64,000 nt of DNA from an uncultured Monoglobus sp. Its GTDB lineage: Bacteria; Bacillota; Clostridia; Monoglobales; Monoglobaceae. Shown here in pieces: positions 1 to 64,000 of the stretch. The stretch's first letter is position 1, and every line of letters starts with the position of its first letter. The stretch lies in assembly GCA_947630135.1 (NCBI GenBank), contig CANRGH010000004.1:1-64000 (forward strand), in the 5' to 3' direction. Under the pieces are notes generated by a model. The model was not told where the DNA came from, ran no database searches, and saw only the letters and a program-made list of their open reading frames with translations. The position numbers and the translations under genes are program-made.

Positions 1-495
1 AACATAGTTGATTTCAAGATGTTTGAGACCGATTCGTTCGCGTCGACCTACACGATGGCGGATCTTGAGCATAACAAAATATTGACCGACACATGCGCGA
101 TACACTTTTTTGAGCTGCCGAAGCTTGACAAAAAAATAGACTCGGGAGACAGGAAAAAGCTGTGGATGCAGCTTATTAATTCGGAAAGCGAGGGTGATCT
201 GAATATGTTAAGACAGAGCAATGTTGAATCGATACGCGAGGCGACGGATGTGATATTCAGGCTGAGCGACGAAAAGGACGTGAAGGACATGGCGGAAAGA
301 CGCGAGGACGCGCTGAGAACGGAAAAGACGGCGCTGAATACCGCCAGAAAAGAAGGCATAGACATAGGCATGAACTTGGGTATGGAAAAAGGTATGCATC
401 TTGGCATGGAAAAGGGTATGAAGCTCATGATAGAAAATCTGCGCAAGGCGGGCGTCAGCGAGGATATTATACAAAATGCCGCCAATCAAAATTAA
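1..495 (+). CDS. Rpn-family (PD-(D/E)XK nuclease/putative transposase) protein, C-terminal part
   Basis: The frame is open to the left edge, so this is the end of a longer gene; the ATG at 19 is probably internal. The visible part has a charged helical middle and a C-terminal run of near-identical short units (GMEKGMHLGMEKGMKL), followed by a closing segment on cooperative helices ending in NAANQN. This tail with repeated G-M-x-x-G units is typical of Rpn recombination-promoting nuclease/transposase_31 proteins, whose PD-(D/E)XK catalytic core lies in the N-terminal half, here outside the window. The family is linked to recA-independent recombination or anti-phage roles. A strong terminator follows. 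Family call is fairly firm; activity cannot be judged without the N-terminus. Confidence 0.7.
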   Translation, partial: NIVDFKMFETDSFASTYTMADLEHNKILTDTCAIHFFELPKLDKKIDSGDRKKLWMQLINSESEGDLNMLRQSNVESIREATDVIFRLSDEKDVKDMAERREDALRTEKTALNTARKEGIDIGMNLGMEKGMHLGMEKGMKLMIENLRKAGVSEDIIQNAANQN

Positions 496-510
496 ATCCC
501 AATCAATTCG

Positions 511-543
511 GCGGGGCTTCGGCCCCGCTTGCTTATTTTTTAT
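511..543 (+). terminator. Intrinsic terminator after the Rpn-like gene
   Basis: GC-rich hairpin GCGGGG-CTTCGG-CCCCGC (511-528) followed by a T-rich tract at 535-543. It separates the Rpn-like gene from the transketolase promoter. Confidence 0.85.
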
Positions 544-564
544 AAAAAATTCTCAAAAAAACTG

Positions 565-593
565 TTGAAAACTATGCGGATATGTGGTAAAAT
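565..593 (+). promoter_or_regulatory. Sigma-A-type promoter of the transketolase pair
   Basis: TTGAAA at 565-570 and TAAAAT at 588-593 with a 17-bp spacer. The transcript would start near 600 and run about 38 nt before tktA. Confidence 0.7.
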
Positions 594-637
594 ATTTAGT
601 CAGAAAAGAATTTATAACCAAATAAGGGGGAACTACA

Positions 638-1486
638 ATGGATTTAAACGAAATCAAAGATTTAAAGATCCACGCGGCGCATGTAAGAAAAATGGCCCTC
701 GAGGCCGTGCATGCCGCGGGCGCCGGTCATCCGGGCGGATCGCTCTCGGTTGCCGACATTCTTACATACCTGTATTTTAAAGAAATGAACGTCAAGCCCG
801 ACGACGCGAAAAATCCCGACAGAGACAGATTTGTCCTGTCAAAGGGCCACTGCTCGCCGGCTCTCTACGGAATTCTCGCCGAGGCGGGATTTATTCCGAA
901 AGAGGACATAAAGGGCTTCAGAAGCATCGACAGCTATCTTCAGGGTCATCCCGACATGAAGAAGGTCAATGGCGTTGACATGTCCACCGGCTCGCTGGGC
1001 CAGGGCATAAGCTGCGCCAACGGCATGGCTCTCGCGGGCAAGCTTGACGGCAAAAATTACCGCGTTTACACCGCCCTCGGCGACGGCGAGATCGAGGAAG
1101 GCGAGGTCTGGGAGGCCGCTATGTTCGCGGCGCACTACAAGCTTGACAACCTGACAGCGTTCCTCGACTACAACGGCCTTCAGATCGACGGCGAGATCAC
1201 CAAGGTCATGAACTCAACGCCGATCGACAAGAAGTTTGAGGCCTTCAACTGGCACGTTATTCAAATTGACGCGCACGACTTCAACCAGATCGAGGCGGCC
1301 GTGAACGAGGCCAAGCAGACTAAGGGCAAGCCCACGCTTATCATGGCCAAATCGACCAAGGGCAAGGGCGTTTCCTTCATGGAAGGCCAGGCCGCATGGC
1401 ACGGCACAGCTCCCAATGACGAGCAGTACGCGCAGGCGGTCTCGGAGCTTGACGCATATATCCAATCTCTCGGAGGTGACAAATAA
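638..1486 (+). CDS. Transketolase, N-terminal (TPP-binding) subunit
   Basis: 282 residues. With the next gene it forms the split transketolase common in Clostridia and Archaea. This half binds thiamine diphosphate: the GDGEIEEGEVWEAA segment at about residues 148-161 followed by the Asn of DYNGLQ is the TPP/Mg signature, and the early GHPGGSLSVADIL motif and SKGHCSPALY are transketolase hallmarks. It moves two-carbon ketol units in the non-oxidative pentose phosphate pathway in the cytoplasm. The ATG lies 8 bases after AAGGGGGAA. Its stop TAA overlaps the ATG of the second subunit (TAATG), implying coupled translation and a 1:1 complex. Confidence 0.95.
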   Translation: MDLNEIKDLKIHAAHVRKMALEAVHAAGAGHPGGSLSVADILTYLYFKEMNVKPDDAKNPDRDRFVLSKGHCSPALYGILAEAGFIPKEDIKGFRSIDSYLQGHPDMKKVNGVDMSTGSLGQGISCANGMALAGKLDGKNYRVYTALGDGEIEEGEVWEAAMFAAHYKLDNLTAFLDYNGLQIDGEITKVMNSTPIDKKFEAFNWHVIQIDAHDFNQIEAAVNEAKQTKGKPTLIMAKSTKGKGVSFMEGQAAWHGTAPNDEQYAQAVSELDAYIQSLGGDK

Positions 1487-2433
1487 TGAACTATAAAATA
1501 GGTGAAAACATTGCTACCAGACAGGCTTACGGCGACGCGCTCGTTGAGTACGGAAGCGACCCGCGCATTGTCGTTATGGACGCCGACCTTTCAAAGTCGA
1601 CCAAGACCGACGGCTTTAAGGTTACATATCCCGAAAGATTTATCAACACGGGTATCGCCGAGGGCAACATGATGGCCACGGCTGCGGGTCTCGCGACCTG
1701 CGGCAAAATAGTGTTCGCGAGCTCGTTTGCCATGTTCGCTGCGGGCAGAGCCTTTGAGCAGATCAGAAACTCGATCGGCTATCCGCATCTGAATGTCAAG
1801 ATCGGCGCGACCCACGCGGGCATCTCGGTCGGCGAGGACGGAGCCTCGCACCAGTGCCTTGAGGATATCGGCCTCATGCGCACGATCCCTGGCATGGTTA
1901 TCTTAAACCCCGCCGACGCGGTCGAGTCAAATCTCGCGGTCAAGGCCGCGATCGACTATGACGGCCCGGTTTACCTGAGGTTTGGACGTCTGGCCGTTCC
2001 CACGATCTTTGACGAGAGCTACAAGTTCGAGATCGGCAAGGGCGTTGAACTCAGCGGCGGTACCGACGTGACGCTGATAGGCACAGGCCTGCTGGTTCCC
2101 GCCTGCACAGAGGCGAAGGAGATCCTGGCGGGCGAGGGCATCAGCGCGAGAGTCATCAATATGGCCACGATCAAGCCGATCGACAAGGACATAATCATCA
2201 AGGCCGCCAAGGAGACGGGCGCGATAGTCACCGCCGAGGAACACAACGTTATAGGCGGTCTCGGCAGCGCGGTCGCGGAAGTTCTGGTCGAGAACGCGCC
2301 GGTTCCCATGAAGCGCGTCGGCACGCAGGACGTTTTCGGACGCTCCGGCAAGCCCTATCCGCTGCTTGAGATGTACGGCCTCGACGCCAAAACGATCGCC
2401 GCGAAAGCCAAAGAAGCTATCGCAATGAAATAA
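1486..2433 (+). CDS. Transketolase, C-terminal subunit
   Basis: 315 residues, the usual length for the split C-terminal half. It carries the pyrimidine-binding domain of transketolase/DXS-like enzymes (INTGIAEGNMMATAAGLA with the catalytic Glu, and FASSFAMFAAGRAFEQIRNSI) and a C-terminal transketolase-C domain ending in VFGRSGKPYPLLEMYGL. It completes the active site at the interface with the preceding subunit. The start overlaps the upstream stop by one base, and an AGGAGGTGA-like site lies inside the end of the upstream gene (GGAGGTGAC, about 1472-1480). A terminator follows. Confidence 0.95.
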   Translation: MNYKIGENIATRQAYGDALVEYGSDPRIVVMDADLSKSTKTDGFKVTYPERFINTGIAEGNMMATAAGLATCGKIVFASSFAMFAAGRAFEQIRNSIGYPHLNVKIGATHAGISVGEDGASHQCLEDIGLMRTIPGMVILNPADAVESNLAVKAAIDYDGPVYLRFGRLAVPTIFDESYKFEIGKGVELSGGTDVTLIGTGLLVPACTEAKEILAGEGISARVINMATIKPIDKDIIIKAAKETGAIVTAEEHNVIGGLGSAVAEVLVENAPVPMKRVGTQDVFGRSGKPYPLLEMYGLDAKTIAAKAKEAIAMK

Positions 2434-2444
2434 AAATAAAAACC

Positions 2445-2483
2445 GGCGGCCCGGCGCAGATAAAGCGCGGGGCCGCCATTTTT
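2445..2483. terminator. Bidirectional terminator between transketolase and amidase genes
   Basis: Stem GGCGGCCC (2445-2452) with GGGCCGCC (2470-2477), flanked by ATTTTTG on the right and an A-rich stretch on the left, so it can stop transcription in both directions between two convergent genes. Confidence 0.75.
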
Positions 2484-2486
2484 GAT

Positions 2487-3362
2487 TTATTCGCCGTAGA
2501 GTCCGGCGCGGTCATTGACTGTGTAGAGCCTGAGCTGATCCTCGGTGAGGTTCAGCTTTCCGTTCTCGTCGCCCTTTAAAAAGCCCTTTGTCACGAGCTT
2601 TGTGATTGTGGGAACCGCCCACGCGGGCATGTTCTCGTCAACATAGTCGTAGCGCTTGAGGCTGTTCTTGATCCCGTCAATATCGTTTTTGTTGCTTTGG
2701 ATATCGACTCCGATCTCATTTATTATCTTGTCCTGACTGTCATTTTTCGCCTTAAGCTCATCATATTCTTTGCTCATAAGCTCCTCCTCGCTTTCCGAAT
2801 TATACTCGACCCCGAAATACTCGCACACGCCCTTGCAAATCGCGGCGGCGCATTTTTCGCGTCCCGATGACGACGCCAAAAATTTGTTGTCGTCATAATT
2901 GTCGATAAACGCCGTTTCAACCAAAATCGCGGGCATGCTTGTTCGGGTCAGCACCGCGAAATTGGCGGTCTTGACGCCTCTGTCATATCTTCCGGTCTCG
3001 TCCGGCATATGGTTCTGCACAAGCCTCGCCAGCTTCCCGGCGTTCCCGCCCGTGCTGACGCAGTAGGTCTCGCAGCCGTATGCCTTGGTGTTGGCGGCGT
3101 TGCAGTGAATACTGATAAAAATATCCGCGCCCCAGTCGTTCGCCGCCTGCGCTCTGCCCGACAAACTTGCCGACAGGCCGCCCGCCACCACGTCGGTTAT
3201 TTTCTCGCGGCTCATTCTGACCGAAAATCCGTTTTTTTCGAGCATCGGCTTGAGCCTCTGCGCGACAAGCACCGAAATATCCTGCTCCTTGAGCCCGAAT
3301 CCCGCGGCGCCCGTGTCGGCCCCGCTGTAATTATGCCCGGGGTCAATAAAAACCTTTGCCAT
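2487..3362 (-). CDS. N-acetylmuramoyl-L-alanine amidase (Amidase_3), phage-type endolysin
   Basis: 291 residues without a signal peptide. Residues 3-185 form a zinc Amidase_3 domain that cleaves the MurNAc-L-Ala bond of peptidoglycan. Zinc ligands His10 (DPGH), Glu26 and His86 (ISIHCN) and the catalytic Glu149 (LVETAF) are all present. A coiled-coil-like linker (about 195-235) and a C-terminal segment (PAWAVPTITKLVTKGFLKG) like those appended to phage endolysins follow. The ATG directly abuts the stop of the holin gene upstream (TAA-ATG), giving a classic holin-endolysin lysis pair; lack of a signal peptide fits holin-dependent release. No tail, capsid or integrase genes surround it. Confidence 0.88.
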   Translation of the reverse strand: MAKVFIDPGHNYSGADTGAAGFGLKEQDISVLVAQRLKPMLEKNGFSVRMSREKITDVVAGGLSASLSGRAQAANDWGADIFISIHCNAANTKAYGCETYCVSTGGNAGKLARLVQNHMPDETGRYDRGVKTANFAVLTRTSMPAILVETAFIDNYDDNKFLASSSGREKCAAAICKGVCEYFGVEYNSESEEELMSKEYDELKAKNDSQDKIINEIGVDIQSNKNDIDGIKNSLKRYDYVDENMPAWAVPTITKLVTKGFLKGDENGKLNLTEDQLRLYTVNDRAGLYGE

Positions 3363-3608
3363 TTATTTCACCTCCGATTTAAGATCCGACAAATATTTGT
3401 CCGCCTCTTTTGCCGCCGCGGTGAAGCTGTTGTTCTTCCACCACGCCGCCAGCGAGGCCGCTATTGTGAATATCAGGCTCACTGCCTGATATATATCGTC
3501 GTCAGCCACGTCGATTATTTTGTGTCCGCTCATGGTCATCGCCTGATTGAAAAGGGCGAGCACAAGGGCGATCGTTCTCGCCACCGCGCCCGGGTTCAGA
3601 TCCTTCAT
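3363..3608 (-). CDS. Phage-type holin
   Basis: 81 residues: a short N-terminus (MKDLNPGAVARTIALVLALFNQAM), one membrane segment at about 10-25, a second at about 45-60 (AVSLIFTIAASLAAWWKNN), and a charged C-terminus ending KYLSDLKSEVK. This layout, with the AAWWKNNSFT motif, matches the SPP1/phi-LC3-type holins of Gram-positive phages. It would make membrane lesions that let the downstream amidase reach peptidoglycan. The ATG is preceded by GGAGGTGATTTT. A TATAAT lies 45-50 bases upstream but no convincing -35 element was found. Confidence 0.85.
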   Translation of the reverse strand: MKDLNPGAVARTIALVLALFNQAMTMSGHKIIDVADDDIYQAVSLIFTIAASLAAWWKNNSFTAAAKEADKYLSDLKSEVK

Positions 3609-3678
3609 AAAATCACCTCCTTCGCGTTTCCACGGTTAAATTATATTTGCTTTTAAGTGCCCGCGGGTGCCGTCATTC

Positions 3679-3707
3679 TTGACAAACCGGCAAAAACGGA
3701 GTAAACT
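3679..3707 (+). promoter_or_regulatory. Promoter of hydF
   Basis: TTGACA at 3679-3684, 17-bp spacer, TAAACT at 3702-3707, about 60 bases before the hydF start. Confidence 0.65.
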
Positions 3708-3766
3708 TAAAACGTAAATTATCAAAATATTCAGAGCATGAAACTCATAAAGGATGTGACAAAATA

Positions 3767-4942
3767 ATGGAAAAGACTCCGCTTTCGATGCGAAAGCATA
3801 TAGCCGTGCTCGGCAGCACCAACGCGGGCAAGTCCACGCTGTTCAACAAGCTTCTTGGCCGCGACGACGCGATCGTCTCGGACGTCAGCGGCACCACCAC
3901 CGACCCCGTGATAAAGGCCATGGAGCTTATCCCTTACGGCCCTGTGGCGCTCATTGACACCGCGGGCCTCGGCGACACGACCGAGCTCGGCTCGGTCAGG
4001 ACGGACAAAACCATGAAGGTTTTAAACCGCGCCGACTTAATATTATATGTTCGGGACATCAATTGTGATAATCGGGCGGACAAAACGGATATAAACAAAA
4101 ACACGCCGACAATCGACGTGTTCACAAAATGCGACTTGATTTCAAGCGAAAAGCTGAAAAAAATAAAAGCCGAAAACCCCGGAGCCGTGTTTATCTGCGA
4201 AGGTTCCGACGATGACCTGATTGGCCTCAAACAAAGGATGATCTCGGAGCTTAAAAAGCAGGAGCGCGACGACGGCACGATTATCGGCGATCTGCTGCCC
4301 CGTGGCAGCAACCTTATCCTGGTCTGCCCGATCGACAGCGAGGCGCCGAAGGGCCGCCTTATCCTGCCACAGGTCCAGCTCATACGCGACTGCCTCGACC
4401 ACGGAATGAAAGCCCTCGTCGTGACTCCCGAAACTCTCGGCGAGGCGCTCACGGAGCTCGGGCGCGTTGACCTCGTCGTTACCGACTCGCAGGCCTTTAA
4501 GGCCGTTAATGCGATCGTGCCCGAAAACATCAATCTGACTTCGTTTTCAATGCTGCTGGCCCGCTCCAAAGGAAATTTCGCGCAGCTCCGCGAGGGCGCC
4601 GAGGCGATAGACGGCCTGACCGAAAGCTCAAAGGTGCTCATGCTCGAGGGCTGCACCCACAACACCTCTCACGAGGACATAGGCAGAGTCAAGATCCCGA
4701 AGCTGATCGAAAAGCATATCGGCGCAAGGCCCCGCTTTGAATACTTCACGGGCTACAGCCTGCCCGAAAGCTTTGGGGATTATGACCTTATAATCCAGTG
4801 CGGCATGTGCATGATAAACAAGCAGGAGGTCCGCTCAAGGCTTGCGGCCGCCGCGGAACAGGGAGTTCCGATAACAAACTACGGCATAGCGCTCGCCAAG
4901 CTGAACGGAATTCTGAAAAGAGCCGCCGAGCTGCTGACATAA
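3767..4942 (+). CDS. hydF: [FeFe]-hydrogenase maturation GTPase HydF
   Basis: 391 residues. HydF is the scaffold on which the 2Fe subcluster made by HydE and HydG is assembled and passed to apo-hydrogenase. Visible domains: an N-terminal TrmE/Era-like GTPase (P-loop GSTNAGKS at 16-23, switch GTTTDP, DTAG), a dimerisation domain, and a C-terminal cluster-binding domain with Cys296 in CTHN and the CGMC pair Cys345/Cys348 that ligate the [4Fe-4S] cluster. It stands alone: hydE, hydG and the hydrogenase are not in this window. It has its own promoter upstream and a terminator downstream. It points to a fermentative, hydrogen-evolving anaerobe. Confidence 0.95.
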   Translation: MEKTPLSMRKHIAVLGSTNAGKSTLFNKLLGRDDAIVSDVSGTTTDPVIKAMELIPYGPVALIDTAGLGDTTELGSVRTDKTMKVLNRADLILYVRDINCDNRADKTDINKNTPTIDVFTKCDLISSEKLKKIKAENPGAVFICEGSDDDLIGLKQRMISELKKQERDDGTIIGDLLPRGSNLILVCPIDSEAPKGRLILPQVQLIRDCLDHGMKALVVTPETLGEALTELGRVDLVVTDSQAFKAVNAIVPENINLTSFSMLLARSKGNFAQLREGAEAIDGLTESSKVLMLEGCTHNTSHEDIGRVKIPKLIEKHIGARPRFEYFTGYSLPESFGDYDLIIQCGMCMINKQEVRSRLAAAAEQGVPITNYGIALAKLNGILKRAAELLT

Positions 4943-4972
4943 GCCTGTCACGAAAAAACAAGCAAACAAAAT

Positions 4973-4996
4973 AAGCCGGGGGCTTCCCCGGCTTTG
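4973..4996. terminator. Terminator between hydF and rpmB
   Basis: Hairpin AAGCCGGGG-GCTT-CCCCGGCTT followed by T-rich sequence on the plus strand; convergent genes on both sides. Confidence 0.75.
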
Positions 4997-5015
4997 ATTT
5001 CATAAATCAAAACGT

Positions 5016-5204
5016 TTATACCGCTCTGTCAACCTTACCCGATCTTAAGCATCTGGTACAAACATAAACCTTCTTAGGAGTACCGTCAACAATAGCCTTA
5101 ACACGTCTGACATTGGGCTTCCACATCTTGTTAGCTCTGCGGTGCGAGTGAGACACCTTAATGCCGAAGCTTACGCCCTTTCCGCAAATTTCACACTTTG
5201 CCAT
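5016..5204 (-). CDS. rpmB: 50S ribosomal protein L28
   Basis: 62 residues from the ATG at 5204, which follows AAGGAGGTGTATACAC; the open frame extends 10 codons further upstream but those codons cover the ribosome binding site. The sequence MAKCEICGKGVSFG, VSHSHRRANK and WKPNVRRVK is L28. Two CxxC pairs (CEIC near the start and CTRC near residue 52) form the zinc ribbon of the C+ form of L28, implying that zinc-dependent ribosomal proteins are used. Monocistronic, with a strong promoter of its own. Confidence 0.96.
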   Translation of the reverse strand: MAKCEICGKGVSFGIKVSHSHRRANKMWKPNVRRVKAIVDGTPKKVYVCTRCLRSGKVDRAV

Positions 5205-5252
5205 GTGTATACACCTCCTTGTAAATCTATTCAAATTAATTCAACTCGAAAC

Positions 5253-5281
5253 ATTATAACAGAAAGATTTGCGGATTGCAA
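5253..5281 (-). promoter_or_regulatory. Promoter of rpmB
   Basis: Minus strand TTGCAA (5281-5276), 17-bp spacer, TATAAT (5258-5253). Transcription would start near 5246, some 40 bases before the gene. Confidence 0.75.
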
Positions 5282-5345
5282 GTACTTTTTTTAATTTTTT
5301 TGAAATTTGTTGTATTTTTACAATTTTCCTCACCGTGAACATATT

Positions 5346-5362
5346 TGTAACATGAATGTAAC
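5346..5362 (+). promoter_or_regulatory. WalR-like direct repeat upstream of the SLH gene
   Basis: TGTAAC-ATGAA-TGTAAC is an exact fit to the WalR (YycF) consensus TGTWAH-N5-TGTWAH. It ends 10 bp before the -35 element at 5373, a position suited to activation. WalRK controls cell-wall homeostasis genes in Firmicutes. Binding is inferred from the match only. Confidence 0.5.
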
Positions 5363-5372
5363 AAGAGATTAA

Positions 5373-5400
5373 TTGATATTAAATAAATGAATGTTATAAT
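5373..5400 (+). promoter_or_regulatory. Promoter of the SLH surface protein gene
   Basis: TTGATA (5373-5378), 16-bp spacer, TATAAT (5395-5400); start near 5407, leader about 35 nt with AGGAGGG before the ATG. Confidence 0.7.
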
Positions 5401-5442
5401 TGTATCATAAAGTCGAAAAATACAATATACAGGAGGGTTATT

Positions 5443-7800
5443 ATGAAAAACCACAAGATATTTGCAAAAAGAGCGTTATGCGGAGTCCTCTCCGCCGCGC
5501 TTGTCTCATTCGGCGCATACACCGCGGCCTTCGCGGAAAACGAGAAGGAGATAACACCGGCGGCGGAACAAACCGAGGGAACCGCCACTCCTTCACCCTC
5601 TCCGGAGGCAGCGGCGACCGAGGCTCCCGAGGCGACTCCATCCGCCGCGCCGACCGCGGCTCCGTCAGCCACGCCCGAGGCAGCCAAGCTTACCCTGCGC
5701 GTTAACGCCAAGGTATACAAGGTTTCAAACGACGTTTACAGAGTCGTGTTTACCACCGGCTCATCCCTGCCGTCGATAACCGGATTTGAGTTCACCGCAC
5801 TGTTTGACGACGCGGTTGTGACCGGCTCGGATATAGGGGACAGCCTTAAAAATAATGGCGAGTTCTCGCGCTCTGTCAGAGACGACAACGAAATAACATT
5901 CACATGGAAAAACGGAGAAGCGCCGATAAGCGGAGCGGTTACGCTGTGCAGCGCCACAGTCGAGACAAAGTCAACGATAAAGGCCTCAAACCTCTCGCTG
6001 AAAGGCTTCACCGCCGTTCCGTCCGACGGCTTGCAGCTTGAGATCACTCCCGACCTCGGCGTGAGCGACGGCGCGGATGTTCCGACGCTCTCGGACGAAG
6101 AGAAAAAGGTCTATGAGAGGCTTATCGCCGTTCCCGCCGCGGACTCCATGAGCTTTTTCAAAGACGACGGCACGATTTACAACGACATATCATCGCTTTA
6201 TCTCGAGCCCGCCAACAGCGCTCTCACGGCTTACGACACCCTCACGGACTCGTCGCAGGACAACGTGGACAATATGCTTAAAGCCAACGGCAGCTCGATA
6301 ATCTCCGTCAACGCTGCTTACAAAACGGCCGAGGCGTTAAACAGTGCTCTCGGAGTCATGAAGCTCAACGACGCATACTACGGAATTTCGGACAGCGACA
6401 CAGCGGTCAATTACGAATATCTTAAGCGCACATCCGAAAAGACGGGGCTCACAGCTCCCGCTTATCTTGAGAACGCTCCCAAGGCATACGCACAGTTCGA
6501 CGAGGCGGTAAAAAAGATCGGCGAGAACAACAAATATGTTGAGTCGGCGCTCGCAAAAATATCAGACAGCACCTACGAAAACTATAACACGCGCATACTG
6601 TCTCTTTCAACTCAGCTTGCATCGGCCAACCGTTTCAGCGAGCATCCGTATTATGCAGAATATCTTGACGCCGTTACTGCTATCGCAAACGAGCTTTACA
6701 GCGACGTTAACACCAATTACAGCGGCTCATACAAGGAATATATGCTTAAGTCGATCAATGATGTTTTAAGCGAGATAAAGAGCGGCAGCGAGGTCCTGAA
6801 AAACCTGCCGACGTTTGAGGCGCCAAAGAGCTTTACGATCGGCCGCGACGTTGAGGTAAAAGTGACCCGCGCCATCGCTCTTGAAAATCAGAGCGCGACC
6901 GCGTATGTTGACACCTACAAAGATGGCGCGCTTGTTCAAAGCGGCAGAGAAAAAGCATTCGCAGACGGTTCAAGGTCCGTTGTCGTACAGGTTTCGACAA
7001 ACGTTAACACCTTGGGCCGCAACGGCGGAACGGTAGTTTTCAAAGTCTATTACAAATTCGGCGAAAGATCATACTATCTCGGCGAGCAAAGCCTGACGGC
7101 ATACGCTCCCACGGTTGACACCACTTTCGGCACAAACGGCAGCGGCGGAGGCTCGAGCGGCTGGGGCAACGATGGCACCGGAAACGGCAGCGGAACCACA
7201 GTTCCCGACAACAGCGACCGCCCGACCCCGGTTCCCGAATCCACGCAAAATCCCGGCTTCGCCGACGACAACCCCTACACCGACATTGACGGCTATGACT
7301 GGGCAAAAGAGGCGATAATCGGCTTGACCAACGCGGGCATAGTCAACGGCATGGGCGACGGAGAGTTCAATCCTGCCGGAAACGTCACACGCGAGCAGTT
7401 CTGCAAAATGGTCGTTCAGATGTACGGCCTTGACGCCACTGACACAGCCACGACGTTCAGCGACGTTGACACCTCGGCATGGTACGCGCCATATGTCACG
7501 GCGGCGGTCAACGCGGGCTTCGTGCAGGGCCAGTCGGACGACTACTTCGGCATCGGAGAGTCGATCATGCGCCAGGACATGGCGACGATCCTGTACAGAG
7601 CGATCGACCTCAAGGGTGAAATGGCGGAGCTTAACTTCACCGACAACGACAGCATCGCCGAATACGCCAAAGACGCGGTTTCGGAGCTTGTCGGCCTCGG
7701 CATAATGAACGGCTACGAGGACGGAAGCTTCAAGCCCCGCGGCAGCGCCACAAGGGCCGAGGCCGCAAAGGTGATCTGGGGAATATACAACATAAAATAA
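5443..7800 (+). CDS. Secreted surface protein with cohesin/CBM-like domain and three SLH repeats
   Basis: 785 residues. A signal peptide (to about 31, cleavage after AFA) leads into a Thr/Pro/Ser/Ala linker with repeated TPSPSPEA/ATP units (about 40-80). Residues 85-200 look like a beta-sandwich of the cohesin/CBM superfamily (alternating strands, ITGFEFTALFDDAVV), a weak call. A long helical region (about 215-465) and a second beta region (470-575) follow, then a Gly/Ser linker and three SLH domains (about 605-785: NPYTDIDGYDWAKEAI, TFSDVDTSAWYAPYV, FTDNDSIAEYAKDAV) that anchor to secondary cell-wall polymer. Likely an abundant S-layer or envelope scaffold protein. Monocistronic between a WalR-like box and a terminator. 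Confidence 0.85.
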   Translation: MKNHKIFAKRALCGVLSAALVSFGAYTAAFAENEKEITPAAEQTEGTATPSPSPEAAATEAPEATPSAAPTAAPSATPEAAKLTLRVNAKVYKVSNDVYRVVFTTGSSLPSITGFEFTALFDDAVVTGSDIGDSLKNNGEFSRSVRDDNEITFTWKNGEAPISGAVTLCSATVETKSTIKASNLSLKGFTAVPSDGLQLEITPDLGVSDGADVPTLSDEEKKVYERLIAVPAADSMSFFKDDGTIYNDISSLYLEPANSALTAYDTLTDSSQDNVDNMLKANGSSIISVNAAYKTAEALNSALGVMKLNDAYYGISDSDTAVNYEYLKRTSEKTGLTAPAYLENAPKAYAQFDEAVKKIGENNKYVESALAKISDSTYENYNTRILSLSTQLASANRFSEHPYYAEYLDAVTAIANELYSDVNTNYSGSYKEYMLKSINDVLSEIKSGSEVLKNLPTFEAPKSFTIGRDVEVKVTRAIALENQSATAYVDTYKDGALVQSGREKAFADGSRSVVVQVSTNVNTLGRNGGTVVFKVYYKFGERSYYLGEQSLTAYAPTVDTTFGTNGSGGGSSGWGNDGTGNGSGTTVPDNSDRPTPVPESTQNPGFADDNPYTDIDGYDWAKEAIIGLTNAGIVNGMGDGEFNPAGNVTREQFCKMVVQMYGLDATDTATTFSDVDTSAWYAPYVTAAVNAGFVQGQSDDYFGIGESIMRQDMATILYRAIDLKGEMAELNFTDNDSIAEYAKDAVSELVGLGIMNGYEDGSFKPRGSATRAEAAKVIWGIYNIK

Positions 7801-7807
7801 GACAATT

Positions 7808-7845
7808 AAAAAAGGAGGCTGAAGATCGTTTCAACCTCCTTTTTC
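7808..7845. terminator. Bidirectional terminator between the SLH gene and folC
   Basis: AAAAAAGGAGG (7808-7818) pairs with CCTCCTTTTT (7835-7845). The A/T-rich stem base gives a U-run in either direction. Confidence 0.8.
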
Positions 7846-7860
7846 GCGCGCAAATTCGGG

Positions 7861-9120
7861 TCAGCCTATATCTTTGTAAAAATACAGGCTGCCCAGAATA
7901 ATCAGCGGAATATTCGCGGCCTTCGCCGCGCCGAACGCCTTTGAATATCCGTCCTTCACGCTCAAGCACGGCTCGCTCGGAACGCCGAGCGTTTTGAAGC
8001 GTTCCGCCAAAGCCTCCGCGTCAAGCGAGCGCGGATTATCGGGCTTGATCGTGAAAGCCTTTTCCGCAAGCGGAGCGACAATTTCCGTCATGCGCTCGTA
8101 GTCCTTGTCACGCATAACGCCCATTAGCAGCATGACCCTGCCGCCGAAATACGCTTTCACGCTCTCGGCGGCTTTTTCCATGCCCATAGGGTTATGCGCG
8201 CCGTCATAGATCACCGTCGGATTTTCACCGAGAAGCTCAAATCGGCCGGGATGCGTCAGATTTTTCATTCCGTCTCTGACGGCCTCGTCGCTGATCTCAA
8301 TGCTTTGTCCGCGGAGCGCTTTGACCGCGGTCAGCGCAACCGCCGCGTTGCGCGGCTGGTATGTTCCGAGCAGAGGCGTAAACACGTCGCTCAATTCTCC
8401 GAAATCAAAGCGCGTTCCGCGCAAGCCGAGGCTTCTCACGCGCATTTTTTCAAAATCGACCAAAGCGAGCGGCGCCTGCCTTTGCGCGCACTTGTTTTGC
8501 ACAACCTCAAGCGCCTCGGGCGCATGCCCGCCGAACACAACCGGGCAGCCGCGCTTTATTATTCCCGCCTTTTCGCGGGCAATATCTTTTATCGTCGGCC
8601 CCAGATATTCCGTATGATCAAGCTCAACATCGGTTATCACCGACAAAAGCGGCCGCCTCATCACATTTGTTGCGTCAAGCCTTCCGCCCATTCCCGCCTC
8701 GATTATGACGATATCACAGTCCCTTTTGGCAAAGTACAAAAACGCCATGGCCGTCAGCGCCTCAAACTCGGTCGGACCTTCGCTCATTGCCCGCTCCGCG
8801 TCACGTATTCTGCCGCAGAGCGAGTAAAACTCATCTTCGGGAACGCTTTGCCCGCCTGCTCTTATGCATTCGGGCGGCGAGACGATATACGGCGAGGTGA
8901 AAAGCCCGACGTTAAAGCCCGCCGCGAGAAGAATGCCCTCAAGCATTCGGCAGACCGAGCCCTTGCCGTTGGTCCCTGCGACATGTATTATTCCGAGCCT
9001 GTCCTGCGGGTTTTCAATAATTCCCAAAAGCTCTTTTATCCGCTCGAGCCCGGGCCTGCTGCCCCTGCCGCCGAGGCTTTTGAAATATTCCGCGGCATTT
9101 TCGCTCATAACGATCATCAC
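7861..9120 (-). CDS. folC: Bifunctional folylpolyglutamate/dihydrofolate synthase
   Basis: 419 residues, normal for FolC. It adds glutamate to dihydropteroate or tetrahydrofolates with ATP, retaining folates in the cell. Seen: the Mur-ligase P-loop VAGTNGKGSVCRM near residue 48-60, GLFTSPYIVSPPECIR (folate loop), EAGMGGRLDATNV, HTEYLG, and the C-terminal YDGAHNP ligand loop. It follows folT by three bases on the same strand and shares its THF riboswitch, so folate uptake and polyglutamation respond together to the folate pool. Confidence 0.95.
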   Translation of the reverse strand: MMIVMSENAAEYFKSLGGRGSRPGLERIKELLGIIENPQDRLGIIHVAGTNGKGSVCRMLEGILLAAGFNVGLFTSPYIVSPPECIRAGGQSVPEDEFYSLCGRIRDAERAMSEGPTEFEALTAMAFLYFAKRDCDIVIIEAGMGGRLDATNVMRRPLLSVITDVELDHTEYLGPTIKDIAREKAGIIKRGCPVVFGGHAPEALEVVQNKCAQRQAPLALVDFEKMRVRSLGLRGTRFDFGELSDVFTPLLGTYQPRNAAVALTAVKALRGQSIEISDEAVRDGMKNLTHPGRFELLGENPTVIYDGAHNPMGMEKAAESVKAYFGGRVMLLMGVMRDKDYERMTEIVAPLAEKAFTIKPDNPRSLDAEALAERFKTLGVPSEPCLSVKDGYSKAFGAAKAANIPLIILGSLYFYKDIG

Positions 9121-9123
9121 CGC

Positions 9124-9672
9124 CTATCTTATTTTGTTTATCAGGCGCGCGAACGCCTTGTTTTTCATAAGCAGCCAGATTATGTAGCCCTCGACCGCTC
9201 CCGTGATTATATAAAGCGGTATTCTGAGCGCCAAAGCCGACCACGGGTGGTTATAGTAAACGTGCAGACCGATCGACTTTATAACTATCGAGCCGATAAG
9301 ATGCCCAAGCGCCACGCCGACAATGATCTTAAGCGTCGGACGGTCCTTAAAGCAATAGAACGACACTATTCCCGGAACGCAGCCTATCATCGCCGCCCCC
9401 GCGGTGATTATCGGGTTTATCGCGAACCCGGAGATGATGCAGCCGAGAATATCGCCGACCGCGCCTGTCATGAAGCCCGCGACCGGGCCGAATATCATGC
9501 CCGACAGGATCAACGGCAGGTTCTCAAAGCTGAAGCGGAACGGGCCCGCCGTTATGCTCAGCCGCTTGAAAACCATGCTCAGCGCGATAAGCAGCGCGAT
9601 AATAAGCAGTTTTTTCAGCCGTCCGCCGCTTTTGCGGTCAATGCTTGTTTTGTCTTTTTCGGAATTTTGCAT
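9124..9672 (-). CDS. folT: Folate ECF transporter S component FolT
   Basis: 182 residues with about six membrane segments. After a basic N-terminus, LLIIALLIALSMVFKRLSI opens the first helix, followed by the conserved S-component stretch FRFSFENLPLILSGMIFGPVAGFMTGAVGDILG that contacts substrate and the energising module. It would bind folate and use a shared EcfAA'T module encoded elsewhere. The THF riboswitch immediately upstream and folC downstream make the folate assignment strong. ATG follows AAAGGAGG with an 11-base gap. Confidence 0.92.
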   Translation of the reverse strand: MQNSEKDKTSIDRKSGGRLKKLLIIALLIALSMVFKRLSITAGPFRFSFENLPLILSGMIFGPVAGFMTGAVGDILGCIISGFAINPIITAGAAMIGCVPGIVSFYCFKDRPTLKIIVGVALGHLIGSIVIKSIGLHVYYNHPWSALALRIPLYIITGAVEGYIIWLLMKNKAFARLINKIR

Positions 9673-9754
9673 AAAAATAACAGCCTCCTTTCAGCCTCAC
9701 TCATATAGCAAGGAAAGAAAACTGCATATGCACAGAATTTTTACATTGCTCTAT

Positions 9755-9852
9755 GAAGCGGGATGCAAAGCGCGAACCGCAAGCCCTCGGCTTTTCGTTC
9801 GCCGGACAACTCCCCGTCCCGGCAACACTTAACGCACGCGCTCTTACTCTTC
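9755..9852 (-). ncRNA. Tetrahydrofolate (THF, folT-type) riboswitch
   Basis: Read on the minus strand, the element has the conserved landmarks of the class I THF riboswitch in order: GAGTA near the 5' end (9852-9845), the GCGTTAAGTGT segment, an internal GCCGGGAC/GTCCGGC stem, a GCGAACGAAAAGC junction, a second helix (GCGCGTGCG with CGCGC), and the closing GCATCCCGCTT that forms the terminal stem and pseudoknot side. It lies between a strong promoter and folT-folC. No clear terminator was seen between it and folT, so control may be translational. Confidence 0.92.
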
Positions 9853-9880
9853 AAATTTAATTTTAACAAATTCCGTAATT

Positions 9881-9909
9881 ATTATATCAACGCGCCGCGG
9901 CCGTGTCAA
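9881..9909 (-). promoter_or_regulatory. Promoter of the folT-folC operon
   Basis: Consensus TTGACA (9909-9904), 17-bp spacer, TATAAT (9886-9881); predicted start near 9874, some 20 bases before the riboswitch. Confidence 0.85.
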
Positions 9910-10058
9910 CATATTTTGTCAAAGTTTTTAATTGTTATCTGTTTTCACCATAAAACCTAATTTAAAGGCACGCTATTAGTGTAATATTTCCCGTTCCTGA
10001 AATTTGCGCGGAAAAAATTTCAATCCCGCGTGTTTATTCGTCAAAATCACTTGATTTT

Positions 10059-10087
10059 TTTACGGATTTGTGGTTTAATAATATAAT
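10059..10087 (+). promoter_or_regulatory. Promoter ahead of the Nudix gene
   Basis: TTTACG (10059-10064), 17 bp, TATAAT (10082-10087), 65 bases before the start codon. The -35 is weak, the -10 perfect. Confidence 0.6.
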
Positions 10088-10152
10088 AGGTAAAATATTG
10101 AGCTCTATAAAACCGTTTACGGTTCTTTTATAAAATAACCGAGGTGACATTA

Positions 10153-10698
10153 ATGATTTATTTTGAAAAAACCGTCTCCTCAAAGGAGATTTTCAGCGGC
10201 AGAATTCTGAGGCTGAGGCTTGACGAGGTTGAGATGCCCGGCGGGAACCTGGCGGAGCGCGAGATCATCGAGCATCCGGGCGGCGTGGGAATTGTCGCGA
10301 TCACGGACGACGACGAGATCATCCTCGTCAAACAGTTCCGAAAGCCGCTTGAAAAGGCGATATACGAGGTCCCGGCCGGAAAGCTTGAAAAGGGCGAGGA
10401 TCACCGCCTGTGCGGCATACGGGAGCTTAGCGAGGAAACGGGCTGCACGGCCGAGAATTTCGAGTATCTCGGGCACATGTACCCCTCGCCGGGGTTCGCC
10501 GACGAGGTCACGCACCTCTATCTCGCCACGGGCCTTAGGCAGGGCGAAAATCACCTTGACCCGGACGAGTATCTTGATATTGAGCGCATAAAAACATCAA
10601 AGGTTATTGACATGATAATGAATAATGAGATCAACGACGCCAAGACAATTTTCGGAGTATTCAAGGCTCTTGAATATCTCAGGCGGCGCGGTTCTTAA
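10153..10698 (+). CDS. Nudix hydrolase, ADP-ribose pyrophosphatase type
   Basis: 181 residues from ATG 10153, six bases after GAGGTG; an in-frame GTG at 10144 falls inside that site. The Nudix box GKLEKGEDHRLCGIRELSEETG (two overlapping halves: G-x5-E and REL-x-EE-x-G) is intact at about residues 76-98, preceded by VKQFRKPLEKAIYEVPAG and followed by the YPSPGFADEVTHLYLA segment typical of ADP-ribose pyrophosphatases (NudF-like). It would hydrolyse ADP-ribose to AMP and ribose-5-phosphate. First gene of a run continuing with zapA. Confidence 0.9.
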   Translation: MIYFEKTVSSKEIFSGRILRLRLDEVEMPGGNLAEREIIEHPGGVGIVAITDDDEIILVKQFRKPLEKAIYEVPAGKLEKGEDHRLCGIRELSEETGCTAENFEYLGHMYPSPGFADEVTHLYLATGLRQGENHLDPDEYLDIERIKTSKVIDMIMNNEINDAKTIFGVFKALEYLRRRGS

Positions 10699-10725
10699 TC
10701 TTATGAAAAAGAGGTCGATCTAACC

Positions 10726-11310
10726 ATGGAAACAAAAACAGATGTTAAGATCAACGGAATGGAATACACCGTTGTCAGCAACGAGCCCGAGGAATACGTT
10801 CAGCGGGTGGCGCTGCTTGTTAACAAGAAAATTTCGGAGGTAAAAAACTCGAACGGACACCTCAGCACGGCTATGCTTGCCGTCATGGCCGGAATGAATT
10901 TGGCGGACGAGCTGCTCAAGTGCGAGGACTCCGCGGCACGCATGCGCGCCGAAATGAGCGAATATATGGAGGACGCCCGCAAAAACGGCGCCGAGCTTGA
11001 GGAAAAGAAGCTCGAGGTGGAAAATCTCAAAGAGGACATGCACAAGCTCGAGATCGAGCTCGCCAAGCGCGACACCGAGCTTGACAATCTGCGCATGATC
11101 AACCGCAGAGCCGAGCAGCAGGCGGAACCCGCGGGCAGGTACCAAAGCCGTCCTTCGGTCACGCAGAGCGCATCACAGCCGACCAGACAGGTCGGGGGCT
11201 ATTCGGTGAATGACCGCAGCCGCCAGGACTCCCCGCAGATAAGGGAGATGCAGGCAAAGTACGGCTCAAGCGTTATAGGCCGCGGCATGCCCAAAAAGAC
11301 GACCGACTGA
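10726..11310 (+). CDS. zapA: Cell division protein ZapA
   Basis: 194 residues. The N-terminal 90 residues fit ZapA (VKINGMEYTVVSNEPEEYVQRVALLVNKKI then LSTAMLAVMAGMNLADELL), which binds and bundles FtsZ at the division ring. The long helical stretch at 70-130 is coiled coil for dimer/tetramer formation. The C-terminal 60 residues are low-complexity, rich in Gln, Ser and Arg, longer than in the Bacillus protein. It sits between the Nudix gene and the U32 gene, four bases from the latter. Confidence 0.88.
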   Translation: METKTDVKINGMEYTVVSNEPEEYVQRVALLVNKKISEVKNSNGHLSTAMLAVMAGMNLADELLKCEDSAARMRAEMSEYMEDARKNGAELEEKKLEVENLKEDMHKLEIELAKRDTELDNLRMINRRAEQQAEPAGRYQSRPSVTQSASQPTRQVGGYSVNDRSRQDSPQIREMQAKYGSSVIGRGMPKKTTD

Positions 11311-11314
11311 CCGA

Positions 11315-13474
11315 ATGAGGCAGATGACTGACGGAAAATGCGCGGCACCCGAACTGCTAAGTCCCGCCGGGAACCGCGAATGTTTCGACGCGGCTCTCGC
11401 CATGGGCGCCGACGCGGTTTATCTCGCGGGAAAATCCTTCGGAGCGCGGAGCTATGCCGGAAATTTTGAGCGCGGCGAGCTCACGGAATGTGTCAGCGCC
11501 GCCCACCTCCGCGGAAGAAAGGTTTACGCCGCGGTCAACACGCTTATAGGCGACAGAGAGCTCGGCGAGCTTTCGGAATATCTTGAATTTCTGGAAAGCG
11601 CGGGCGTTGACGCGGTGATCACGCAGGATATGTCGGTTCCGTATCTTGTGCGGAAGCGCGGCTTAAATCTCAGGCTCCACGCCAGCACACAGATGACAAT
11701 CCACAACCTTGCCGGGGCGAAGGCCGCGGCGGAGTTGGGCTTTTCGCGGGTGGTTCTCGCCAGAGAACTGAGCTTTGACGAGATAAAATATATCTCTGAA
11801 AACTGCGGGATCGAGACCGAGATTTTTGTTCACGGCGCCATGTGCATGTCATATTCGGGACAGTGCCTTATGAGCAGCGCCCTCGGCGGCAGGAGCGGCA
11901 ACCGCGGCAAATGCGCCCAGCCGTGCAGGCGGACGTATAAAACCGACCGCGGCGAAAAGCATGTTCTGAGCCTTAAGGATATGGCACTGATCAGCGAGAT
12001 CGACAAATTATACGAGTGCGGTGCCTCATCCCTCAAAATCGAGGGCAGGATGAAGGGCCCGGCATATGTGGCCGCGGTGACTTCCGCCTACCGCCGCTGC
12101 CTTGACGAGAGGCGTGAACCGACAAAAGCCGAGCTTGACGTGCTAGACCGCATATTTTTCCGCGGCGGCCAAAGCTCGGGATATTTTGACGGAAAGACCG
12201 GCAGGGAGATGTTCGCGTTCGACAAACCCGACGATCCTTACAAGCGCGGCGGCGCCGAGACCGAAAAACGAGTCCTTGACGAGGCGGCCGAACGGGAGCG
12301 CGGATTTAATATCCCCTTGAGCGCACGGCTTAAGTTCCGCGTCGGAGAGGCGCCGGAGCTTACGCTGATCTCAAAGGACGGATCGACCGCAACCGCGAAG
12401 GGCGGTCATGACATTCAACCCGCCAGATCTGCTCCCATGGACGATGAGCGCCTTAAGGCGCAGCTTTCCAAAACCGGCGGCGGTATCTTCGCAATTGAAG
12501 ATATTACGATCGACCGCAGCGGGCGCGGCTTCGCTCCGATAAGCGAGATAAACGCGCTGCGGCGTGACGCGCTTGATAAAATAAAGAAAAAAATACTTGA
12601 AAATTATGATAAAAACAACCTGCAAAGCCCGACTCTTCCTCCTCTGCCTCCGCCGAGGAACGTTTCCGAAACGGAGCGCGGGATCACGGCGGATGTGACT
12701 AATGCTGAACAGTTCCGCGCCGTCCTTGAATTTGAGGCCGAGAGCGGGAACCGCGCCGCTTTGATCGGCGTTCCGATCGACGAGCTCCGGCGGAACACGG
12801 ACGTCTTCGCCGCGGAGCGCGGCAGAATAATGATCCTGCCGCGGGCGGTTATGCACAAAGGCGAGTACGAGGAATACGAACGTAGGCTCGACGGGCTTAA
12901 AAAATCGGGATTTTCAAAGCTCCGCGTCGAAAACATTTCGGAGCTTGGACGCGAAGGATTTGAGCTGTACGGCGGATCGCGCCTCAACGTCACCAACGGC
13001 GTGTCGGCGGAGTTCCTCAAAAATTTTATGGGGCTTAAAGCCGTCGCGCTGTCGCCCGAGCTCAATCTGGCGCAGATACGCGGCATCGCTGAAAATATCC
13101 CCTCATCTGTCACGGTTTACGGGCGCCAGCCGCTTATGCTGTGTGAAAACTGCGTGACGAAAAACCTCGGGCCCTGCCCTTGCGACGAGGGAAAACACTT
13201 CCTCACCGACAGGCTCGGGAAAAGGTTCCCGATAATCCGCGACGGCAAAAGCTGCCGCTCGGTGGTGCTGAACAGCCTGCCCACCTTCATGTGCGACAAA
13301 ATCGACGAGATAAAAAAAGCGGGCGCGGCTCTGCTTAACTTAAGCTTCACGACCGAGAGCGCCGCGGACGTCAAACGCGCGCTCGGCGCATGCTTCGGAA
13401 GCGGATTTAAACCGTCGGAATTTACGCGGCTGCATTTCAACAAAGGCGCGATAACGAATAAAATCGACAATTGA
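11315..13474 (+). CDS. Peptidase U32 family protein (RlhA-like), with extra C-terminal domain
   Basis: 719 residues, the long form with a DUF3656-type insert. The core (about 8-300) shows ELLSPAGNRECFDAALAMGADAVYLAG, LHASTQMTIHN, and the cysteine motif CMSYSGQC...NRGKCAQPCR at about 175-205 that binds an iron-sulfur cluster in U32 proteins. Well-studied members hydroxylate 23S rRNA C2501 (RlhA) or modify ubiquinone or tRNA; the peptidase name is historical. A later Cys cluster (ENCVTKNLGPCPC, about 608-620) adds a second possible metal site. The start ATG lies close behind the zapA stop, so the two are probably cotranscribed. Exact substrate unknown. Confidence 0.88.
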   Translation: MRQMTDGKCAAPELLSPAGNRECFDAALAMGADAVYLAGKSFGARSYAGNFERGELTECVSAAHLRGRKVYAAVNTLIGDRELGELSEYLEFLESAGVDAVITQDMSVPYLVRKRGLNLRLHASTQMTIHNLAGAKAAAELGFSRVVLARELSFDEIKYISENCGIETEIFVHGAMCMSYSGQCLMSSALGGRSGNRGKCAQPCRRTYKTDRGEKHVLSLKDMALISEIDKLYECGASSLKIEGRMKGPAYVAAVTSAYRRCLDERREPTKAELDVLDRIFFRGGQSSGYFDGKTGREMFAFDKPDDPYKRGGAETEKRVLDEAAERERGFNIPLSARLKFRVGEAPELTLISKDGSTATAKGGHDIQPARSAPMDDERLKAQLSKTGGGIFAIEDITIDRSGRGFAPISEINALRRDALDKIKKKILENYDKNNLQSPTLPPLPPPRNVSETERGITADVTNAEQFRAVLEFEAESGNRAALIGVPIDELRRNTDVFAAERGRIMILPRAVMHKGEYEEYERRLDGLKKSGFSKLRVENISELGREGFELYGGSRLNVTNGVSAEFLKNFMGLKAVALSPELNLAQIRGIAENIPSSVTVYGRQPLMLCENCVTKNLGPCPCDEGKHFLTDRLGKRFPIIRDGKSCRSVVLNSLPTFMCDKIDEIKKAGAALLNLSFTTESAADVKRALGACFGSGFKPSEFTRLHFNKGAITNKIDN

Positions 13475-13500
13475 ACATAATAATAAAAGGATTTGAATAT

Positions 13501-14076
13501 ATGAGAATAATATTGGCGTCAGCCTCGCCCAGACGGCGTGAGCTGATCGAAAATCTTAAAATCGACTTTGAGGTAAGAACCGCTGACTGCGAGGAGATCA
13601 CGGTACCCGAAGAACTGCCCGAGGACACGGTCAAACGGCTCTCGCTTACCAAAGCCCGCTGCGTGGCGGAGCTTGAGGGAGACGACGCGGTGGTTATCGG
13701 CGCGGACACGGTCGTCGCGATCGACGGCAAAATTTTGGGGAAGCCCGCGGACGAAAACGAGGCGGCCGAAATGCTGAAACTGCTTTCGGGCAGAACGCAT
13801 AGGGTATACACCGGACTCGCGGTCATAGGCGGCGGAAAAACCGTGAATGAATACGTTGAGACCGAGGTCAAATTCTATGACCTGACCGACAGTCAGATCA
13901 AAAGATATATAGCGACAGGCGAGCCGATGGACAAGGCGGGCGCCTACGGAATACAAAAATACGGCTCCCTTTTGGTGGAGGAAATACGCGGCGATTATTT
14001 TAACGTGGTAGGCCTTCCGGTTGGCAGACTTGACCGCGTATTGCGGGAAGATTTCGGCATTGAGCCGCTGATATAG
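13501..14076 (+). CDS. maf: Maf family nucleoside triphosphate pyrophosphatase
   Basis: 191 residues from the ATG at 13501, placed ten bases behind AAAAGG; an in-frame TTG at 13471 would overlap the U32 stop and has no site of its own. MRIILASASPRRRELI at the start, IGADTVVAIDGKILGKP, LSGRTHRVYTG and GEPMDKAGAYGIQ are the conserved Maf motifs. Such enzymes hydrolyse dTTP/UTP or modified nucleotides and are often encoded beside mreBCD, as here, which gave the old name septum formation inhibitor. Confidence 0.93.
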   Translation: MRIILASASPRRRELIENLKIDFEVRTADCEEITVPEELPEDTVKRLSLTKARCVAELEGDDAVVIGADTVVAIDGKILGKPADENEAAEMLKLLSGRTHRVYTGLAVIGGGKTVNEYVETEVKFYDLTDSQIKRYIATGEPMDKAGAYGIQKYGSLLVEEIRGDYFNVVGLPVGRLDRVLREDFGIEPLI

Positions 14077-14090
14077 AGCGGAGGTTAATT

Positions 14091-15104
14091 ATGGCGATAG
14101 ATTTGGGAATAGATTTGGGAACATCCGGCACACGGATATACAATCGAAAGGAGAAGCGGATTATCGCGAACGCGCCGACCGTTGTGGCGCTCAGAGGCGG
14201 CGAGATCGCCGCGGCGGGCGAAAAAGCCCTTGAGATGATCGGCAAAACGACCGACAGCCTCACGGTTATCGAGCCCGTGAAGGACGGCGCGATAACCAAC
14301 TTTGACGCGGCGGTTGGTCTGCTTAAGGAACTGCTGTCAGGCGGCTTAAGCAGCGCATTTACAAAAGTCCGCGCCGCCGTCTGCGTGCCCTCGGGCATAG
14401 GCGAGGTTGAGCGACGCGCCGTTGAAGAGGTGGCAATATCCGCCGGAGTCAAAGACGTATATCTGATCGAAACGCCTCTTGCGGGCGCTATCGGAGCGGG
14501 CATTGACATAAACGAGCCAAAGGGCTATGTCATTGCCGACGTGGGCGCGGGCACGACAGAGGCGGCGGTCATATCGCTGGGCGGCATCGTTGTGTCAAAA
14601 TCCGTGAAGGTTGGCGGCAGGTCCCTTGACAACGACATAATCCAGCTCATAAAAAAGAAATACAACGTTGAGATCGCGGCGACCACCGCCGAAAAAGTCA
14701 AGCTGAGACTTGCAAACGCTCTTCCCTCGCTCAGCACCGACATTGTGGAGGTAAAGGGCAAGGACATGTACAGCGGAGTTCCTAAGACGGTCTCGGTCAG
14801 CTCAAACGAGCTCAACAACGCGATAAGGGAGAGCATCACAAGGATAGTCGAAACAATTCGAGCCGCGCTTGAGGAAACGCCACCCGAGCTTTCGGCCGAT
14901 CTGCTCGAAACCGGAATAATCCTGACCGGGGGCGGCTCGGCTTTAAGAGGCCTCGGCAAGCTGATCAAAAGCGGCACGGGCATTAACGTCTACATGGCGG
15001 AAGACGCGCTCACCGCGAACGCGAAAGGCGCCGCCGCGGCTCTCGCGGCCAAAGGCGGACTCAAATCAGCTCTGCTCAGTTCAGGAACAAGAAAACCCCA
15101 TTAA
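14091..15104 (+). CDS. mreB: Rod shape-determining protein MreB
   Basis: 337 residues, actin-fold ATPase. Phosphate loop 1 DLGTSGTRIY (about 8-17), phosphate loop 2 IADVGAGTTEAAVIS, the adenosine motif TGGGSALRGLGKLI and IETPLAGAIGAGIDI are present. It forms membrane-associated filaments that guide lateral wall synthesis. Head of a compact mreB-mreC-mreD-PBP2 operon fifteen bases behind maf. Ribosome binding site CGGAGG at 14080-14085. Confidence 0.95.
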   Translation: MAIDLGIDLGTSGTRIYNRKEKRIIANAPTVVALRGGEIAAAGEKALEMIGKTTDSLTVIEPVKDGAITNFDAAVGLLKELLSGGLSSAFTKVRAAVCVPSGIGEVERRAVEEVAISAGVKDVYLIETPLAGAIGAGIDINEPKGYVIADVGAGTTEAAVISLGGIVVSKSVKVGGRSLDNDIIQLIKKKYNVEIAATTAEKVKLRLANALPSLSTDIVEVKGKDMYSGVPKTVSVSSNELNNAIRESITRIVETIRAALEETPPELSADLLETGIILTGGGSALRGLGKLIKSGTGINVYMAEDALTANAKGAAAALAAKGGLKSALLSSGTRKPH

Positions 15105-15125
15105 ACCCAAAGGATGTAGATTAAT

Positions 15126-16220
15126 TTGAAATTCATAAACGATCATAGAACAGCCATTATAATCGGAATTTGCGCGGCTCTGATCGCCGCGCTGCTTATC
15201 CGCTTCGGGATCGACAGCAGCCGCACAGCCGCTGTTGAGGACGCCTCCCTCTCGGTAATGACGCCGGTACAGCGGTTTTTCAAGAACATAGGCGACAACG
15301 TGTACGACGTGACCCACAGCCTCGGCCTGCTGAAGGAATTGAGAGGCCGCGTTGACGAGCTCACCCTCGAAAACGCCGAGTATGAAAAGGCGGCGAGCGG
15401 CGATGATCTTGCCGCCGAGAACGACCGCCTGAAACGAATGCTTGAGCTTCGGAACGACAACCCCGATCTTGACATGACAGCCGCCTCGGTAGCGGCCGAC
15501 GAGCCTTCAAACTGGTTCTCGGGATTTACGATCGACAAAGGCAGGAACAGCGGGATTTCCGAGGATAACATTGTGATCTCGGGCGACGGATTTTTGATAG
15601 GAAAAGTCGTGCGCGTCGGAACCAACTGGTCAAGCGTCATGACGATAACAGACCCCGGCTTTTCTGCCGGAGTCATGGTCGAGCGCTCGCGCGATCTCGG
15701 CATCGCCGAGGGCGACACGGAGCTTCGCGAAAAAATGCAGTTCCGCCTGTCGTTCCTCTCAAGAGGCGCGGATATCCGAGAGGGCGACTATGTTACCACA
15801 ACAGGCCTCGGGGGCATATTCCCCGCGGGCTTCCGCCTCGGCAAGGTGCTTGAGATCGGCGAAGACACCGTCAGCATGACGCAAAACGCGATAGTGGGCG
15901 CCGGTGCGGACCTCAGCAATCTCAGGGATGTGTTCGTAATAACCAACAATGCGGACATCGTGCTTGACGAGGAAAACGCCAACATGAGCGCCGCCCGCGA
16001 AAAGGCCGAGCAGGAACAGGCCGAGATCGACCGCGCCGAACGCGAAAAGCATGAGGCCGAAAACAAAGACGACGATCAAAACGCCGACGAAAACTCGGAT
16101 GAAAATGAAGATATTGACGAGGATATAGACGAGACAACCGACGAGAGCGGCAGCGACGCCGACACTGAAACCGAAGCGGACGAAAACGGCGAGGACATCG
16201 CCGCCGACGAGGAAGAATAA
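15126..16220 (+). CDS. mreC: Rod shape-determining protein MreC with long acidic C-terminal tail
   Basis: 364 residues, starting at TTG 15126 ten bases behind AAAGGATG. One N-terminal membrane helix (AIIIGICAALIAALLI), a periplasm-side coiled coil (about 70-110), and the MreC beta-barrel core (about 118-275: SNWFSGFTIDKGRNSGI, ISGDGFLIGKVV, TTGLGGIFPAGFRLGKV). From about residue 285 a charged tail rich in Glu, Asp and Asn runs to the end, outside the usual domain. MreC links MreB filaments to PBP2 on the outer face of the membrane. Confidence 0.93.
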   Translation: MKFINDHRTAIIIGICAALIAALLIRFGIDSSRTAAVEDASLSVMTPVQRFFKNIGDNVYDVTHSLGLLKELRGRVDELTLENAEYEKAASGDDLAAENDRLKRMLELRNDNPDLDMTAASVAADEPSNWFSGFTIDKGRNSGISEDNIVISGDGFLIGKVVRVGTNWSSVMTITDPGFSAGVMVERSRDLGIAEGDTELREKMQFRLSFLSRGADIREGDYVTTTGLGGIFPAGFRLGKVLEIGEDTVSMTQNAIVGAGADLSNLRDVFVITNNADIVLDEENANMSAAREKAEQEQAEIDRAEREKHEAENKDDDQNADENSDENEDIDEDIDETTDESGSDADTETEADENGEDIAADEEE

Positions 16221-16242
16221 ATTTGTTACGGGAGACTGAAGC

Positions 16243-16752
16243 ATGAAAACGGTTCACCACGGAACATGGCTGATCATAGCCATAATCCTGCAAACTCTGA
16301 TGTTTAACTATATAACGGTATTCGGCGTTCACCCGAACCTGCTGCTTGTCGCCGCGCTCGCGATCGCGGTGTGCGGCGGAAAGATACAGGGCATGGTCTG
16401 CGGAATGATTTTCGGCCTTGTTTTTGATTTCATGAGCGGCAGGATGCTCGGCGCAAATATGATCGCGTTCGCCGCGGCGGGATATATTACCGGCGCGATC
16501 GTCTCGAGATATTACGCGGCGCCTCCGTTTTATATCTTTACGGCGATCGGCGCGGCGGTCACAGCCGGCGTTGAGATCATCTGTCTGATCCCCTACACCG
16601 CCGGACTTGAAATAGCGGCCCCGCTGCTTTATATACTCAAGACGATAATCATTGAGGCGGTGATGAACGGCATTTTGATCGTTCCCGCCATATGGTGCGT
16701 AAGACGCACGACAAAGCTGCTTAAAATACAAAATCTTAACACATTTCGGTGA
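16243..16752 (+). CDS. mreD: Rod shape-determining protein MreD
   Basis: 169 residues with about five membrane helices: LIIAIILQTLMFNYITVFGVHPNLLLVAALAIAV, GMIFGLVFDFMSGRMLGANMIAFAAAGYI and so on. The P-N-L-L/D-F-S-R pattern (HPNLLL, GLVFDFMSGRMLG) is the MreD hallmark. Stop overlaps a possible GTG start of the PBP2 gene. Works with MreC to activate PBP2/RodA. Confidence 0.92.
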   Translation: MKTVHHGTWLIIAIILQTLMFNYITVFGVHPNLLLVAALAIAVCGGKIQGMVCGMIFGLVFDFMSGRMLGANMIAFAAAGYITGAIVSRYYAAPPFYIFTAIGAAVTAGVEIICLIPYTAGLEIAAPLLYILKTIIIEAVMNGILIVPAIWCVRRTTKLLKIQNLNTFR

Positions 16753-16757
16753 TAGAT

Positions 16758-18809
16758 ATGGAATTTAACAAAAACACAATACGGGCGCTGATAATAGGAG
16801 GCTTTGTTTGTCTGCTCGCGCTTGTCTGCGCGGTGCGCCTTTACAACCTTCAGATAGTGAACGGCGAGGACTTCAGAATAATGGCGGACAACAGCTCGGT
16901 CAGGACCTATGTCAAAAAGGCTCCGAGAGGCGAGATTTTTGACAGAAACGGCGTGCCGATCGTTGAAAACAAGCCCGGCTACAGCATACAAATCTTTAAG
17001 ACCGACATAACCGACGACGAGCTCAACGCCAACCTGGCAGACATAATCACTCTGCTGCACGAAAACGACTGCGACTATACCTCGTCGTTCCCGATAAGAT
17101 ACAACGCGGATACCGGCGCGCCCGAGTACGACTTTGAGGATACAGAGCCCGAAAGCGAGGAATATCCGCGAAAGATCGCCGAATGGGAGTCCGAAAACGG
17201 CGTCAGCGGCTATGGCACCTTGAGGGAAATCGTCTCGCACTACGCCGAAAAATACAACATATCGGCGGAATACGGCGAGGATATGACCGTTGACCTTGCC
17301 GCGGTGCGATATGAGATGGAGCAGCGCAATTTCGGCCGCTTGAACCCGTTCACCATGGCGAGCAAGGTGAATAATATAGTTCTGCAAAAAATTGAGGAAA
17401 CCTATGTGCCGACGGGCTTCGCGGGGGTCGTGACCGACGCTGTGAGGACCTACGCCAGAGGAAATATGGCGGCGCATATCCTCGGCAGAACCGGAATAAT
17501 ATACGCCGAGGAATATGAGGAGCTCAAAGACAAGGGCTACGGCATGAATGACATAATCGGAAAAGACGGCCTCGAGGCGGTGCTTGAGCCTTATCTAAAA
17601 GGCACCGACGGCTATCGCAGCGTCCGCCTGGGCACCGACGGCAGATATGACGACGAGGTCGCCTACCGCGAGCCGCAACCGGGCAAATATGCCGAGCTCA
17701 CGATAGACGCGTCGCTTCAGGAAGCCGCCGAGAAAGCCCTGCGGTCGGGAGTGACCTCGGCCGTTGGCTCAGACGGCGCGGGCGCGGTTATCGCTGTGGA
17801 CCCGCACAACGGCGAAATTTTGGCGATCGCCTCATATCCGAGCTACAATCCCGAAACCTTTACCGAGGACTATGACAAACTGCTTAAAGCGGAGTCAAAA
17901 CCGCTGTTTAACCGCGCGTTAAACGGCGCCTACGCCCCCGGCTCAACCTTCAAAATGCTGACGTCGGTGGCGAGTCTTGAAACCGGAATTATAACTCCCG
18001 ACACATATATCACCGACCGCGGCGTTTACACCTATTATTCCGACTACCGCCCCACATGTCTGGTATATTCTTCAAGCGGCAGCACTCACGGCACGATCAA
18101 CGTGTCGGAGGCGATAGGAGTGTCGTGCAACTACTTCTTCTACGACGTGGGCAGACAGACGGGAATAGACACCCTTGACGAGTACTGCGAAAAGTTCGGC
18201 CTCGGCGAGCCCACGGGCATTGAGCTTTCCGAAAGCAGCGGCATTGTCGCGGGGCCCAAAGAAAGGGAGGCCGCGGGCGGCGAATGGCATCCGGGCGATG
18301 TGCTGCAGACCGCGATCGGTCAATCGGACAACCTTTTCACACCGGCGCAGATCGCGGGCTATGTCTGCACAATTCTCAACAAGGGCACCCGCTACAAGCT
18401 CCACCTCGTAAGGCGGATCGCGGATTACGAGACAGGCGAAGAAGTGCTGAAAAACGAGGCGGAGGTTGTTTCCGAGAACCCGATAAGCGACTCGACCTTT
18501 GACGCCGTGAAGGAAGGTATGCGTCAGGTTGTCGCCGACGGAACCGCCGCCAAGGTTTTCGGCAACTCGTCTCTTAAAGTCGGCGGCAAAACCGGTACCG
18601 CGGAGGTCTCGGACGGGGCCGACAACGTTCTGTTTACCGGCTTCGCGCCGTATGACAACCCCGAAATCGTTGTCGCGGCCGTGATAGAGCACGGCGCCAC
18701 AAGCTCATTCGCCGCGCAGATTGCCAAAGACGTGTTTGAAAGCTACATGAGCCTTTATCACGGAACCGACACGAAAAGCTCCGATGACACGGACGAGTAT
18801 GTTGATTAG
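16758..18809 (+). CDS. mrdA: Penicillin-binding protein 2 (elongation transpeptidase)
   Basis: About 683 residues from ATG 16758 (a GTG at 16749 is in frame). One N-terminal membrane anchor (LIIGGFVCLLALVCAVRLYNLQI), a PBP dimerisation/pedestal domain (to about 310) and a transpeptidase domain with Ser396 in STFK, the SCN triad (VSCNYFF) and KTGTAE. It cross-links peptidoglycan during elongation with the mre proteins. The pedestal domain has an inserted acidic stretch (YDFEDTEPESEEYP, about 135-150). Last gene of the mre operon. Confidence 0.94.
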   Translation: MEFNKNTIRALIIGGFVCLLALVCAVRLYNLQIVNGEDFRIMADNSSVRTYVKKAPRGEIFDRNGVPIVENKPGYSIQIFKTDITDDELNANLADIITLLHENDCDYTSSFPIRYNADTGAPEYDFEDTEPESEEYPRKIAEWESENGVSGYGTLREIVSHYAEKYNISAEYGEDMTVDLAAVRYEMEQRNFGRLNPFTMASKVNNIVLQKIEETYVPTGFAGVVTDAVRTYARGNMAAHILGRTGIIYAEEYEELKDKGYGMNDIIGKDGLEAVLEPYLKGTDGYRSVRLGTDGRYDDEVAYREPQPGKYAELTIDASLQEAAEKALRSGVTSAVGSDGAGAVIAVDPHNGEILAIASYPSYNPETFTEDYDKLLKAESKPLFNRALNGAYAPGSTFKMLTSVASLETGIITPDTYITDRGVYTYYSDYRPTCLVYSSSGSTHGTINVSEAIGVSCNYFFYDVGRQTGIDTLDEYCEKFGLGEPTGIELSESSGIVAGPKEREAAGGEWHPGDVLQTAIGQSDNLFTPAQIAGYVCTILNKGTRYKLHLVRRIADYETGEEVLKNEAEVVSENPISDSTFDAVKEGMRQVVADGTAAKVFGNSSLKVGGKTGTAEVSDGADNVLFTGFAPYDNPEIVVAAVIEHGATSSFAAQIAKDVFESYMSLYHGTDTKSSDDTDEYVD

Positions 18810-18911
18810 CAAAATTTCAGTTAACCACACATTATTTTTGCCCAATATTAAAAAATATGACATTTTTTGACTGAAGTTAAATATTTTTAATAATTTTTTT
18901 TAAAAAAAGGC
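18810..18911 (+). other. AT-rich spacer after the mre operon
   Basis: A/T-rich spacer with A and T runs (18885-18910) but no well-formed hairpin terminator was seen for the mre operon. Confidence 0.4.
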
Positions 18912-18940
18912 TTTACAATTTGTATATTGTGTGATATAGT
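18912..18940 (+). promoter_or_regulatory. Promoter of the mgsA transcript
   Basis: TTTACA (18912-18917), 17 bp, TATAGT (18935-18940). The predicted leader is about 150 nt before mgsA, unusually long here, and contains a short upstream ORF near its end. Confidence 0.65.
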
Positions 18941-19070
18941 TTATATGGTTGAAAATGCTTAATAATTAAGCGCCGCGCCTATGCGGTAAATGTTTGGTTG
19001 TGGTGACCGAATATATTTATATTTGTGTGCTTTTCATAGACTGCTTGATATGAATGACCGGAGAATAACT

Positions 19071-19100
19071 ATGGAATTTGCAAGGAGGCGAAGGAAATGA
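19071..19100 (+). CDS. Nine-codon leader ORF coupled to mgsA
   Basis: ATG at 19071, seven bases behind GGAG (19060-19063), reads MEFARRRRK and ends in a TGA that overlaps the mgsA start as ATGA (19097-19100). Its AGG-AGG-CGA-AGG codons also form the Shine-Dalgarno site of mgsA. A ribosome translating it would deliver mgsA initiation directly, or pause at the four arginine codons. It may be a chance frame around the ribosome binding site. Confidence 0.35.
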
Positions 19101-19507
19101 ATATAGCGCTCATAGCACATGACAAAAAGAAGGATTTAATGATCGACTTCTGTATTTCATACAGCGCGATCTTAAAAAAGCATAATATTTGCGCTACGGG
19201 CACAACGGGAGCTGTGGTATCCGACGCGACCGGACTTCCAATAAAGTGCTTTTTACCGGGCGTGGACGGCGGCGACCAGCAAATCGGCGCCAGAATAGCT
19301 TATAACGAAATCGACGCGGTGTTGTTCTTCCGCGACCCGCTGACTCAACAAAAATATGAGCCGAACATTGACTCGCTGTACAGACTCTGTGATGTTCACA
19401 ATGTTCCGCTGGCGACAAATATCGCCACGGCAGAGCTGCTCATCATGGGAATTGAAAACGGCGACCTTGATTGGCGCGAATATGTAAACTCAAAACGCAT
19501 AGTGTAA
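19097..19507 (+). CDS. mgsA: Methylglyoxal synthase
   Basis: 136 residues. Converts dihydroxyacetone phosphate to methylglyoxal and phosphate, a bypass that frees phosphate when glycolysis is unbalanced. The MGS fold motifs are [26 protein letters not shown] (phosphate site), [14 protein letters not shown] with the catalytic Asp, [15 protein letters not shown] and [13 protein letters not shown]. Single gene with its own promoter, a coupled mini-ORF before it and a terminator after it. Confidence 0.95.
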
Positions 19508-19510
19508 ATC

Positions 19511-19539
19511 AAAGCTCCGCTTCCGCGGAGCTTTTTTAT
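19511..19539 (+). terminator. Terminator of mgsA
   Basis: Hairpin AAGCTCCGC-TTCC-GCGGAGCTT followed by TTTT directly after the mgsA stop. Confidence 0.9.
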
Positions 19540-19562
19540 AGGACACCCAAAAGGAGATTATT

Positions 19563-20306
19563 ATGAACCGCAAATCAGCTTTGAACGCATACCAAATAAA
19601 GATAATCGCTGTTATTGCTATGATAGCACAGCATTCGGTTATTGTTGCTTCTGACGCTCTCCCCGCAAGCGAATGGGCATATTGGCTAATAATGTTTATT
19701 ACCGCAGTCAGCCGCATCACCATGCCGATAATGTGCTTCTTCATTGCCGAGGGCTATTTCCATACACACAGCTATAAAAAATACCTGACGCGGCTGCTTA
19801 CTTTTGCTGTGATTTCGCAAATTCCCTACTTTCTTTTTCGCTGTGATGTTATTCCGACGAATTTTAAAGATTTCGCGGCGGTTTTCTTTCATTTCAACGT
19901 TCTGTTTACGCTCGCGCTGGGACTGATAACACTGAAAATATACTTCAGCGTGCGTCTTAATGCCATTTTAAAGACAATTCTTATAATTGCCATCATACTT
20001 ATGAGTAAATTTTGCGAATACTCATATTTTGGAATAATGTGGGTACTGGCCTTCGGCGTATTTTATAACGACCGCAAAAAGCAGTTTTTGGCTTTCAGCG
20101 CCGTCACGGTATTTCGCTTTTTGTATCAAATGCTGCGAAACGCTTTAATAATAGACACAATAATCCAATTTTTCGCGCTATCGGCTGTTTTGCCGCTTTA
20201 CTTTTACAACGGAAAGATCGGGAAAAAATCCGGATATCTTTTCTATGTAATTTACCCCGTGCACCTGCTTATTCTCAGCTTGATCAGACTTATAATGCAT
20301 TATTAA
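19563..20306 (+). CDS. TraX-family multi-spanning membrane protein
   Basis: 247 residues with about seven to eight membrane helices. The opening LNAYQIKIIAVIAMIAQHS and ITMPIMCFFIAEGYFHTHSYKKYLTRL are characteristic of the TraX family (PF05857), named for the F-plasmid pilin N-acetylase but common as stand-alone genes in Clostridia. No conjugation genes are nearby, so a role in transfer is unlikely; acyltransferase activity on some surface component is possible but unproven. AT-richer than its neighbours, which may reflect its hydrophobic codons. AAAGGAG precedes the ATG. Confidence 0.85.
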   Translation: MNRKSALNAYQIKIIAVIAMIAQHSVIVASDALPASEWAYWLIMFITAVSRITMPIMCFFIAEGYFHTHSYKKYLTRLLTFAVISQIPYFLFRCDVIPTNFKDFAAVFFHFNVLFTLALGLITLKIYFSVRLNAILKTILIIAIILMSKFCEYSYFGIMWVLAFGVFYNDRKKQFLAFSAVTVFRFLYQMLRNALIIDTIIQFFALSAVLPLYFYNGKIGKKSGYLFYVIYPVHLLILSLIRLIMHY

Positions 20307-20308
20307 TA

Positions 20309-20337
20309 TTGACTGAAAACGGATTTTAAGATAAAAT
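20309..20337 (+). promoter_or_regulatory. Promoter of dnaE
   Basis: TTGACT (20309-20314), 17 bp, TAAAAT (20332-20337); AGGAGG and the dnaE start follow within 30 bases. Confidence 0.65.
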
Positions 20338-20366
20338 AATACAAACAATATTTAGGAGGCGTCAAC

Positions 20367-23300
20367 TTGGATTTCGTGCATCTTCACACTCACACGGCTT
20401 ACAGCCTGCTTGACGGGCAGGGCACCATACCGAAAATACTCGACCGCGCCAAAGAGCTCGGGCAGACCGCGATGGCGATCACCGACCACGGCAATATGTA
20501 CGGCGTTATCGAGTTTTATGAGTATGCCGAAAAAATCGGGATCAAGCCGATTTTGGGCTGCGAGGTATATTTGGCGGCGCGAACCAGGTTTGACAAGGTG
20601 CACGAGCTTGACAAGGAGCGCTACCACCTGATACTCCTTGCCGAGAACAACACCGGATACAAAAATCTGATGAAGATAGTCTCGCTCGGATTTATTGACG
20701 GATTTTACTATAAGCCCAGGATCGACATGGACCTGCTCCGCGAACACAGCGATGGTTTGATCGCGCTGAGCGGCTGCATGTTCGGCCCGCTGTCGCGCAG
20801 GATCTCGGCAGGAAATTACGACAAGGCGGTCGAGACCGCCAAAGATTTCATTAAAATATTCGGCAGAGACAACTTTTTTGTCGAGATACAGGATCACGGT
20901 CTTTACGAGCAAAAGAGCCTGAACAGCGGCCTCATCAGACTCGCGCGGGAGCTTGGTCTCGGCCTCGTCTGCACCAACGACATACACTATGTAAGCAAGC
21001 GCGACGCGGAATTTCAGGACATTCTGATGTGCGTCCAGACAGGAAAGAGCGTTGACGACCCCGAAAGAATGAGAATGAACAGCTCGGAGCTTTATGTCAA
21101 GTCTGCCGATGAGATGACGGAGCTTTTCGGCCACATTCCCGAAGCGCTCGAAAACACGGTCAAAATAGCGAACAGATGCAGCGTGAGCATTGAGTTCGGA
21201 AAGCTTCACCTGCCGGAATTTGAGATACCGGGCGGCATGACCGCCGAGGAGTATCTGCTTGATTTGTGTCTTGAGGGCTTCCGCTTCCGCTACCCCGACG
21301 AGCCCGAAAACGAAAGCAGCGAGATTTTCAAAAGGCTCATGTACGAGCTTGACACGATAAAAAGCATGGGCTACACGGACTATTTCCTGATCGTCCGCGA
21401 CTTTATAAACTACGCCCGCGAACACAAAATAATGGTCGGCCCCGGCAGGGGCAGCGCGGCGGGCAGCGTCGCGGCCTATTGTCTGCACATAACCAATGTT
21501 GACCCGATAAAATACGAGCTTATCTTTGAGCGATTTTTAAATCCCGAGCGGGTCAGCATGCCCGATATCGACATTGACTTCTGCTACGAGCGACGGCAGG
21601 AGGTCATTGATTATGTCAACCGCAAATACGGCAGCGACCGCGTGTGCCAGATCATAACGTTCGGAACCATGGCGGCGCGGCTTTCGGTGCGCGACGTGGG
21701 TAGGGCGCTCAACATGTCATACGCCGCGGTTGACGCCGTGGCCAAACAGATACCGCACGAGCTCAACATGACCCTCAGCAAGGCTCTCGTTATAAACCCG
21801 CGCCTTAAGCAGATGTATGACGGCGACCCCGAGGTAAAGCGGCTGATCGACATTGCAGGAGAGCTCGAGGGCCTGCCGCGCCACGCCTCGACCCACGCGG
21901 CGGGAGTGGTCATTACCAAAGAGCCCGTCATGAACTATGTGCCGCTCCAGAAAAATGACGACGTTATAACCACCCAGTTCCCTATGACCACGATCGAGCG
22001 GCTGGGCCTCCTTAAAATGGACTTTTTGGGGCTCAGGACCCTCACGGTCATTCGCGACGCGGTAAACATGATACAGAAAAACCACGGCGTTAAAATCGAC
22101 ATAGACCATGTGACCTTTGACGACCGCGAGGTATACAAAATGATCTCAAAGGGCATGAGCGACGGAGTGTTCCAGCTTGAAAGCTCCGGCATGAAGAGAT
22201 TTATGACCGAGCTCAAGCCTTCGACTCTTGAGGACATAATCGCGGGCATCTCCCTCTACCGCCCCGGCCCGATGGACTCCATTCCCACATACATCGCCAA
22301 CAAGAACAACCCTAAGAACATCACCTACAAGCACCCGCTCCTTGAGCCGATACTCGGCGTGACCTACGGATGTATTATCTATCAGGAACAGGTCATGCAG
22401 ATCGTGCGCGAGCTTGGCGGCTATTCGCTCGGGCGCGCCGACCTTGTGCGCCGCGCCATGAGCAAAAAAAAGGCGGACGTTATGGCGAAAGAGCGCGGCG
22501 CGTTCGTCAGCGGCGCGATAAAGCGCGGCATAAGCGAAAGCGTCGCAGTCTCGATATTTGACGAGATGATGGACTTCGCATCCTACGCCTTTAACAAATC
22601 CCATGCGGCGGCCTACGCCGTGGTCGCCTATCAGACGGCTTATCTCAAGCGCCACTATCCGGCGGAATTTTTCTCGGCGCTGCTCAACTCGTTTATCGAC
22701 AGCTCCGACAGAGTCACCAAGTATATACTAATCGCCAAGAACGAGGGTCTGCGCGTGATCCCGCCGGACATCAACCGCAGCGGCAGCAGGTTTACCGCGG
22801 TAAGCGGCGGGATAATCTTCGGCCTCGGCGCGATTAAAAACGTGGGCGAGGGCGTAATGGCCGAGATCGAGGCCGAACGGAAATCCGGCGGCAAATTTAT
22901 GTCATTCACCGACTTCTGCCGCAGAATGACCGGGAAAAAGGTCAACAAGCGCGCGGTTGAAAACCTGATACGCGGCGGAGCGTTCGACAGCCTCGGCCTC
23001 AAGCGCAGCGTGCTGCTATATGAATACGAGACCTTGATCGACAGATACGCCCGTGCGGCGAAAAACGAGATCCCCGGCCAGATGAGCCTGTTTGACATGG
23101 CTGATGAGCCCGAAGCGCCGAAACACGAGCCCGACAGATTTGAAGACCGCCCCGAGCTGCCCGCGGCAAGCCTTCTCGCTATGGAAAAGGAAAGCCTCGG
23201 AATGTACGTCTCGGGCCACCCTCTTGACGAGTTCAGACAAATACAGTTCGGGCCGGACATAACCACGGCTTTGAGCGTGCTCGAAAACGAGGAAGGCAAA

Positions 23301-23786
23301 TACTCCTCAGACGCGCCGGTCGAGATGATAGGCATAATCTCGGCGGTGCGGAACCGAAGAACCAAGCAAAACGATTTAATGAAATATATCACTCTCGAGG
23401 ACCTGACCGGTTCGATCGAGTGCATAGTGTTTCCGAACGCTGTCAAAGCCTATGACGCGCTGCTTGAAAAGGACAAGCTTGTGAGAGTCAAGGGCGACCT
23501 CGATATCACGGAGGACCAGCCTCCCAAGGTTCGGGTGAGAGCGGTCGAGCCTCTTAGGAAGCAAACGGCAAAGCTTTATATAAGCCTCAGCACCCGCGAC
23601 GCCTCGAAGCTGACCGCGATAAAGCAGGTGCTTCGCGGCGCCTCGGGAACAGCGGAAATATATGTTTATTTCGCCGACGAGAACAAGGCGTCAAAGGCGC
23701 GTGCCACGATCGACCCGCGCGACAAACGGATAGGCATCTTAAAAGATATGCTCGGCGAACAAAATATCAGGATGGTGATCAAATGA
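20367..23786 (+). CDS. dnaE: DNA polymerase III alpha subunit (DnaE type)
   Basis: 1139 residues from TTG 20367, seven bases behind AGGAGG. N-terminal PHP domain (HTHTAYSLLDG, ITDHGNMYGVIEF), palm with the catalytic aspartates in PDIDIDF (about 400-406), GPGRGSAAGSVAAYCL, the fingers region, helix-hairpin-helix, and an OB-fold (about 960-1060: GIISAVRNRRTKQNDLMKYITLEDLTGSIECIVF). Length and domain order fit the DnaE1/DnaE3 type rather than PolC. It is the replicative polymerase or the lagging-strand partner of PolC, which is not in this window. Followed by birA with a 4-base ATGA overlap. Confidence 0.95.
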   Translation: MDFVHLHTHTAYSLLDGQGTIPKILDRAKELGQTAMAITDHGNMYGVIEFYEYAEKIGIKPILGCEVYLAARTRFDKVHELDKERYHLILLAENNTGYKNLMKIVSLGFIDGFYYKPRIDMDLLREHSDGLIALSGCMFGPLSRRISAGNYDKAVETAKDFIKIFGRDNFFVEIQDHGLYEQKSLNSGLIRLARELGLGLVCTNDIHYVSKRDAEFQDILMCVQTGKSVDDPERMRMNSSELYVKSADEMTELFGHIPEALENTVKIANRCSVSIEFGKLHLPEFEIPGGMTAEEYLLDLCLEGFRFRYPDEPENESSEIFKRLMYELDTIKSMGYTDYFLIVRDFINYAREHKIMVGPGRGSAAGSVAAYCLHITNVDPIKYELIFERFLNPERVSMPDIDIDFCYERRQEVIDYVNRKYGSDRVCQIITFGTMAARLSVRDVGRALNMSYAAVDAVAKQIPHELNMTLSKALVINPRLKQMYDGDPEVKRLIDIAGELEGLPRHASTHAAGVVITKEPVMNYVPLQKNDDVITTQFPMTTIERLGLLKMDFLGLRTLTVIRDAVNMIQKNHGVKIDIDHVTFDDREVYKMISKGMSDGVFQLESSGMKRFMTELKPSTLEDIIAGISLYRPGPMDSIPTYIANKNNPKNITYKHPLLEPILGVTYGCIIYQEQVMQIVRELGGYSLGRADLVRRAMSKKKADVMAKERGAFVSGAIKRGISESVAVSIFDEMMDFASYAFNKSHAAAYAVVAYQTAYLKRHYPAEFFSALLNSFIDSSDRVTKYILIAKNEGLRVIPPDINRSGSRFTAVSGGIIFGLGAIKNVGEGVMAEIEAERKSGGKFMSFTDFCRRMTGKKVNKRAVENLIRGGAFDSLGLKRSVLLYEYETLIDRYARAAKNEIPGQMSLFDMADEPEAPKHEPDRFEDRPELPAASLLAMEKESLGMYVSGHPLDEFRQIQFGPDITTALSVLENEEGKYSSDAPVEMIGIISAVRNRRTKQNDLMKYITLEDLTGSIECIVFPNAVKAYDALLEKDKLVRVKGDLDITEDQPPKVRVRAVEPLRKQTAKLYISLSTRDASKLTAIKQVLRGASGTAEIYVYFADENKASKARATIDPRDKRIGILKDMLGEQNIRMVIK

Positions 23787-24820
23787 ACGAAAATAAGGCG
23801 CCCGCCTCAAAACGCGGCGGCAAAACCACCAAGGAGGCGGCGCTTGAAATATTAAGCAAAAACATTGGCAAAATCGTGTCCGGGCAGGAGCTCGCCGAGA
23901 CGCTGGGCGTATCGCGGGCCTCGGTCTGGAAGGCTGTGGAAAGCCTCAGGAAAGAGGGTTATGAGATCGACGCCAGATCAAACGCGGGCTACGCGCTCCG
24001 CCCCGGGAATCTGCTTTCAAAGCAAATCATTGCGGAGCGACTGAACGATCCCGCTCTGAAGGACAGGATAGACATTTATTCCTCGCTGAGCTCCACCAAC
24101 AACGCGGCCAAACAGTACGCCGCGGAACACGAGCTGAGCCTGCCGATAGAGCGGATCATTATCGCCGACAGCCAGACCGCGGGCCGCGGCAGGCGCGGCA
24201 GGAGCTTTTGCTCACCGCCGGGCAGTGGAGTTTATATCAGCTTTCTGCTCTGCCCGAATATCACAGCCGAGGCGGCGACAAGATTTACCACCGCGGCCTC
24301 GGTCGCGGTCAGCGAGGCGATACAAAACGCCTTCGGAATTGAAACTCAAATCAAATGGGTCAACGACGTGTATCTCGGCGGCAAAAAAATCTGCGGAATA
24401 CTCACCGAGGCGGTCACGGACTTCGAGACGGGCGACGTGGGCAGCGTTGTGATAGGAATAGGTATAAACATGACGAACGCCGGCTTCCCCGAAGAGCTGC
24501 TCGATGTCGCGGGCTCGCTTGAAGGATACGTCAAAAATCCCGACCGCAACGCGCTTATCGCCGAGCTCATCAACTCCCTTGCCGGTATGTTTGAGATCAG
24601 GGACAATAAGCTTGAGCTGCGCGACTATATTGACGAATACAAAAAACGCTCGTTGGTCCTGGGCCGGAAAATAAGGATCATGAACAGCGGCGAAACTGCC
24701 GAAGCGATAGACATTGACAAAAACGGCGGCCTTGTCGTCCGCTCAAACGGAAAAACACGAACGCTCTCAAGCGGCGAGATAAGCATCCGTCTCGAAGAGC
24801 AAAAGGAGGATAACGCATGA
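23783..24820 (+). CDS. birA: Biotin-protein ligase/biotin operon repressor BirA
   Basis: 345 residues. An N-terminal winged helix (about 15-75, GQELAETLGVSRASVWKAVESLRKEGY) shows the regulatory type, followed by the ligase core with the biotin loop GRGRRGRSFCSPPG, IKWVNDVYLGGKKICGIL and a C-terminal SH3-like domain. It makes biotinyl-5'-AMP and biotinylates carboxylase carrier proteins, and probably represses biotin genes. Start overlaps the dnaE stop and stop overlaps the next ATG, so translation is coupled both ways. Confidence 0.94.
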   Translation: MNENKAPASKRGGKTTKEAALEILSKNIGKIVSGQELAETLGVSRASVWKAVESLRKEGYEIDARSNAGYALRPGNLLSKQIIAERLNDPALKDRIDIYSSLSSTNNAAKQYAAEHELSLPIERIIIADSQTAGRGRRGRSFCSPPGSGVYISFLLCPNITAEAATRFTTAASVAVSEAIQNAFGIETQIKWVNDVYLGGKKICGILTEAVTDFETGDVGSVVIGIGINMTNAGFPEELLDVAGSLEGYVKNPDRNALIAELINSLAGMFEIRDNKLELRDYIDEYKKRSLVLGRKIRIMNSGETAEAIDIDKNGGLVVRSNGKTRTLSSGEISIRLEEQKEDNA

Positions 24821-25989
24821 AAAAACGCTTAAAAAGACTCGCGGCGCTTCTGTTCGCCTTAGCGCTGATCGGCGCTCATGGAACATGCTTCGCGATCAGC
24901 TTCAACATGGACGAGATCTGCGACTCGGTGGTGGTTGTCCACACGTCCAACTCGGTGGGCACGGGCTTCGCCATATCAAATAACATGATCGTCACCAACC
25001 ATCATGTGGTTGACACGACCACGCACTACACGATAGAGACCCGCTCGGGAACCCTTCTCGAGGGCAGGCTCATCGGCTCGGACGAGAGCCGCGACCTGAG
25101 CCTTGTTGAGGTGATCGGCGGCAATCTGCCAACGATCCCCATGACCACCGACATTCCGCCGCTCGGCGCCGAGGTGTTCGCGGTGGGCTCGCCGCAGGGA
25201 CTGGGCTTCACGGTTAGCGGCGGCGTGATCTCCACAGCCGAGAGAGAGGTTGACGGCATAACCTATATCCAGACCGACGCCGCCACCAACCCCGGGAACA
25301 GCGGGGGCCCGCTGCTTAACGAGCTCGGACAGGTGATCGGCGTCAACAACATGAAGGTGCAGGACGCGGACAGAATTTCGCTGGCTATTCCGATGAGCTC
25401 GGTCGTTGAGTTCCTGCGTGACTCGGGCGTCGAGGTAAATTTCACCGACATCTCCGACAGCTCGCTCGAGGGCGTGTCGGGCGTGGTTATCGAAAGCTCC
25501 TCGATCGAGAGCGGCACGCAGGAGTCCTACGAGCAATATTCAAACAGCCTCAGGAACCAGTATAACGACATTTTAAAGACGATCCAGAAAGAAAACAAAA
25601 TACTGCTCGGCGGAGTGATAGTTATTGCGGTGCTCTGCTTTATCCTCATGCTTGCAATGCTTTCGCAGAAAGAAAAGGTCAAGGCCTCGGAGCGGAACCT
25701 GAACAAGGCGATCGAGGCACTGAAAAAGCAGAGCGCGCAGATCAAGGCATTGAGCCGCCTGGCCGCGCCGCAAACGGCCGCGCAGGGCGGAGAAGGCCCA
25801 TCCGAAGCATCGGCTTCGGCCAACGCGCCGCGGACAGTTCCTGCAAGAACAGTTCCGCCGACAACGGTTACACCGAACACGGTACCGCCGACGGCGGGCG
25901 CGCAGCAGACAAATCCGCAGCCGCCTCGCCGAAATCCCATGAGCAACTCGGCAAGGCCGACCCCGAGACGCGTCTACAAGGACGAATAA
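24817..25989 (+). CDS. Trypsin-like (S1C/HtrA-type) serine protease with C-terminal membrane helix
   Basis: 390 residues. Signal peptide (to about 27, CFA), then a chymotrypsin-fold protease with His63 (TNHHVV), Asp93 (RDLSLVEV) and Ser162 (NPGNSGGPL). No PDZ domain follows, unlike DegP/HtrA. Instead there is a short helix, one membrane segment (about 265-287, ILLGGVIVIAVLCFILMLAML), a coiled coil and a Pro/Thr-rich tail with PPTTVTPNTVPPT. The topology puts the protease outside and the tail in the cytoplasm, which suggests a tethered quality-control or signalling protease. Last gene of the dnaE-birA unit. Confidence 0.88.
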   Translation: MKKRLKRLAALLFALALIGAHGTCFAISFNMDEICDSVVVVHTSNSVGTGFAISNNMIVTNHHVVDTTTHYTIETRSGTLLEGRLIGSDESRDLSLVEVIGGNLPTIPMTTDIPPLGAEVFAVGSPQGLGFTVSGGVISTAEREVDGITYIQTDAATNPGNSGGPLLNELGQVIGVNNMKVQDADRISLAIPMSSVVEFLRDSGVEVNFTDISDSSLEGVSGVVIESSSIESGTQESYEQYSNSLRNQYNDILKTIQKENKILLGGVIVIAVLCFILMLAMLSQKEKVKASERNLNKAIEALKKQSAQIKALSRLAAPQTAAQGGEGPSEASASANAPRTVPARTVPPTTVTPNTVPPTAGAQQTNPQPPRRNPMSNSARPTPRRVYKDE

Positions 25990-26008
25990 AAAATTAACAT
26001 TATGTTCA

Positions 26009-26037
26009 TTGAAAAATAAGAATTATTGTGTTATAAT
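26009..26037 (+). promoter_or_regulatory. Promoter of the yqhQ-prmC unit
   Basis: TTGAAA (26009-26014), 17 bp, TATAAT (26032-26037), 35 bases before the start. Confidence 0.75.
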
Positions 26038-26071
26038 TTATTCTAATGTGTGATTAACTCGGAGGTATATT

Positions 26072-27100
26072 ATGCAAAATAAAAAACAAACCGAATGTGC
26101 CGCGAAAAAGACGTCAATCGGAGGTCAGGCGGTCATTGAGGGCGTTATGATGAGGGGCCCGTTCAAAATCGCCACCGCGGTGCGCAAGCCCGACGGCGAG
26201 ATCATTGTGGACGAGCAGGATATAAAAAAGAAAAAAGCGGGCGGCATAGCGAAACTGCCGATAATCCGCGGCTGCGTGAACTTTTTCGGCTCAATGATCA
26301 TCGGCGTTAAGGCGCTGATGTTCTCGGCCAAATTCTTTGATGTGGACGAGGACGGCAACGAAATCGAGCAGGAGCCCGGAAAATTCGAGAAATGGCTTGA
26401 GGAAAAGCTTGACTCCGAGGCCGCAATGAACGTTGTCATATACTGCTCGGTCATTGTTTCGCTGCTTTTGTCGGTGGGGCTGTTCATTCTGCTTCCAACT
26501 CTCATAGCGGGATTTATGACCGACTTCCTGCATGTTGAAAACAACGCCATTCTCACTCTGCTTGAGGGCGTTGTGCGCATTGCGATATTCATCCTTTATC
26601 TGTCGCTGGTGGCGCAAATGAAGGACATAAAGCGAGTGTTCATGTACCACGGCGCGGAGCACAAATCGATATTCTGCTACGAAAAGGGCCTGCCGCTTAC
26701 GGTCGAGAACGTGCGCGTGCAGTCGCGGCTGCACCCCCGCTGCGGCACAAGCTTTCTGCTCATCGTTATGGTGATAAGCATTCTTGTGTTTTCCATAATC
26801 CCGTGGCAGCAGGAAACCTTCGCCTCGATCCCCGGGATAGGCGTGATTTTTTCCGCCATGCCATGGGCGATATGGCGCGTGATCCTGCGTCTGCTGCTGC
26901 TCCCGATCGTCGCGGGACTGTCATATGAAATAATCAAATTCGCGGGCAGACATGACAATCTGCTGACCAGGATAATCAGCGCGCCCGGAATGTGGTTCCA
27001 GCACATAACCACCAACGAGCCCGACGACAGTCAGATCGAGGTCGCGATAAAGTCGCTGACCGCGGTTATCCCCGAGGACAAAACCGCCGACATCTGGTAA
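26072..27100 (+). CDS. DUF1385 membrane protein (YqhQ-like)
   Basis: 342 residues. The opening SIGGQAVIEGVMMRGPFKIATAVRKPDGEI and the internal MYHGAEHKSIFCYEKGLPLTVENVRVQSRLHPRCGTSF are the conserved DUF1385 motifs; His, Glu, Cys in YHGAEHK...HPRCG look like a metal or active site. Four or five membrane helices at about 120-145, 165-185, 215-235 and 260-290. Function is not established; in Firmicutes it commonly precedes prmC and prfA, as with prmC here. Confidence 0.9.
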   Translation: MQNKKQTECAAKKTSIGGQAVIEGVMMRGPFKIATAVRKPDGEIIVDEQDIKKKKAGGIAKLPIIRGCVNFFGSMIIGVKALMFSAKFFDVDEDGNEIEQEPGKFEKWLEEKLDSEAAMNVVIYCSVIVSLLLSVGLFILLPTLIAGFMTDFLHVENNAILTLLEGVVRIAIFILYLSLVAQMKDIKRVFMYHGAEHKSIFCYEKGLPLTVENVRVQSRLHPRCGTSFLLIVMVISILVFSIIPWQQETFASIPGIGVIFSAMPWAIWRVILRLLLLPIVAGLSYEIIKFAGRHDNLLTRIISAPGMWFQHITTNEPDDSQIEVAIKSLTAVIPEDKTADIW

Positions 27101-27181
27101 GACAGAAATTTGAGAATACGCGGGACCGGCCGCCCGAAAACCGTCGGCATGTTCCCGCGAGCTTTAACAGGTAACATATCA

Positions 27182-28036
27182 ATGACATTAAAACAACTGC
27201 GCAGAAGCGCGCACGAAAAGCTTATAAACCACGGCGGCATCTCCTCTCCGGAGCTTGACGCCGACCTAATTATCATGCACATACTCGGCCTCACAAAAAC
27301 CGAGCTTTTGACCCGCGACACCGCAATATCCGACGCGGCCGCAATCGAGGTCAACGCGGCGATGAACCGCCGCATGAGCGGTATGCCCGTGCAGTACATA
27401 ACGGGCAGGACCGAGTTTATGTCACTTGAATTTGAAGTTAACAAAAACGTGCTTATCCCCAGACAGGAAACCGAGGTTCTGGTCGAGGCGGTGATCGCAA
27501 AATACCGAAACGCGGCAGAGCCGATAAAAATTCTTGACATCGGCTGCGGCAGCGGCTGCGTGGGAATCAGCCTCGCGCATTATCTGCCGCGCGCGTCCGT
27601 GACCTGCCTTGACGTTTCCGAAAAAGCCCTGAGAACGGCAAAACGCAATGCCGAGCGGCACAGGCTGTCGGGCAGGATGGAATTTAAGCAGGGCGACGTC
27701 CGCAGCGAGGAGCCCTGCGCCGAGATAACCGACGCGGGATATGACTGCATTGTTTCAAACCCGCCATATATCCCCACCGACGACGTTCTCGACCTCATGC
27801 CCGAGGTCGCGGACTTTGAGCCTATAATCGCCCTTGACGGCGGAGAGGACGGGCTTGATTTTTACAGGATCATAATCGAAAAAACCGCCCCCAAACGGGG
27901 CGGGATCACGGCCTTTGAAGTCGGTATCGGCGAGGCGGACGACGTCGCCGCAATGCTTTATTCGCGTGGATATTCGCAAATCGAGATAATCCCCGATCTC
28001 GCTAAGATCGACCGAGTGGTTCTCGGGGTATTTTAA
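27182..28036 (+). CDS. prmC: Peptide chain release factor glutamine N5-methyltransferase
   Basis: 284 residues from ATG 27182 (MTLKQLRRSAHEKL, the normal PrmC start); a 24-codon in-frame extension to TTG 27110 has no ribosome binding site. SAM-binding ILDIGCGSGCVGISLA (about 118-133), VSNPPYIP with the catalytic NPPY, and the N-terminal helical release-factor-binding domain are present. Methylates the GGQ glutamine of RF1/RF2. Its stop TAA shares the TTAA bases with the stop of the convergent phosphodiesterase gene. Confidence 0.93.
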   Translation: MTLKQLRRSAHEKLINHGGISSPELDADLIIMHILGLTKTELLTRDTAISDAAAIEVNAAMNRRMSGMPVQYITGRTEFMSLEFEVNKNVLIPRQETEVLVEAVIAKYRNAAEPIKILDIGCGSGCVGISLAHYLPRASVTCLDVSEKALRTAKRNAERHRLSGRMEFKQGDVRSEEPCAEITDAGYDCIVSNPPYIPTDDVLDLMPEVADFEPIIALDGGEDGLDFYRIIIEKTAPKRGGITAFEVGIGEADDVAAMLYSRGYSQIEIIPDLAKIDRVVLGVF

Positions 28037-28581
28037 CGCGCCTCGCGGCGCATGTACTCCTCGCCGCTCAGCAGATCTTTCCAGACAAACGCGCCGTTTT
28101 CGTATGTCATGTACGAATGTCGGCTCCCGTCCTTCGGAATGGACACCGAGCCGGGATTTAGATATAACAGTCCGTCCGTATCCTCGCAGGCGGGGATATG
28201 GGTATGGCCGCAGAGCAGCACTCCGCCCCGGGCACCCGGAGGCGGATTTTCTTTGCCGCAAACATGGCCGTGCGTGGCGTAAATCAGCAGATCGCCGTCA
28301 CAGATCACAGCGTAGTCGGCCATTATCGGAAAATCAAGCACCATCTGGTCAACCTCGGTGTCGCAGTTGCCGCGGACGCACAAAAGCTTGTCCGCAATCG
28401 GGTTAAGCATGGCGATAACAGCCTTCGGGTCATAACCCTCGGGCAGATCGTTCCTCGGCCCGTGGTACAAAATATCGCCCAAAAGCACCAACCGCTCCGC
28501 CCTTTCGCGGCGGAACGCCTCAATCATCTTTTCGCAGAACGCGGCCGAGCCGTGTATGTCGCTCGCTATCATAAGTTTCAT
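28033..28581 (-). CDS. YfcE/MJ0936-family metallophosphodiesterase
   Basis: 182 residues. Calcineurin-like motifs in order: ASDIHGS (8-14), LLGDILYHGP, RGNCD and CGHTHIP, with YATHGHVCG, forming a two-metal site. YfcE-type enzymes cleave phosphodiester substrates in vitro; the true substrate is unknown. It overlaps the upstream flavodoxin gene by four bases (ATGA) and converges on prmC with overlapping stops. Confidence 0.92.
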   Translation of the reverse strand: MKLMIASDIHGSAAFCEKMIEAFRRERAERLVLLGDILYHGPRNDLPEGYDPKAVIAMLNPIADKLLCVRGNCDTEVDQMVLDFPIMADYAVICDGDLLIYATHGHVCGKENPPPGARGGVLLCGHTHIPACEDTDGLLYLNPGSVSIPKDGSRHSYMTYENGAFVWKDLLSGEEYMRREAR

Positions 28582-29111
28582 ATCTGTTGCTCCTTAAATT
28601 CCCGGATTATGGGCCTGATCGCCTCTTTGTCCATAAAGTCGTTGCTCTTGTCGCACAGCTCAAGCAGCATTTTGCCGTCCTCGCTGAGCTCCTTCTTTTT
28701 GCTTAAAAACGCCTTGAGCACGCCAAGCTCCTTCCGGTGCAGAAAGCTCAGCTCCTCCATTATCATCCTTCCGGGAAGATTAAATATCTTGACCGCGCTC
28801 AAGATATCGGGGCCGAGGTTCCTTTCGGCCACGGATCTGTAATACCGCTCATGGCCCGGGTCTGTGAGGCCCACCGTGAAAATTATTATTTTCTTATCCT
28901 TGAGTATGTCAAAGTTATTCGCGATAAGCGACACGCCGTCAATACTTTCGGCATACAGCCCGCCGCCAAAGATCACCGCGTCATACGGCTCAAGGTCGTT
29001 TGCCTTTATCTTCCCCGCGTCGGCCGTTCCGCAGCCCAGTTCCTCGGCGATCCACTCCGCGTACTGCTTAGTCGAGCCGTACTTGCTCTTATATACAACG
29101 ATCGTATTCAT
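28578..29111 (-). CDS. Flavodoxin-domain protein
   Basis: 177 residues. MNTIVVYKSKYGSTKQYAEWIAEELGC is the FMN phosphate-binding loop (SKYGSTKQYA), YDAVIFGGGLYAESIDG and IIIFTVGLTDPGHERYY follow the HemG/flavodoxin_5 pattern. The C-terminal 60 residues are helical and charged and lie outside the flavodoxin fold. Likely an FMN protein for low-potential electron transfer or protoporphyrinogen-type oxidation, without any heme genes nearby. Upstream gene of a two-gene unit with the phosphodiesterase. Confidence 0.85.
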   Translation of the reverse strand: MNTIVVYKSKYGSTKQYAEWIAEELGCGTADAGKIKANDLEPYDAVIFGGGLYAESIDGVSLIANNFDILKDKKIIIFTVGLTDPGHERYYRSVAERNLGPDILSAVKIFNLPGRMIMEELSFLHRKELGVLKAFLSKKKELSEDGKMLLELCDKSNDFMDKEAIRPIIREFKEQQI

Positions 29112-29231
29112 AAATTCACTCCCAAAATAATTTTACATACTAACATATGCGTCACAAAACTAATTATACCCCAAACCCCCGATTTTGTCAATTGATCAAA
29201 AATCTTTGAAAATTTCGATTATGCGGTATTC

Positions 29232-29260
29232 TTGACAGTTTATGTCGATTTTGCTATAAT
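29232..29260 (+). promoter_or_regulatory. Promoter of the type I toxin mRNA
   Basis: Perfect consensus TTGACA (29232-29237), 17 bp, TATAAT (29255-29260). Start near 29267, immediately at GTGGAAGCC, giving a leader of about 150 nt before the toxin. Confidence 0.85.
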
Positions 29261-29417
29261 ACGATCTGTGGAAGCCGCCGTGATACGGTTGAGTTTTTGT
29301 CAGCCTTTTGTAAACGGTATGGCGGTCAAAAGACGGTTGCCTTGACATCCCGCTTGAGCGAAATGGAGGCGAGTGTACAGCTCTTGACGGGAAATACTCC
29401 CGAAAGGAGGTTGATAC

Positions 29418-29510
29418 GTGAACACTTTGACTTTACTTGGAAGTGTGTGCAGCATTGCCGGAGTAATCCTGACAATAGCTATATGCATAAAGTCCAATAA
29501 GAAAAAGTGA
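29418..29510 (+). CDS. Small hydrophobic peptide, candidate type I toxin (holin-like)
   Basis: 30 residues, GTG start seven bases behind AAAGGAGG (29403-29410). One membrane helix spans nearly the whole peptide (LLGSVCSIAGVILTIAICI) and the C-terminus is basic (KSNKKK), the layout of Fst/TxpA/Hol-Tox-like type I toxins that depolarise membranes or disturb wall synthesis. The ribosome binding site can fold into CTCC-CGAAA-GGAG (29397-29409), which would hide it. The stop codon lies inside the hairpin that ends the antisense RNA. The long leader, its pairing with the 3' region and the convergent antisense promoter support the toxin call; toxicity itself is inferred. Confidence 0.72.
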   Translation: MNTLTLLGSVCSIAGVILTIAICIKSNKKK

Positions 29511-29536
29511 GCCGTCTGCTGCAACAGATGGCTCAC
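29507..29536 (-). terminator. Terminator of the antisense RNA
   Basis: 12-bp stem with a CAA/TTG loop and, on the minus strand, TTTTTCTT. On the plus strand the same hairpin has no U-run, so toxin transcription probably continues. Confidence 0.8.
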
Positions 29537-29603
29537 GAGTTGTAGTGATTATCACCACAAAAATGTGACTATCAACCGTGGCAACCGTCTTGGCTTCCAC
29601 ATT

Positions 29604-29630
29604 GAGAGATTGCTTTGCAATCTCTCTTTT
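29604..29630 (+). terminator. Terminator of the toxin mRNA
   Basis: Perfect 10-bp stem GAGAGATTGC-TTT-GCAATCTCTC with TTTT after it; it would end a toxin mRNA of about 365 nt. Confidence 0.8.
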
Positions 29631-29637
29631 CATTTGT

Positions 29638-29666
29638 ATAATAACACATTAACAATGCCTTGTCAA
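29638..29666 (-). promoter_or_regulatory. Promoter of the antisense RNA
   Basis: Minus strand TTGACA (29666-29661), 17 bp, TATTAT (29643-29638), facing the toxin gene. Confidence 0.8.
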
Positions 29667-29730
29667 GACATAATATATCATTCAAATTAAGGAATTTGAA
29701 ATTTTTTTTAAAAATTTTTCAAAAAAGTAC

Positions 29731-29759
29731 TTGACAAATCCCTCGTACGGGTGTAAGAT
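29731..29759 (+). promoter_or_regulatory. Promoter of the BlaI-M56 operon
   Basis: TTGACA (29731-29736), 17 bp, TAAGAT (29754-29759), start near 29766. Confidence 0.8.
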
Positions 29760-29765
29760 AGATTT

Positions 29766-29783
29766 AGAGTACTTAAGTAGTCT
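29766..29783 (+). promoter_or_regulatory. Candidate BlaI-type operator
   Basis: AGAGTACTTAAGTAGTCT is an 18-bp dyad with only one mismatched pair, centred on the perfect palindrome TACTTAAGTA (29770-29779). It sits on the predicted transcription start, where a BlaI-family dimer would block initiation (autoregulation). Known BlaI/MecI operators are comparable short dyads with TAC/GTA arms. Confidence 0.6.
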
Positions 29784-29805
29784 GATTTTTCAAAGGAGGC
29801 ATACT

Positions 29806-30189
29806 ATGAAAGGCCATGAAAATTTACCGCAGATCTCAACCTCTGAGCTCGAGGTTATGAACGTTCTGTGGAGAAACGGAAGCATGACAAGCGCGGAGAT
29901 CGTTGCCGAGGTGTCAAAGGTCAGCGAATGGAAGCCCAAAACCATCCACACGCTCATCAAACGCCTCGCGGCAAAAGGCGCGATAACGGCGGAAAAGATC
30001 AATCTTCACTCCAACATCTACTCCGCGGCGGTCGATGAGGAAGAGTACAGACAGCACGAGGCGGAGACCTTTGTCAAAAAGATGTTCGGCGGCTCAGTCA
30101 ACAAGATGCTGATCGGCTTTATCAAAAAAAACAAGCTGACCGGCGACGACATCGAGGAACTGAAAAACATTCTTAAAGGAGATCAATGA
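29806..30189 (+). CDS. BlaI/MecI/CopY-family transcriptional repressor
   Basis: 127 residues from ATG 29806, behind AAAGGAGG; an upstream in-frame extension would cross the promoter and operator. The winged helix ISTSELEVMNVLWRNGSMTSAEIVAEVSKVSEWKPKTIHTLIKRLAAKGAI matches BlaI, and the C-terminal helix (about 80-127) forms the dimer and the cleavable site in family members. It is expected to repress its own operon until cleaved by or through the M56 protein encoded next, whose ATG overlaps its stop. Confidence 0.93.
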   Translation: MKGHENLPQISTSELEVMNVLWRNGSMTSAEIVAEVSKVSEWKPKTIHTLIKRLAAKGAITAEKINLHSNIYSAAVDEEEYRQHEAETFVKKMFGGSVNKMLIGFIKKNKLTGDDIEELKNILKGDQ

Positions 30190-31832
30190 TGTTTGTTGAG
30201 CTGTTATTCAGTTTTTGCCTCACCGCGGCGCTTTACGGAACGGTTTTGGGCGTTGTTGTGTATCTGCTCAACCTTTTGCTCAAAAAACAGATCCCGGCGC
30301 GGTTCAGGTTTTTACTGTGGATGATCACGGCGCTCAGGCTGCTGATGCCGGTCGCGCCCGAGGCGAGGTTCAGCCTGTTTAATTTTCTTCCCGCACCGCT
30401 CGCGGAGGGCGTCAGCGCGCAAACGGCGCCCGCGGCGGGAACGGACATATTTTACATAGCCGCGCTGATCTGGTTGTGCGGCGCGGCGGCGATGCTGCTT
30501 CGCGCGTTTGTTCCTCAATTTTTGCTGCGCCGCGAACTTACAAAGCTTCAAAGATACGACGACCCCGTCTTTGAGGAAACCCTGAAGGAGTGCCGTGAAA
30601 AGCTCGGAATACGGCGCGAGATCGTTCCGGTGATCCAAAGCAGGATCGACACGCCCGCGATATTCGGATTTTTTCGTCCGAGACTGCTGCTGCAAAAGGA
30701 TGTTAAATCCATGCCGCGCGACGAGGTTCGGCACATAATTCTTCACGAGTGCTGCCATGTGAAGCGGCATGATGTGCTTAGCGGCTGTCTGCTGTCTATC
30801 GCGCGGGCTGTTCACTGGTTTAATCCGCTCGTTTGGCTGTTTGATTTTAAGGCAAGGCAGGAAATGGAAATAGCGGCTGACGAGAAAGCCGTGGGTTATA
30901 TGAAAAACGACGAGCGAATTGACTACGGAATGACGATCATCAACACCGCCGCGAAATTTTCACTCTACAGCCCGAGCGCGGCCGTGGGAATGTCGGGCGA
31001 GAAGCGCAATATAAAGCGCAGGATAAAGAGCGTGGCCGCATTTAAAAAACCGGCCATGATATTCAGAATTCTCGGCGCGGCGCTCGTCATAGCCGCCGGC
31101 TGCACCTGTCTGACAAACGCCAAGCTGCCCGAGCCGATAAGGCCCGAGAGCAACGAGCTTTACCGATTAATAGTCTCACACCGATTTAGCCCGGATACCC
31201 TACAGGCAAACCGATCCGCGGACGCCGCTGATACGGCGCGGACGGATAATATCCGCCCCGAAAGCTCCGACCGATTTGTGGAAAGCGTCCCGAACGCTCC
31301 GCGAACAAGCACGGCGGCGAGTTCAGACCGAACCGTTTTGGGCAGCGAGCCGAACCCCTCCGCGCAGCCTCCGGCGACGGTCATAATAAACGACGCGGGG
31401 ATCTATTCGTCGGCAAGCCAAAGCGGCACTGCGGAAAACGCCGCGGAAACCCCCGAAGAAAACGGCACCGTATTTTTCACGGACGTTGACGGCGGAGCTT
31501 TGACCGCGAAGGCGAACCGCCTGAAACCCGGCACCGACTATAACGACGTTAAGTCCGCCGTCGAAGCTGACGGCGGACAACCCGACGAGGCCGAGATCGG
31601 CGCGGGCGAGACAAAAACCGTCGAAAAGGAGCCGACGGACGGCGAAGTCAGCGTTTATCTGAACTCGGAAAGCTCCGACATGGTCTCGATCGACGTGTAT
31701 GACAGCGATCAGCCCGCGGGCAGGCTGTTATTAAAACCCAGGACATTCGCCTCATACACAGTGTCGGGCCTCAAAGGGCTTTGCCGCCTCGTCATAAGCG
31801 CCTCCGCCCCGACAAAAGCGTTGATCTACTAA
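30186..31832 (+). CDS. M56 (BlaR1-like) membrane metalloprotease with novel C-terminal outer domain
   Basis: 548 residues. Three N-terminal membrane helices (about 5-27, 36-55, 82-105), the zinc protease loop with HECCH at 187-191 and a downstream Glu region (ARQEMEIAADEKAV), and a fourth helix (about 290-310, IFRILGAALVIAAGC). Beyond it, a Ser/Thr/Pro-rich linker (about 320-430) leads to a C-terminal domain (about 435-548) that is not a penicillin-binding domain but resembles the secreted protein encoded next: both share KPRTFA-YTV-GL and end in KALIY. By analogy with BlaR1, an outside signal would activate the protease and inactivate the BlaI partner; the signal is unknown. A copy of the genome's palindromic repeat lies in frame at 31239-31259. 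Confidence 0.88.
   Translation: MMFVELLFSFCLTAALYGTVLGVVVYLLNLLLKKQIPARFRFLLWMITALRLLMPVAPEARFSLFNFLPAPLAEGVSAQTAPAAGTDIFYIAALIWLCGAAAMLLRAFVPQFLLRRELTKLQRYDDPVFEETLKECREKLGIRREIVPVIQSRIDTPAIFGFFRPRLLLQKDVKSMPRDEVRHIILHECCHVKRHDVLSGCLLSIARAVHWFNPLVWLFDFKARQEMEIAADEKAVGYMKNDERIDYGMTIINTAAKFSLYSPSAAVGMSGEKRNIKRRIKSVAAFKKPAMIFRILGAALVIAAGCTCLTNAKLPEPIRPESNELYRLIVSHRFSPDTLQANRSADAADTARTDNIRPESSDRFVESVPNAPRTSTAASSDRTVLGSEPNPSAQPPATVIINDAGIYSSASQSGTAENAAETPEENGTVFFTDVDGGALTAKANRLKPGTDYNDVKSAVEADGGQPDEAEIGAGETKTVEKEPTDGEVSVYLNSESSDMVSIDVYDSDQPAGRLLLKPRTFASYTVSGLKGLCRLVISASAPTKALIY
31239..31259. repeat. Palindromic repeat copy inside the M56 coding sequence
   Basis: CGGACGGATAATATCCGCCC is one base from the intergenic core (GGGCGGATAATATCCGCCC). 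It encodes part of TDNIRPES in the linker between the last membrane helix and the outer domain, where extra residues are tolerated. Confidence 0.6.
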
Positions 31833-31850
31833 CGCAACACGTTTATCGGT

Positions 31851-31900
31851 GTAGGACACTAGCCCACATGCCGCCGCGGGCGGATAATATCCGCCCCTAC
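31851..31900. repeat. Dispersed palindromic repeat, module 1 (GTAGG...CCTAC)
   Basis: 50-bp unit beginning GTAGG and ending CCCCTAC, with the 19-bp palindromic core GGGCGGATAATATCCGCCC at 31878-31896 and the lead-in GCCCACATGCCGCCGC. The same 50-bp unit is found at 59235-59285. Confidence 0.8.
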
Positions 31901-31920
31901 AACGTTTTGCGCGTTTTATC

Positions 31921-31974
31921 GTAGGGGACGACGACCTCGGCGTCCCGTGACCGGATATGGGCATCCGGCCCTAC
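31921..31974. repeat. Dispersed repeat, module 2 (GTAGGGG...CCCTAC)
   Basis: 54-bp unit with terminal inverted GTAG/CTAC and two internal dyads (GGGACG...CGTCCC and CCGGAT...ATCCGG). It follows module 1 by 20 bases. Sequence related to its GGACG/CGTCCC part occurs at 62850-62880 and 62920-62975. Confidence 0.6.
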
Positions 31975-32040
31975 AAATAAAATTTAATCATTTAACTATT
32001 ACAACTTAACATTGATTATTGTACAGAAAGGATGATTGAT

Positions 32041-32484
32041 ATGAAAAACTCTAAAATCAAACGGACGTTCGCGGCGCTGTCCGCGGCGGCGATCCTCGCG
32101 GCAATGCCCGCGGCTTACGCCGAAGCAGCGAACGTCTCGCTTACCCCGAGCGTTGCCGCAGCTGCAAACAAGCTGCCGCCCGGCACCGGTTTTGACAGCA
32201 TGACGGCGGCCCATCCGACGGCGTGCACCGCGATATTGACCAAAGGCGAAACCACGGTTACAAGGGCCGCGGACGAAAACGGAAAAATCACGTTTTATTT
32301 AAGCTCGGAAACGGCGGACATAATCAAGATAAACGTCTCAATCGACCCCGCGCGCGAAAAAGTTGCAAGCCTCTGCGCAAAGCCGCGAACCTTCGCGGAA
32401 TACACGGTTGAGGGCCTAACGCCCGGCGGGAACTATTTAATTACATTCAGCGCCGAGGCAAACGGCAAAGCGTTGATTTACTAA
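32041..32484 (+). CDS. Small secreted protein homologous to the outer domain of the M56 sensor
   Basis: 147 residues from ATG 32041 (GAAAGG nine bases before; the ATG at 32032 touches that site). A signal peptide (MKNSKIKRTFAALSAAAILA, cleavage after AYA) precedes a single domain of about 115 residues. It aligns along its whole length with the last 115 residues of the M56 protein: KLPPGTGFDSM with RLKPGTDYNDV, KGETTVTRAADENGKITFYL with AGETKTVEKEPTDGEVSVYL, and KPRTFAEYTVEGL with KPRTFASYTVSGL; both end KALIY. Predicted all-beta. It could be a decoy, ligand or co-receptor for the sensor. No named family recognised. Confidence 0.75.
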   Translation: MKNSKIKRTFAALSAAAILAAMPAAYAEAANVSLTPSVAAAANKLPPGTGFDSMTAAHPTACTAILTKGETTVTRAADENGKITFYLSSETADIIKINVSIDPAREKVASLCAKPRTFAEYTVEGLTPGGNYLITFSAEANGKALIY

Positions 32485-32500
32485 CGAAAGGATGATTGAT

Positions 32501-34645
32501 ATGAAAAACTCAAAATTAAAACAAACGATCGCGGTGCTGTCCGCCGTTGCAATGCTTATGGCAATGCCCGCGGCTTACGCCGATTATTCACTTGATGATA
32601 TATCGGCGATCCCCAACCTGACCGATGTCGCTCAAACAGACTCCGAGCGGGTCCCGAATTACAACTACATGATATATTGCGGTGAAAACGCAAAATTCGG
32701 GGTTGAGCATCAGGGCGAAGTTGTTCTTGAACCCGTCTGGGACGATATCAATTTCGGCAACAACTATTTCGGCGGCGAGTGCGTCAACCTGATGTCCGCC
32801 AAGGAACTGGCAGATGTGCGCAAGCTTGACTCCGTCTGCTTTGACACGGTAGCGGCCGGAACGAACAGCAGTCGGTTTGCGACCTTTGATGAGATCGCAA
32901 AATATCGCGACAAAGTCAGAGTCTCCGTAAAGAAAGACGGCAAATGGGGCTGCGCGGACGTCAAAACCGGTGAGCTCGTTATTCCGTGCGAGTACAAAGA
33001 AGCGGCGATAGACTATAACAAAATAACGCTTCTGACCGCGGATGACAAATATGCCGTGTCCGACCTCGACGGAAACATGATTGTCGGCCCGATATACGAC
33101 TACGTTCAAAGCGGATACTCGGGCAGCCTGACCGTTGTCGGCCGAGACTACGGCTACACGGTGATCGACGAAGCGGGCCGCGAGCTTCTTCCTCTTTCCG
33201 AGAACGAGCCGCAGATAATCGGCGGCAAATACATCACGCTGACGCGTGATGACGGTATTACCGAGGTATATTCAACGGACGGAAAAAAGCTGTTTGAGAA
33301 AAAGGCGAGCGGTATCCTCGATTACAGCGATGACATATTTGTTTTCAACACGAGCGCGTCGGAAAACGACAGCGATACCCCCTTTGAGATCTGCGGCGCT
33401 GACGGCACGACTGTTTTAAGCGACAGCGGCAAATACTCTTCCGAGATTCTGCTCAGTACCACAGCGTCTTACACCTACATCGACAACCTGTATCCGTTCA
33501 GCGATCCCGACGCCAAAGACTTGCCGACCGTTATTGCCATGAGAAGCTCTGAACGCGATGAAAACGGCATAGGATATTACGATTATTACGACACAAGCGG
33601 AAATCTGCTTTTGAGCGGATATGAAGCGCAGGGAGGCATATGCCCGTCGGCTGTTTTGATAACGATCTCCAAAAACGGTAAGATCGGTTTTGCTGACAGA
33701 TACGGCAATATCGTGCGCGAGCCGCAATTCGACCGCGTGAGCGGCCCGATCGTCACCAAAAACTGCAAAAACTATTTTATGTACAACGACGGCAGTTTAA
33801 AAGAACTGCCCGACGTGGGCGATCTGCAGGCATACGCGGTCACTGACGGAGAAAAAATTTATTACGAGATAAGCGGCGATTTTCATAACGACGGGGAGTA
33901 CAATATGGCCCTGATGGACTCAAACGGCGATTTCATACTTCCTCCGATCTTTCACAGTATGAGCATTTCAAGCGGCGGCCTTATGCGGCTTTATATAAAC
34001 CGGAACAACGGTGTGGATAGGTACGCCGCGAAGCTCGCCGACGATCCAAAGCCCGTTGACATCACGCCGTATATCACAAATTCGACGCTTGACGAGAGCG
34101 CGCAGTGGTTCGTGGATAACGGATATGTGACCGGCGCGACCGCCGAGGAGCTCAGAACAGGCGAGGCGACCACCCGCGCCGAGTTTCTGGCGCTGATCTC
34201 AAGAATAGACGGCTGGCAGATAGACCAAAACGCGCCCGCCGCCTTTCCCGACACCGAGGATCATTGGGCGAACGGAATAATATACGAGGCGAAAAACCGC
34301 GGTCTGATAACCGCGGACGAGAACGGGAATTTTGATCCCGACGGCGTTATCAATTACCGCGGGGAATATGAAATTTTGCTCCGTGAAATCGGCCTCTACG
34401 ACGAGATTTCGGCATCGGCGAACGCTGATCTTTACGGCAATGACGCCTTCGGGCGGTATGTGAACGTCAGCCACAGCAGCTCTGATCCGGTTCCGAGGCT
34501 GATAACCTTCAGAATCCTCAAAGGCTATAACGACGAGGGCAGATACTATCAATTCGATCCGAACAAATTCGGCAGCGAGGACGCATTCGCGGACGCTACT
34601 TTAATATCGACCTCAGACAGCACCGATACATATTTCTTTAACTAA
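32501..34645 (+). CDS. Secreted WG-repeat protein with C-terminal SLH-like domains
   Basis: 714 residues from ATG 32501. The ribosome binding site and signal peptide region nearly duplicate those of the preceding gene (GAAAGGATGATTGAT then MKNSK, ending MPAAYA). The body (about 40-520) is a beta-propeller-like array of WG-type repeats (KDGKWGCADVKTGELVIPCEY, DDKYAVSDLDGNMIVGPIYD, KNGKIGFADRYGNIVREPQFD). The C-terminus (about 525-690) holds one or two SLH domains (AQWFVDNGYVTG, FPDTEDHWANGIIYEAKNRGLI, GNFDPDGVINYRGE), placing it on the cell wall. Likely the surface output of the BlaI-M56 operon. Ligand unknown. Confidence 0.85.
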   Translation: MKNSKLKQTIAVLSAVAMLMAMPAAYADYSLDDISAIPNLTDVAQTDSERVPNYNYMIYCGENAKFGVEHQGEVVLEPVWDDINFGNNYFGGECVNLMSAKELADVRKLDSVCFDTVAAGTNSSRFATFDEIAKYRDKVRVSVKKDGKWGCADVKTGELVIPCEYKEAAIDYNKITLLTADDKYAVSDLDGNMIVGPIYDYVQSGYSGSLTVVGRDYGYTVIDEAGRELLPLSENEPQIIGGKYITLTRDDGITEVYSTDGKKLFEKKASGILDYSDDIFVFNTSASENDSDTPFEICGADGTTVLSDSGKYSSEILLSTTASYTYIDNLYPFSDPDAKDLPTVIAMRSSERDENGIGYYDYYDTSGNLLLSGYEAQGGICPSAVLITISKNGKIGFADRYGNIVREPQFDRVSGPIVTKNCKNYFMYNDGSLKELPDVGDLQAYAVTDGEKIYYEISGDFHNDGEYNMALMDSNGDFILPPIFHSMSISSGGLMRLYINRNNGVDRYAAKLADDPKPVDITPYITNSTLDESAQWFVDNGYVTGATAEELRTGEATTRAEFLALISRIDGWQIDQNAPAAFPDTEDHWANGIIYEAKNRGLITADENGNFDPDGVINYRGEYEILLREIGLYDEISASANADLYGNDAFGRYVNVSHSSSDPVPRLITFRILKGYNDEGRYYQFDPNKFGSEDAFADATLISTSDSTDTYFFN

Positions 34646-34653
34646 GCAATACA

Positions 34654-34691
34654 AAGCACCGCTCCGGCTAAAAAGCCGAAGCGGTGTTTTA
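34654..34691. terminator. Bidirectional terminator between the WG-SLH gene and the anti-sigma gene
   Basis: Stem GCACCGCTCCGGC with GCCGAAGCGGTGT around a TAAAAA loop, T-run after it on the plus strand and A-rich bases before it. Confidence 0.85.
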
Positions 34692-34703
34692 TTATGTCTT
34701 TAT

Positions 34704-36869
34704 TTATTTTGTCTTTTTGGTGCTGTCGGTTATCATAACCTTAACGTCGTCGCCGCTGCCGAGCGAAACCAGAGTGTAATCAAGGTTCTTTTCCTTGAGA
34801 TACTCGGTGAACGCGGGATAATCGTCCTTACTGAAATACAGTGTGACAGCGCCGTCCTTATCGATCTTTGAGCAATCCGCCATGCCCGAGTTCATTATCT
34901 CATCAAGCGCGTCTTTGTCTTTGATCTCGCAGCTTATTACCGAAGCTTTGTCCATATCAGCGGACTTTTTCGCGTATTCCTCTGTCTCGCCGCTACTGTT
35001 GCGCTTGCGCTCGGACTCCTTCACGGTTCCGGGACGCAGAGTAGCCTTCGGACCTGGTGATGTGCTCGGGCCAGGCGAGCCGCTCGGTGCGGGTGACGCG
35101 CTCGGCCTTGGCGTTGCCGTCGTCTTAGGTACCTCCATGGGCTTGGGAGCCGCCGTCGGCGCCTGAGTGGGCGCGGCTTTCGGCTCAACCGTCGGGATCG
35201 TGATCGAGGCCGCCTGCGCCTCGGGCTCGGTATATGTGAACGTGTCGGGAGCGCTTCCTCCTGCGCCGCCTCCCGCGACAGTCACGCTGTCGGGAGCCAC
35301 ATATGTGGGCGACGTAATGCCCGTCGCTATGTCCGGAAGAATTATCTTCGGCGTCACATAGGGCGTTTTCGTGGGCGCGGGTGTGGGAGCCGCCGCTCTG
35401 ACCGTACTTGACGATGTGGTCGGTCTCGGCGTTGCGCTCGTTGTGGTCCTCGTGGTTGTGCCGCTGCTTGTGGTCGTTCTTGAGGTCGTGCCGCTTGTTG
35501 TCTTTGCGGTGCTGCTTGATGAGCTGCTTCCCATAGGCAGAGACGATGATGCGGACGGCCGCGAAGTCGCCTTCGGTGATGTCGCCGAGGCTGATCCCGA
35601 AGCGGGTTTCGGCGTCGCTGCCGACGGACTAGCGGTTGCGCCCGGACGGCTTGTAGACGACGGTGAGTCTTTATCATCATCCTTATCATCCGTCACATAC
35701 TCGTCAAGACCGCTGGAACTGGGCTTCGCTGTGGCTCTCGCGTCGGCGATCGCAGCGTTGTCCGAGAAATTATATATCTCGTCAGACGACTTCATCACCT
35801 GATACAATCCGCTTCCCGCGACTCCGAGAACCAGCACCGCGCTCAAAGCGGCAGGCGCGACAATGCGCCAATTTGCATGCTTTATAACATAATCGGTCTT
35901 ATCCTTGACCGTCTCAAAGAAGCCGCGGAGCTTATCCGCCGCTCCTTCGCCGTTTTCGGCCTTTATCGCGGCACGCTCGGCCTTGACTTCTGGAGCTGCA
36001 GCCTCAAGCTTTCCACGAATGCCCGAAAGCAAATCAACCGGGGGCTCGGGAGTCTTGATGTTGTTTAACACGCCGATCATGTCTTTGATCTCATAATATT
36101 CCATGCGGCAGTTTTCGCAGTTCTTAAGATGAGCTTCGATCGCCGCTTTTTCGTCCTCATCGGAGGCGTCCGACACATAATCGTAGAGCAGATCCTTGCA
36201 CTCGCCGCAGCTCAGCGTGTCAAGCTCGCTGTCGGCGCTCTCAAAGCCGGGCAAAGAGTCAATTGTCGGAATGGGGCCCGTGTTGCCCGTAACCTCACTC
36301 TTTTTGATCGGGGCCGCGTCAAATCCGGCGGACATGCCAATACCTCTCTCGATTTCCTCATCATCAAACCGAAGAGTGCTTATGCTCGCCAAAAACTTGT
36401 CAAAGCTTCCATCGGGCAAATCATCATAGGCAACCGCGCCTTCCGGCTCGTCGGCAGTTTCTGATTCGATAACCGTGTCTTCCGGTTCGTCGGCAGTCTC
36501 TGCTTCAATTACCGCGCTTTCCGGCTCGTCGGCAGTCTCTGCTTCGATAACCGCATTTTCCGGTTCGTCGGCATTCTCTGCTTCGATAACCGCATTTTCC
36601 GGCTCGTCGGCAGTCTCTGCTTCGATAACCGCACTTTCGGGCTCGTCGGCAGTCTCAATTTCGATAACCGCGCCTTCGGGTTCTTCGACCGCTTCGGCTT
36701 CCGGTATTTCGATTTTGATGCCGCCGTCCGGCTCCGCATCCGCCTCGAAATCAAAGCGCCTCTCCTCGGTTTTCTCATCCAGATTGATCTGACGGATATC
36801 GTCCGCGATGCTTCCCATCACTCCGCTGTACTTTTCGGCAAGGTCTTTATCCTTCTCAAAATCTGACAT
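34704..36869 (-). CDS. Large membrane anti-sigma factor with zinc-finger (ZAS) and tandem acidic repeats
   Basis: 721 residues, about three times longer than ordinary anti-sigma factors. N-terminal cytoplasmic part with six tandem 13-residue units (VIEAETADEPENA type, about 60-145), then a zinc-finger anti-sigma domain (about 222-275) with CGECKDLL and HLKNCENC supplying the Cys/His ligands, one membrane helix (about 337-357, VAPAALSAVLVLGVAGSGLY), a very long Ser/Thr/Pro/Ala outer linker (390-630), and a compact C-terminal domain (about 655-721). Encoded directly behind an ECF sigma factor, which it should sequester. The outer domain is the likely stress sensor. Confidence 0.85.
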   Translation of the reverse strand: MSDFEKDKDLAEKYSGVMGSIADDIRQINLDEKTEERRFDFEADAEPDGGIKIEIPEAEAVEEPEGAVIEIETADEPESAVIEAETADEPENAVIEAENADEPENAVIEAETADEPESAVIEAETADEPEDTVIESETADEPEGAVAYDDLPDGSFDKFLASISTLRFDDEEIERGIGMSAGFDAAPIKKSEVTGNTGPIPTIDSLPGFESADSELDTLSCGECKDLLYDYVSDASDEDEKAAIEAHLKNCENCRMEYYEIKDMIGVLNNIKTPEPPVDLLSGIRGKLEAAAPEVKAERAAIKAENGEGAADKLRGFFETVKDKTDYVIKHANWRIVAPAALSAVLVLGVAGSGLYQVMKSSDEIYNFSDNAAIADARATAKPSSSGLDEYVTDDKDDDKDSPSSTSRPGATASPSAATPKPASGSASATSPKATSRPSASSSLPMGSSSSSSTAKTTSGTTSRTTTSSGTTTRTTTSATPRPTTSSSTVRAAAPTPAPTKTPYVTPKIILPDIATGITSPTYVAPDSVTVAGGGAGGSAPDTFTYTEPEAQAASITIPTVEPKAAPTQAPTAAPKPMEVPKTTATPRPSASPAPSGSPGPSTSPGPKATLRPGTVKESERKRNSSGETEEYAKKSADMDKASVISCEIKDKDALDEIMNSGMADCSKIDKDGAVTLYFSKDDYPAFTEYLKEKNLDYTLVSLGSGDDVKVMITDSTKKTK
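36438..36686. repeat. 39-bp tandem repeats within the anti-sigma gene
   Basis: About six copies of a 39-bp unit encode the 13-residue motif VIE-A-E-T-ADEPE-N/S-A. Copies differ by a few bases, so the array is a slippage or unequal-crossover product still fairly homogeneous. Confidence 0.85.
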
Positions 36870-36951
36870 GATACCCCTCCTTCCTTAAATAATAGTCCGC
36901 GTATGGTTCAAAAACATAAACGCGCAAGGGCGGAATTGCCCTTTCACTCTA

Positions 36952-37545
36952 TTAGACGAAATATTTCTCAAAAAGTTCCCGATTTTCAAGTAAAATTTCT
37001 CTTAAATTTTTCCGCGCGCGGCTGATGCGCGATTTGACGGTTCCGACTGAGCAGTCAACTATCTCGGCGATTTCGTCATATGACAGTCCGCGTATATCTC
37101 TGAGGATAACAACGGTCCTGTACTCGTCGCTGAGCTCGCTTATGGCGCGGTTCACAACATCCTTTGTTTCAGCCTCCTCAAGCCTCGCGTCAGGCATAAA
37201 ACGCGAGTCGGCCGGCTCGGACGCGAAATTGTTCCCGTCCTCATCATCAAAGCCGCCGAGCGGAAGCGCGGATGCCGCTCTCCTCTGCCTCTTGACTATA
37301 TCGAGGCAGGTGTTTGTGGCAACGCGGTAGATCCATGTGGAAAGCTTGGACTCAAACCGAAACGAGTTGATAGTTTTAAACATCTTCAAAAAAACTTCCT
37401 GCGCCATATCCGCCGCATCATGTGCGTTGTCCGCGTATCTGTAGGAAATGCTGTACACTACCGACTGGTACTCGGTGATTATCTTTTCAAAGGCGTTAAC
37501 GTCGCCCTTTTGCGCTTTTTTGATAAGCTTCAATTCGTCAGCCAA
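36952..37545 (-). CDS. ECF RNA polymerase sigma factor
   Basis: 197 residues from TTG 37545, preceded by GGGGGTGAG; the frame is open 18 codons further but without a site. Sigma-2 region YQSVVYSISYRYADNAHDAADMAQEVFLKMF with FESKLSTWIYRVATNTCLDIVKRQRR, then sigma-4 helix-turn-helix LSDEYRTVVILRDIRGLSYDEIAEIVDCSVGTVKSRISRARKNL. Resembles SigW/RpoE. The anti-sigma gene follows within 85 bases on the same strand. Its promoter here looks like a housekeeping one. Confidence 0.93.
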   Translation of the reverse strand: MADELKLIKKAQKGDVNAFEKIITEYQSVVYSISYRYADNAHDAADMAQEVFLKMFKTINSFRFESKLSTWIYRVATNTCLDIVKRQRRAASALPLGGFDDEDGNNFASEPADSRFMPDARLEEAETKDVVNRAISELSDEYRTVVILRDIRGLSYDEIAEIVDCSVGTVKSRISRARKNLREILLENRELFEKYFV

Positions 37546-37587
37546 ACACTCACCCCCTAATTGTGTCAAAATATCATACCGCTTATT

Positions 37588-37616
37588 AGAATACCACAAT
37601 TCAGCGGATTTGTCAA
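37588..37616 (-). promoter_or_regulatory. Promoter of the sigma/anti-sigma pair
   Basis: Minus strand TTGACA (37616-37611), 17 bp, TATTCT (37593-37588). No clear ECF-type AAC...CGT promoter was seen, so autoregulation is not evident. Confidence 0.65.
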
Positions 37617-37656
37617 ATATATTAGGTAATTTTTTCTTAAATTAAAAACAAAATTT

Positions 37657-38676
37657 CTATTTCTTAAGCAAGAGCTCGGAAACATACAGCTCTACAGCGT
37701 CCCAGCCGTCAAGCCGTCCGGTCTTTATGTCAACGGAATATTTAAGCCCGCGGTCAACGAAGCGCTTTAGCTCGCCCTCTCCGTATCTCCTGCTGTTTTC
37801 CACTGCCTTGTTGATCGCGAACATAGGCACATGCCTGTCAAAATATTCCGACATCTCGCGGGCGGTCAATCCGTCCTGCTTAAGCAGCTTGCAAAGCAGC
37901 AGCTCGTATACGCCGTCAAGGATAACGCTGAGCACAACCGTCGGACGAACATTCTCGTTTTTGAGGCTTTTAAGCTGTTCCATGGCTTTGCCTCCGCTGC
38001 CGCCGATTATGCTGCCGCTGAAAATATCATAAATCTTTACCTCGGCCGACTTGTCGACCACCGCGTCAATATCGGCGCGGGTCACATTGTGACGGTTCTC
38101 ACCCATATAAAGAATAAGCTTTCGGCATTCGTTGTCAAGCTTGCCCATCGACGGGCCGGATGAACGCACAAAATAGCTGAGATCCTTCGCCGGGATCCGT
38201 TTGCCCGCCTTCTCAAGCGTTTTCTCGACCCACACCTCAAGCTTGTTCACGGGCATGCGCTCAAAGTTGACCACGCCGCCGCCCGCGTCCTCAATGAATT
38301 TAAGGGATTTAAGCTTTTTCGGATCAAAGCCGGGCTCGCGGAATATAAGGCAGACATAGTCCGGAAGCTCCGCGGCGTATGACTTTATGCTTTTAAAGCC
38401 CGATGTCGTTAAATTCGCAAACAAGCCGCTGTTTTTCACGACGACAAGCCGTCTGTCGCCGCCCTGAGGCAGCATTTCGGCGGCGGCGATGATCTCATCG
38501 GGATCAGCCTTGCCGTCAAAATACGAGCAGTTAAAGCGGGCAAGCTCTCCGGGCGCCAGCTTTTTTTTGATCGCCTCGACGCGGTTGTCAAGCAAAAACT
38601 CCTCCTCACCGAAAAAGAATAAAATCCGCGGCACTGCGCCGCTTCTGATCAACTTGTTAAGTTCATCATATGTCAT
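37657..38676 (-). CDS. holA: DNA polymerase III delta subunit
   Basis: 339 residues from ATG 38676 (MTYDELNKLIRSG), behind GAGGTAATATT; an ATG five codons earlier covers that site. HolA opens the beta clamp as part of the clamp loader. Seen: ILFFGEEEFLLDNRVEAIKK at the start (degenerate AAA+), FNCSYFDGKADPDEIIAAAEMLPQGGDRRLVVVKNSG, and a C-terminal helical collar domain. Confidence 0.92.
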   Translation of the reverse strand: MTYDELNKLIRSGAVPRILFFFGEEEFLLDNRVEAIKKKLAPGELARFNCSYFDGKADPDEIIAAAEMLPQGGDRRLVVVKNSGLFANLTTSGFKSIKSYAAELPDYVCLIFREPGFDPKKLKSLKFIEDAGGGVVNFERMPVNKLEVWVEKTLEKAGKRIPAKDLSYFVRSSGPSMGKLDNECRKLILYMGENRHNVTRADIDAVVDKSAEVKIYDIFSGSIIGGSGGKAMEQLKSLKNENVRPTVVLSVILDGVYELLLCKLLKQDGLTAREMSEYFDRHVPMFAINKAVENSRRYGEGELKRFVDRGLKYSVDIKTGRLDGWDAVELYVSELLLKK

Positions 38677-38710
38677 AATATTACCTCGCATACCGAATAT
38701 ATATAATCAG

Positions 38711-38738
38711 AAAAAGGGAGTGGCTTTAAAACCACTCC
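38711..38738 (-). terminator. Terminator of the NlpC/P60 gene
   Basis: Minus strand GGAGTGG-TTTTAAAG-CCACTCC followed by CTTTTT, just past the stop codon. Confidence 0.85.
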
Positions 38739-38756
38739 GACTTAATATCAAACCGA

Positions 38757-39464
38757 TTAGTAAATTATTCTGCGTCCGCCTAAGAAACGGCTTGCATAAT
38801 AATCCGAATCAATGCTTGTGTACTTAACAACGTCACCCGTGTGCGGCGCGTGGATCATCATGCCGTCGCCCACATAGATACCGATATGGGAAGCGTAACC
38901 GCCCGAGCCAAAGCCGACGAGGTCGCCGGGCATAAGCTGGTCTCTTGTAACGTAAACGCCTTCCTTCATTTGGTCATCAGCGACGCGGGCAATCTTGATG
39001 CCAAGCTGCGCGTAAACATACTGGCAAAGTCCGCTGCAGTCAAATCCCGAAGGCGAGGTGCCGCCCCAAACATAGGGAACACCGAGGAACTGCGCCGCCA
39101 GGTCGCAAACAGCCTGACCGCCCTCGCTTGCCTCGGGAACAGTGCCGTCATAAACGGAGATGTACTCCTCCGACACGTAACCCATTAAACCGTCGTTGTT
39201 ATAAGCAATGCAAACCCATCCGGGTTCGATCCAGTTAACTCTTACTCTTGAGCCGTACTGCAGAGTGGCAATAATACCGGCGTCCATAGACGCGCTCTGT
39301 CTGACATTAAGACTCGATACTTGTACAACACCGTAGTATTGCGCCGGCTGATCGATATCGTCAAAATCAGCGTATGTAGGTGCTATTATAAAAGCAGAAA
39401 TTGTCATCAAAACCACAAGTGTTGCAACAATTCTTCTCAAACTTTTTCTCAAACTAAAACTCAA
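38757..39464 (-). CDS. Secreted SH3b-NlpC/P60 peptidoglycan hydrolase
   Basis: About 235 residues. Start is a TTG; 39464 is chosen because it lies nine bases from GGAGG (39478-39474), while the TTG at 39470 is only three away. A signal peptide (ending PTYA) is followed by a bacterial SH3 domain (about 45-105, SSLNVRQSASMDAGIIATLQYGSRV) and an NlpC/P60 cysteine peptidase (about 115-235) with Cys in FDCSGLCQ, His in ASHIGIYVG and His in MIHAPH. It should cut the stem peptide (D-Glu/meso-DAP type bond) during wall growth. Monocistronic with strong promoter and terminator. Confidence 0.93.
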   Translation of the reverse strand: MSFSLRKSLRRIVATLVVLMTISAFIIAPTYADFDDIDQPAQYYGVVQVSSLNVRQSASMDAGIIATLQYGSRVRVNWIEPGWVCIAYNNDGLMGYVSEEYISVYDGTVPEASEGGQAVCDLAAQFLGVPYVWGGTSPSGFDCSGLCQYVYAQLGIKIARVADDQMKEGVYVTRDQLMPGDLVGFGSGGYASHIGIYVGDGMMIHAPHTGDVVKYTSIDSDYYASRFLGGRRIIY

Positions 39465-39617
39465 AACCAAAAACCTCCAAAAATCTTACGCGATACGTCT
39501 AAGCTTTTCCTTCCGTCACTTCCCTTCCGTATCAAATTAATCGTATTCGGTTCAAAAAATCAAAATCGAAAAAAATAAGCACAAATTTCGCCTTATAATT
39601 TTTAAAACCATGTGATG

Positions 39618-39646
39618 ATTATACAACTATTGGGCGGAAATGTCAA
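39618..39646 (-). promoter_or_regulatory. Promoter of the NlpC/P60 gene
   Basis: Perfect TTGACA (39646-39641), 17 bp, TATAAT (39623-39618); the leader of about 145 nt is purine-rich and fits no riboswitch class I recognise. Confidence 0.85.
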
Positions 39647-39689
39647 TACAAACTTTGGCTTATATTGAAGAAACTGCATCAAAAAAACA

Positions 39690-39733
39690 AATAAAAACCC
39701 CGCAAAACGCCGTGATTTCGGGCGTTTGCTGAA
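39690..39733 (-). terminator. Terminator-like hairpin on the minus strand upstream of the NlpC/P60 promoter
   Basis: Minus strand GCAAACGCC...GGCGTTTTGC (one bulged A) then GGGGTTTTTATTTG. No minus-strand gene is recognised upstream of it. The rest of 39647-39874 holds the WalR-like box and AT-rich DNA. Confidence 0.45.
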
Positions 39734-39830
39734 ATTATGAACAAATTGTAAACATTTAAAAATTTTCTCCAAAAAAGTTAATTTCGGAATAGAATTCGTT
39801 AACAATACAATTACGCGTATCCAACAAGTG

Positions 39831-39847
39831 TGTTATCACTATGTTAC
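39831..39847 (+). promoter_or_regulatory. WalR-like direct repeat between NlpC/P60 and yicC genes
   Basis: TGTTAT-CACTA-TGTTAC fits TGTWAH-N5-TGTWAH exactly; a third, imperfect TGTTTC follows in the same 11-bp phase (39853). It lies 27 bp upstream of the yicC -35 and about 185 bp from the NlpC/P60 promoter. Confidence 0.45.
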
Positions 39848-39874
39848 AATTATGTTTCAAAATTCAATTTCCTA

Positions 39875-39902
39875 TTGCAAACCGGAAAATTTGTGGTATA
39901 AT
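39875..39902 (+). promoter_or_regulatory. Promoter of the yicC-remA-gmk-rpoZ operon
   Basis: TTGCAA (39875-39880), 16 bp, TATAAT (39897-39902); leader of about 125 nt. Confidence 0.7.
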
Positions 39903-40032
39903 AATTCTATTATGGAAAAATCCGCGTTTATTTTTCCGTCACCGATATTATAACGCGGGGAAGCGGATATTTCAATAGGCGGATCGCACAAATCCGTCAT
40001 TCGTAAATCTGATTAATTTGAGGTAATTGTTT

Positions 40033-40917
40033 ATGATTAAGAGCATGACCGGCTTCGGCAGAGCCGAGACAGTTTTCGCCGAGACCTACGAGATCGGCGT
40101 GCAGATAAAATCGGTGAACCACCGCTACGCTGATTACAGCATAAAGACGCCGCGGATCTACAGCTTTCTTGAGGAGCACATACGCTCCTGCCTTTCGGGC
40201 TGTGTGTCGCGCGGAAAAATCGAGGTTTATGTCTCGATAACCAAAATTGACGATGACAACAAGCAGGTGCGGCTCAACAAGGCGCTGGCGCAGTCTTACA
40301 TTGAAAGTCTGCGCGGCCTTTCGGAATTCGGTTTAAGCGACGATATATCCATGAGCACGCTTTCGGCTTTCGGCGACATATTCGATGTGGAATATAAAGA
40401 GATCGACGAGGAAACCGTGACCGCCGCAATTGACGAGGCACTCAGGATCGCGCTCGACGGCTTCACCGCCATGCGTATCAGCGAGGGCGAGCGCCTCAAG
40501 GCCAGCATTCTCGAGCACCTTGACTCTCTCGGCGAGCATTTGGAGGCGGTCAAAAAGCGCTCTCCCGAGACCGTCGCGGAATACGGAGAAAGGCTCAAAA
40601 AGCGGCTGTGCGACACGCTTTCCGAAATCGGCGCCACCGCTGACGAGAGCCGCATCCTGACCGAGGTCGCGATATTCGCCGACAAGGTGGCGGTCGATGA
40701 GGAGACAGTCCGCCTCGGCAGCCACATCAAGGCGTTTAAGACCGCGCTCGACGAGGACGGCCCGATCGGCAAAAAGCTCGACTTTATTGTGCAGGAAATG
40801 AACCGCGAGACCAACACGATCGGCTCAAAGTGCAATGACATTGAGCTCACAAAACACGTCGTTGATATGAAATCGATCATTGAGAAGATACGCGAGCAAA
40901 TTCAGAACATAGAGTAA
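40033..40917 (+). CDS. YicC-family endoribonuclease
   Basis: 294 residues from ATG 40033 (MIKSMTGFGRAE, the invariant start of the family), behind GAGGTAA; a TTG two codons upstream is in frame. SVNHRYADYSIKTPR, the DUF1732 C-terminus (IGKKLDFIVQEMNRETNTIGSKCNDIELTKHVVDMKSIIEKIREQIQNIE) are highly conserved. YicC/YloC are manganese-dependent endoribonucleases. First gene of the conserved Firmicute cluster with remA, gmk and rpoZ. Confidence 0.93.
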   Translation: MIKSMTGFGRAETVFAETYEIGVQIKSVNHRYADYSIKTPRIYSFLEEHIRSCLSGCVSRGKIEVYVSITKIDDDNKQVRLNKALAQSYIESLRGLSEFGLSDDISMSTLSAFGDIFDVEYKEIDEETVTAAIDEALRIALDGFTAMRISEGERLKASILEHLDSLGEHLEAVKKRSPETVAEYGERLKKRLCDTLSEIGATADESRILTEVAIFADKVAVDEETVRLGSHIKAFKTALDEDGPIGKKLDFIVQEMNRETNTIGSKCNDIELTKHVVDMKSIIEKIREQIQNIE

Positions 40918-40953
40918 CATCATAAAATAAAGCAAAGTGAGGCGGCTTGAAAT

Positions 40954-41214
40954 ATGAAGCTGATTAACGTAGGATTTGGCAATCTTGTTTCGGGCTCGAG
41001 AGTGATCGCTATCGTCAGCCCCGACTCGGCGCCGATAAAGCGCATAATCCAGGAGGCCAAAGAGCAGGGCATGGTTATTGACGCCACCTGCGGCAGACGC
41101 ACCCGCTCGGTCATTGTCACCGACAGCGACCATATAATCCTCTCGGCTATACAGACCGAGACGATAGCCGGCAGAGCGGAGCTCAGCCGCGACGAGGGGG
41201 ACAAGGATGAATAA
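40954..41214 (+). CDS. remA: RemA-like DUF370 regulator
   Basis: 86 residues: [71 protein letters not shown] are the conserved RemA motifs. RemA forms oligomeric DNA-wrapping rings and activates matrix and osmoprotection genes in Bacillus. Overlaps gmk by eight bases. Confidence 0.93.
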
Positions 41215-41764
41215 AGGACTTTTAATTATCGTATCTGGCCCCTCGGGTGTCGGCAAAGGCACCGTGCTCAAGGAGCTGCGGGCGAAAAACCCGAATATCG
41301 TGCCGTCGATCTCGGCCACCACAAGAGAACCAAGAAATGAGGACACCGAGGGAGTGACCTACTTCTTTAAAACCGAGAGCGAGTTCAAAAAGATGATCGA
41401 TCGCGGCGAGTTTATGGAGTGGGCAATATTCAGCGGAAACTACTACGGAACGCCGCGCGAATACGTTGAGAAAAACCTGAACGAGGGGCGCGACGTGCTG
41501 CTTGAGATCGACGTGCAGGGAGCGCTCAAGCTCATGGAAAGCGGCGCCGAGGGCGCGTATATCTTTATCGCTCCCGAAAGCCTTGACGTGCTGCGGCAAA
41601 GGCTCCGCGGCAGAGGCACCGAGGCAGAAGATGAGATCGAGCGCCGCGTGAAGGCCGCCGAATGGGAGCTTAAGCAAAAAGACAAATACGATTATGTTGT
41701 GGTGAACCGCGTTGTGCGCGACGCGGCAGATGAAATTGAAAACATAATAAAGCAATCAAAGTAA
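41207..41764 (+). CDS. gmk: Guanylate kinase
   Basis: 185 residues. GMP + ATP to GDP + ADP. P-loop GPSGVGKGT (10-18), [18 protein letters not shown] (GMP-binding), [30 protein letters not shown] and the C-terminal [17 protein letters not shown] are all present. ATG lies inside the remA end behind GGGGGACAAGG. Confidence 0.96.
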
Positions 41765-41803
41765 AAACAATAACGCTAAAATATTTTTAAGGAGAGATGT
41801 CAT

Positions 41804-42028
41804 ATGATGATTGACCCGCCTATCGCGGAGCTGGTAAAAAAGGCAGGAAGCAGATACATGCTGACCATTGAGACCGCCAAGAGAGCGCGCCAGCTTGCCG
41901 ACGGAAAGCAGCCGCTGATCGACACAAATTCGGGAAAAGAGGTTTCAATCGCCGCCGAGGAGATTTACGAGGATAAGCTTAACTATATCCACACTCCCAA
42001 CATCGGCTCTATAAATTTATCCAAATAA
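41804..42028 (+). CDS. rpoZ: RNA polymerase omega subunit
   Basis: 74 residues: MMIDPPIAELVKKAGSRYML, TIETAKRARQLADG, VSIAAEEIYEDKL fit omega. It stabilises the beta' subunit during core assembly. AGGAGAG precedes the ATG by about nine bases. Position behind gmk is standard. Confidence 0.94.
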   Translation: MMIDPPIAELVKKAGSRYMLTIETAKRARQLADGKQPLIDTNSGKEVSIAAEEIYEDKLNYIHTPNIGSINLSK

Positions 42029-42094
42029 ACCGCGCCCGCTGTCAAAGCGGGCGTAATTAAACTTCTTAATTAAACGTATTATAAGGTGATCAAT

Positions 42095-43288
42095 ATGCTT
42101 AAAGACAAAACAGTAGTTTTGGGCGTGACCGGGGGAATAGCGGCTTACAAAGCGTTGGAGCTGACCTCGATGCTCAAAAAGGCGGGCACGGACGTCAAGG
42201 TCATCATGACCCGCGCCGCCACAGAGTTCGTGGCGCCCTTGAGCTTTCAGAGCCTGTCACAGAACCCGGTCGCGGTCGATATGTTTGAGGAGCCCAAGGC
42301 GTGGGAGATCCGCCACATATCGCTCGCCAAAGCCGCGGACGTGCTGGCGGTGGTCCCGGCGACCGCGAACTTTATCGGAAAAGCCGCGAACGGAATTGCC
42401 GACGATATGCTGACCACCACGGTTATGGCGTCAAAGGCGCCGCTGCTCATCGCCCCGGCAATGAACACAGCCATGCTTGAAAACCCCGCGACGCGGGAAA
42501 ACATAGACAAGCTCAAAACGCGCGGTGCCGAATTCGTGATGCCCGCCGAGGGCCGCCTTGCCTGCGGCGACACCGGCAGGGGCAAGCTGGCCGACATTGA
42601 GCTTATATTTTGGAACATAGCGCGCCTCGCCCTCAAGTCAAAGGCTGACCTGAGCGGCAAAAAAGTGCTCGTTACCGCGGGAGCGACCCGAGAGGCCTTG
42701 GACCCGGTCCGCTTCCTTACAAACCATTCAAGCGGCAAAATGGGCTTTGCCGTCGCACGCGCGGCCATGCTCCGCGGCGCCGACGTGACCCTTATCGCCG
42801 GAGCGCACACCTGCCCGGAGGTTCCGGGAGTGAACACGATCAATGTTTCCTCCGCTCTCGGCATGCGCGAGGCCGTCATGGGCGCGGCGGAGAGCGCCGA
42901 CATAATAATCACGGCCGCCGCCGTTTCGGACTACCGCCCGGCAAAGGTTTCGGAGTCCAAAATAAAAAAGGGCGAGGGCGGCATGAGCCTTGAGCTGGTC
43001 CGCAACCCGGACATTTTAAAGGAGCTGGGCGAGAAATACTCGGGCTCAAAGACGATAATCGGCTTCGCGATGGAAACCGAGGAGATTATCAAAAACGCCG
43101 CAGACAAATGCGCCGAAAAGCGGGCCGACTTCATTGTCGCAAACAGCCTGACGGCCGAGGGCGCGGGCTTCGGAGGCGACACCAACGTCATCTCGATCGT
43201 TAAAGGCGACGGCACCGCGCGCGACTATCCGATGATGAGCAAGTTTGAGGCCGCGAACATAATACTGACGGAGGCGGCGAAGCTATGA
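42095..43288 (+). CDS. coaBC: Bifunctional phosphopantothenoylcysteine decarboxylase/synthetase
   Basis: 397 residues from ATG 42095 behind AAGGTG (an in-frame GTG at 42086 is part of that site). N-terminal flavin decarboxylase CoaC (to about 185; LGVTGGIAAYKALELTSML, FVAPLSFQSLS, APAMNTAMLENPAT, catalytic Cys in LACGDTGRGKL) and C-terminal CoaB ligase (VLVTAGATREALDPVRFLTNHSSGKMG, AVSDYRP, KK-x-KK-like KIKKGEGGMSLELVRNPDIL). Coenzyme A synthesis. Stop overlaps the priA ATG by four bases. Confidence 0.96.
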   Translation: MLKDKTVVLGVTGGIAAYKALELTSMLKKAGTDVKVIMTRAATEFVAPLSFQSLSQNPVAVDMFEEPKAWEIRHISLAKAADVLAVVPATANFIGKAANGIADDMLTTTVMASKAPLLIAPAMNTAMLENPATRENIDKLKTRGAEFVMPAEGRLACGDTGRGKLADIELIFWNIARLALKSKADLSGKKVLVTAGATREALDPVRFLTNHSSGKMGFAVARAAMLRGADVTLIAGAHTCPEVPGVNTINVSSALGMREAVMGAAESADIIITAAAVSDYRPAKVSESKIKKGEGGMSLELVRNPDILKELGEKYSGSKTIIGFAMETEEIIKNAADKCAEKRADFIVANSLTAEGAGFGGDTNVISIVKGDGTARDYPMMSKFEAANIILTEAAKL

Positions 43289-45732
43289 TCGCGCAGATCG
43301 CGCTGATAAGCCGCCGACACATAATCGACCGCGTTTTTGATTACAGAATACCCGAGGAGCTTGAGGAAGCGGCGGTTCCGGGCATGAGGGCGCTTGTGCC
43401 GTTCGGCCCGTACAACAATCCCACCGAGGGGCTGATCGTGGGTGTGGCGGAAAGCAGCGAATATTCGGAGTTAAAACCGCTGAAATCCATTGTCGGCAGC
43501 GGCCCCGCCTGCACCGAAGAACAGCTCAATCTCTGCCTTTGGATGCGCGGCAGATATATCTGCCCGTTTTACAGCGCGTTCAGACTGGTCGCGCCCCCGG
43601 GCATGAAGCTTATAATCAAAGAATGGATAACACTTAACGAAAAGGCCGCCGAGGACGCTAAGCTCAGCGATTTTCAGAAAAAAGTCGTTTCCGCCATACG
43701 CGAAAACGGCGGGATAATCGAGTTCCGCCACCTTGAGGAGATCATCGCCTCGGGCGGGCTGCGCCGGTGTCTCGCCGCTCTTTCCGAGAAAGGCGTGATA
43801 AGCGTTTCGGAAAACGCGGGCGACTCCGTGCGCGAGCTCACGGTGCGCAAAGCGCGGATCTCGGTTCCGATCGACGAGGCGTACATGGCGGCCGATTTTT
43901 TAAGAAGCAGCCGCGCCAAGGTCCAGGCGGAAATGCTGCTGACCCTGGCCGACAGCGGGCCGATGACGACAGCCGAGCTCATCTCCCTTTCGGGAGGCAA
44001 TTACACGTCGCTGGCCGCCCTCAAGGACAGAGGATATATTGAGCTCTATAACGAAAAAAAGCTCCGTGAGGTCTACGACCCGCAAAAATACGGCTCGTCA
44101 AAGGAATACGAGCCCACGGCCGAGCAAAAGCCCGTAATCGACTACATTGACGGGCTGCTGGGCAGCGGCAAACACGAGAAAATACTGATCCGCGGCGTCA
44201 CCGGAAGCGGCAAGACCGAGGTGTTCTTGCAGACGATACGCCGCTGCATTGAGCTCGGGAAAAAGGCGATCATGCTGGTTCCGGAGATCGCGCTGACGCC
44301 GCAGATGGTCGAGCGGTTCGTGAGCCGTTTCGGCAGCCGCGTCGCGGTCATGCACAGCGGCCTCGGATACGGCGAAAGGTTCGACCAGTGGAACAAGATA
44401 CGGAGCGGCGAGGTGGACGTTGTAGTGGGCGCGAGAAGCGCGGTGTTCGCGCCGCTGCCCGACATAGGCATGATCATTCTGGACGAGGAGCATGAGAGCA
44501 GCTACAAATCCGAGATCGCGCCGCGGTACCACGCGCGCGAGGTCGCGGCCTTCCGCGCGGAGCAAAACGGCGCGCCGCTTATCCTGGCGTCGGCAACCCC
44601 GTCGGTTGAAAGCTATTACAGGGCCCGCGAAACGGGCGAATACAAACTGTTTGAAATGAACTCGCGCTATAACAGCAATCCGCTGCCGAAGGTCCGCATT
44701 GTGGACATGCGCAGCGAGATATTTGAATATCACAACATGTCGCCGATAAGCGGCAGGCTTGAAAACGAAATACGGATGAACCTCGAAAACGGCGGCAAGA
44801 CCATACTTTTTCTGAACCGCAGGGGCTTCAACACTTTCGTATCATGCCGCGAATGCGGCCACGTTATGGAATGTGAAAACTGCAGCATTCCGCTGACCTA
44901 TCACAAATACAGCGACACGCTTATGTGCCACTACTGCGGCTACACGATAAAAAACGTCGCCGTCTGCCCGGAGTGCGGCTCAAAGCATGTTAAGTTTTTC
45001 GGCACCGGCACCCAGAAAATCGAGGACGAGCTTAAGCGTCTGTTCCCCGACGCGCGTATACTGCGCATGGACCGCGACACAACGACTCAAAAGGGCAGCC
45101 ACGAGCGGATACTCGACAGCTTCAAAAGCGGTGCGGCCGACATTCTGCTGGGCACGCAAATGGTCACAAAAGGGCTTGACTTTTCGGACGTGACGCTGGT
45201 CGGAGTGCTGGCGGCAGACTCCTCGCTCGGGGTGGACGACTTCCGCGCCAACGAGCGCACATTCTCACTGCTGACACAGGTCTGCGGCAGAGCAGGCCGC
45301 GGCGACATCCCCGGCAGAGCGGTTATTCAAACCTATCAGCCGAAAAATTCAACGATAGGCTACGCCAAAGAGCACAACTACGCGGATTTTTATAAAAATG
45401 AGATAAAATTCAGAAAACGCTTGATTTACCCGCCATTTTGTGACATAATAAACATAATGGTCACGGGAGAGGACAACGAGCGCGTGACGGCGGCGCTTGG
45501 GCTTATCCACAGCTTTATCAGTGTAAACGGCGACAGGGAGAACATCATATCCCTGAGCGATCCCATGCCCGCCCCGATCGGCAGGATAAAGGGCAGCTAC
45601 AGACATCGGCTCTTTATAAAGACGCGGGACTGTTCAAAATGCCTTGAGCTGCTGCGCAAAATAAGCGACATGTACGGGCATGACAACCGCACGACTCTTG
45701 TGATCGACATAAACCCGCTTAACATGAACTGA
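43285..45732 (+). CDS. priA: Primosomal replication restart helicase PriA
   Basis: 815 residues. N-terminal DNA-binding region, winged helix, then helicase lobes with GVTGSGKTEV (about 303-312), DEEHESSYK, and SATPS; a zinc-binding insert with paired cysteines at about 520-560 (CRECGHVMECENC, CHYCG, CPECG); lobe 2 with LGTQMVTKGLDF and QVCGRAGRG. It reloads the replisome at stalled forks. Coupled to coaBC by ATGA. Confidence 0.95.
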   Translation: MIAQIALISRRHIIDRVFDYRIPEELEEAAVPGMRALVPFGPYNNPTEGLIVGVAESSEYSELKPLKSIVGSGPACTEEQLNLCLWMRGRYICPFYSAFRLVAPPGMKLIIKEWITLNEKAAEDAKLSDFQKKVVSAIRENGGIIEFRHLEEIIASGGLRRCLAALSEKGVISVSENAGDSVRELTVRKARISVPIDEAYMAADFLRSSRAKVQAEMLLTLADSGPMTTAELISLSGGNYTSLAALKDRGYIELYNEKKLREVYDPQKYGSSKEYEPTAEQKPVIDYIDGLLGSGKHEKILIRGVTGSGKTEVFLQTIRRCIELGKKAIMLVPEIALTPQMVERFVSRFGSRVAVMHSGLGYGERFDQWNKIRSGEVDVVVGARSAVFAPLPDIGMIILDEEHESSYKSEIAPRYHAREVAAFRAEQNGAPLILASATPSVESYYRARETGEYKLFEMNSRYNSNPLPKVRIVDMRSEIFEYHNMSPISGRLENEIRMNLENGGKTILFLNRRGFNTFVSCRECGHVMECENCSIPLTYHKYSDTLMCHYCGYTIKNVAVCPECGSKHVKFFGTGTQKIEDELKRLFPDARILRMDRDTTTQKGSHERILDSFKSGAADILLGTQMVTKGLDFSDVTLVGVLAADSSLGVDDFRANERTFSLLTQVCGRAGRGDIPGRAVIQTYQPKNSTIGYAKEHNYADFYKNEIKFRKRLIYPPFCDIINIMVTGEDNERVTAALGLIHSFISVNGDRENIISLSDPMPAPIGRIKGSYRHRLFIKTRDCSKCLELLRKISDMYGHDNRTTLVIDINPLNMN

Positions 45733-45757
45733 AATATATTTGTTTGAGGAGATTAAA

Positions 45758-46216
45758 ATGGCAATAAGAAATATTGTGAAGCTCGGCGACGAGATTTTAA
45801 CCAAAAAATGCCGCGAGGTAAAGGAGATCAATGACAGGATAATCTGCCTGCTTGACGATATGCGCGAGACGCTTATCGAGTCGGGCGGCGTCGGCCTCGC
45901 CGCGCCCCAGGTTGGCGTGCTGCGCAGGATCGCGATAGTTGACACGGGCGACGGTATCCTTGAGCTCATAAACCCCGAAATACTCAGCACCGAAGGCGAG
46001 CAGACCGACGCCGAGGGCTGCCTGAGCTATCCCGGCAAGTTCGGCATGGTGACCCGCCCGAAAATCGTCAAAATACGAGCCACCGACCGTGACGGCAACG
46101 AGTTTGAATACACGGGCGAGGACCTTACCGCCCGCGCGTTCTGCCACGAAATAGACCACCTGAACGGACACTTTTTCACCGAATTGGTGACAGAGTGGGT
46201 CGAAACCGATGACTAA
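45758..46216 (+). CDS. def: Peptide deformylase
   Basis: 152 residues from ATG 45758 behind GAGGAGA; an upstream in-frame ATG-like extension covers that site. Motif 1 GVGLAAPQVG, motif 2 EGCLSYPG (metal Cys) and motif 3 FCHEIDHLNGHFF (HEIDH) are all intact. Removes the N-formyl group from new proteins. Last gene of the cluster. Confidence 0.96.
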   Translation: MAIRNIVKLGDEILTKKCREVKEINDRIICLLDDMRETLIESGGVGLAAPQVGVLRRIAIVDTGDGILELINPEILSTEGEQTDAEGCLSYPGKFGMVTRPKIVKIRATDRDGNEFEYTGEDLTARAFCHEIDHLNGHFFTELVTEWVETDD

Positions 46217-46221
46217 AACAA

Positions 46222-46263
46222 CAATCCCCGCGTCGGGCTTTGCCCGACGCGGGGATTGTTTTT
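46222..46263. terminator. Bidirectional terminator after def
   Basis: Long stem AACAATCCCCGCGTCGGGC with GCCCGACGCGGGGATTGTT and T-run on the plus strand; A-rich on the other side. Confidence 0.9.
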
Positions 46264-46266
46264 ATA

Positions 46267-46611
46267 TCAGCCTTTGAACATAAAATACACCGCGCCCAAA
46301 ATACACAGAAAGGCCCAGAGATAATTCAGCGTAAACTTTTCCTTAAGGTAGAGCACCGAAAAGAACGAGAATACCGTCAGCGTTATGACCTCCTGAATGA
46401 TCTTGAGCTGGGCCGCGCTGTAATAACGGCTGCCCAAGCGGTTGGCGGGCACCTGAAAAATATACTCGAAAAACGCCAAACCCCAGCTCGTGAGGATAAC
46501 AATCCACAAAGCCGTGTCCTTATGCTTCAGGTGGCCGTACCACGCGAATGTCATAAATATGTTCGATATCGTAAGCAGCCCGATCGGGCTTGCCATTTTT
46601 AAAAGTTCCAT
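46267..46611 (-). CDS. DUF486 family small membrane protein (DMT-like)
   Basis: 114 residues from ATG 46611 behind GGGAGTTAAT. Four membrane helices; LTISNIFMTFAWYGHLK, SWGLAFFEYIFQVPANRLGSRYYSAAQLKIIQEVITLTVFSFFSVLYLKEKF and a final hydrophobic helix match DUF486, a four-helix relative of EmrE-type drug/metabolite transporters. Substrate unknown. Confidence 0.9.
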   Translation of the reverse strand: MELLKMASPIGLLTISNIFMTFAWYGHLKHKDTALWIVILTSWGLAFFEYIFQVPANRLGSRYYSAAQLKIIQEVITLTVFSFFSVLYLKEKFTLNYLWAFLCILGAVYFMFKG

Positions 46612-46638
46612 ATTAACTCCCAATATAGTGATCAGAGC

Positions 46639-46657
46639 GGGCGGATAATATCCGCCC
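46639..46657. repeat. Palindromic repeat core copy (46.6 kb)
   Basis: Exact GGGCGGATAATATCCGCCC followed by CCTACGG, between the DUF486 gene and murD. Confidence 0.85.
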
Positions 46658-46700
46658 CTACGGTTTGATGAAACGCGCAGAAAGCGGCGCCCGCTTTATT

Positions 46701-48092
46701 TTACATTTCATTCACTATCTCTTTAAACCTGTTTCCTCTTTCCTCGAAATTTTTGAACATGTCAAAGCTTGCGCAGGCGGGCGAGAGAATAACCACGTCG
46801 CCCGGTTCCGCAATGTCTCTCGCGGTCTCGACCGCCTTTTTGAAATCGTCGGTTTTGTAGATTGGCAGCTTTGATGCACTGTAATTTGAAGCGCCTTTCA
46901 CCGCTTTCTCGATCTTGTCGGCGGTAAAGCCGCAAAGCACGAGCTTTTTCGCATGCTCCACCACAACCGGCCCGAAATCGTCAAAGGGTATTTTTTTGTC
47001 ATATCCTCCCGCGATGAGCACCACCTTCCGGTTAAACGAGTTAAGGCCCGCCGTAGTTCTCGCGGGGGACGAGGCGATCGAGTCGTTATAATACTTAACG
47101 CCGTCAATCTCGCGCACAAACTCTATCCGGTGCGGAACCCCCGTGAACTTCTTCGCTGTTTCGCGTATCACATCGTCGCCCACATATCCAGACACGGCGG
47201 CGATCGCCGCCATGTAGTTCTCGACGTTGTGCATGCCGGGAATATAAATATCGTTTATATCAAGAACCTCGCGCTCCGTCGCGCCGCCGACGCGCTTAAC
47301 TATCATATCTCCCTCAAGGCAATATCCGTCGTCAAGCGTCTCGCGGCGGCTGAAATACACGCCGTTTCCGCTCTCCCCGCCAAAGCCGCGGGTGATCTCG
47401 TTGTCATAGTTAAACACCGCGATGTCGCCCGGCTTCTGGAACTTGAACACCGCGCGCTTCGCGTCGATATACTCGTCAAAATCGGTGTGCCAGTCCAGAT
47501 GGTTCGGAGTGACGTTGGTCACAACGGCCACATGCGGGCTGCGCTTCATTGTGTGGAGCTGAAAGCTCGAAAGCTCAACGACAGCCTTGTCATTGGGGCT
47601 CATGTTCTCCACATCCTCGATAAGGGGCCTGCCTATGTTGCCGCCGAGATAACATTTATATCCGCCGCGGGTCAGCATGTCTGCGATCAGCGATGTCGTG
47701 GTCGTCTTTCCGTCGCTGCCCGTGACCGCGATTATCTCGCACGGGCACAGCTCAAAAAACAGCTCCATTTCGGAGCTCAGCTCCGCGCCCCGCCCAATAG
47801 CCTCAAGAATTGCGGGCGCGTCATAGCGCACTCCCGGCGTCTTGAATATGATCCCCGCGCTCTCGTCGATTTTGTCGAGATAATGCTCGCCGAGCACCGT
47901 GGCGGCGCCCAGTTTTTCAAGCTCGCCGAGCGTATCGCCGAGTTCCTCCGCCGTGCGCTTGTCGTGCGCGATAACCTTGGCGCCGCGCTCGGTCAGAAAA
48001 CGAATTAAGGGCATGTTGCTCACTCCGATACCGATAACCGCCGCGGTCATTCCGTTTATCTTTTTGTTAAATTCCGATATAGGATTGGTCAT
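46701..48092 (-). CDS. murD: UDP-N-acetylmuramoyl-L-alanine:D-glutamate ligase
   Basis: 463 residues. Adds D-Glu to UDP-MurNAc-L-Ala in the cytoplasm. N-terminal Rossmann domain (AAVIGIGVSNMPLIRFLTERGAKVIAHD), ATP loop VTGSDGKTTTTSLIADML (about 121-138), VELSSFQLH, NHLDWH, and C-terminal domain with LNSFNRKVVLIAGGYDKKIPFDDF and LSPACASFDMFKNFEERG. Standard length. Downstream end of the long minus-strand block. Confidence 0.95.
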   Translation of the reverse strand: MTNPISEFNKKINGMTAAVIGIGVSNMPLIRFLTERGAKVIAHDKRTAEELGDTLGELEKLGAATVLGEHYLDKIDESAGIIFKTPGVRYDAPAILEAIGRGAELSSEMELFFELCPCEIIAVTGSDGKTTTTSLIADMLTRGGYKCYLGGNIGRPLIEDVENMSPNDKAVVELSSFQLHTMKRSPHVAVVTNVTPNHLDWHTDFDEYIDAKRAVFKFQKPGDIAVFNYDNEITRGFGGESGNGVYFSRRETLDDGYCLEGDMIVKRVGGATEREVLDINDIYIPGMHNVENYMAAIAAVSGYVGDDVIRETAKKFTGVPHRIEFVREIDGVKYYNDSIASSPARTTAGLNSFNRKVVLIAGGYDKKIPFDDFGPVVVEHAKKLVLCGFTADKIEKAVKGASNYSASKLPIYKTDDFKKAVETARDIAEPGDVVILSPACASFDMFKNFEERGNRFKEIVNEM

Positions 48093-48126
48093 AAAATATC
48101 CTCCCTCAACACAAATGAAAAATTAA

Positions 48127-48153
48127 GGGCAGACACAGGATGTCCGCCCCTAA
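48127..48153. repeat. Degenerate repeat copy between murD and ispH-S1
   Basis: GGGCAGACACAGGATGTCCGCCCCTA keeps the GTCCGCCCCTA half and the GGGC start of the repeat family but has lost the central palindrome. Confidence 0.4.
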
Positions 48154-48167
48154 ACATATACGGTTTA

Positions 48168-50642
48168 TTACTCCGCGTCTTCGGCGGGAGCATCCTCGGT
48201 AGGAGCCTCCTCGGCAGGAGCCTCCTCAGCGGGAGCTTCTTCCTCCGCCGGAGCTTCCTCAACCGCAGGAGCCTCCTCGGCAGCCGGAGCCTCTTCAACA
48301 GGAGCCTCCTCCGCGGGAGCTTCCTCGACGGGAGCTTCCTCCGCAGGAGTCTCGGCCGAATCGAGAATATCGCCGAGAGTAAATGACGTTTCCTCAATAT
48401 AAGAATTAGGGAGCGCGTCCTCATCCTTCTCCTCCTCGGGCTTAACTCTGTCCTTCATAAGAGCCTTCATTGAAAGACCGATCTGCTTGGTGTTGTCGTT
48501 GATCTCAACGATCTTGCAGTCAACAACGTCGCCGATAGCCAGCACGTCGGAGGGCTTGTTAATTCTCTCGTTTGAAATCTGCGAGATGTGAATTAAGCCG
48601 TCAACATACTCCGCGACCTCGGCAAACGCGCCGAAGGGCAGAATTCTAACGATCTTGGCCTTGATGTTGTCGCCAACGTTAAGGTCTTTGACCGCCTTAA
48701 CCCACGGGCTGTCCTCTTCCTTCTTGTAGCCGAGCGAAACCTTGCCCTTTTCTCTGTCAAGGTCCTTGATATAAACCTCAAGCTCCTGACCGACCGAGAC
48801 AACCTCGGAGGGATGCTTGATCCTGTTCCACGAAAGCTCGGAAATGTGAACCAGACCGTCAACGCCGCCCACATCGACAAAAGCGCCGAACGGGGTCAGT
48901 GATTTAACAATACCCGTGTACTTCTTGCCTATTTCCGCGTTCTTCCAGAACTCTGCAGCCTTCTGCTCTTTAAGCTCCTTCACAAGCGAAATCCTGTTCT
49001 TGGATCTGTCAAGCTCCTTGATGTAAACATCGATCTCGTCGCCGACCGAGAGGACCTCGGAAGGATGCGCGATGCGAACGGGCGACAGCTCCGATATATG
49101 AATAAGACCGTCTACTCCTCCTAAGTCGATGAACGCGCCGAATGATGTGAGAGACTTAACCGTACCGGTGTACTGCTTGCCCTCCTCGGCGTTTGCCCAG
49201 AACTCTTCAGCGGCCTTGTCAGCCTCTTCCTTTGCAACCGACTTGATCGAGCCGACAACTCTCTGTCTGCCGCGTCTGTCGGTGTCCATCTTGATAATTC
49301 TGAAGCGCTGCTCGGTGTTGAGCAGGACTCCCAAATCAGAAAGATAATTAATAGCGCACTCCGATGCGGGGATAAACACGCGAACGCCGTTGGCGATCGT
49401 AACAACTCCGCCGCGCACGAGCTCAACAACTCTGCCGCTTAAGATCTCTCCGTTCTCAAACGCAGCCTGAAGCTCCTGCATACCTTTTACCGCGTCGATC
49501 TTCTTCTTCGACAAGGTGACAACGCCGTCTCTGTCGCTAACGTGAACGATGTAAACGTCAACCTCCTCACCGATCTTAACGAGATCGGCCGGGTCAGCGC
49601 CCGGGTCGCTTGTCAATTCGTCGAGCGGTATAACACCGTCGTACTTGTTTCCGATATCAACCTGAACCTCGGTCGGCGTGATACCGATAACGACTCCCTT
49701 AACAACTTCGCCCGACTTTAAGGGCTTAAGGGTTTCCTCCAGTGCTTCCTCAAAACTCTTTTCATTTTCCGCCATGGTTAAACAGACCTCCTTGATTACC
49801 GACTCGGGCGTTGACGCCCCCGCGGTAATACCTACTTTAAAATTATTTTTTGTTAATATATTATATTTATTATTTTTCTCAAGTATATTTTGCTTTTTAA
49901 GCTCCGCCGCGTTTTCGATAAGCAGGGTGTTCGGCTGTATCTCGGCGCAGACCTCAAACAGCTTTTTTGTGTTCGAGCTGTCACGCCCTCCTATCACGAT
50001 CATCATGTCCGATTTCGCCGAAAGCTCGGCCGCGGATTTCTGCCGTTCGGACGTCGCACTACATATTGTATCAAAAAATTCCGCATTTGTAAAATGTTTT
50101 TTTAAAATTTCTTCAATTTTTTTGAATAATTTTTGTCTGATCGTAGTTTGAGCAACGACAGATATTGGTAAATCGCTCGGTTTTGATAAAATTTCGTTCA
50201 AGTCGTTCTCGTCGGCCACGACCACCGCCGAGCCGCCGCACCAGCCGTTTATCCCGATAACCTCGGGATGGTTTTTGTTGCCCACGATAACGATCGCGCG
50301 GTTTTTCTCAAAATACTCGCGGCTGACTATCGAATGTATCTTTTTCACGAACGGACATGTGGCGTCTATAACTCTGACGCCGCGGCTCTCAAAGGCCTCG
50401 ATATCCGATTTCGGAACACCGTGGGCGCGTATGATCACGGTCGAGCCCTCCCCGGCCCCGTCCACGCTCTCGATTGCGGTGACGCCGCGGGACGCCAGAT
50501 TGTCTGTGACGTCGCAGTTGTGGATGAGCTTGCCGTAGGTATATATGCCTCCCCCGCCGCCTTCCGCGGTCTCATAGGCTATCTTCACCGCGCGGTCAAC
50601 GCCGAAGCAGAAACCCGCGCGCTTCGCTATCTCAATGTCCAT
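48168..50642 (-). CDS. ispH: IspH-S1 fusion: HMBPP reductase joined to five S1 RNA-binding domains
   Basis: 824 residues. Residues 1-285 are IspH, the [4Fe-4S] reductase that makes IPP and DMAPP in the MEP pathway: Cys in RAGFCFGVDRAVK, IDATCPFVKKIH and CSATSERQ ligate the cluster. Residues 295-700 hold five S1 domains (for example TGTVKSLTSFGAFIDLGGVDGLIHISELS, twice nearly identical) and stand in for ribosomal protein S1. The last 60 residues are Glu/Ala/Pro repeats. Such fusions are known in Clostridia. Encoded between plsC and murD, after cmk. Confidence 0.95.
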   Translation of the reverse strand: MDIEIAKRAGFCFGVDRAVKIAYETAEGGGGGIYTYGKLIHNCDVTDNLASRGVTAIESVDGAGEGSTVIIRAHGVPKSDIEAFESRGVRVIDATCPFVKKIHSIVSREYFEKNRAIVIVGNKNHPEVIGINGWCGGSAVVVADENDLNEILSKPSDLPISVVAQTTIRQKLFKKIEEILKKHFTNAEFFDTICSATSERQKSAAELSAKSDMMIVIGGRDSSNTKKLFEVCAEIQPNTLLIENAAELKKQNILEKNNKYNILTKNNFKVGITAGASTPESVIKEVCLTMAENEKSFEEALEETLKPLKSGEVVKGVVIGITPTEVQVDIGNKYDGVIPLDELTSDPGADPADLVKIGEEVDVYIVHVSDRDGVVTLSKKKIDAVKGMQELQAAFENGEILSGRVVELVRGGVVTIANGVRVFIPASECAINYLSDLGVLLNTEQRFRIIKMDTDRRGRQRVVGSIKSVAKEEADKAAEEFWANAEEGKQYTGTVKSLTSFGAFIDLGGVDGLIHISELSPVRIAHPSEVLSVGDEIDVYIKELDRSKNRISLVKELKEQKAAEFWKNAEIGKKYTGIVKSLTPFGAFVDVGGVDGLVHISELSWNRIKHPSEVVSVGQELEVYIKDLDREKGKVSLGYKKEEDSPWVKAVKDLNVGDNIKAKIVRILPFGAFAEVAEYVDGLIHISQISNERINKPSDVLAIGDVVDCKIVEINDNTKQIGLSMKALMKDRVKPEEEKDEDALPNSYIEETSFTLGDILDSAETPAEEAPVEEAPAEEAPVEEAPAAEEAPAVEEAPAEEEAPAEEAPAEEAPTEDAPAEDAE

Positions 50643-50655
50643 AGCCGCCTCCGTG

Positions 50656-51252
50656 TCACATCGGAACCCTTGAAAGCTCCGAAATCCTTTTCATCAGCAC
50701 CTCGTCGGTAAATTTCTGAAGCTCCTCGCCGGTATTTTTTTTGTCAAAAAACTCGTCAAGCCTTATAAGCTCGCCTATATGTATGGTTATGCGCGTAAAC
50801 GGCTTATAGCTGCCCTCAAGGCCGATCGGCAAAATATTCGCCCGCGCCTTGACGGCCACCATCACCGCTCCGGACTTGCCTCTGCGCAGTCTGCCGCTGT
50901 GCGACCTGCCGCCCTCGGGGAAGATCACAATATGTCTGCCCGATTCCGACATCTTTATCGCCGACCGCAGCGCGCCGAAATCCGACTTGCCGCGTCTTAT
51001 CGGAAACGCGCCGAGCTTTCTTATAAGCGCGCCGAACAGCTTGTTTCGGAACAGCTCCTCTTTCGCCATGAACCCGATTTGAAACGGCATGGCAATGCCG
51101 ACCAGCGGCGGGTCAAAATAGCCCCTGTGGTTGGCGCAGATGATGAACCGCTCGGACTCATCGGGAATATTCTCTTTTCCTTCTATTTTGAGACGGAAAA
51201 ATGTGCGGAAAAATATATTTACCACAACTCTTCCGACATCATAAAGAGCCAT
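50656..51252 (-). CDS. plsC: 1-acyl-sn-glycerol-3-phosphate acyltransferase
   Basis: 198 residues from ATG 51252, behind GGAGGTGTAGAAAA; the open frame runs 13 codons further upstream into the end of cmk. NHRGYFDPPLVG gives the HX4D catalytic motif, IVIFPEGGRSHSG the substrate FPEG motif. Makes phosphatidic acid at the membrane. Sits in the conserved cmk-plsC-ispH order. Confidence 0.94.
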   Translation of the reverse strand: MALYDVGRVVVNIFFRTFFRLKIEGKENIPDESERFIICANHRGYFDPPLVGIAMPFQIGFMAKEELFRNKLFGALIRKLGAFPIRRGKSDFGALRSAIKMSESGRHIVIFPEGGRSHSGRLRRGKSGAVMVAVKARANILPIGLEGSYKPFTRITIHIGELIRLDEFFDKKNTGEELQKFTDEVLMKRISELSRVPM

Positions 51253-51256
51253 TTTT

Positions 51257-51925
51257 CTACACCTCCGCGCTCCGCTTTTCGGCCAGTTCAAGAATGGCGC
51301 CGATAACCTCGGGAATTGTCATTTTTGTGGTGTCGAGCAGCACCGCGTCCTCCGCCTGTCTGAGCGGCGCGAACTCCCTTTCGGAGTCGTTCTTGTCGCG
51401 GGCGATTATCTCGCGCTCGATCTGGTCAAGATCAGGAGTTCCGCCCTTTGCGGCAAGCTCCTTGAACCGCCTCATCGCCCTCTCGCGCGGATCAGCGGTC
51501 ATGTATATTTTAAGCTCGGCGTCGGGCAGCACATATGTTCCGATGTCTCTGCCGTCCATAACAACGTCCGCCTTAGCCGCTAAGGCCCGCTGAAGCTCAA
51601 CGAGCTTGAGGCGCACCGCGGGAATGACCGCCACGCTTGACGCGGCCATTGAAACCGGATTTTCTCTTATTTTTTCGGTAACGTCCTCGCCGCACAGATA
51701 AAAAGCGGGCGCGCCGCCGCGGCTTTTTATGTCGATATCGACGCCGCCGAGGATTTTTTCGACCGCCTCCGCGTCGCTCGGGTCAACGCCCGAATTAAGC
51801 GCCCGAAGGCCCACGCACCTGTACATGGCTCCGGTGTCGATATACACATAACCGAGCCTTTCGGCAACCGCCCTTGAGATCGTGCTTTTGCCCGCGCCGG
51901 CGGGCCCGTCAATCGCGATTTTCAT
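51257..51925 (-). CDS. cmk: Cytidylate kinase
   Basis: 222 residues. CMP/dCMP phosphorylation. P-loop GPAGAGKSTIS (7-17), DTGAMYRCVGL, DGRDIGTYVLPDAELKIYMTADPRERAMRR are the family motifs. Its start overlaps the end of the CobK-like gene by 17 bases. Confidence 0.96.
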   Translation of the reverse strand: MKIAIDGPAGAGKSTISRAVAERLGYVYIDTGAMYRCVGLRALNSGVDPSDAEAVEKILGGVDIDIKSRGGAPAFYLCGEDVTEKIRENPVSMAASSVAVIPAVRLKLVELQRALAAKADVVMDGRDIGTYVLPDAELKIYMTADPRERAMRRFKELAAKGGTPDLDQIEREIIARDKNDSEREFAPLRQAEDAVLLDTTKMTIPEVIGAILELAEKRSAEV

Positions 51926-52763
51926 TTATTAACTCCTTATTTTTCGGCTCTTCCGCGCCCTCGGGCCCATCAAAGTCCCTTTCCGCGGTCAGCAGGCCGT
52001 TTTCCTCAAGAAAGCCGCACAGAGCCTCGATATTGTCAAAAATATTCTCGTATTCAAAGCCGCATGACTGGGTGAAGATCACTCTCGCTCCGACCTCGCC
52101 CGCCGCGGCAAGCTTGTCGGAAATTCCGAGCGCGCTGTCCGTGATGAGCAGCTTCGCCCCGGTGTCGCGCAGGATATTAAGCATTCCGTCTTTTCCGGTT
52201 ATGCTGTCGTATTCCTTTACATTCATAAGCGGAACACCGTATTGCAGCGCCAAATCAACGTCAAACTCGCCACCCGCGAGTATCGGAACATAAAGCGCGC
52301 TTCTGTCAAAAACCTGCTCGGCGATAACGCGCACGTTCATCGGGCGCGAGAAAAACACCGCGTTTCCGACGGTGTTGTTGATTCTGCCCGCGACGGCGGA
52401 ATAGGAATACTCGGTCTCGCAGCCGACCTTTGACGGGTCGGCGCTCACCGAAAGGCCCCTCGGCACCGTAGGCTCAATGAGCTTCACTAAGGGGATCTTC
52501 AGATCTTCAGCCACATTGGCGGCGGCCAGTGAGCCGTGAGACGCGGGCGCCTCGATAATATCCGCGATCGCGCTGACGCGGTTCTTTTTAACTATTCTCG
52601 CAAGCCCGCGATAGCTGAGCTTTCCAACGATAACGTCGCCTTTGCCGAAGCCGCCCGCCTCGCCGAAGGACTCAAAGTGGAATATATAATCCGCGCCCAG
52701 AGCGCTCAGACGTTCGGCAAGCTCTGCGGCCCGCCTTCCGCCGCTCGATAAAACCAACAGCAT
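51909..52763 (-). CDS. CobK/CbiJ-like (precorrin-6A reductase family) protein
   Basis: 284 residues from ATG 52763, one base behind the stop of the zinc-ribbon gene; the frame is open 17 codons further into that gene. The order of motifs follows CobK: MLLVLSSGGRRAAELAERL (for LGGTxDAR), VIVGKLSYRGLARIVKKNRVSAIAD (for GRL...V-D), AASHG-like ASHGSLAAANVAEDLKIPLVKLIEP, and a second Rossmann-like half with LITDSALGISDKLAAAGEVGARVIF (for VTKdSG...EK...A). Key active-site patterns are altered (SSGG, ITDSALG, IEAPAS for DATHP). No cobalamin genes are near, so another reductase or a relic role is likely. Confidence 0.72.
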   Translation of the reverse strand: MLLVLSSGGRRAAELAERLSALGADYIFHFESFGEAGGFGKGDVIVGKLSYRGLARIVKKNRVSAIADIIEAPASHGSLAAANVAEDLKIPLVKLIEPTVPRGLSVSADPSKVGCETEYSYSAVAGRINNTVGNAVFFSRPMNVRVIAEQVFDRSALYVPILAGGEFDVDLALQYGVPLMNVKEYDSITGKDGMLNILRDTGAKLLITDSALGISDKLAAAGEVGARVIFTQSCGFEYENIFDNIEALCGFLEENGLLTAERDFDGPEGAEEPKNKELINENRD

Positions 52764-52764
52764 A

Positions 52765-53220
52765 TTACTCGGCCTGCGCCTCTCCGCTGTTTTCGGTCTG
52801 AGCCGCGTTCTCACTCGGCGGCGGCGTCACATAGCCGTCATGAACCTCGGCGTCCTTTTCGACCGCGAGCTTCGCTCCGCACTCGGGACAGAATTTGCTC
52901 TCGTCCTTGACCCTCTTTCCGCATTCGGGGCACTTGACCATCGACTTATAGTTGTCAAGCTGCTCGTCATATTCGTGAAGCTGCTTTGAAAGCTCCTCGA
53001 TCTTGGCGCACTTTTCCTTAACGATCTCGTCAAGAGGAGCGTTGTTTTTGTAGCTGTCATAAACAGCGCCGCCGATCTCTTCCTTAAGACGGCGGATGTC
53101 GCCCTTCACGTCGTACATTGCGTATTTGATCTTTGAAAATTCCACAACCTCTCCGGACTTTTTCGCCACAGTCTGGGCGGCCGAGCCCACCGCGTTTTTA
53201 ACGCTCTCCAAAAAATCCAT
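52765..53220 (-). CDS. Coiled-coil zinc-ribbon protein
   Basis: 151 residues. Helical N-terminus (MDFLESVKNAVGSAAQTVAKKSGEVVEFSKIKY, about 1-95), then a zinc ribbon with CPECGKRVKDESKFCPECGAKL (two CPEC pairs at about 96-117), then a Pro/Ser/Glu-rich tail. The layout matches small zinc-ribbon proteins common in Clostridia, function unknown. Its stop is one base from the start of the CobK-like gene. Confidence 0.8.
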   Translation of the reverse strand: MDFLESVKNAVGSAAQTVAKKSGEVVEFSKIKYAMYDVKGDIRRLKEEIGGAVYDSYKNNAPLDEIVKEKCAKIEELSKQLHEYDEQLDNYKSMVKCPECGKRVKDESKFCPECGAKLAVEKDAEVHDGYVTPPPSENAAQTENSGEAQAE

Positions 53221-53255
53221 AATTACATCTCCTTTATATAAATTATTGTTTGTTG

Positions 53256-54350
53256 CTACACATTAAACCTGAACAGCACAATATCGCCGTCTTTCATCAC
53301 ATACTCCTTGCCTTCGGAGCGGACGAGGCCCTTTTCTTTGGCGGCCGCCATCGAGCCGCAGGCCATAAGATCGTCAAAATGCACCACCTCGGCGCGGATA
53401 AAGCCGCGCTCAAAATCGGTGTGTATCTTGCCTGCCGCCTGAGGCGCCTTGGTGCCCTTGGTTATCGTCCAGGCTCTGACCTCGGGCTTGCCCGCCGTCA
53501 GATAGCTGATGAGGCCGAGCAGTGTGTAGCTCGCCTTTATCAGCTTGTCAAGGCCCGACTCGGACGCGCCGAGCTCGTCCAGGAACATCTGCTTCTCATC
53601 CTTTTCAAGACCGGCTATCTCCTCCTCGATCTTGGCCGAGATCACCATGACCTCCGCCTTGTCCGCGGCGGCATATTCCTTGATTTGCTTCACAAACTCG
53701 TTGTTGTCCTCATCGGCATAGTCGTCCTCGGCCACATTCGCAGCGTATATGACCGGCTTCAGCGTCAGCAGCGAAACCTCGCTGAGCATTTCAAGCTCGT
53801 CATCGGTCATGTCCATCGAGCGTGCGGTTTTGCCGCTCTCAAGATGAGCCTTGAGCCGCTCGTAGAACTTTTGGTGGGCGAGATATTTTTTCTCGCCGCC
53901 GCGGATCGACTTCATGATCTTGTCGATCCTTCTATCAAGTATTTCCAAGTCCGACATGATTAATTCAAAATTGATCGTCTCAATATCGCGAACGGGGTCA
54001 ACGCTGCCGTCAACATGGACGATATTGCTGTCCTCAAACGCGCGCACGACATGAACGATCGCGTCAACCTCGCGAATGTTCGACAAAAACTTGTTGCCGA
54101 GGCCCTCGCCGCGGCTCGCGCCCTTGACAAGACCCGCTATGTCCACAAACTCGATAACCGCGTAGGTCGTCTTGTCCGGATGATACATTTCGGCCAAAGC
54201 GTCGATCCGCTTGTCCGGCACAAGCACCGTGCCCACATTGGGCTCAATGGTGCAGAACGGATAGTTGGCGCTTTCCGCCCCCGCCTGCGTTATCGCGTTA
54301 AACAGCGTGCTCTTGCCCACATTCGGCAGGCCGACAATTCCTAATTTCAT
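53256..54350 (-). CDS. ychF: Redox-regulated ATPase YchF
   Basis: 364 residues. OBG-family P-loop [15 protein letters not shown] (7-21), [37 protein letters not shown], a coiled-coil insertion (about 130-200) and the C-terminal TGS-like domain ([35 protein letters not shown]). It prefers ATP and associates with ribosomes. Twenty bases downstream of glmM. Confidence 0.96.
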
Positions 54351-54370
54351 ATTTTCGCTTCCTCTTTTCG

Positions 54371-55726
54371 TTAGTTTAATTTTTCCTCAAACAGATCTGC
54401 GAGCTCTCTCGCGCGCCTTGTGATAAGTTCCACGTCCTTGCCCTCGATCATGACTCTGACCAGAGGCTCGGTTCCCGACGGGCGTATAAGCACTCTGCCG
54501 TCGTCCGCGAACTCTTTTTCAAGCTCCGCGATCGCCTCGCGTATCTCGGGGAACTTCATATAGTTTTCCTCGTTCTTGAGCTCGTTTTTAACCGTGGCAT
54601 TGATCAGCACCTGCGGATAGATCTGCATGATACCCGCGAGCTCCGACGCCTTTTTGCCGCTGCGCTTTATCACGTCGGCAAGCTGAATTCCGGTCACAAG
54701 GCCGTCGCCGGTGGTATTGTGCTCAAGCAGAATGACGTGGCCCGACTGCTCGCCGCCGATCTTGTGGTTGTGAGCGAGCATTTCCTCAAGCACATAGCGG
54801 TCGCCCACCTTAGTACGCTTGATGTTTATGCCGTATTCCTTGCCCATAACGAAAAAGCCGAGGTTGCTCATGACCGTGGCCACGATCGTGTTGTCGGGCA
54901 GCTTTCCGTTTTCTTTCATATCAAGGGCGATTATCGTCATGATCCTGTCGCCGTCGATAATACCGCCGTTTTCGTCAACCGCGAGGACGCGGTCGGCGTC
55001 ACCGTCGAAGGCCAGACCCAGATCGGCGCCGCTCTCTTTCACAAACTCGGTCAGCGCCTCAAGATGAGTCGAGCCGCAGCCCGCGTTAATGTTGATGCCG
55101 TCTGGCTTGTTGTTTATCACAACCACGTCGGCGCCAAGGCCCTTTAAGGCTTTCTCGGCGGTCACGCTCGAGGCTCCGTTAGCGCAGTCTATCGCGATCT
55201 TCATGCCGCTTAAGTCTCCGCCGCAGGTGCTCTCGGCAAACTCAATGTATTTATCAACCAAAGTATTGTCGTATGTTATATGTCCGATATTCTCATGGGT
55301 GGGCGCGTGGATCTCCTCGGCGCCGTCAAGGATTATCGCCTCGATGCGCTCCTCGATCTCGTCGCTGAGCTTATATCCCGTGCCGCTGAAATATTTAATT
55401 CCGTTGTGCTCAAACGGGTTGTGCGAGGCCGAAATCATAACTCCCGCGTCAAAGCCCTCGCTGCGCACCAGATGCGCTATCGCCGGCGTGGGTATTACCC
55501 CCGCGATAACCGCCTCGGCTCCGACGCTGCATATGCCGGCCACCAAAGAGCTCTCAAGCAGGCCGCCCGAAATCCGGGTGTCCCTTCCCACAAGTATTCT
55601 GGGCTTCCTGTCGCCCGTTCCCGCCAGAACATACGCCCCGGCCTTTCCGATTTTAAACGCAAGCTCGGGCGTCAGCTCTTTGTTCGCCACGCCACGGACC
55701 CCGTCGGTTCCAAATAATCTTCCCAT
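54371..55726 (-). CDS. glmM: Phosphoglucosamine mutase
   Basis: 451 residues. Interconverts GlcN-6-P and GlcN-1-P for UDP-GlcNAc synthesis. MGRLFGTDGVRGVAN start, ISASHNPFEHNGIKYF with the phosphoserine (about 101), the metal loop DGDADRVL, GGEQSGHVI and RPSGTEPLVRVM are intact. In Firmicutes glmM follows cdaA and cdaR; here one FAD-protein gene lies between. Confidence 0.96.
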   Translation of the reverse strand: MGRLFGTDGVRGVANKELTPELAFKIGKAGAYVLAGTGDRKPRILVGRDTRISGGLLESSLVAGICSVGAEAVIAGVIPTPAIAHLVRSEGFDAGVMISASHNPFEHNGIKYFSGTGYKLSDEIEERIEAIILDGAEEIHAPTHENIGHITYDNTLVDKYIEFAESTCGGDLSGMKIAIDCANGASSVTAEKALKGLGADVVVINNKPDGININAGCGSTHLEALTEFVKESGADLGLAFDGDADRVLAVDENGGIIDGDRIMTIIALDMKENGKLPDNTIVATVMSNLGFFVMGKEYGINIKRTKVGDRYVLEEMLAHNHKIGGEQSGHVILLEHNTTGDGLVTGIQLADVIKRSGKKASELAGIMQIYPQVLINATVKNELKNEENYMKFPEIREAIAELEKEFADDGRVLIRPSGTEPLVRVMIEGKDVELITRRARELADLFEEKLN

Positions 55727-55743
55727 CGTCGCAAATCCTCCGC

Positions 55744-55780
55744 CTATTCGCTAATCGCTAATTCCTAATCACTATGTTAT
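55744..55780. repeat. Short intergenic repeat (TATTCGCTAAT...AATCACTA.GTTA), copy 1
   Basis: TATTCGCTAATCGCTAATT then CCTAATCACTATGTTA; the same motif set appears at 59304-59341. Confidence 0.5.
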
Positions 55781-55822
55781 TATACGCCAATATATTCCTT
55801 TTGTCAAATGATAATTTGATTT

Positions 55823-57382
55823 TTAAACCATTAACGACAAAACGGCTTTTATGCCGTCCAACGCAGCGCTCATTATTCCGCCTGCGTAGCCCGCGCCCTC
55901 GCCGAGCGGAAACACTCCGCGCGCGCCGACGGCCCGGAAATCCGCGCCCCGGGCGATCCGCACGGGAGCCGACGTCCTTGACTCTATCCCGATCAGAACG
56001 CCATCGCCACTCGCGAAGCCGGGGATTTTATGCTCAAAATTCTCAAGGCCCTCGCGCAGGGTGCCTGTTATGAACCCGGGCAGGCACCGCCTAAGATCGG
56101 CGGGACGCGTCTTTCCCGTAAAGCTTGGGACCACGCCGCCCAATTCTCCCGTGAACCTGCCCGCAGCAAATTCCCGCGCGAGCTGGACCGGAGCCGAAAA
56201 ATCGCCGCCGCCAAGCTCAAACGCCAAAGCCTCATACTTCCGCTGGAACTCTATCCCCGCCAAGGGGCCGCCTCCGCCGAAGTCGTCGGGGCGAACCGTC
56301 ACAACGAGCGCGCTGTTGGCGTTTTCACCGCCACGGCTGTGGTCGCTCATTCCATTGACCGCCAGGCGCCCCGGCTCGGACGAGGCGTTGACAACCGCGC
56401 CTCCGGGGCACATGCAAAACGAATAGCAGCTCCGCTCCTTTCCGTTATACACAAGCTTATAGTCCGCGGGCGGCAGGCTCCGCCACACCTCGCCGTACTG
56501 CGCGCGGCTTATGAACTCCTGTCTGTGCTCGATCCTGACCCCCGCCGCGAACGGCTTCGGCTCAAGCCTGAGCCCGCGCCTAAGCAGCATTTCATATGTG
56601 TCGCGGCTGCTGTGGCCGATTGCCAACATCAGCATATCGCATTCTTCGGCCCTGCCGCCGTCCAGCTCTATCTCACACAGTTTGCCGCCGCTCAGCCTTA
56701 TATCCGTGAGCTTTGTGTCAAACCTTATCTCGCAGCCCAGTTCCATAAGTCCGCGCCGCATGTTTATCAGCACCTTTTTTAGTTCATCGGTCCCGATATG
56801 GGGCTTGGCGTTATAGAGTATGTCCTCGGGCGCGCCGAACTTCGCGAATGTCTCAAGAACGAACCTCTGGCGCTTGTCCTTGTTCCCCGTGTTCAGCTTG
56901 CCGTCCGAGAATGTTCCCGCGCCGCCCTCACCGAACTGCACGTTTGACTCGGTGTCAAGCTTTCCGGTCTCCCAGAACCGCGCGACCGCCTCGGTCCGCC
57001 TTTCCACGGGCCCGCCGCGCTCGATCACAAGCGGCGGATTTCCGCCGAGGGCCAGCATGTACGCCGCGAACAGGCCACAGGGGCCGGTTCCGACCACCAC
57101 CGGTCTGTGCTTCGTCTTTCCGACGGGCCGTATCTCAACGCTTTCCCCGCTCAGCAGCGTTATGTTCCCCGCGCGGCTCAAATCCGTTCCGTCGGGCGCG
57201 TCGGCCGCCACAGCGTAAACAAAATGGACGTCGCTTTTGCGGCGCGCGTCCGTCGAGCGGCGGTACACGCGGAAATTTTCGGCATAAACCAAGCTTTGCC
57301 GCGCTTTATCCCGCGCGGCAAGCAGCACATCTTCAATTTTATGGTCAATCGGCATTTTTATATTATTGATTAATATCCGCAT
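55823..57382 (-). CDS. FAD-dependent oxidoreductase (NAD(P)/FAD-dependent protein family)
   Basis: 519 residues, ATG 57382 behind GGAGGTAAAAGCCA, overlapping the cdaR stop by 20 bases. An N-terminal 90-residue domain precedes the FAD loop VVVGTGPCGLFAAYMLALGG (about 97-116), then RGGPVERRTEAVARFWETG, QFGEGGAGTFSDGKLNT and the C-terminal GEGAGYAGGIMSAALDGIKA. This belongs to the uncharacterised FAD-dependent dehydrogenase family (COG2509). Its place between cdaR and glmM suggests only cotranscription. Confidence 0.9.
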   Translation of the reverse strand: MRILINNIKMPIDHKIEDVLLAARDKARQSLVYAENFRVYRRSTDARRKSDVHFVYAVAADAPDGTDLSRAGNITLLSGESVEIRPVGKTKHRPVVVGTGPCGLFAAYMLALGGNPPLVIERGGPVERRTEAVARFWETGKLDTESNVQFGEGGAGTFSDGKLNTGNKDKRQRFVLETFAKFGAPEDILYNAKPHIGTDELKKVLINMRRGLMELGCEIRFDTKLTDIRLSGGKLCEIELDGGRAEECDMLMLAIGHSSRDTYEMLLRRGLRLEPKPFAAGVRIEHRQEFISRAQYGEVWRSLPPADYKLVYNGKERSCYSFCMCPGGAVVNASSEPGRLAVNGMSDHSRGGENANSALVVTVRPDDFGGGGPLAGIEFQRKYEALAFELGGGDFSAPVQLAREFAAGRFTGELGGVVPSFTGKTRPADLRRCLPGFITGTLREGLENFEHKIPGFASGDGVLIGIESRTSAPVRIARGADFRAVGARGVFPLGEGAGYAGGIMSAALDGIKAVLSLMV

Positions 57383-58328
57383 TGGCTTTTACCTCCGTAA
57401 CGTCGCCAACGGTTTTCGCCCAGTTCGGCAGATTGAGACCCACGGTTATCTCGCCGCCCTTTTCAAAATCGGTCCGCGTTATGGGTTTGGTGGTTATCTC
57501 ATCAATATTATCAACAAGCGCGTTGTCGCCGTAGATCGTGACGGTCTCCGGCTCAAGCGTCACAGCGGCGCCCTGCATGGTCCCGTCGGTCCCGGGCACG
57601 ATCGGCACCGTTTTTTCCTTATACAAAACGCACTCGGCGGTGATCTCGGGATTGCTGTTCCAGATCCAGTGCGCGTCTCTCTCGGTCAGCTCCTGGCCCG
57701 CGCTATCATACAGTCTGACGGCGCACTCCTGCGAGAGTCTGCCCTGATTATACGCAGAATAATTGGTATTGATCAGGTCTATGTTAACGCCCGCGTAGGC
57801 GACCTTGTCAATATTCGACTGCGCGCCAAAAATTCTGATATTGTTTTGAGACAGCGTGAAGTCGCCGTGCTGATAACCGCTCAGAACCTCTCCGGCGGTG
57901 GTATAATTCACGTCAACGTCCTTATATTTGGTAGTCTCGATAAACACGTCGACCGCCGACGGGGTGTAGCTCACCACGTCTCCGTAGCGGCTGGTGACAT
58001 TCAGATTGACGGTCACGGTCTTGCTGTCGCCAAGCGTTGACAGGTCGATCTCGGAAAAATCAAGCGTGGCGCTGATGTTGCCAAGGTCAAATCCCGACAT
58101 AACGCGGCGGCTTCCCTCAACCTTGACCGAGGCCCCCAGAACCGAGAGCCGCTCGATGCAGTAGCCGTTGTCGCTAAAGACTTTGTCGTTAACGGTGGTT
58201 ATCGGCACATCGCGGAAGGTTCGGTCCGCGGGCGCGTCGTTGATAACGATTATATAAGTCCAAAGCACTATCGCCGCTATAAGCGAAATTACCATAAGGA
58301 GAATATTGCTTGAAAAAATTTTTCTCAA
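57363..58328 (-). CDS. cdaR: CdaA regulator CdaR (YbbR-domain protein)
   Basis: 321 residues from TTG 58328 behind GGAGAG, overlapping the cdaA stop (TTGA). One N-terminal membrane helix (ILLMVISLIAAIVLWTYII) and three YbbR repeats on the outer side (for example FRDVPITTVNDKVFSDNGYCIERLS...VKVEGSRR, and the VPIVPGTDGTMQGAAV...VTIYGDNALVDNIDEI unit). CdaR controls diadenylate cyclase activity of CdaA. Confidence 0.93.
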   Translation of the reverse strand: MRKIFSSNILLMVISLIAAIVLWTYIIVINDAPADRTFRDVPITTVNDKVFSDNGYCIERLSVLGASVKVEGSRRVMSGFDLGNISATLDFSEIDLSTLGDSKTVTVNLNVTSRYGDVVSYTPSAVDVFIETTKYKDVDVNYTTAGEVLSGYQHGDFTLSQNNIRIFGAQSNIDKVAYAGVNIDLINTNYSAYNQGRLSQECAVRLYDSAGQELTERDAHWIWNSNPEITAECVLYKEKTVPIVPGTDGTMQGAAVTLEPETVTIYGDNALVDNIDEITTKPITRTDFEKGGEITVGLNLPNWAKTVGDVTEVKANADINQ

Positions 58329-59179
58329 CTCTGTCTCTCCTTTCTGTCAAGGATCCCGCGAAACGGTCTCGGCTTCTTCTCGTCGGGCTCAATTCCCAGA
58401 AGGTCCCTGACCTTACGGCGCAGAGACTCCTCATTGAACCCGCGGTAAAGCATGCCCTTGTGGGCCACCGAGATAGTTCCCGTTTCCTCGGACACGATAA
58501 CCACAACAACGTCCGCCTCCTCGGATATGCCGAGGCCGGCCCTGTGGCGCGTGCCCAGATCGCTGGTGATGTTAGGGTTGTGTGACAGAGGCAGGACGCA
58601 TGCCGCCAGCGCTATTCTGTTGTCGCGTATAATGACCGCGCCGTCATGCAGCGGCGTGTTCGGCACAAAAATATTTTTGAGCAAAGCACTCGACACGTCG
58701 GCGTCAATAACAACTCCGCCGCTTATCAGCGAGTCCACGTCCGAGCTGTGCTCAAGCACGATGAGCGCGCCGGTCTTGGTCTTTGACATGTCGTCCGCGG
58801 CCTCCGCGACGCGGTCGATCACTCCGAGAGTCTTGAGCTTCTCGCCGCTCTCGCTGACAAACCAACTGCTTATGCGGGTCTTTCCTATCTGGTCAAGCAC
58901 CCGTCTCAGCTCCGGCTGGAATATGACAACCAGCGCGATAACGCCGATCTGGGCGCATTTACTCAAGATGTATGATGTTACATGCAGGTTCAGAAGGTAG
59001 ATCACCTGAACCACAAGAATGATTATGAGCACGCCCTTAAGCAGGCGCACGGTATGACTGTCGCGGATGAACTTCAGCACGAAATAGATCATGACCGCGA
59101 CAAGAATAATGTCGATAACGTCGGCGACTCTTAACAATGAAATCTGATCCGCCGCTGAGCTTATAAAGTTTTCAAACAA
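58325..59179 (-). CDS. cdaA: Diadenylate cyclase CdaA
   Basis: 284 residues from TTG 59179 behind AAAGGGGTGA. Three N-terminal membrane helices (DIILVAVMIYFVLKFI; LLKGVLIIILVVQVIYLL; ILSKCAQIGVIALVVIF) then a DAC domain with HDGAVII and GTRHRAGLGISEEADVVVVIVSEETG. Converts two ATP to c-di-AMP, an essential signal for wall and potassium homeostasis. Head of cdaA-cdaR-FAD-glmM. Confidence 0.96.
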   Translation of the reverse strand: MFENFISSAADQISLLRVADVIDIILVAVMIYFVLKFIRDSHTVRLLKGVLIIILVVQVIYLLNLHVTSYILSKCAQIGVIALVVIFQPELRRVLDQIGKTRISSWFVSESGEKLKTLGVIDRVAEAADDMSKTKTGALIVLEHSSDVDSLISGGVVIDADVSSALLKNIFVPNTPLHDGAVIIRDNRIALAACVLPLSHNPNITSDLGTRHRAGLGISEEADVVVVIVSEETGTISVAHKGMLYRGFNEESLRRKVRDLLGIEPDEKKPRPFRGILDRKERQS

Positions 59180-59234
59180 AGAATCACCCCTTTCGTCGCC
59201 GATCCCTGCGCTTGTTCGCTATATTTACCTTGAT

Positions 59235-59285
59235 GTAGGGCGGCATGCCCACATGCCGCCGCGGGCGGATAATATCCGCCCCTAC
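59235..59285. repeat. Dispersed palindromic repeat, module 1 copy (59.2 kb)
   Basis: GTAGGGCGGCATGCCCACAT then GCCGCCGC and the exact 19-bp core at 59263-59281, closing with CCTAC. Nearly identical to 31851-31900. Lies between cdaA and proS. Confidence 0.85.
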
Positions 59286-59303
59286 GGTATTTTGTGCACT
59301 GGT

Positions 59304-59341
59304 ATTCTATTCGCTATTCGCTAATCTCTAATCACTACGTT
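59304..59341. repeat. Short intergenic repeat, copy 2
   Basis: TATTCTATTCGCTATTCGC then TAATCTCTAATCACTACGTTA, alike to 55744-55780. Confidence 0.5.
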
Positions 59342-60776
59342 AGTAGGCCTTTCCCCAGTATACCATATGTTTGGCGGGCTTGCCGCAGCACACGCACTTG
59401 TCGCTTATCTGCTCCTGCTCAAAGGGTATGCAGCGCGAGGTGGCTGTGGTGTCGTCCTTTATCTTGAGCTCGCAGGCCTCGTCTCCGCACCACATTGCCT
59501 TGACAAAGCCGCCCTTCTCATCAATGATCTTCTTAAACTCCTCGTATGTCGCGGCCGACGAGGTCTTGCTCTCGCGGTTTTCAAGCGCAGCGTCATACAT
59601 CTGCTTCTGTATCTTGTCCATGAGCTTTTCAAGCTCCTCCTCAATATTATCGAGGGAAACAAACGTCTTTTCACGGTCAACGCGACTCACCAGAACGGCC
59701 TGATTTTTCTCGATATCCTTGGGGCCGATCTCAATGCGCACCGGAATACCGCGCATCTCATATTCGCTGAACTTCCAGCCGGGCGACTTGTCGCTCGCGT
59801 CAAGGCTGACTCTGAACTTTTTCGCCAGTCTGTCTCTTAGAGCCTCCGCAGCCTCGGTAACGCCCTCCTTGTGCATGGCGATCGGGATAATGACCGCCTG
59901 TGTGGGCGCGATCTTCGGGGGCAACTTGAGACCCGCGTCGTCGCCGTGGACCATGATTATCGCGCCGATAATTCTGGTCGACATGCCCCACGAGGTCTGG
60001 TGCACATACTGCTGCTTGTTGTTTTCGTCAAGATACTGAATTCCGAACGCCTTGGCGAAGCCGTCGCCGAAGTTGTGGCTGGTTCCCGACTGGAGCGCCT
60101 TGCCGTCATGCATCATGCTCTCGATAGTGAACGTCTCGGTCGCCCCCGCGAACTTTTCACGGTCGGTCTTTTTTCCCTTTACGACCGGGATCGCCAGATA
60201 ATCCTCACAGACTTTGGCGTAAACGTTGAGCATCATGCGCGTGCGCTCTTCGGCCTCCTCCTGCGTGGCGTGGGCGGTGTGGCCTTCCTGCCACAGGAAC
60301 TCGGTGTTCCGCAAAAACGGCCTTGTGGTCTTTTCCCACCTTACCACGCTGCACCACTGATTATAGAGCTTGGGCAGATCCCTGTATGATCTGATAATAT
60401 CCGCGTAGTGATCGCAGAACAGTGTCTCGGAAGTGGGGCGGACGCAGAGGCGCTCGGGCAGCTTCTCGCTGCCGCCGTGAGTCACCCACGCAACCTCGGG
60501 CGCGAAGCCCTCAACATGATCCTTCTCCTTCTGGAGCAGGCTCTCGGGTATGAACATCGGCATAGCCACGTTCTGCACGCCGGTATCCTTGAACATCTTG
60601 TCAAGCGTGCGCTGTATATTCTCCCAGATAGCATAGCCGTAAGGCTGGAAAACCATGCAGCCTCTCACCTTGGAATAGCTGCAAAGCTCGGCCTTGCGGA
60701 CTATATCGGTGTACCACTGGGCAAAATCCTCGTTCATCGAGGTAATTTCCTCTACCATTTTCTTGTTATCAGCCAT
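59340..60776 (-). CDS. proS: Prolyl-tRNA synthetase, type 3
   Basis: 478 residues from ATG 60776 ([14 protein letters not shown]) behind TGGAGGATGTTCAAA; the open frame continues 46 codons into the promoter. Class II motifs: motif 1 around [24 protein letters not shown], motif 2 [35 protein letters not shown], motif 3 region [21 protein letters not shown] and [25 protein letters not shown]. The eukaryote/archaeon-like short form lacks the editing domain. It charges tRNA-Pro. Confidence 0.95.
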
Positions 60777-60801
60777 TTTGAACATCCTCCAAAGCTTAAT
60801 A

Positions 60802-60845
60802 TATACTAATGCCGCGGGATCCCGCGCATACTTAATATTAGTATA
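60802..60845 (-). promoter_or_regulatory. Two-part hairpin in the proS leader
   Basis: TATACTAAT (minus, 60845-60837) pairs with ATTAGTATA (60810-60802) around an inner GCGGGATCCCGC palindrome. The outer arm overlaps the -10 element, so it may be a DNA operator as much as an RNA hairpin. Confidence 0.45.
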
Positions 60846-60868
60846 AATGAAATCCGCCTCTGTGTCAA
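60840..60868 (-). promoter_or_regulatory. Promoter of proS
   Basis: Minus strand TTGACA (60868-60863), 17 bp, TATACT (60845-60840); leader of about 60 nt, too short for a T-box. Confidence 0.75.
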
Positions 60869-60898
60869 GGCGGAGCGCGGATTTTAATCTTACAAAAA

Positions 60899-60934
60899 TG
60901 TTACTGTAACACAAAACCGAGGCTTGAGTATAAT
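60899..60934 (+). promoter_or_regulatory. asnB promoter with palindrome over the -35 region
   Basis: TATAAT at 60929-60934; the -35 position (GTAACA, 60906-60911) is poor and falls inside the palindrome TGTTAC-T-GTAACA (60899-60911), a candidate activator or repressor site. Confidence 0.4.
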
Positions 60935-60951
60935 AAACCGAGGTGATTTTT

Positions 60952-62796
60952 ATGTGCGGAATAACAGGCTTTATGAATTTCGGCAGGCGGGTCGACGAGG
61001 ACGGCCTTAAAATACTTCACGCCATGGGGGAAACGCTGAACCGCCGCGGCCCCGATGACAAGGGCGAGTTTGTCTCGGGCTTCGCCGCCATGGCCCACCG
61101 CCGTTTGTCGGTAGTGGACTTAAAGGGCGGCGCCCAGCCTATGATCCGCCGCAGGAACGGCAATACATACGCGATTTGCTATAACGGCGAGATCTACAAC
61201 ACCGACGAGCTCAGGCGGGAGCTGGTCAAGGCGGGTTACGAGTTCAGCGGGCACTCGGACACCGAGGTGCTGCTTTGCTCCTACATCGAATGGGGCGAAA
61301 AATGCGCGGAGAAGCTGAACGGCATTTTCGCCTTCACGATCTACAACGGGGCCCGCGAGGAGTTCTTTTTCGCCCGCGACGGCGGCGGGGTCAAGCCGTA
61401 TTTCTACACGACGGCGGGCGGCGGGTTCGCGTTCGGCTCGGAGATCAAGGCGCTGCTAAAATACCCGCCCGTGTCGGCGGATGTGGATAAGTTCGGCGTG
61501 GCGGAACTGTTTTTGATCGGCCCCGGCAAAACGCCCGGCAGAACCGCCTTCCGCGACGTGCTGGAGCTTGAGCCCGGATTCTGCGGCACCTTTTCACGGG
61601 AGGGGCTTAATATACACCCTTATTTCGCAATCACAGCGCGGGAGCATACCGACAGCCTGAGCGACACGATATACACCCTGCGCTCCCTGATTTGCGACTC
61701 GATAAAGCGCCAGCTTGTGTCCGACGTGCCGCTATGCACCTTTTTGTCGGGCGGGCTGGATTCGAGCATAATTTCATACGTCGCCGCCAAGGAGTTCGGC
61801 GAGAGCGGCAGAGGAAAGCTCACCACCTATTCGGTCGATTATGTGGACAACGACAAATATTTCAAAAAGTCGTTCTACCAACCCAACAGCGACGGCTATT
61901 ATATAAAGCTTATGCGCGATTATATCGGTTCAGACCATATAAACACAGTGCTTGACAACGACGACGTGGGCGACGCGCTCTATGAGTCGGTGCTTGCCCG
62001 CGACCTGCCGGGAATGGCGGATGTGGAGTCCTCGCTGCTGCTTTTCTGCCGCGAGGTCAAAAAGACACACACGGTCGTGCTTTCGGGCGAGTGCGCCGAC
62101 GAGATATTCGGCGGCTATCCGTGGTTCACCAACAAGGAAATGCTGGCCGCCGCGGACTTTCCGTGGAGCGGCAATACAAAAATAAAGGCGGAGCTTGTCC
62201 GCGATGATTACCTAAAGCTCGATCCCGAGGAATACGTTTATGAGCGCTACAGAAAAACGGTGAGCGAGGCCCCGAAGACGGGCAGCGAGACACCGGGCGA
62301 CGCGCGGATCAAAGAGATCACCATGCTGAATTACAAGTGGTTCATGCAGACGCTGCTATCACGCAAGGATCACTCGTCGATGTACAGCGGCCTTGAGGTG
62401 CGCGTTCCGTTTTGCGACACCCGGATCCTGCAGTACGCCTACAACATACCGTGGGATATGAAGGGCTACGCGGGCCGCGAAAAGGGCCTGCTGCGCAAAG
62501 CCTTCGAGGGCCTGCTGCCCGACGAGATAGTTCTGCGCAAAAAAAGCCCCTATCCCAAGAGCCACAACCCGATCTATACCAAAAACGTGGAAAACAAGAT
62601 CGAGAAAATTTTAGACGACGCCAGCGCGCCGATATTCGAGATCGTCAAGCGCGACAAGCTCAAGGAGCTGCTTGACACCAAGGCGGCAATGTTCACCAAG
62701 CCGTGGTACGGCCAGCTGATGAATTATCCCCAGATTTTGGCCTATATTTACATGATCAACGAGTGGCTGAAAGCCTACGCGGTCAACATAGTGTGA
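60952..62796 (+). CDS. asnB: Glutamine-hydrolysing asparagine synthase
   Basis: 614 residues from ATG 60952, so that Cys2 of MCGITGF is the glutaminase nucleophile; GAGGTG precedes by eight bases. N-terminal class II amidotransferase domain ([26 protein letters not shown]) and a C-terminal synthetase with the PP-loop [11 protein letters not shown] (about 265-275) and [15 protein letters not shown]. Aspartate + Gln + ATP to Asn. Single gene, divergent from proS. Confidence 0.95.
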
Positions 62797-62830
62797 TAGG
62801 GAATAGGGCCTAGGTACTAGGGCATCACAT

Positions 62831-62849
62831 GGGTGGATAATATCCGCCC
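62831..62849. repeat. Palindromic repeat core copy (62.8 kb)
   Basis: GGGTGGATAATATCCGCCC, one base from the consensus, followed by a related GGGACGTCGAGGGCGAATGT segment. The gap 62797-63032 holds only repeat remnants. Confidence 0.75.
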
Positions 62850-62992
62850 GCGTGGGACGTCGAGGGCGAATGTCCGCAATTGTTAATGATTTGTGGCCTT
62901 GTTTATCTGTGGAGACGGAATACGATTGTGCCACGAACCCGCTTACGCGGCTCCGGCCGCAGCCGTCCCCTACGAATTTCATCACACCGTAG

Positions 62993-63011
62993 GGGCGGAT
63001 ATTATCCGCCC
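62993..63011. repeat. Palindromic repeat core copy, opposite orientation (63.0 kb)
   Basis: GGGCGGATATTATCCGCCC preceded by CCGTAG: the reverse complement form of the core. Confidence 0.85.
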
Positions 63012-63032
63012 GTGCCTATGCAGAAACGTCAT

Positions 63033-63069
63033 AAAAAGCCGCTCCCGAACAAATCGGGAGCGGCTTTTG
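63033..63069. terminator. Terminator of the acetylesterase-like gene
   Basis: AAAAAGCCGCTCCCGA with TCGGGAGCGGCTTTT, bidirectional; T-run on the minus strand after the stop at 63077. Confidence 0.9.
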
Positions 63070-63076
63070 CCAATAC

Positions 63077-64000
63077 TTACTTAATTGTATACGGCTCGCA
63101 GAGGGGCGCGACATTGTCGCGGCTATCCCAGATAAAGACCTTGGTCTCGCCGCTTTCGGGCTTCGCGTATTCAAGCGTTTGGCTTCCGCTCTTGTCCGCG
63201 TCGAATATGTTCGCGGCGGTAATCGTGTCATTGTCATAGGTGGCGACAACTATCACCGCGTCGCCGTCGCCCGTCGTGTAGTCGACCTTGACTCCGCCGT
63301 CGGTAAACGCCGCGCTTGTTATCTCGTATGACTTCGGCAGCGGACTCTCGCTCGGCTTGGGCGGATCCGAAGGCAGCGGCTCGTCGCCGACTATGATCTC
63401 AACGCTGCCTAAAGCGTCGTCAAACTCATATATTACGGAATACTCGCCGTCCGCCGCGGCGACAGCCTCGACGGGCTTCGCCGCAACCGTAACCACGCCG
63501 CTTTGCTCCGCGTCAGCAGGCTCCGCGGCGGCTTCCGCTGCAGCGGCAGTCGCGTCCGCATAGGACGGAACTTCTGCCTCGGTCATTGTATGAGTGTTTC
63601 TCTTTCCCGTCAGGCTGTGGCCGAGCCTCGTCAGCTCATCACAGAACCACTGCGATATAAGCTGCGCTCCAAAGTAGTTGATGTGCGTGTCGTCAGTCGT
63701 GCCGGCCGCGTAATACTGCGATTTTGTAAATTCTCCGGCAGCGACATTTAAAAATCTCGAGTCGTGCGCCTTAACATAGTTATATATATCCTTCGCCTTT
63801 TCAACTCCGACCTTGTTGTTGTATCCTACAACCTTGCCGTAAAGATCAACAACCGGCAAACCCAGCTCTTTGCCCAGCTCTTTTGTGGCATTCACATACT
63901 GCTCAAGGCTGCTGTCGCTCGTTCTGCGGCGGCTGATAGAGGTGGTGAGTATCGGATACGCGCCCTTGTCCAAGGCTACATTCACATAGTTGTCGGTCAT
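63077..64000 (-). CDS. SGNH esterase, rhamnogalacturonan acetylesterase type, C-terminal part
   Basis: The frame is open at the right edge; the ATG at 64000 is probably internal. Residues 1-135 of the visible part are the end of an SGNH/GDSL hydrolase: ILTTSISRRRTSDSSLEQYVNATKELGKELGLPVVDLYGKV and the catalytic pair in TTDDTHINYFGAQLISQWF (Asp-x-x-His) match rhamnogalacturonan acetylesterases, which deacetylate pectin. An Ala/Glu-rich linker and a C-terminal beta domain (about 230-307, YEITSAAFTDGGVKVDYTTGDGDAVIVVATYDNDTI), similar to add-on domains of gut Clostridia surface enzymes, follow. Likely secreted; the signal peptide is outside the window. Confidence 0.8.
   Translation of the reverse strand: MTDNYVNVALDKGAYPILTTSISRRRTSDSSLEQYVNATKELGKELGLPVVDLYGKVVGYNNKVGVEKAKDIYNYVKAHDSRFLNVAAGEFTKSQYYAAGTTDDTHINYFGAQLISQWFCDELTRLGHSLTGKRNTHTMTEAEVPSYADATAAAAEAAAEPADAEQSGVVTVAAKPVEAVAAADGEYSVIYEFDDALGSVEIIVGDEPLPSDPPKPSESPLPKSYEITSAAFTDGGVKVDYTTGDGDAVIVVATYDNDTITAANIFDADKSGSQTLEYAKPESGETKVFIWDSRDNVAPLCEPYTIK

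Follow-up and report, generated by a model that had tools for sequence, protein, structure and literature searches.

A BlaI-M56 operon of Monoglobus encodes a secreted homologue of its own sensor domain, a possible feedback decoy

Introduction

BlaR1 has a sensor related to class D beta-lactamases, which are secreted, and in S. aureus this sensor is released from the cell by signal peptidase (PMC9834060). Small BlaI regulons are described in C. thermocellum, where the BlaI_1845 and BlaI_0696 autoregulons comprise few operons, need two inverted-repeat pairs with the motif GACTAT/GTCTAT and have an inferred beta-lactam response; the part of the study consulted here reports neither an SLH output nor a sensor-domain copy (PMC8457756).

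Here we analysed positions 29731-34645 (+ strand) of a 64,000-nt stretch of DNA (the window) from an uncultured Monoglobus sp. The operon found there resembles BlaR1-BlaI (and MecR1-MecI) in having a BlaI repressor, an M56 zinc metalloprotease with a C-terminal outer domain, and autoregulation with paired TAC-N4-GTA operators, a motif that differs from the one in C. thermocellum. Unlike BlaR1-BlaI, it lacks a penicillin-binding sensor, none of its four genes encodes a beta-lactamase, its probable output is a WG-repeat/SLH wall protein, and a free sensor domain, which shows no enzyme signature, has a gene of its own. Such a gene would supply by design the kind of soluble domain that shedding releases from BlaR1.

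SLH domains bind secondary cell-wall polymers. The WG/SLH protein has a signal peptide and an SLH domain like other SLH wall proteins, but it carries only one SLH domain, after WG repeats, and is under a BlaI-M56 switch. Animal soluble decoy receptors such as IL-1R2 and osteoprotegerin are free extracellular domains of a receptor without the signalling part. The free copy in the window likewise corresponds to a receptor outer domain without the signalling part, but it is bacterial, and one operon encodes both it and the receptor, with which it would compete.

Results

Gene content of the operon

Four + strand genes encode a BlaI repressor, an M56 membrane protease, a small secreted protein and a WG/SLH protein (Table 1), and the gene coordinates given in a preliminary description of this DNA held on recheck. 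The BlaI protein has the Penicillinase_R fold (PF03965, 111.6 bits, residues 10-124) and the M56 protein matched PF05569 (183 bits) with an HExxH motif, which bears out the BlaI-M56 signalling operon proposed there; the WG-repeat/SLH protein placed 3' of the small gene was confirmed by WG (57.8 bits) and SLH (29.5 bits) matches, both above cut-off. The BlaI start is best placed at 29806, with an RBS (AAAGGAGG) at 29792-29799, and the TTG at 29731 sits inside the -35 box. The terminator scan showed no + strand terminator between the operon genes, so a single transcript is plausible.

Table 1 Features of the operon and its surroundings (positions in the window)
Feature	Position	Strand	Evidence or remark
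Sigma-70-like operon promoter, TTGACA-17-TAAGAT	29731..29759	+	
BlaI-type operator 1, TACGGGTGTA	29746..29755	+	overlaps -10 box
BlaI-type operator 2, TACTTAAGTA	29770..29779	+	14 nt after operator 1
BlaI-family repressor, 127 aa	29806..30189	+	Pfam PF03965, E 3.4e-32
M56 membrane metalloprotease/sensor, 548 aa	30186..31832	+	Pfam PF05569, E 8.9e-54; HECCH at residues 187-191
LTNAKLP and neighbours	31104..31130	+	directly after last predicted TM helix
C-terminal outer (sensor) domain of M56, residues 438-548	31497..31829	+	
M56-small intergenic region with REP-like palindromes	31833..32040	+	only 16 nt in G006; forward terminator not found
Leader (RBS) + signal peptide, repeat copy 1	32025..32121	+	
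Secreted free sensor-domain copy, 147 aa	32041..32484	+	signal peptide 32041-32121; homology to M56 C-terminus
Leader (RBS) + signal peptide, repeat copy 2	32485..32581	+	
Secreted WG-repeat protein with one SLH domain	32501..34645	+	SLH residues 582-618 = 34244-34354
GC-rich hairpin 3' of operon	34657..34686	.	listed as opposite-strand terminator; T-rich sequence also follows it on the + strand
REP-like palindrome, GGCGGATAATATCCGCC	31879-31895, 31241-31257, 46640-46656, 59264-59280, 62832-62848, 62994-63010		

The REP-like palindrome GGCGGATAATATCCGCC has six copies in the window versus 0.01 expected, one of them in the linker coding region of M56 and one between the M56 and small genes. Adjoining the operon on the - strand (34704-37599) are genes for an ECF sigma factor and for a large, anti-sigma-like zf-HC2 protein that contains acidic repeats; this neighbourhood is retained in only some Monoglobus genomes.

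The M56 residues H187, E188, C190 and H191 were invariant in 15 relatives. Pfam placed no penicillin-binding (class D-like) domain in the outer part, the BlaR1 equivalog model (blaR1_generic) scored 133.9 bits against a cut-off of 400, and there is no beta-lactamase or PBP2a gene among the four operon genes. Identity as a BlaR1/MecR1 beta-lactam sensor thus fails on both the outer domain and the gene content, and the original characterization as an HECCH protease without a penicillin-binding domain is upheld. The LTNAKLP segment is invariant in 15 Monoglobus M56 orthologues and paralogues; its residues appear to resemble a signal peptidase I site, and by analogy it may be comparable to the site at which BlaR1 is shed.

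Homology between the sensor domain and the secreted protein

Residues 438-548 of M56 and 37-147 of the small protein share 38% identity (E 5e-16; E 2e-12 in a genome-wide search), in agreement with the proposed homology of the last ~115 M56 residues to the secreted protein. The pattern L-PGT...G...NG--FYL-S--SDMI...PR-----YT--GL...L-Y is shared by 22 genus sequences, with an invariant last Tyr; these E values and the consistency over the 22 sequences rule out chance similarity. The signal peptide of the small protein, as read from its sequence, covers residues 1-27 with likely cleavage at AYA/EA and shows no lipobox. Apart from this signal peptide the protein consists of the sensing domain only, with no membrane or protease part, as is expected of a competitor of the sensor.

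AlphaFold2 modelled the small protein with a pLDDT of 82 and a pTM of 0.70, as nine strands and one helix. In the full-length M56 model the protease part had a pLDDT of about 30-50 and only the C-terminal domain was usable; its elements follow the same order, so that structure prediction of each domain singly gave no sign of the unrelated folds that would have spoken against the proposed homology. Both domains are predicted to be jelly-roll-like sandwiches. The nearest solved folds are jelly rolls (GOLD, the collagenase binding domain and carbohydrate-binding modules) with best Z scores of 8-9. In the GOLD/PPC/CBM comparison Foldseek gave no E below 1e-3, and these matches are too weak for the family to be named. 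No Pfam or NCBIfam name was obtained for the domain above cut-off. We rejected fn3, for which the best of 29 members had E 0.0017 and the window protein scored 12.1 bits against a cut-off of 25, and Big_1 (16 bits against 34.9).

Linkage, selection and origin of the free copy

Among 12 Monoglobus genomes, that of the window included, seven have the operon with a free copy, which adjoins this M56 gene (M56-A) in 7/7; in one of them (G004) both genes are at contig ends. The predicted linkage of the small gene to an M56 gene is thereby borne out in the genus, and the contrary case of an unlinked small gene is contradicted. A paralogous operon B, which consists of BlaI, M56 with the same domain and a WG protein but has no free copy, occurs in eight genus genomes including the window's own (C1, L033). 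The C-termini of the operon proteins (30186-34645) are aromatic or hydrophobic (KALIY, YFFN; YYFF in operon B) and conserved across species, and could possibly be recognition tails. The window's genome also has a third BlaI-M56 pair (L050 on C1, locus positions 864-2904); its outer domain is unnamed and of another kind, and a gene for a secreted protein lies downstream.

The free copy, the M56-A domain and the M56-B domain form three clades that are about 32-34% identical. The free copy is under purifying selection: its dN/dS is 0.08-0.24 in six comparisons, close to that of the WG protein and below the 0.30-0.41 of the M56 linker, which rules out a recent pseudogene-like copy. Purifying selection acts on both the sensor and the free domain, and the two have in common the fold and a C-terminal strand ending in Tyr. 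This would suit a free domain that binds the sensor domain itself, by homotypic pairing or strand exchange, and either turns it on or keeps it inactive, the operon thereby sensing a protein that it itself secretes. Given that operon B and other clostridial M56-SLH operons are maintained without any free copy, we regard such self-recognition as improbable.

The 16-nt leader and signal peptide of the small gene match those of the WG gene, and in G006 gaps of 16 nt lie both 5' and 3' of the free copy. A tree with outgroups paired the free copy with M56-A (support 95/89), with the other pairings not rejected (p-AU about 0.13). These features suggest that the free copy arose by one tandem duplication, which spanned the DNA from within the M56 domain to just past the WG signal peptide; it would have fused the WG signal peptide to the M56 domain and placed the product between M56 and WG. 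Within genomes the signal-peptide DNA of the two genes is 81-97% identical (58% in the exception, G006) while between clades the mature parts have diverged by roughly one third, which suggests later conversion of the signal-peptide DNA.

The duplication could also have left a secreted by-product with no role. The shared leader and signal peptide, the G006 gaps, which one duplication predicts, and the pairing with M56-A in the tree all fit this account, but an origin by duplication is also compatible with function. The low dN/dS, retention in the genomes of seven species and recurrence of the layout with a different sensor domain (below) disfavour a role-less copy, which we consider very improbable.

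Pairing of domain-bearing sensors with SLH proteins

Profile searches recovered the domain from further genera of the same family, order and class. In the 22 domain-bearing M56 loci outside Monoglobus (L115-L137 without L136), BlaI was upstream in 20 and an SLH protein was the next gene in 21, the SLH assignment having been checked with Pfam in seven of the 22. Forty other M56 loci of the class had BlaI upstream in 38 but an SLH protein next in only two (Fisher p 3e-13 for 21/22 vs 2/40). As a rule, therefore, an M56 sensor with the jelly-roll domain pairs with an SLH protein. The window operon belongs to this BlaI-M56-SLH type, as its M56 protein carries the family's jelly-roll domain and its SLH protein is encoded alongside. 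Searches of open-access papers yielded no account of M56-SLH operons.

The outer part of the receptor varies among these loci. One receptor is fused to LytR-CpsA-Psr and two tandem sensor domains (L137 in G034, 1564-4497) and another to peptidase M23 and Cu-amine-oxidase-N (L121 in G153, 5984-8545). LytR-CpsA-Psr and M23 are wall enzymes, and their presence in two receptor outer parts points to a wall-related cue. A split receptor was found in L120 (G150, 2181-6985), where an M56 protease of 302 aa is followed by two ectodomain proteins with TM anchors, of which one has a DUF4829-like part and the other the jelly-roll domain, and then by an SLH protein.

The SLH gene next to 21 of 22 domain-bearing M56 genes also raises the question of whether the domain docks onto the SLH/WG protein of its own operon. 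The free copy and the SLH protein would then form a surface complex, and M56 would count unassembled SLH protein as an assembly feedback. The pairing of BamE-like sensors (below), as well as jelly-roll sensors, with SLH-type proteins agrees with this, as does the leader and signal peptide common to the small and WG proteins. However, one domain family would have to follow SLH proteins as diverse as WG, Cu-amine-oxidase-N and DUF5050 proteins, and most such operons have no free copy. Docking is possible but, in our estimate, rather unlikely.

A second type of sensor with a free copy

We screened 84 further M56 loci (sets of 40 and 44) for a neighbouring ectodomain copy and found a clear one in two, L160 and L225. 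In L160 (G111, 4289-5107) a lipoprotein copies the ectodomain of the adjoining M56 protein (47% over 233 aa), an arrangement seen in one of six genomes of its family. A partial ectodomain match beside the M56 gene of L177, with transposase-like frames between, was counted as weak. L225 has genes for BlaI, for an M56 protein ending in a BamE-like tail of roughly 50 residues, for an SLH protein and for a secreted protein of 84 aa that shares this tail (E 4e-11 to that of M56); the BamE name is a weak Pfam hint (E 0.065).

After a search of 95 genomes of L225's order, the regions taken contained 18 free copies, with frames about 80-107 aa long. Sixteen share contig and strand with an M56 gene bearing the same tail, and the remaining two are near contig ends. 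Free copies accompany 16 of 19 M56 genes, an overestimate as regions were chosen for matches; among search matches the figure is about 16/26. The free copy lies directly 3' of M56 in nine loci, mostly before an SLH-type gene as in the window. In L264 (G453, 5946-6329) a second small secreted protein with a weak jelly-roll match (E 1e-4) lies between the free BamE-like and SLH proteins.

The jelly-roll and BamE-like domains are not evidently similar in sequence, their lengths and patterns differ, and judged by sequence they are apparently unrelated. The window layout thus recurs in another clostridial family with the BamE-like sensor domain and is not unique. The earlier view that no described BlaR1-like system has this arrangement stands in that none was found in the literature searched, but BlaR1 offers close parallels.

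Promoter and operators

The two TAC-N4-GTA operators lie over the -10 box and just downstream of it (TACGGGTGTA-14-TACTTAAGTA), in agreement with the two inverted-repeat pairs that the small BlaI autoregulons of C. thermocellum need (PMC8457756). In the whole genome the paired pattern occurs only here and in one 30-bp tandem repeat at C1:125601. The repeat was rejected as a distant regulon site, being judged coding from its period only. As the sole intergenic occurrence is at this operon, the operon appears to be its own regulatory output. The operon B promoter of the same genome did not match the paired pattern, and a wider regulon with degenerate operator sites may exist. An operator pair was found 5' of blaI in 6/6 A operons, 5/8 B operons, 10/22 domain-bearing loci, 8/14 BamE-like loci and 10/38 other M56 loci, where shuffling gave an expected number of about zero. 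With the conserved M56-SLH linkage, the paired operators, intergenic only here, make the SLH/WG wall protein very probably the output, as first suggested.

Discussion

BlaI and M56 proteins are of known kinds; as far as we found, the SLH-linked M56 family and an operon-encoded free sensor domain are undescribed in the literature searched. We tentatively interpret the locus as a self-contained envelope-sensing operon whose secreted sensor copy acts as a feedback decoy, and give this somewhat less than an even chance. The computed basis comprises gene content, homology, the predicted jelly-roll fold, operators, linkage, selection and the recurrence with another sensor domain. BlaI would repress the operon from the two operators over the -10 region, and M56 would read a cell-wall-related cue through its C-terminal jelly-roll domain and, like BlaR1, inactivate BlaI by proteolysis. 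This would lead to expression of the WG/SLH protein and of the secreted sensor-domain copy, which has no signalling part. The free domain and the sensor in the membrane would then compete for one ligand, either a wall polymer or the SLH protein, and the free domain would either damp the response or neutralise the ligand, as a bacterial soluble decoy receptor.

Many domain-bearing M56-SLH operons have no free copy, which makes it an accessory of the system. The sensor and free domains are only about 34% identical, so their specificities may differ. The free domain could instead act as an agonist or pair with the SLH protein, and the ligand of the ectodomain could be the SLH protein itself and not a wall polymer.

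More generally, it is conceivable, if a little short of probable, that Clostridia have repeatedly given M56 wall sensors of different folds a secreted duplicate of the sensing domain in the same BlaI operon, as a general class of decoys or companions that tune the expression of SLH wall proteins. The findings extend BlaI-M56 signalling, of which most is known from resistance to beta-lactams, to the control of bacterial surfaces, and the conserved BlaI-M56-SLH operon is a setting where such control is testable. The free copies are a repeated natural experiment in which the sensing domain of a receptor was duplicated as a free protein. If they are decoys, receptor-decoy feedback would be common to bacteria and animals.
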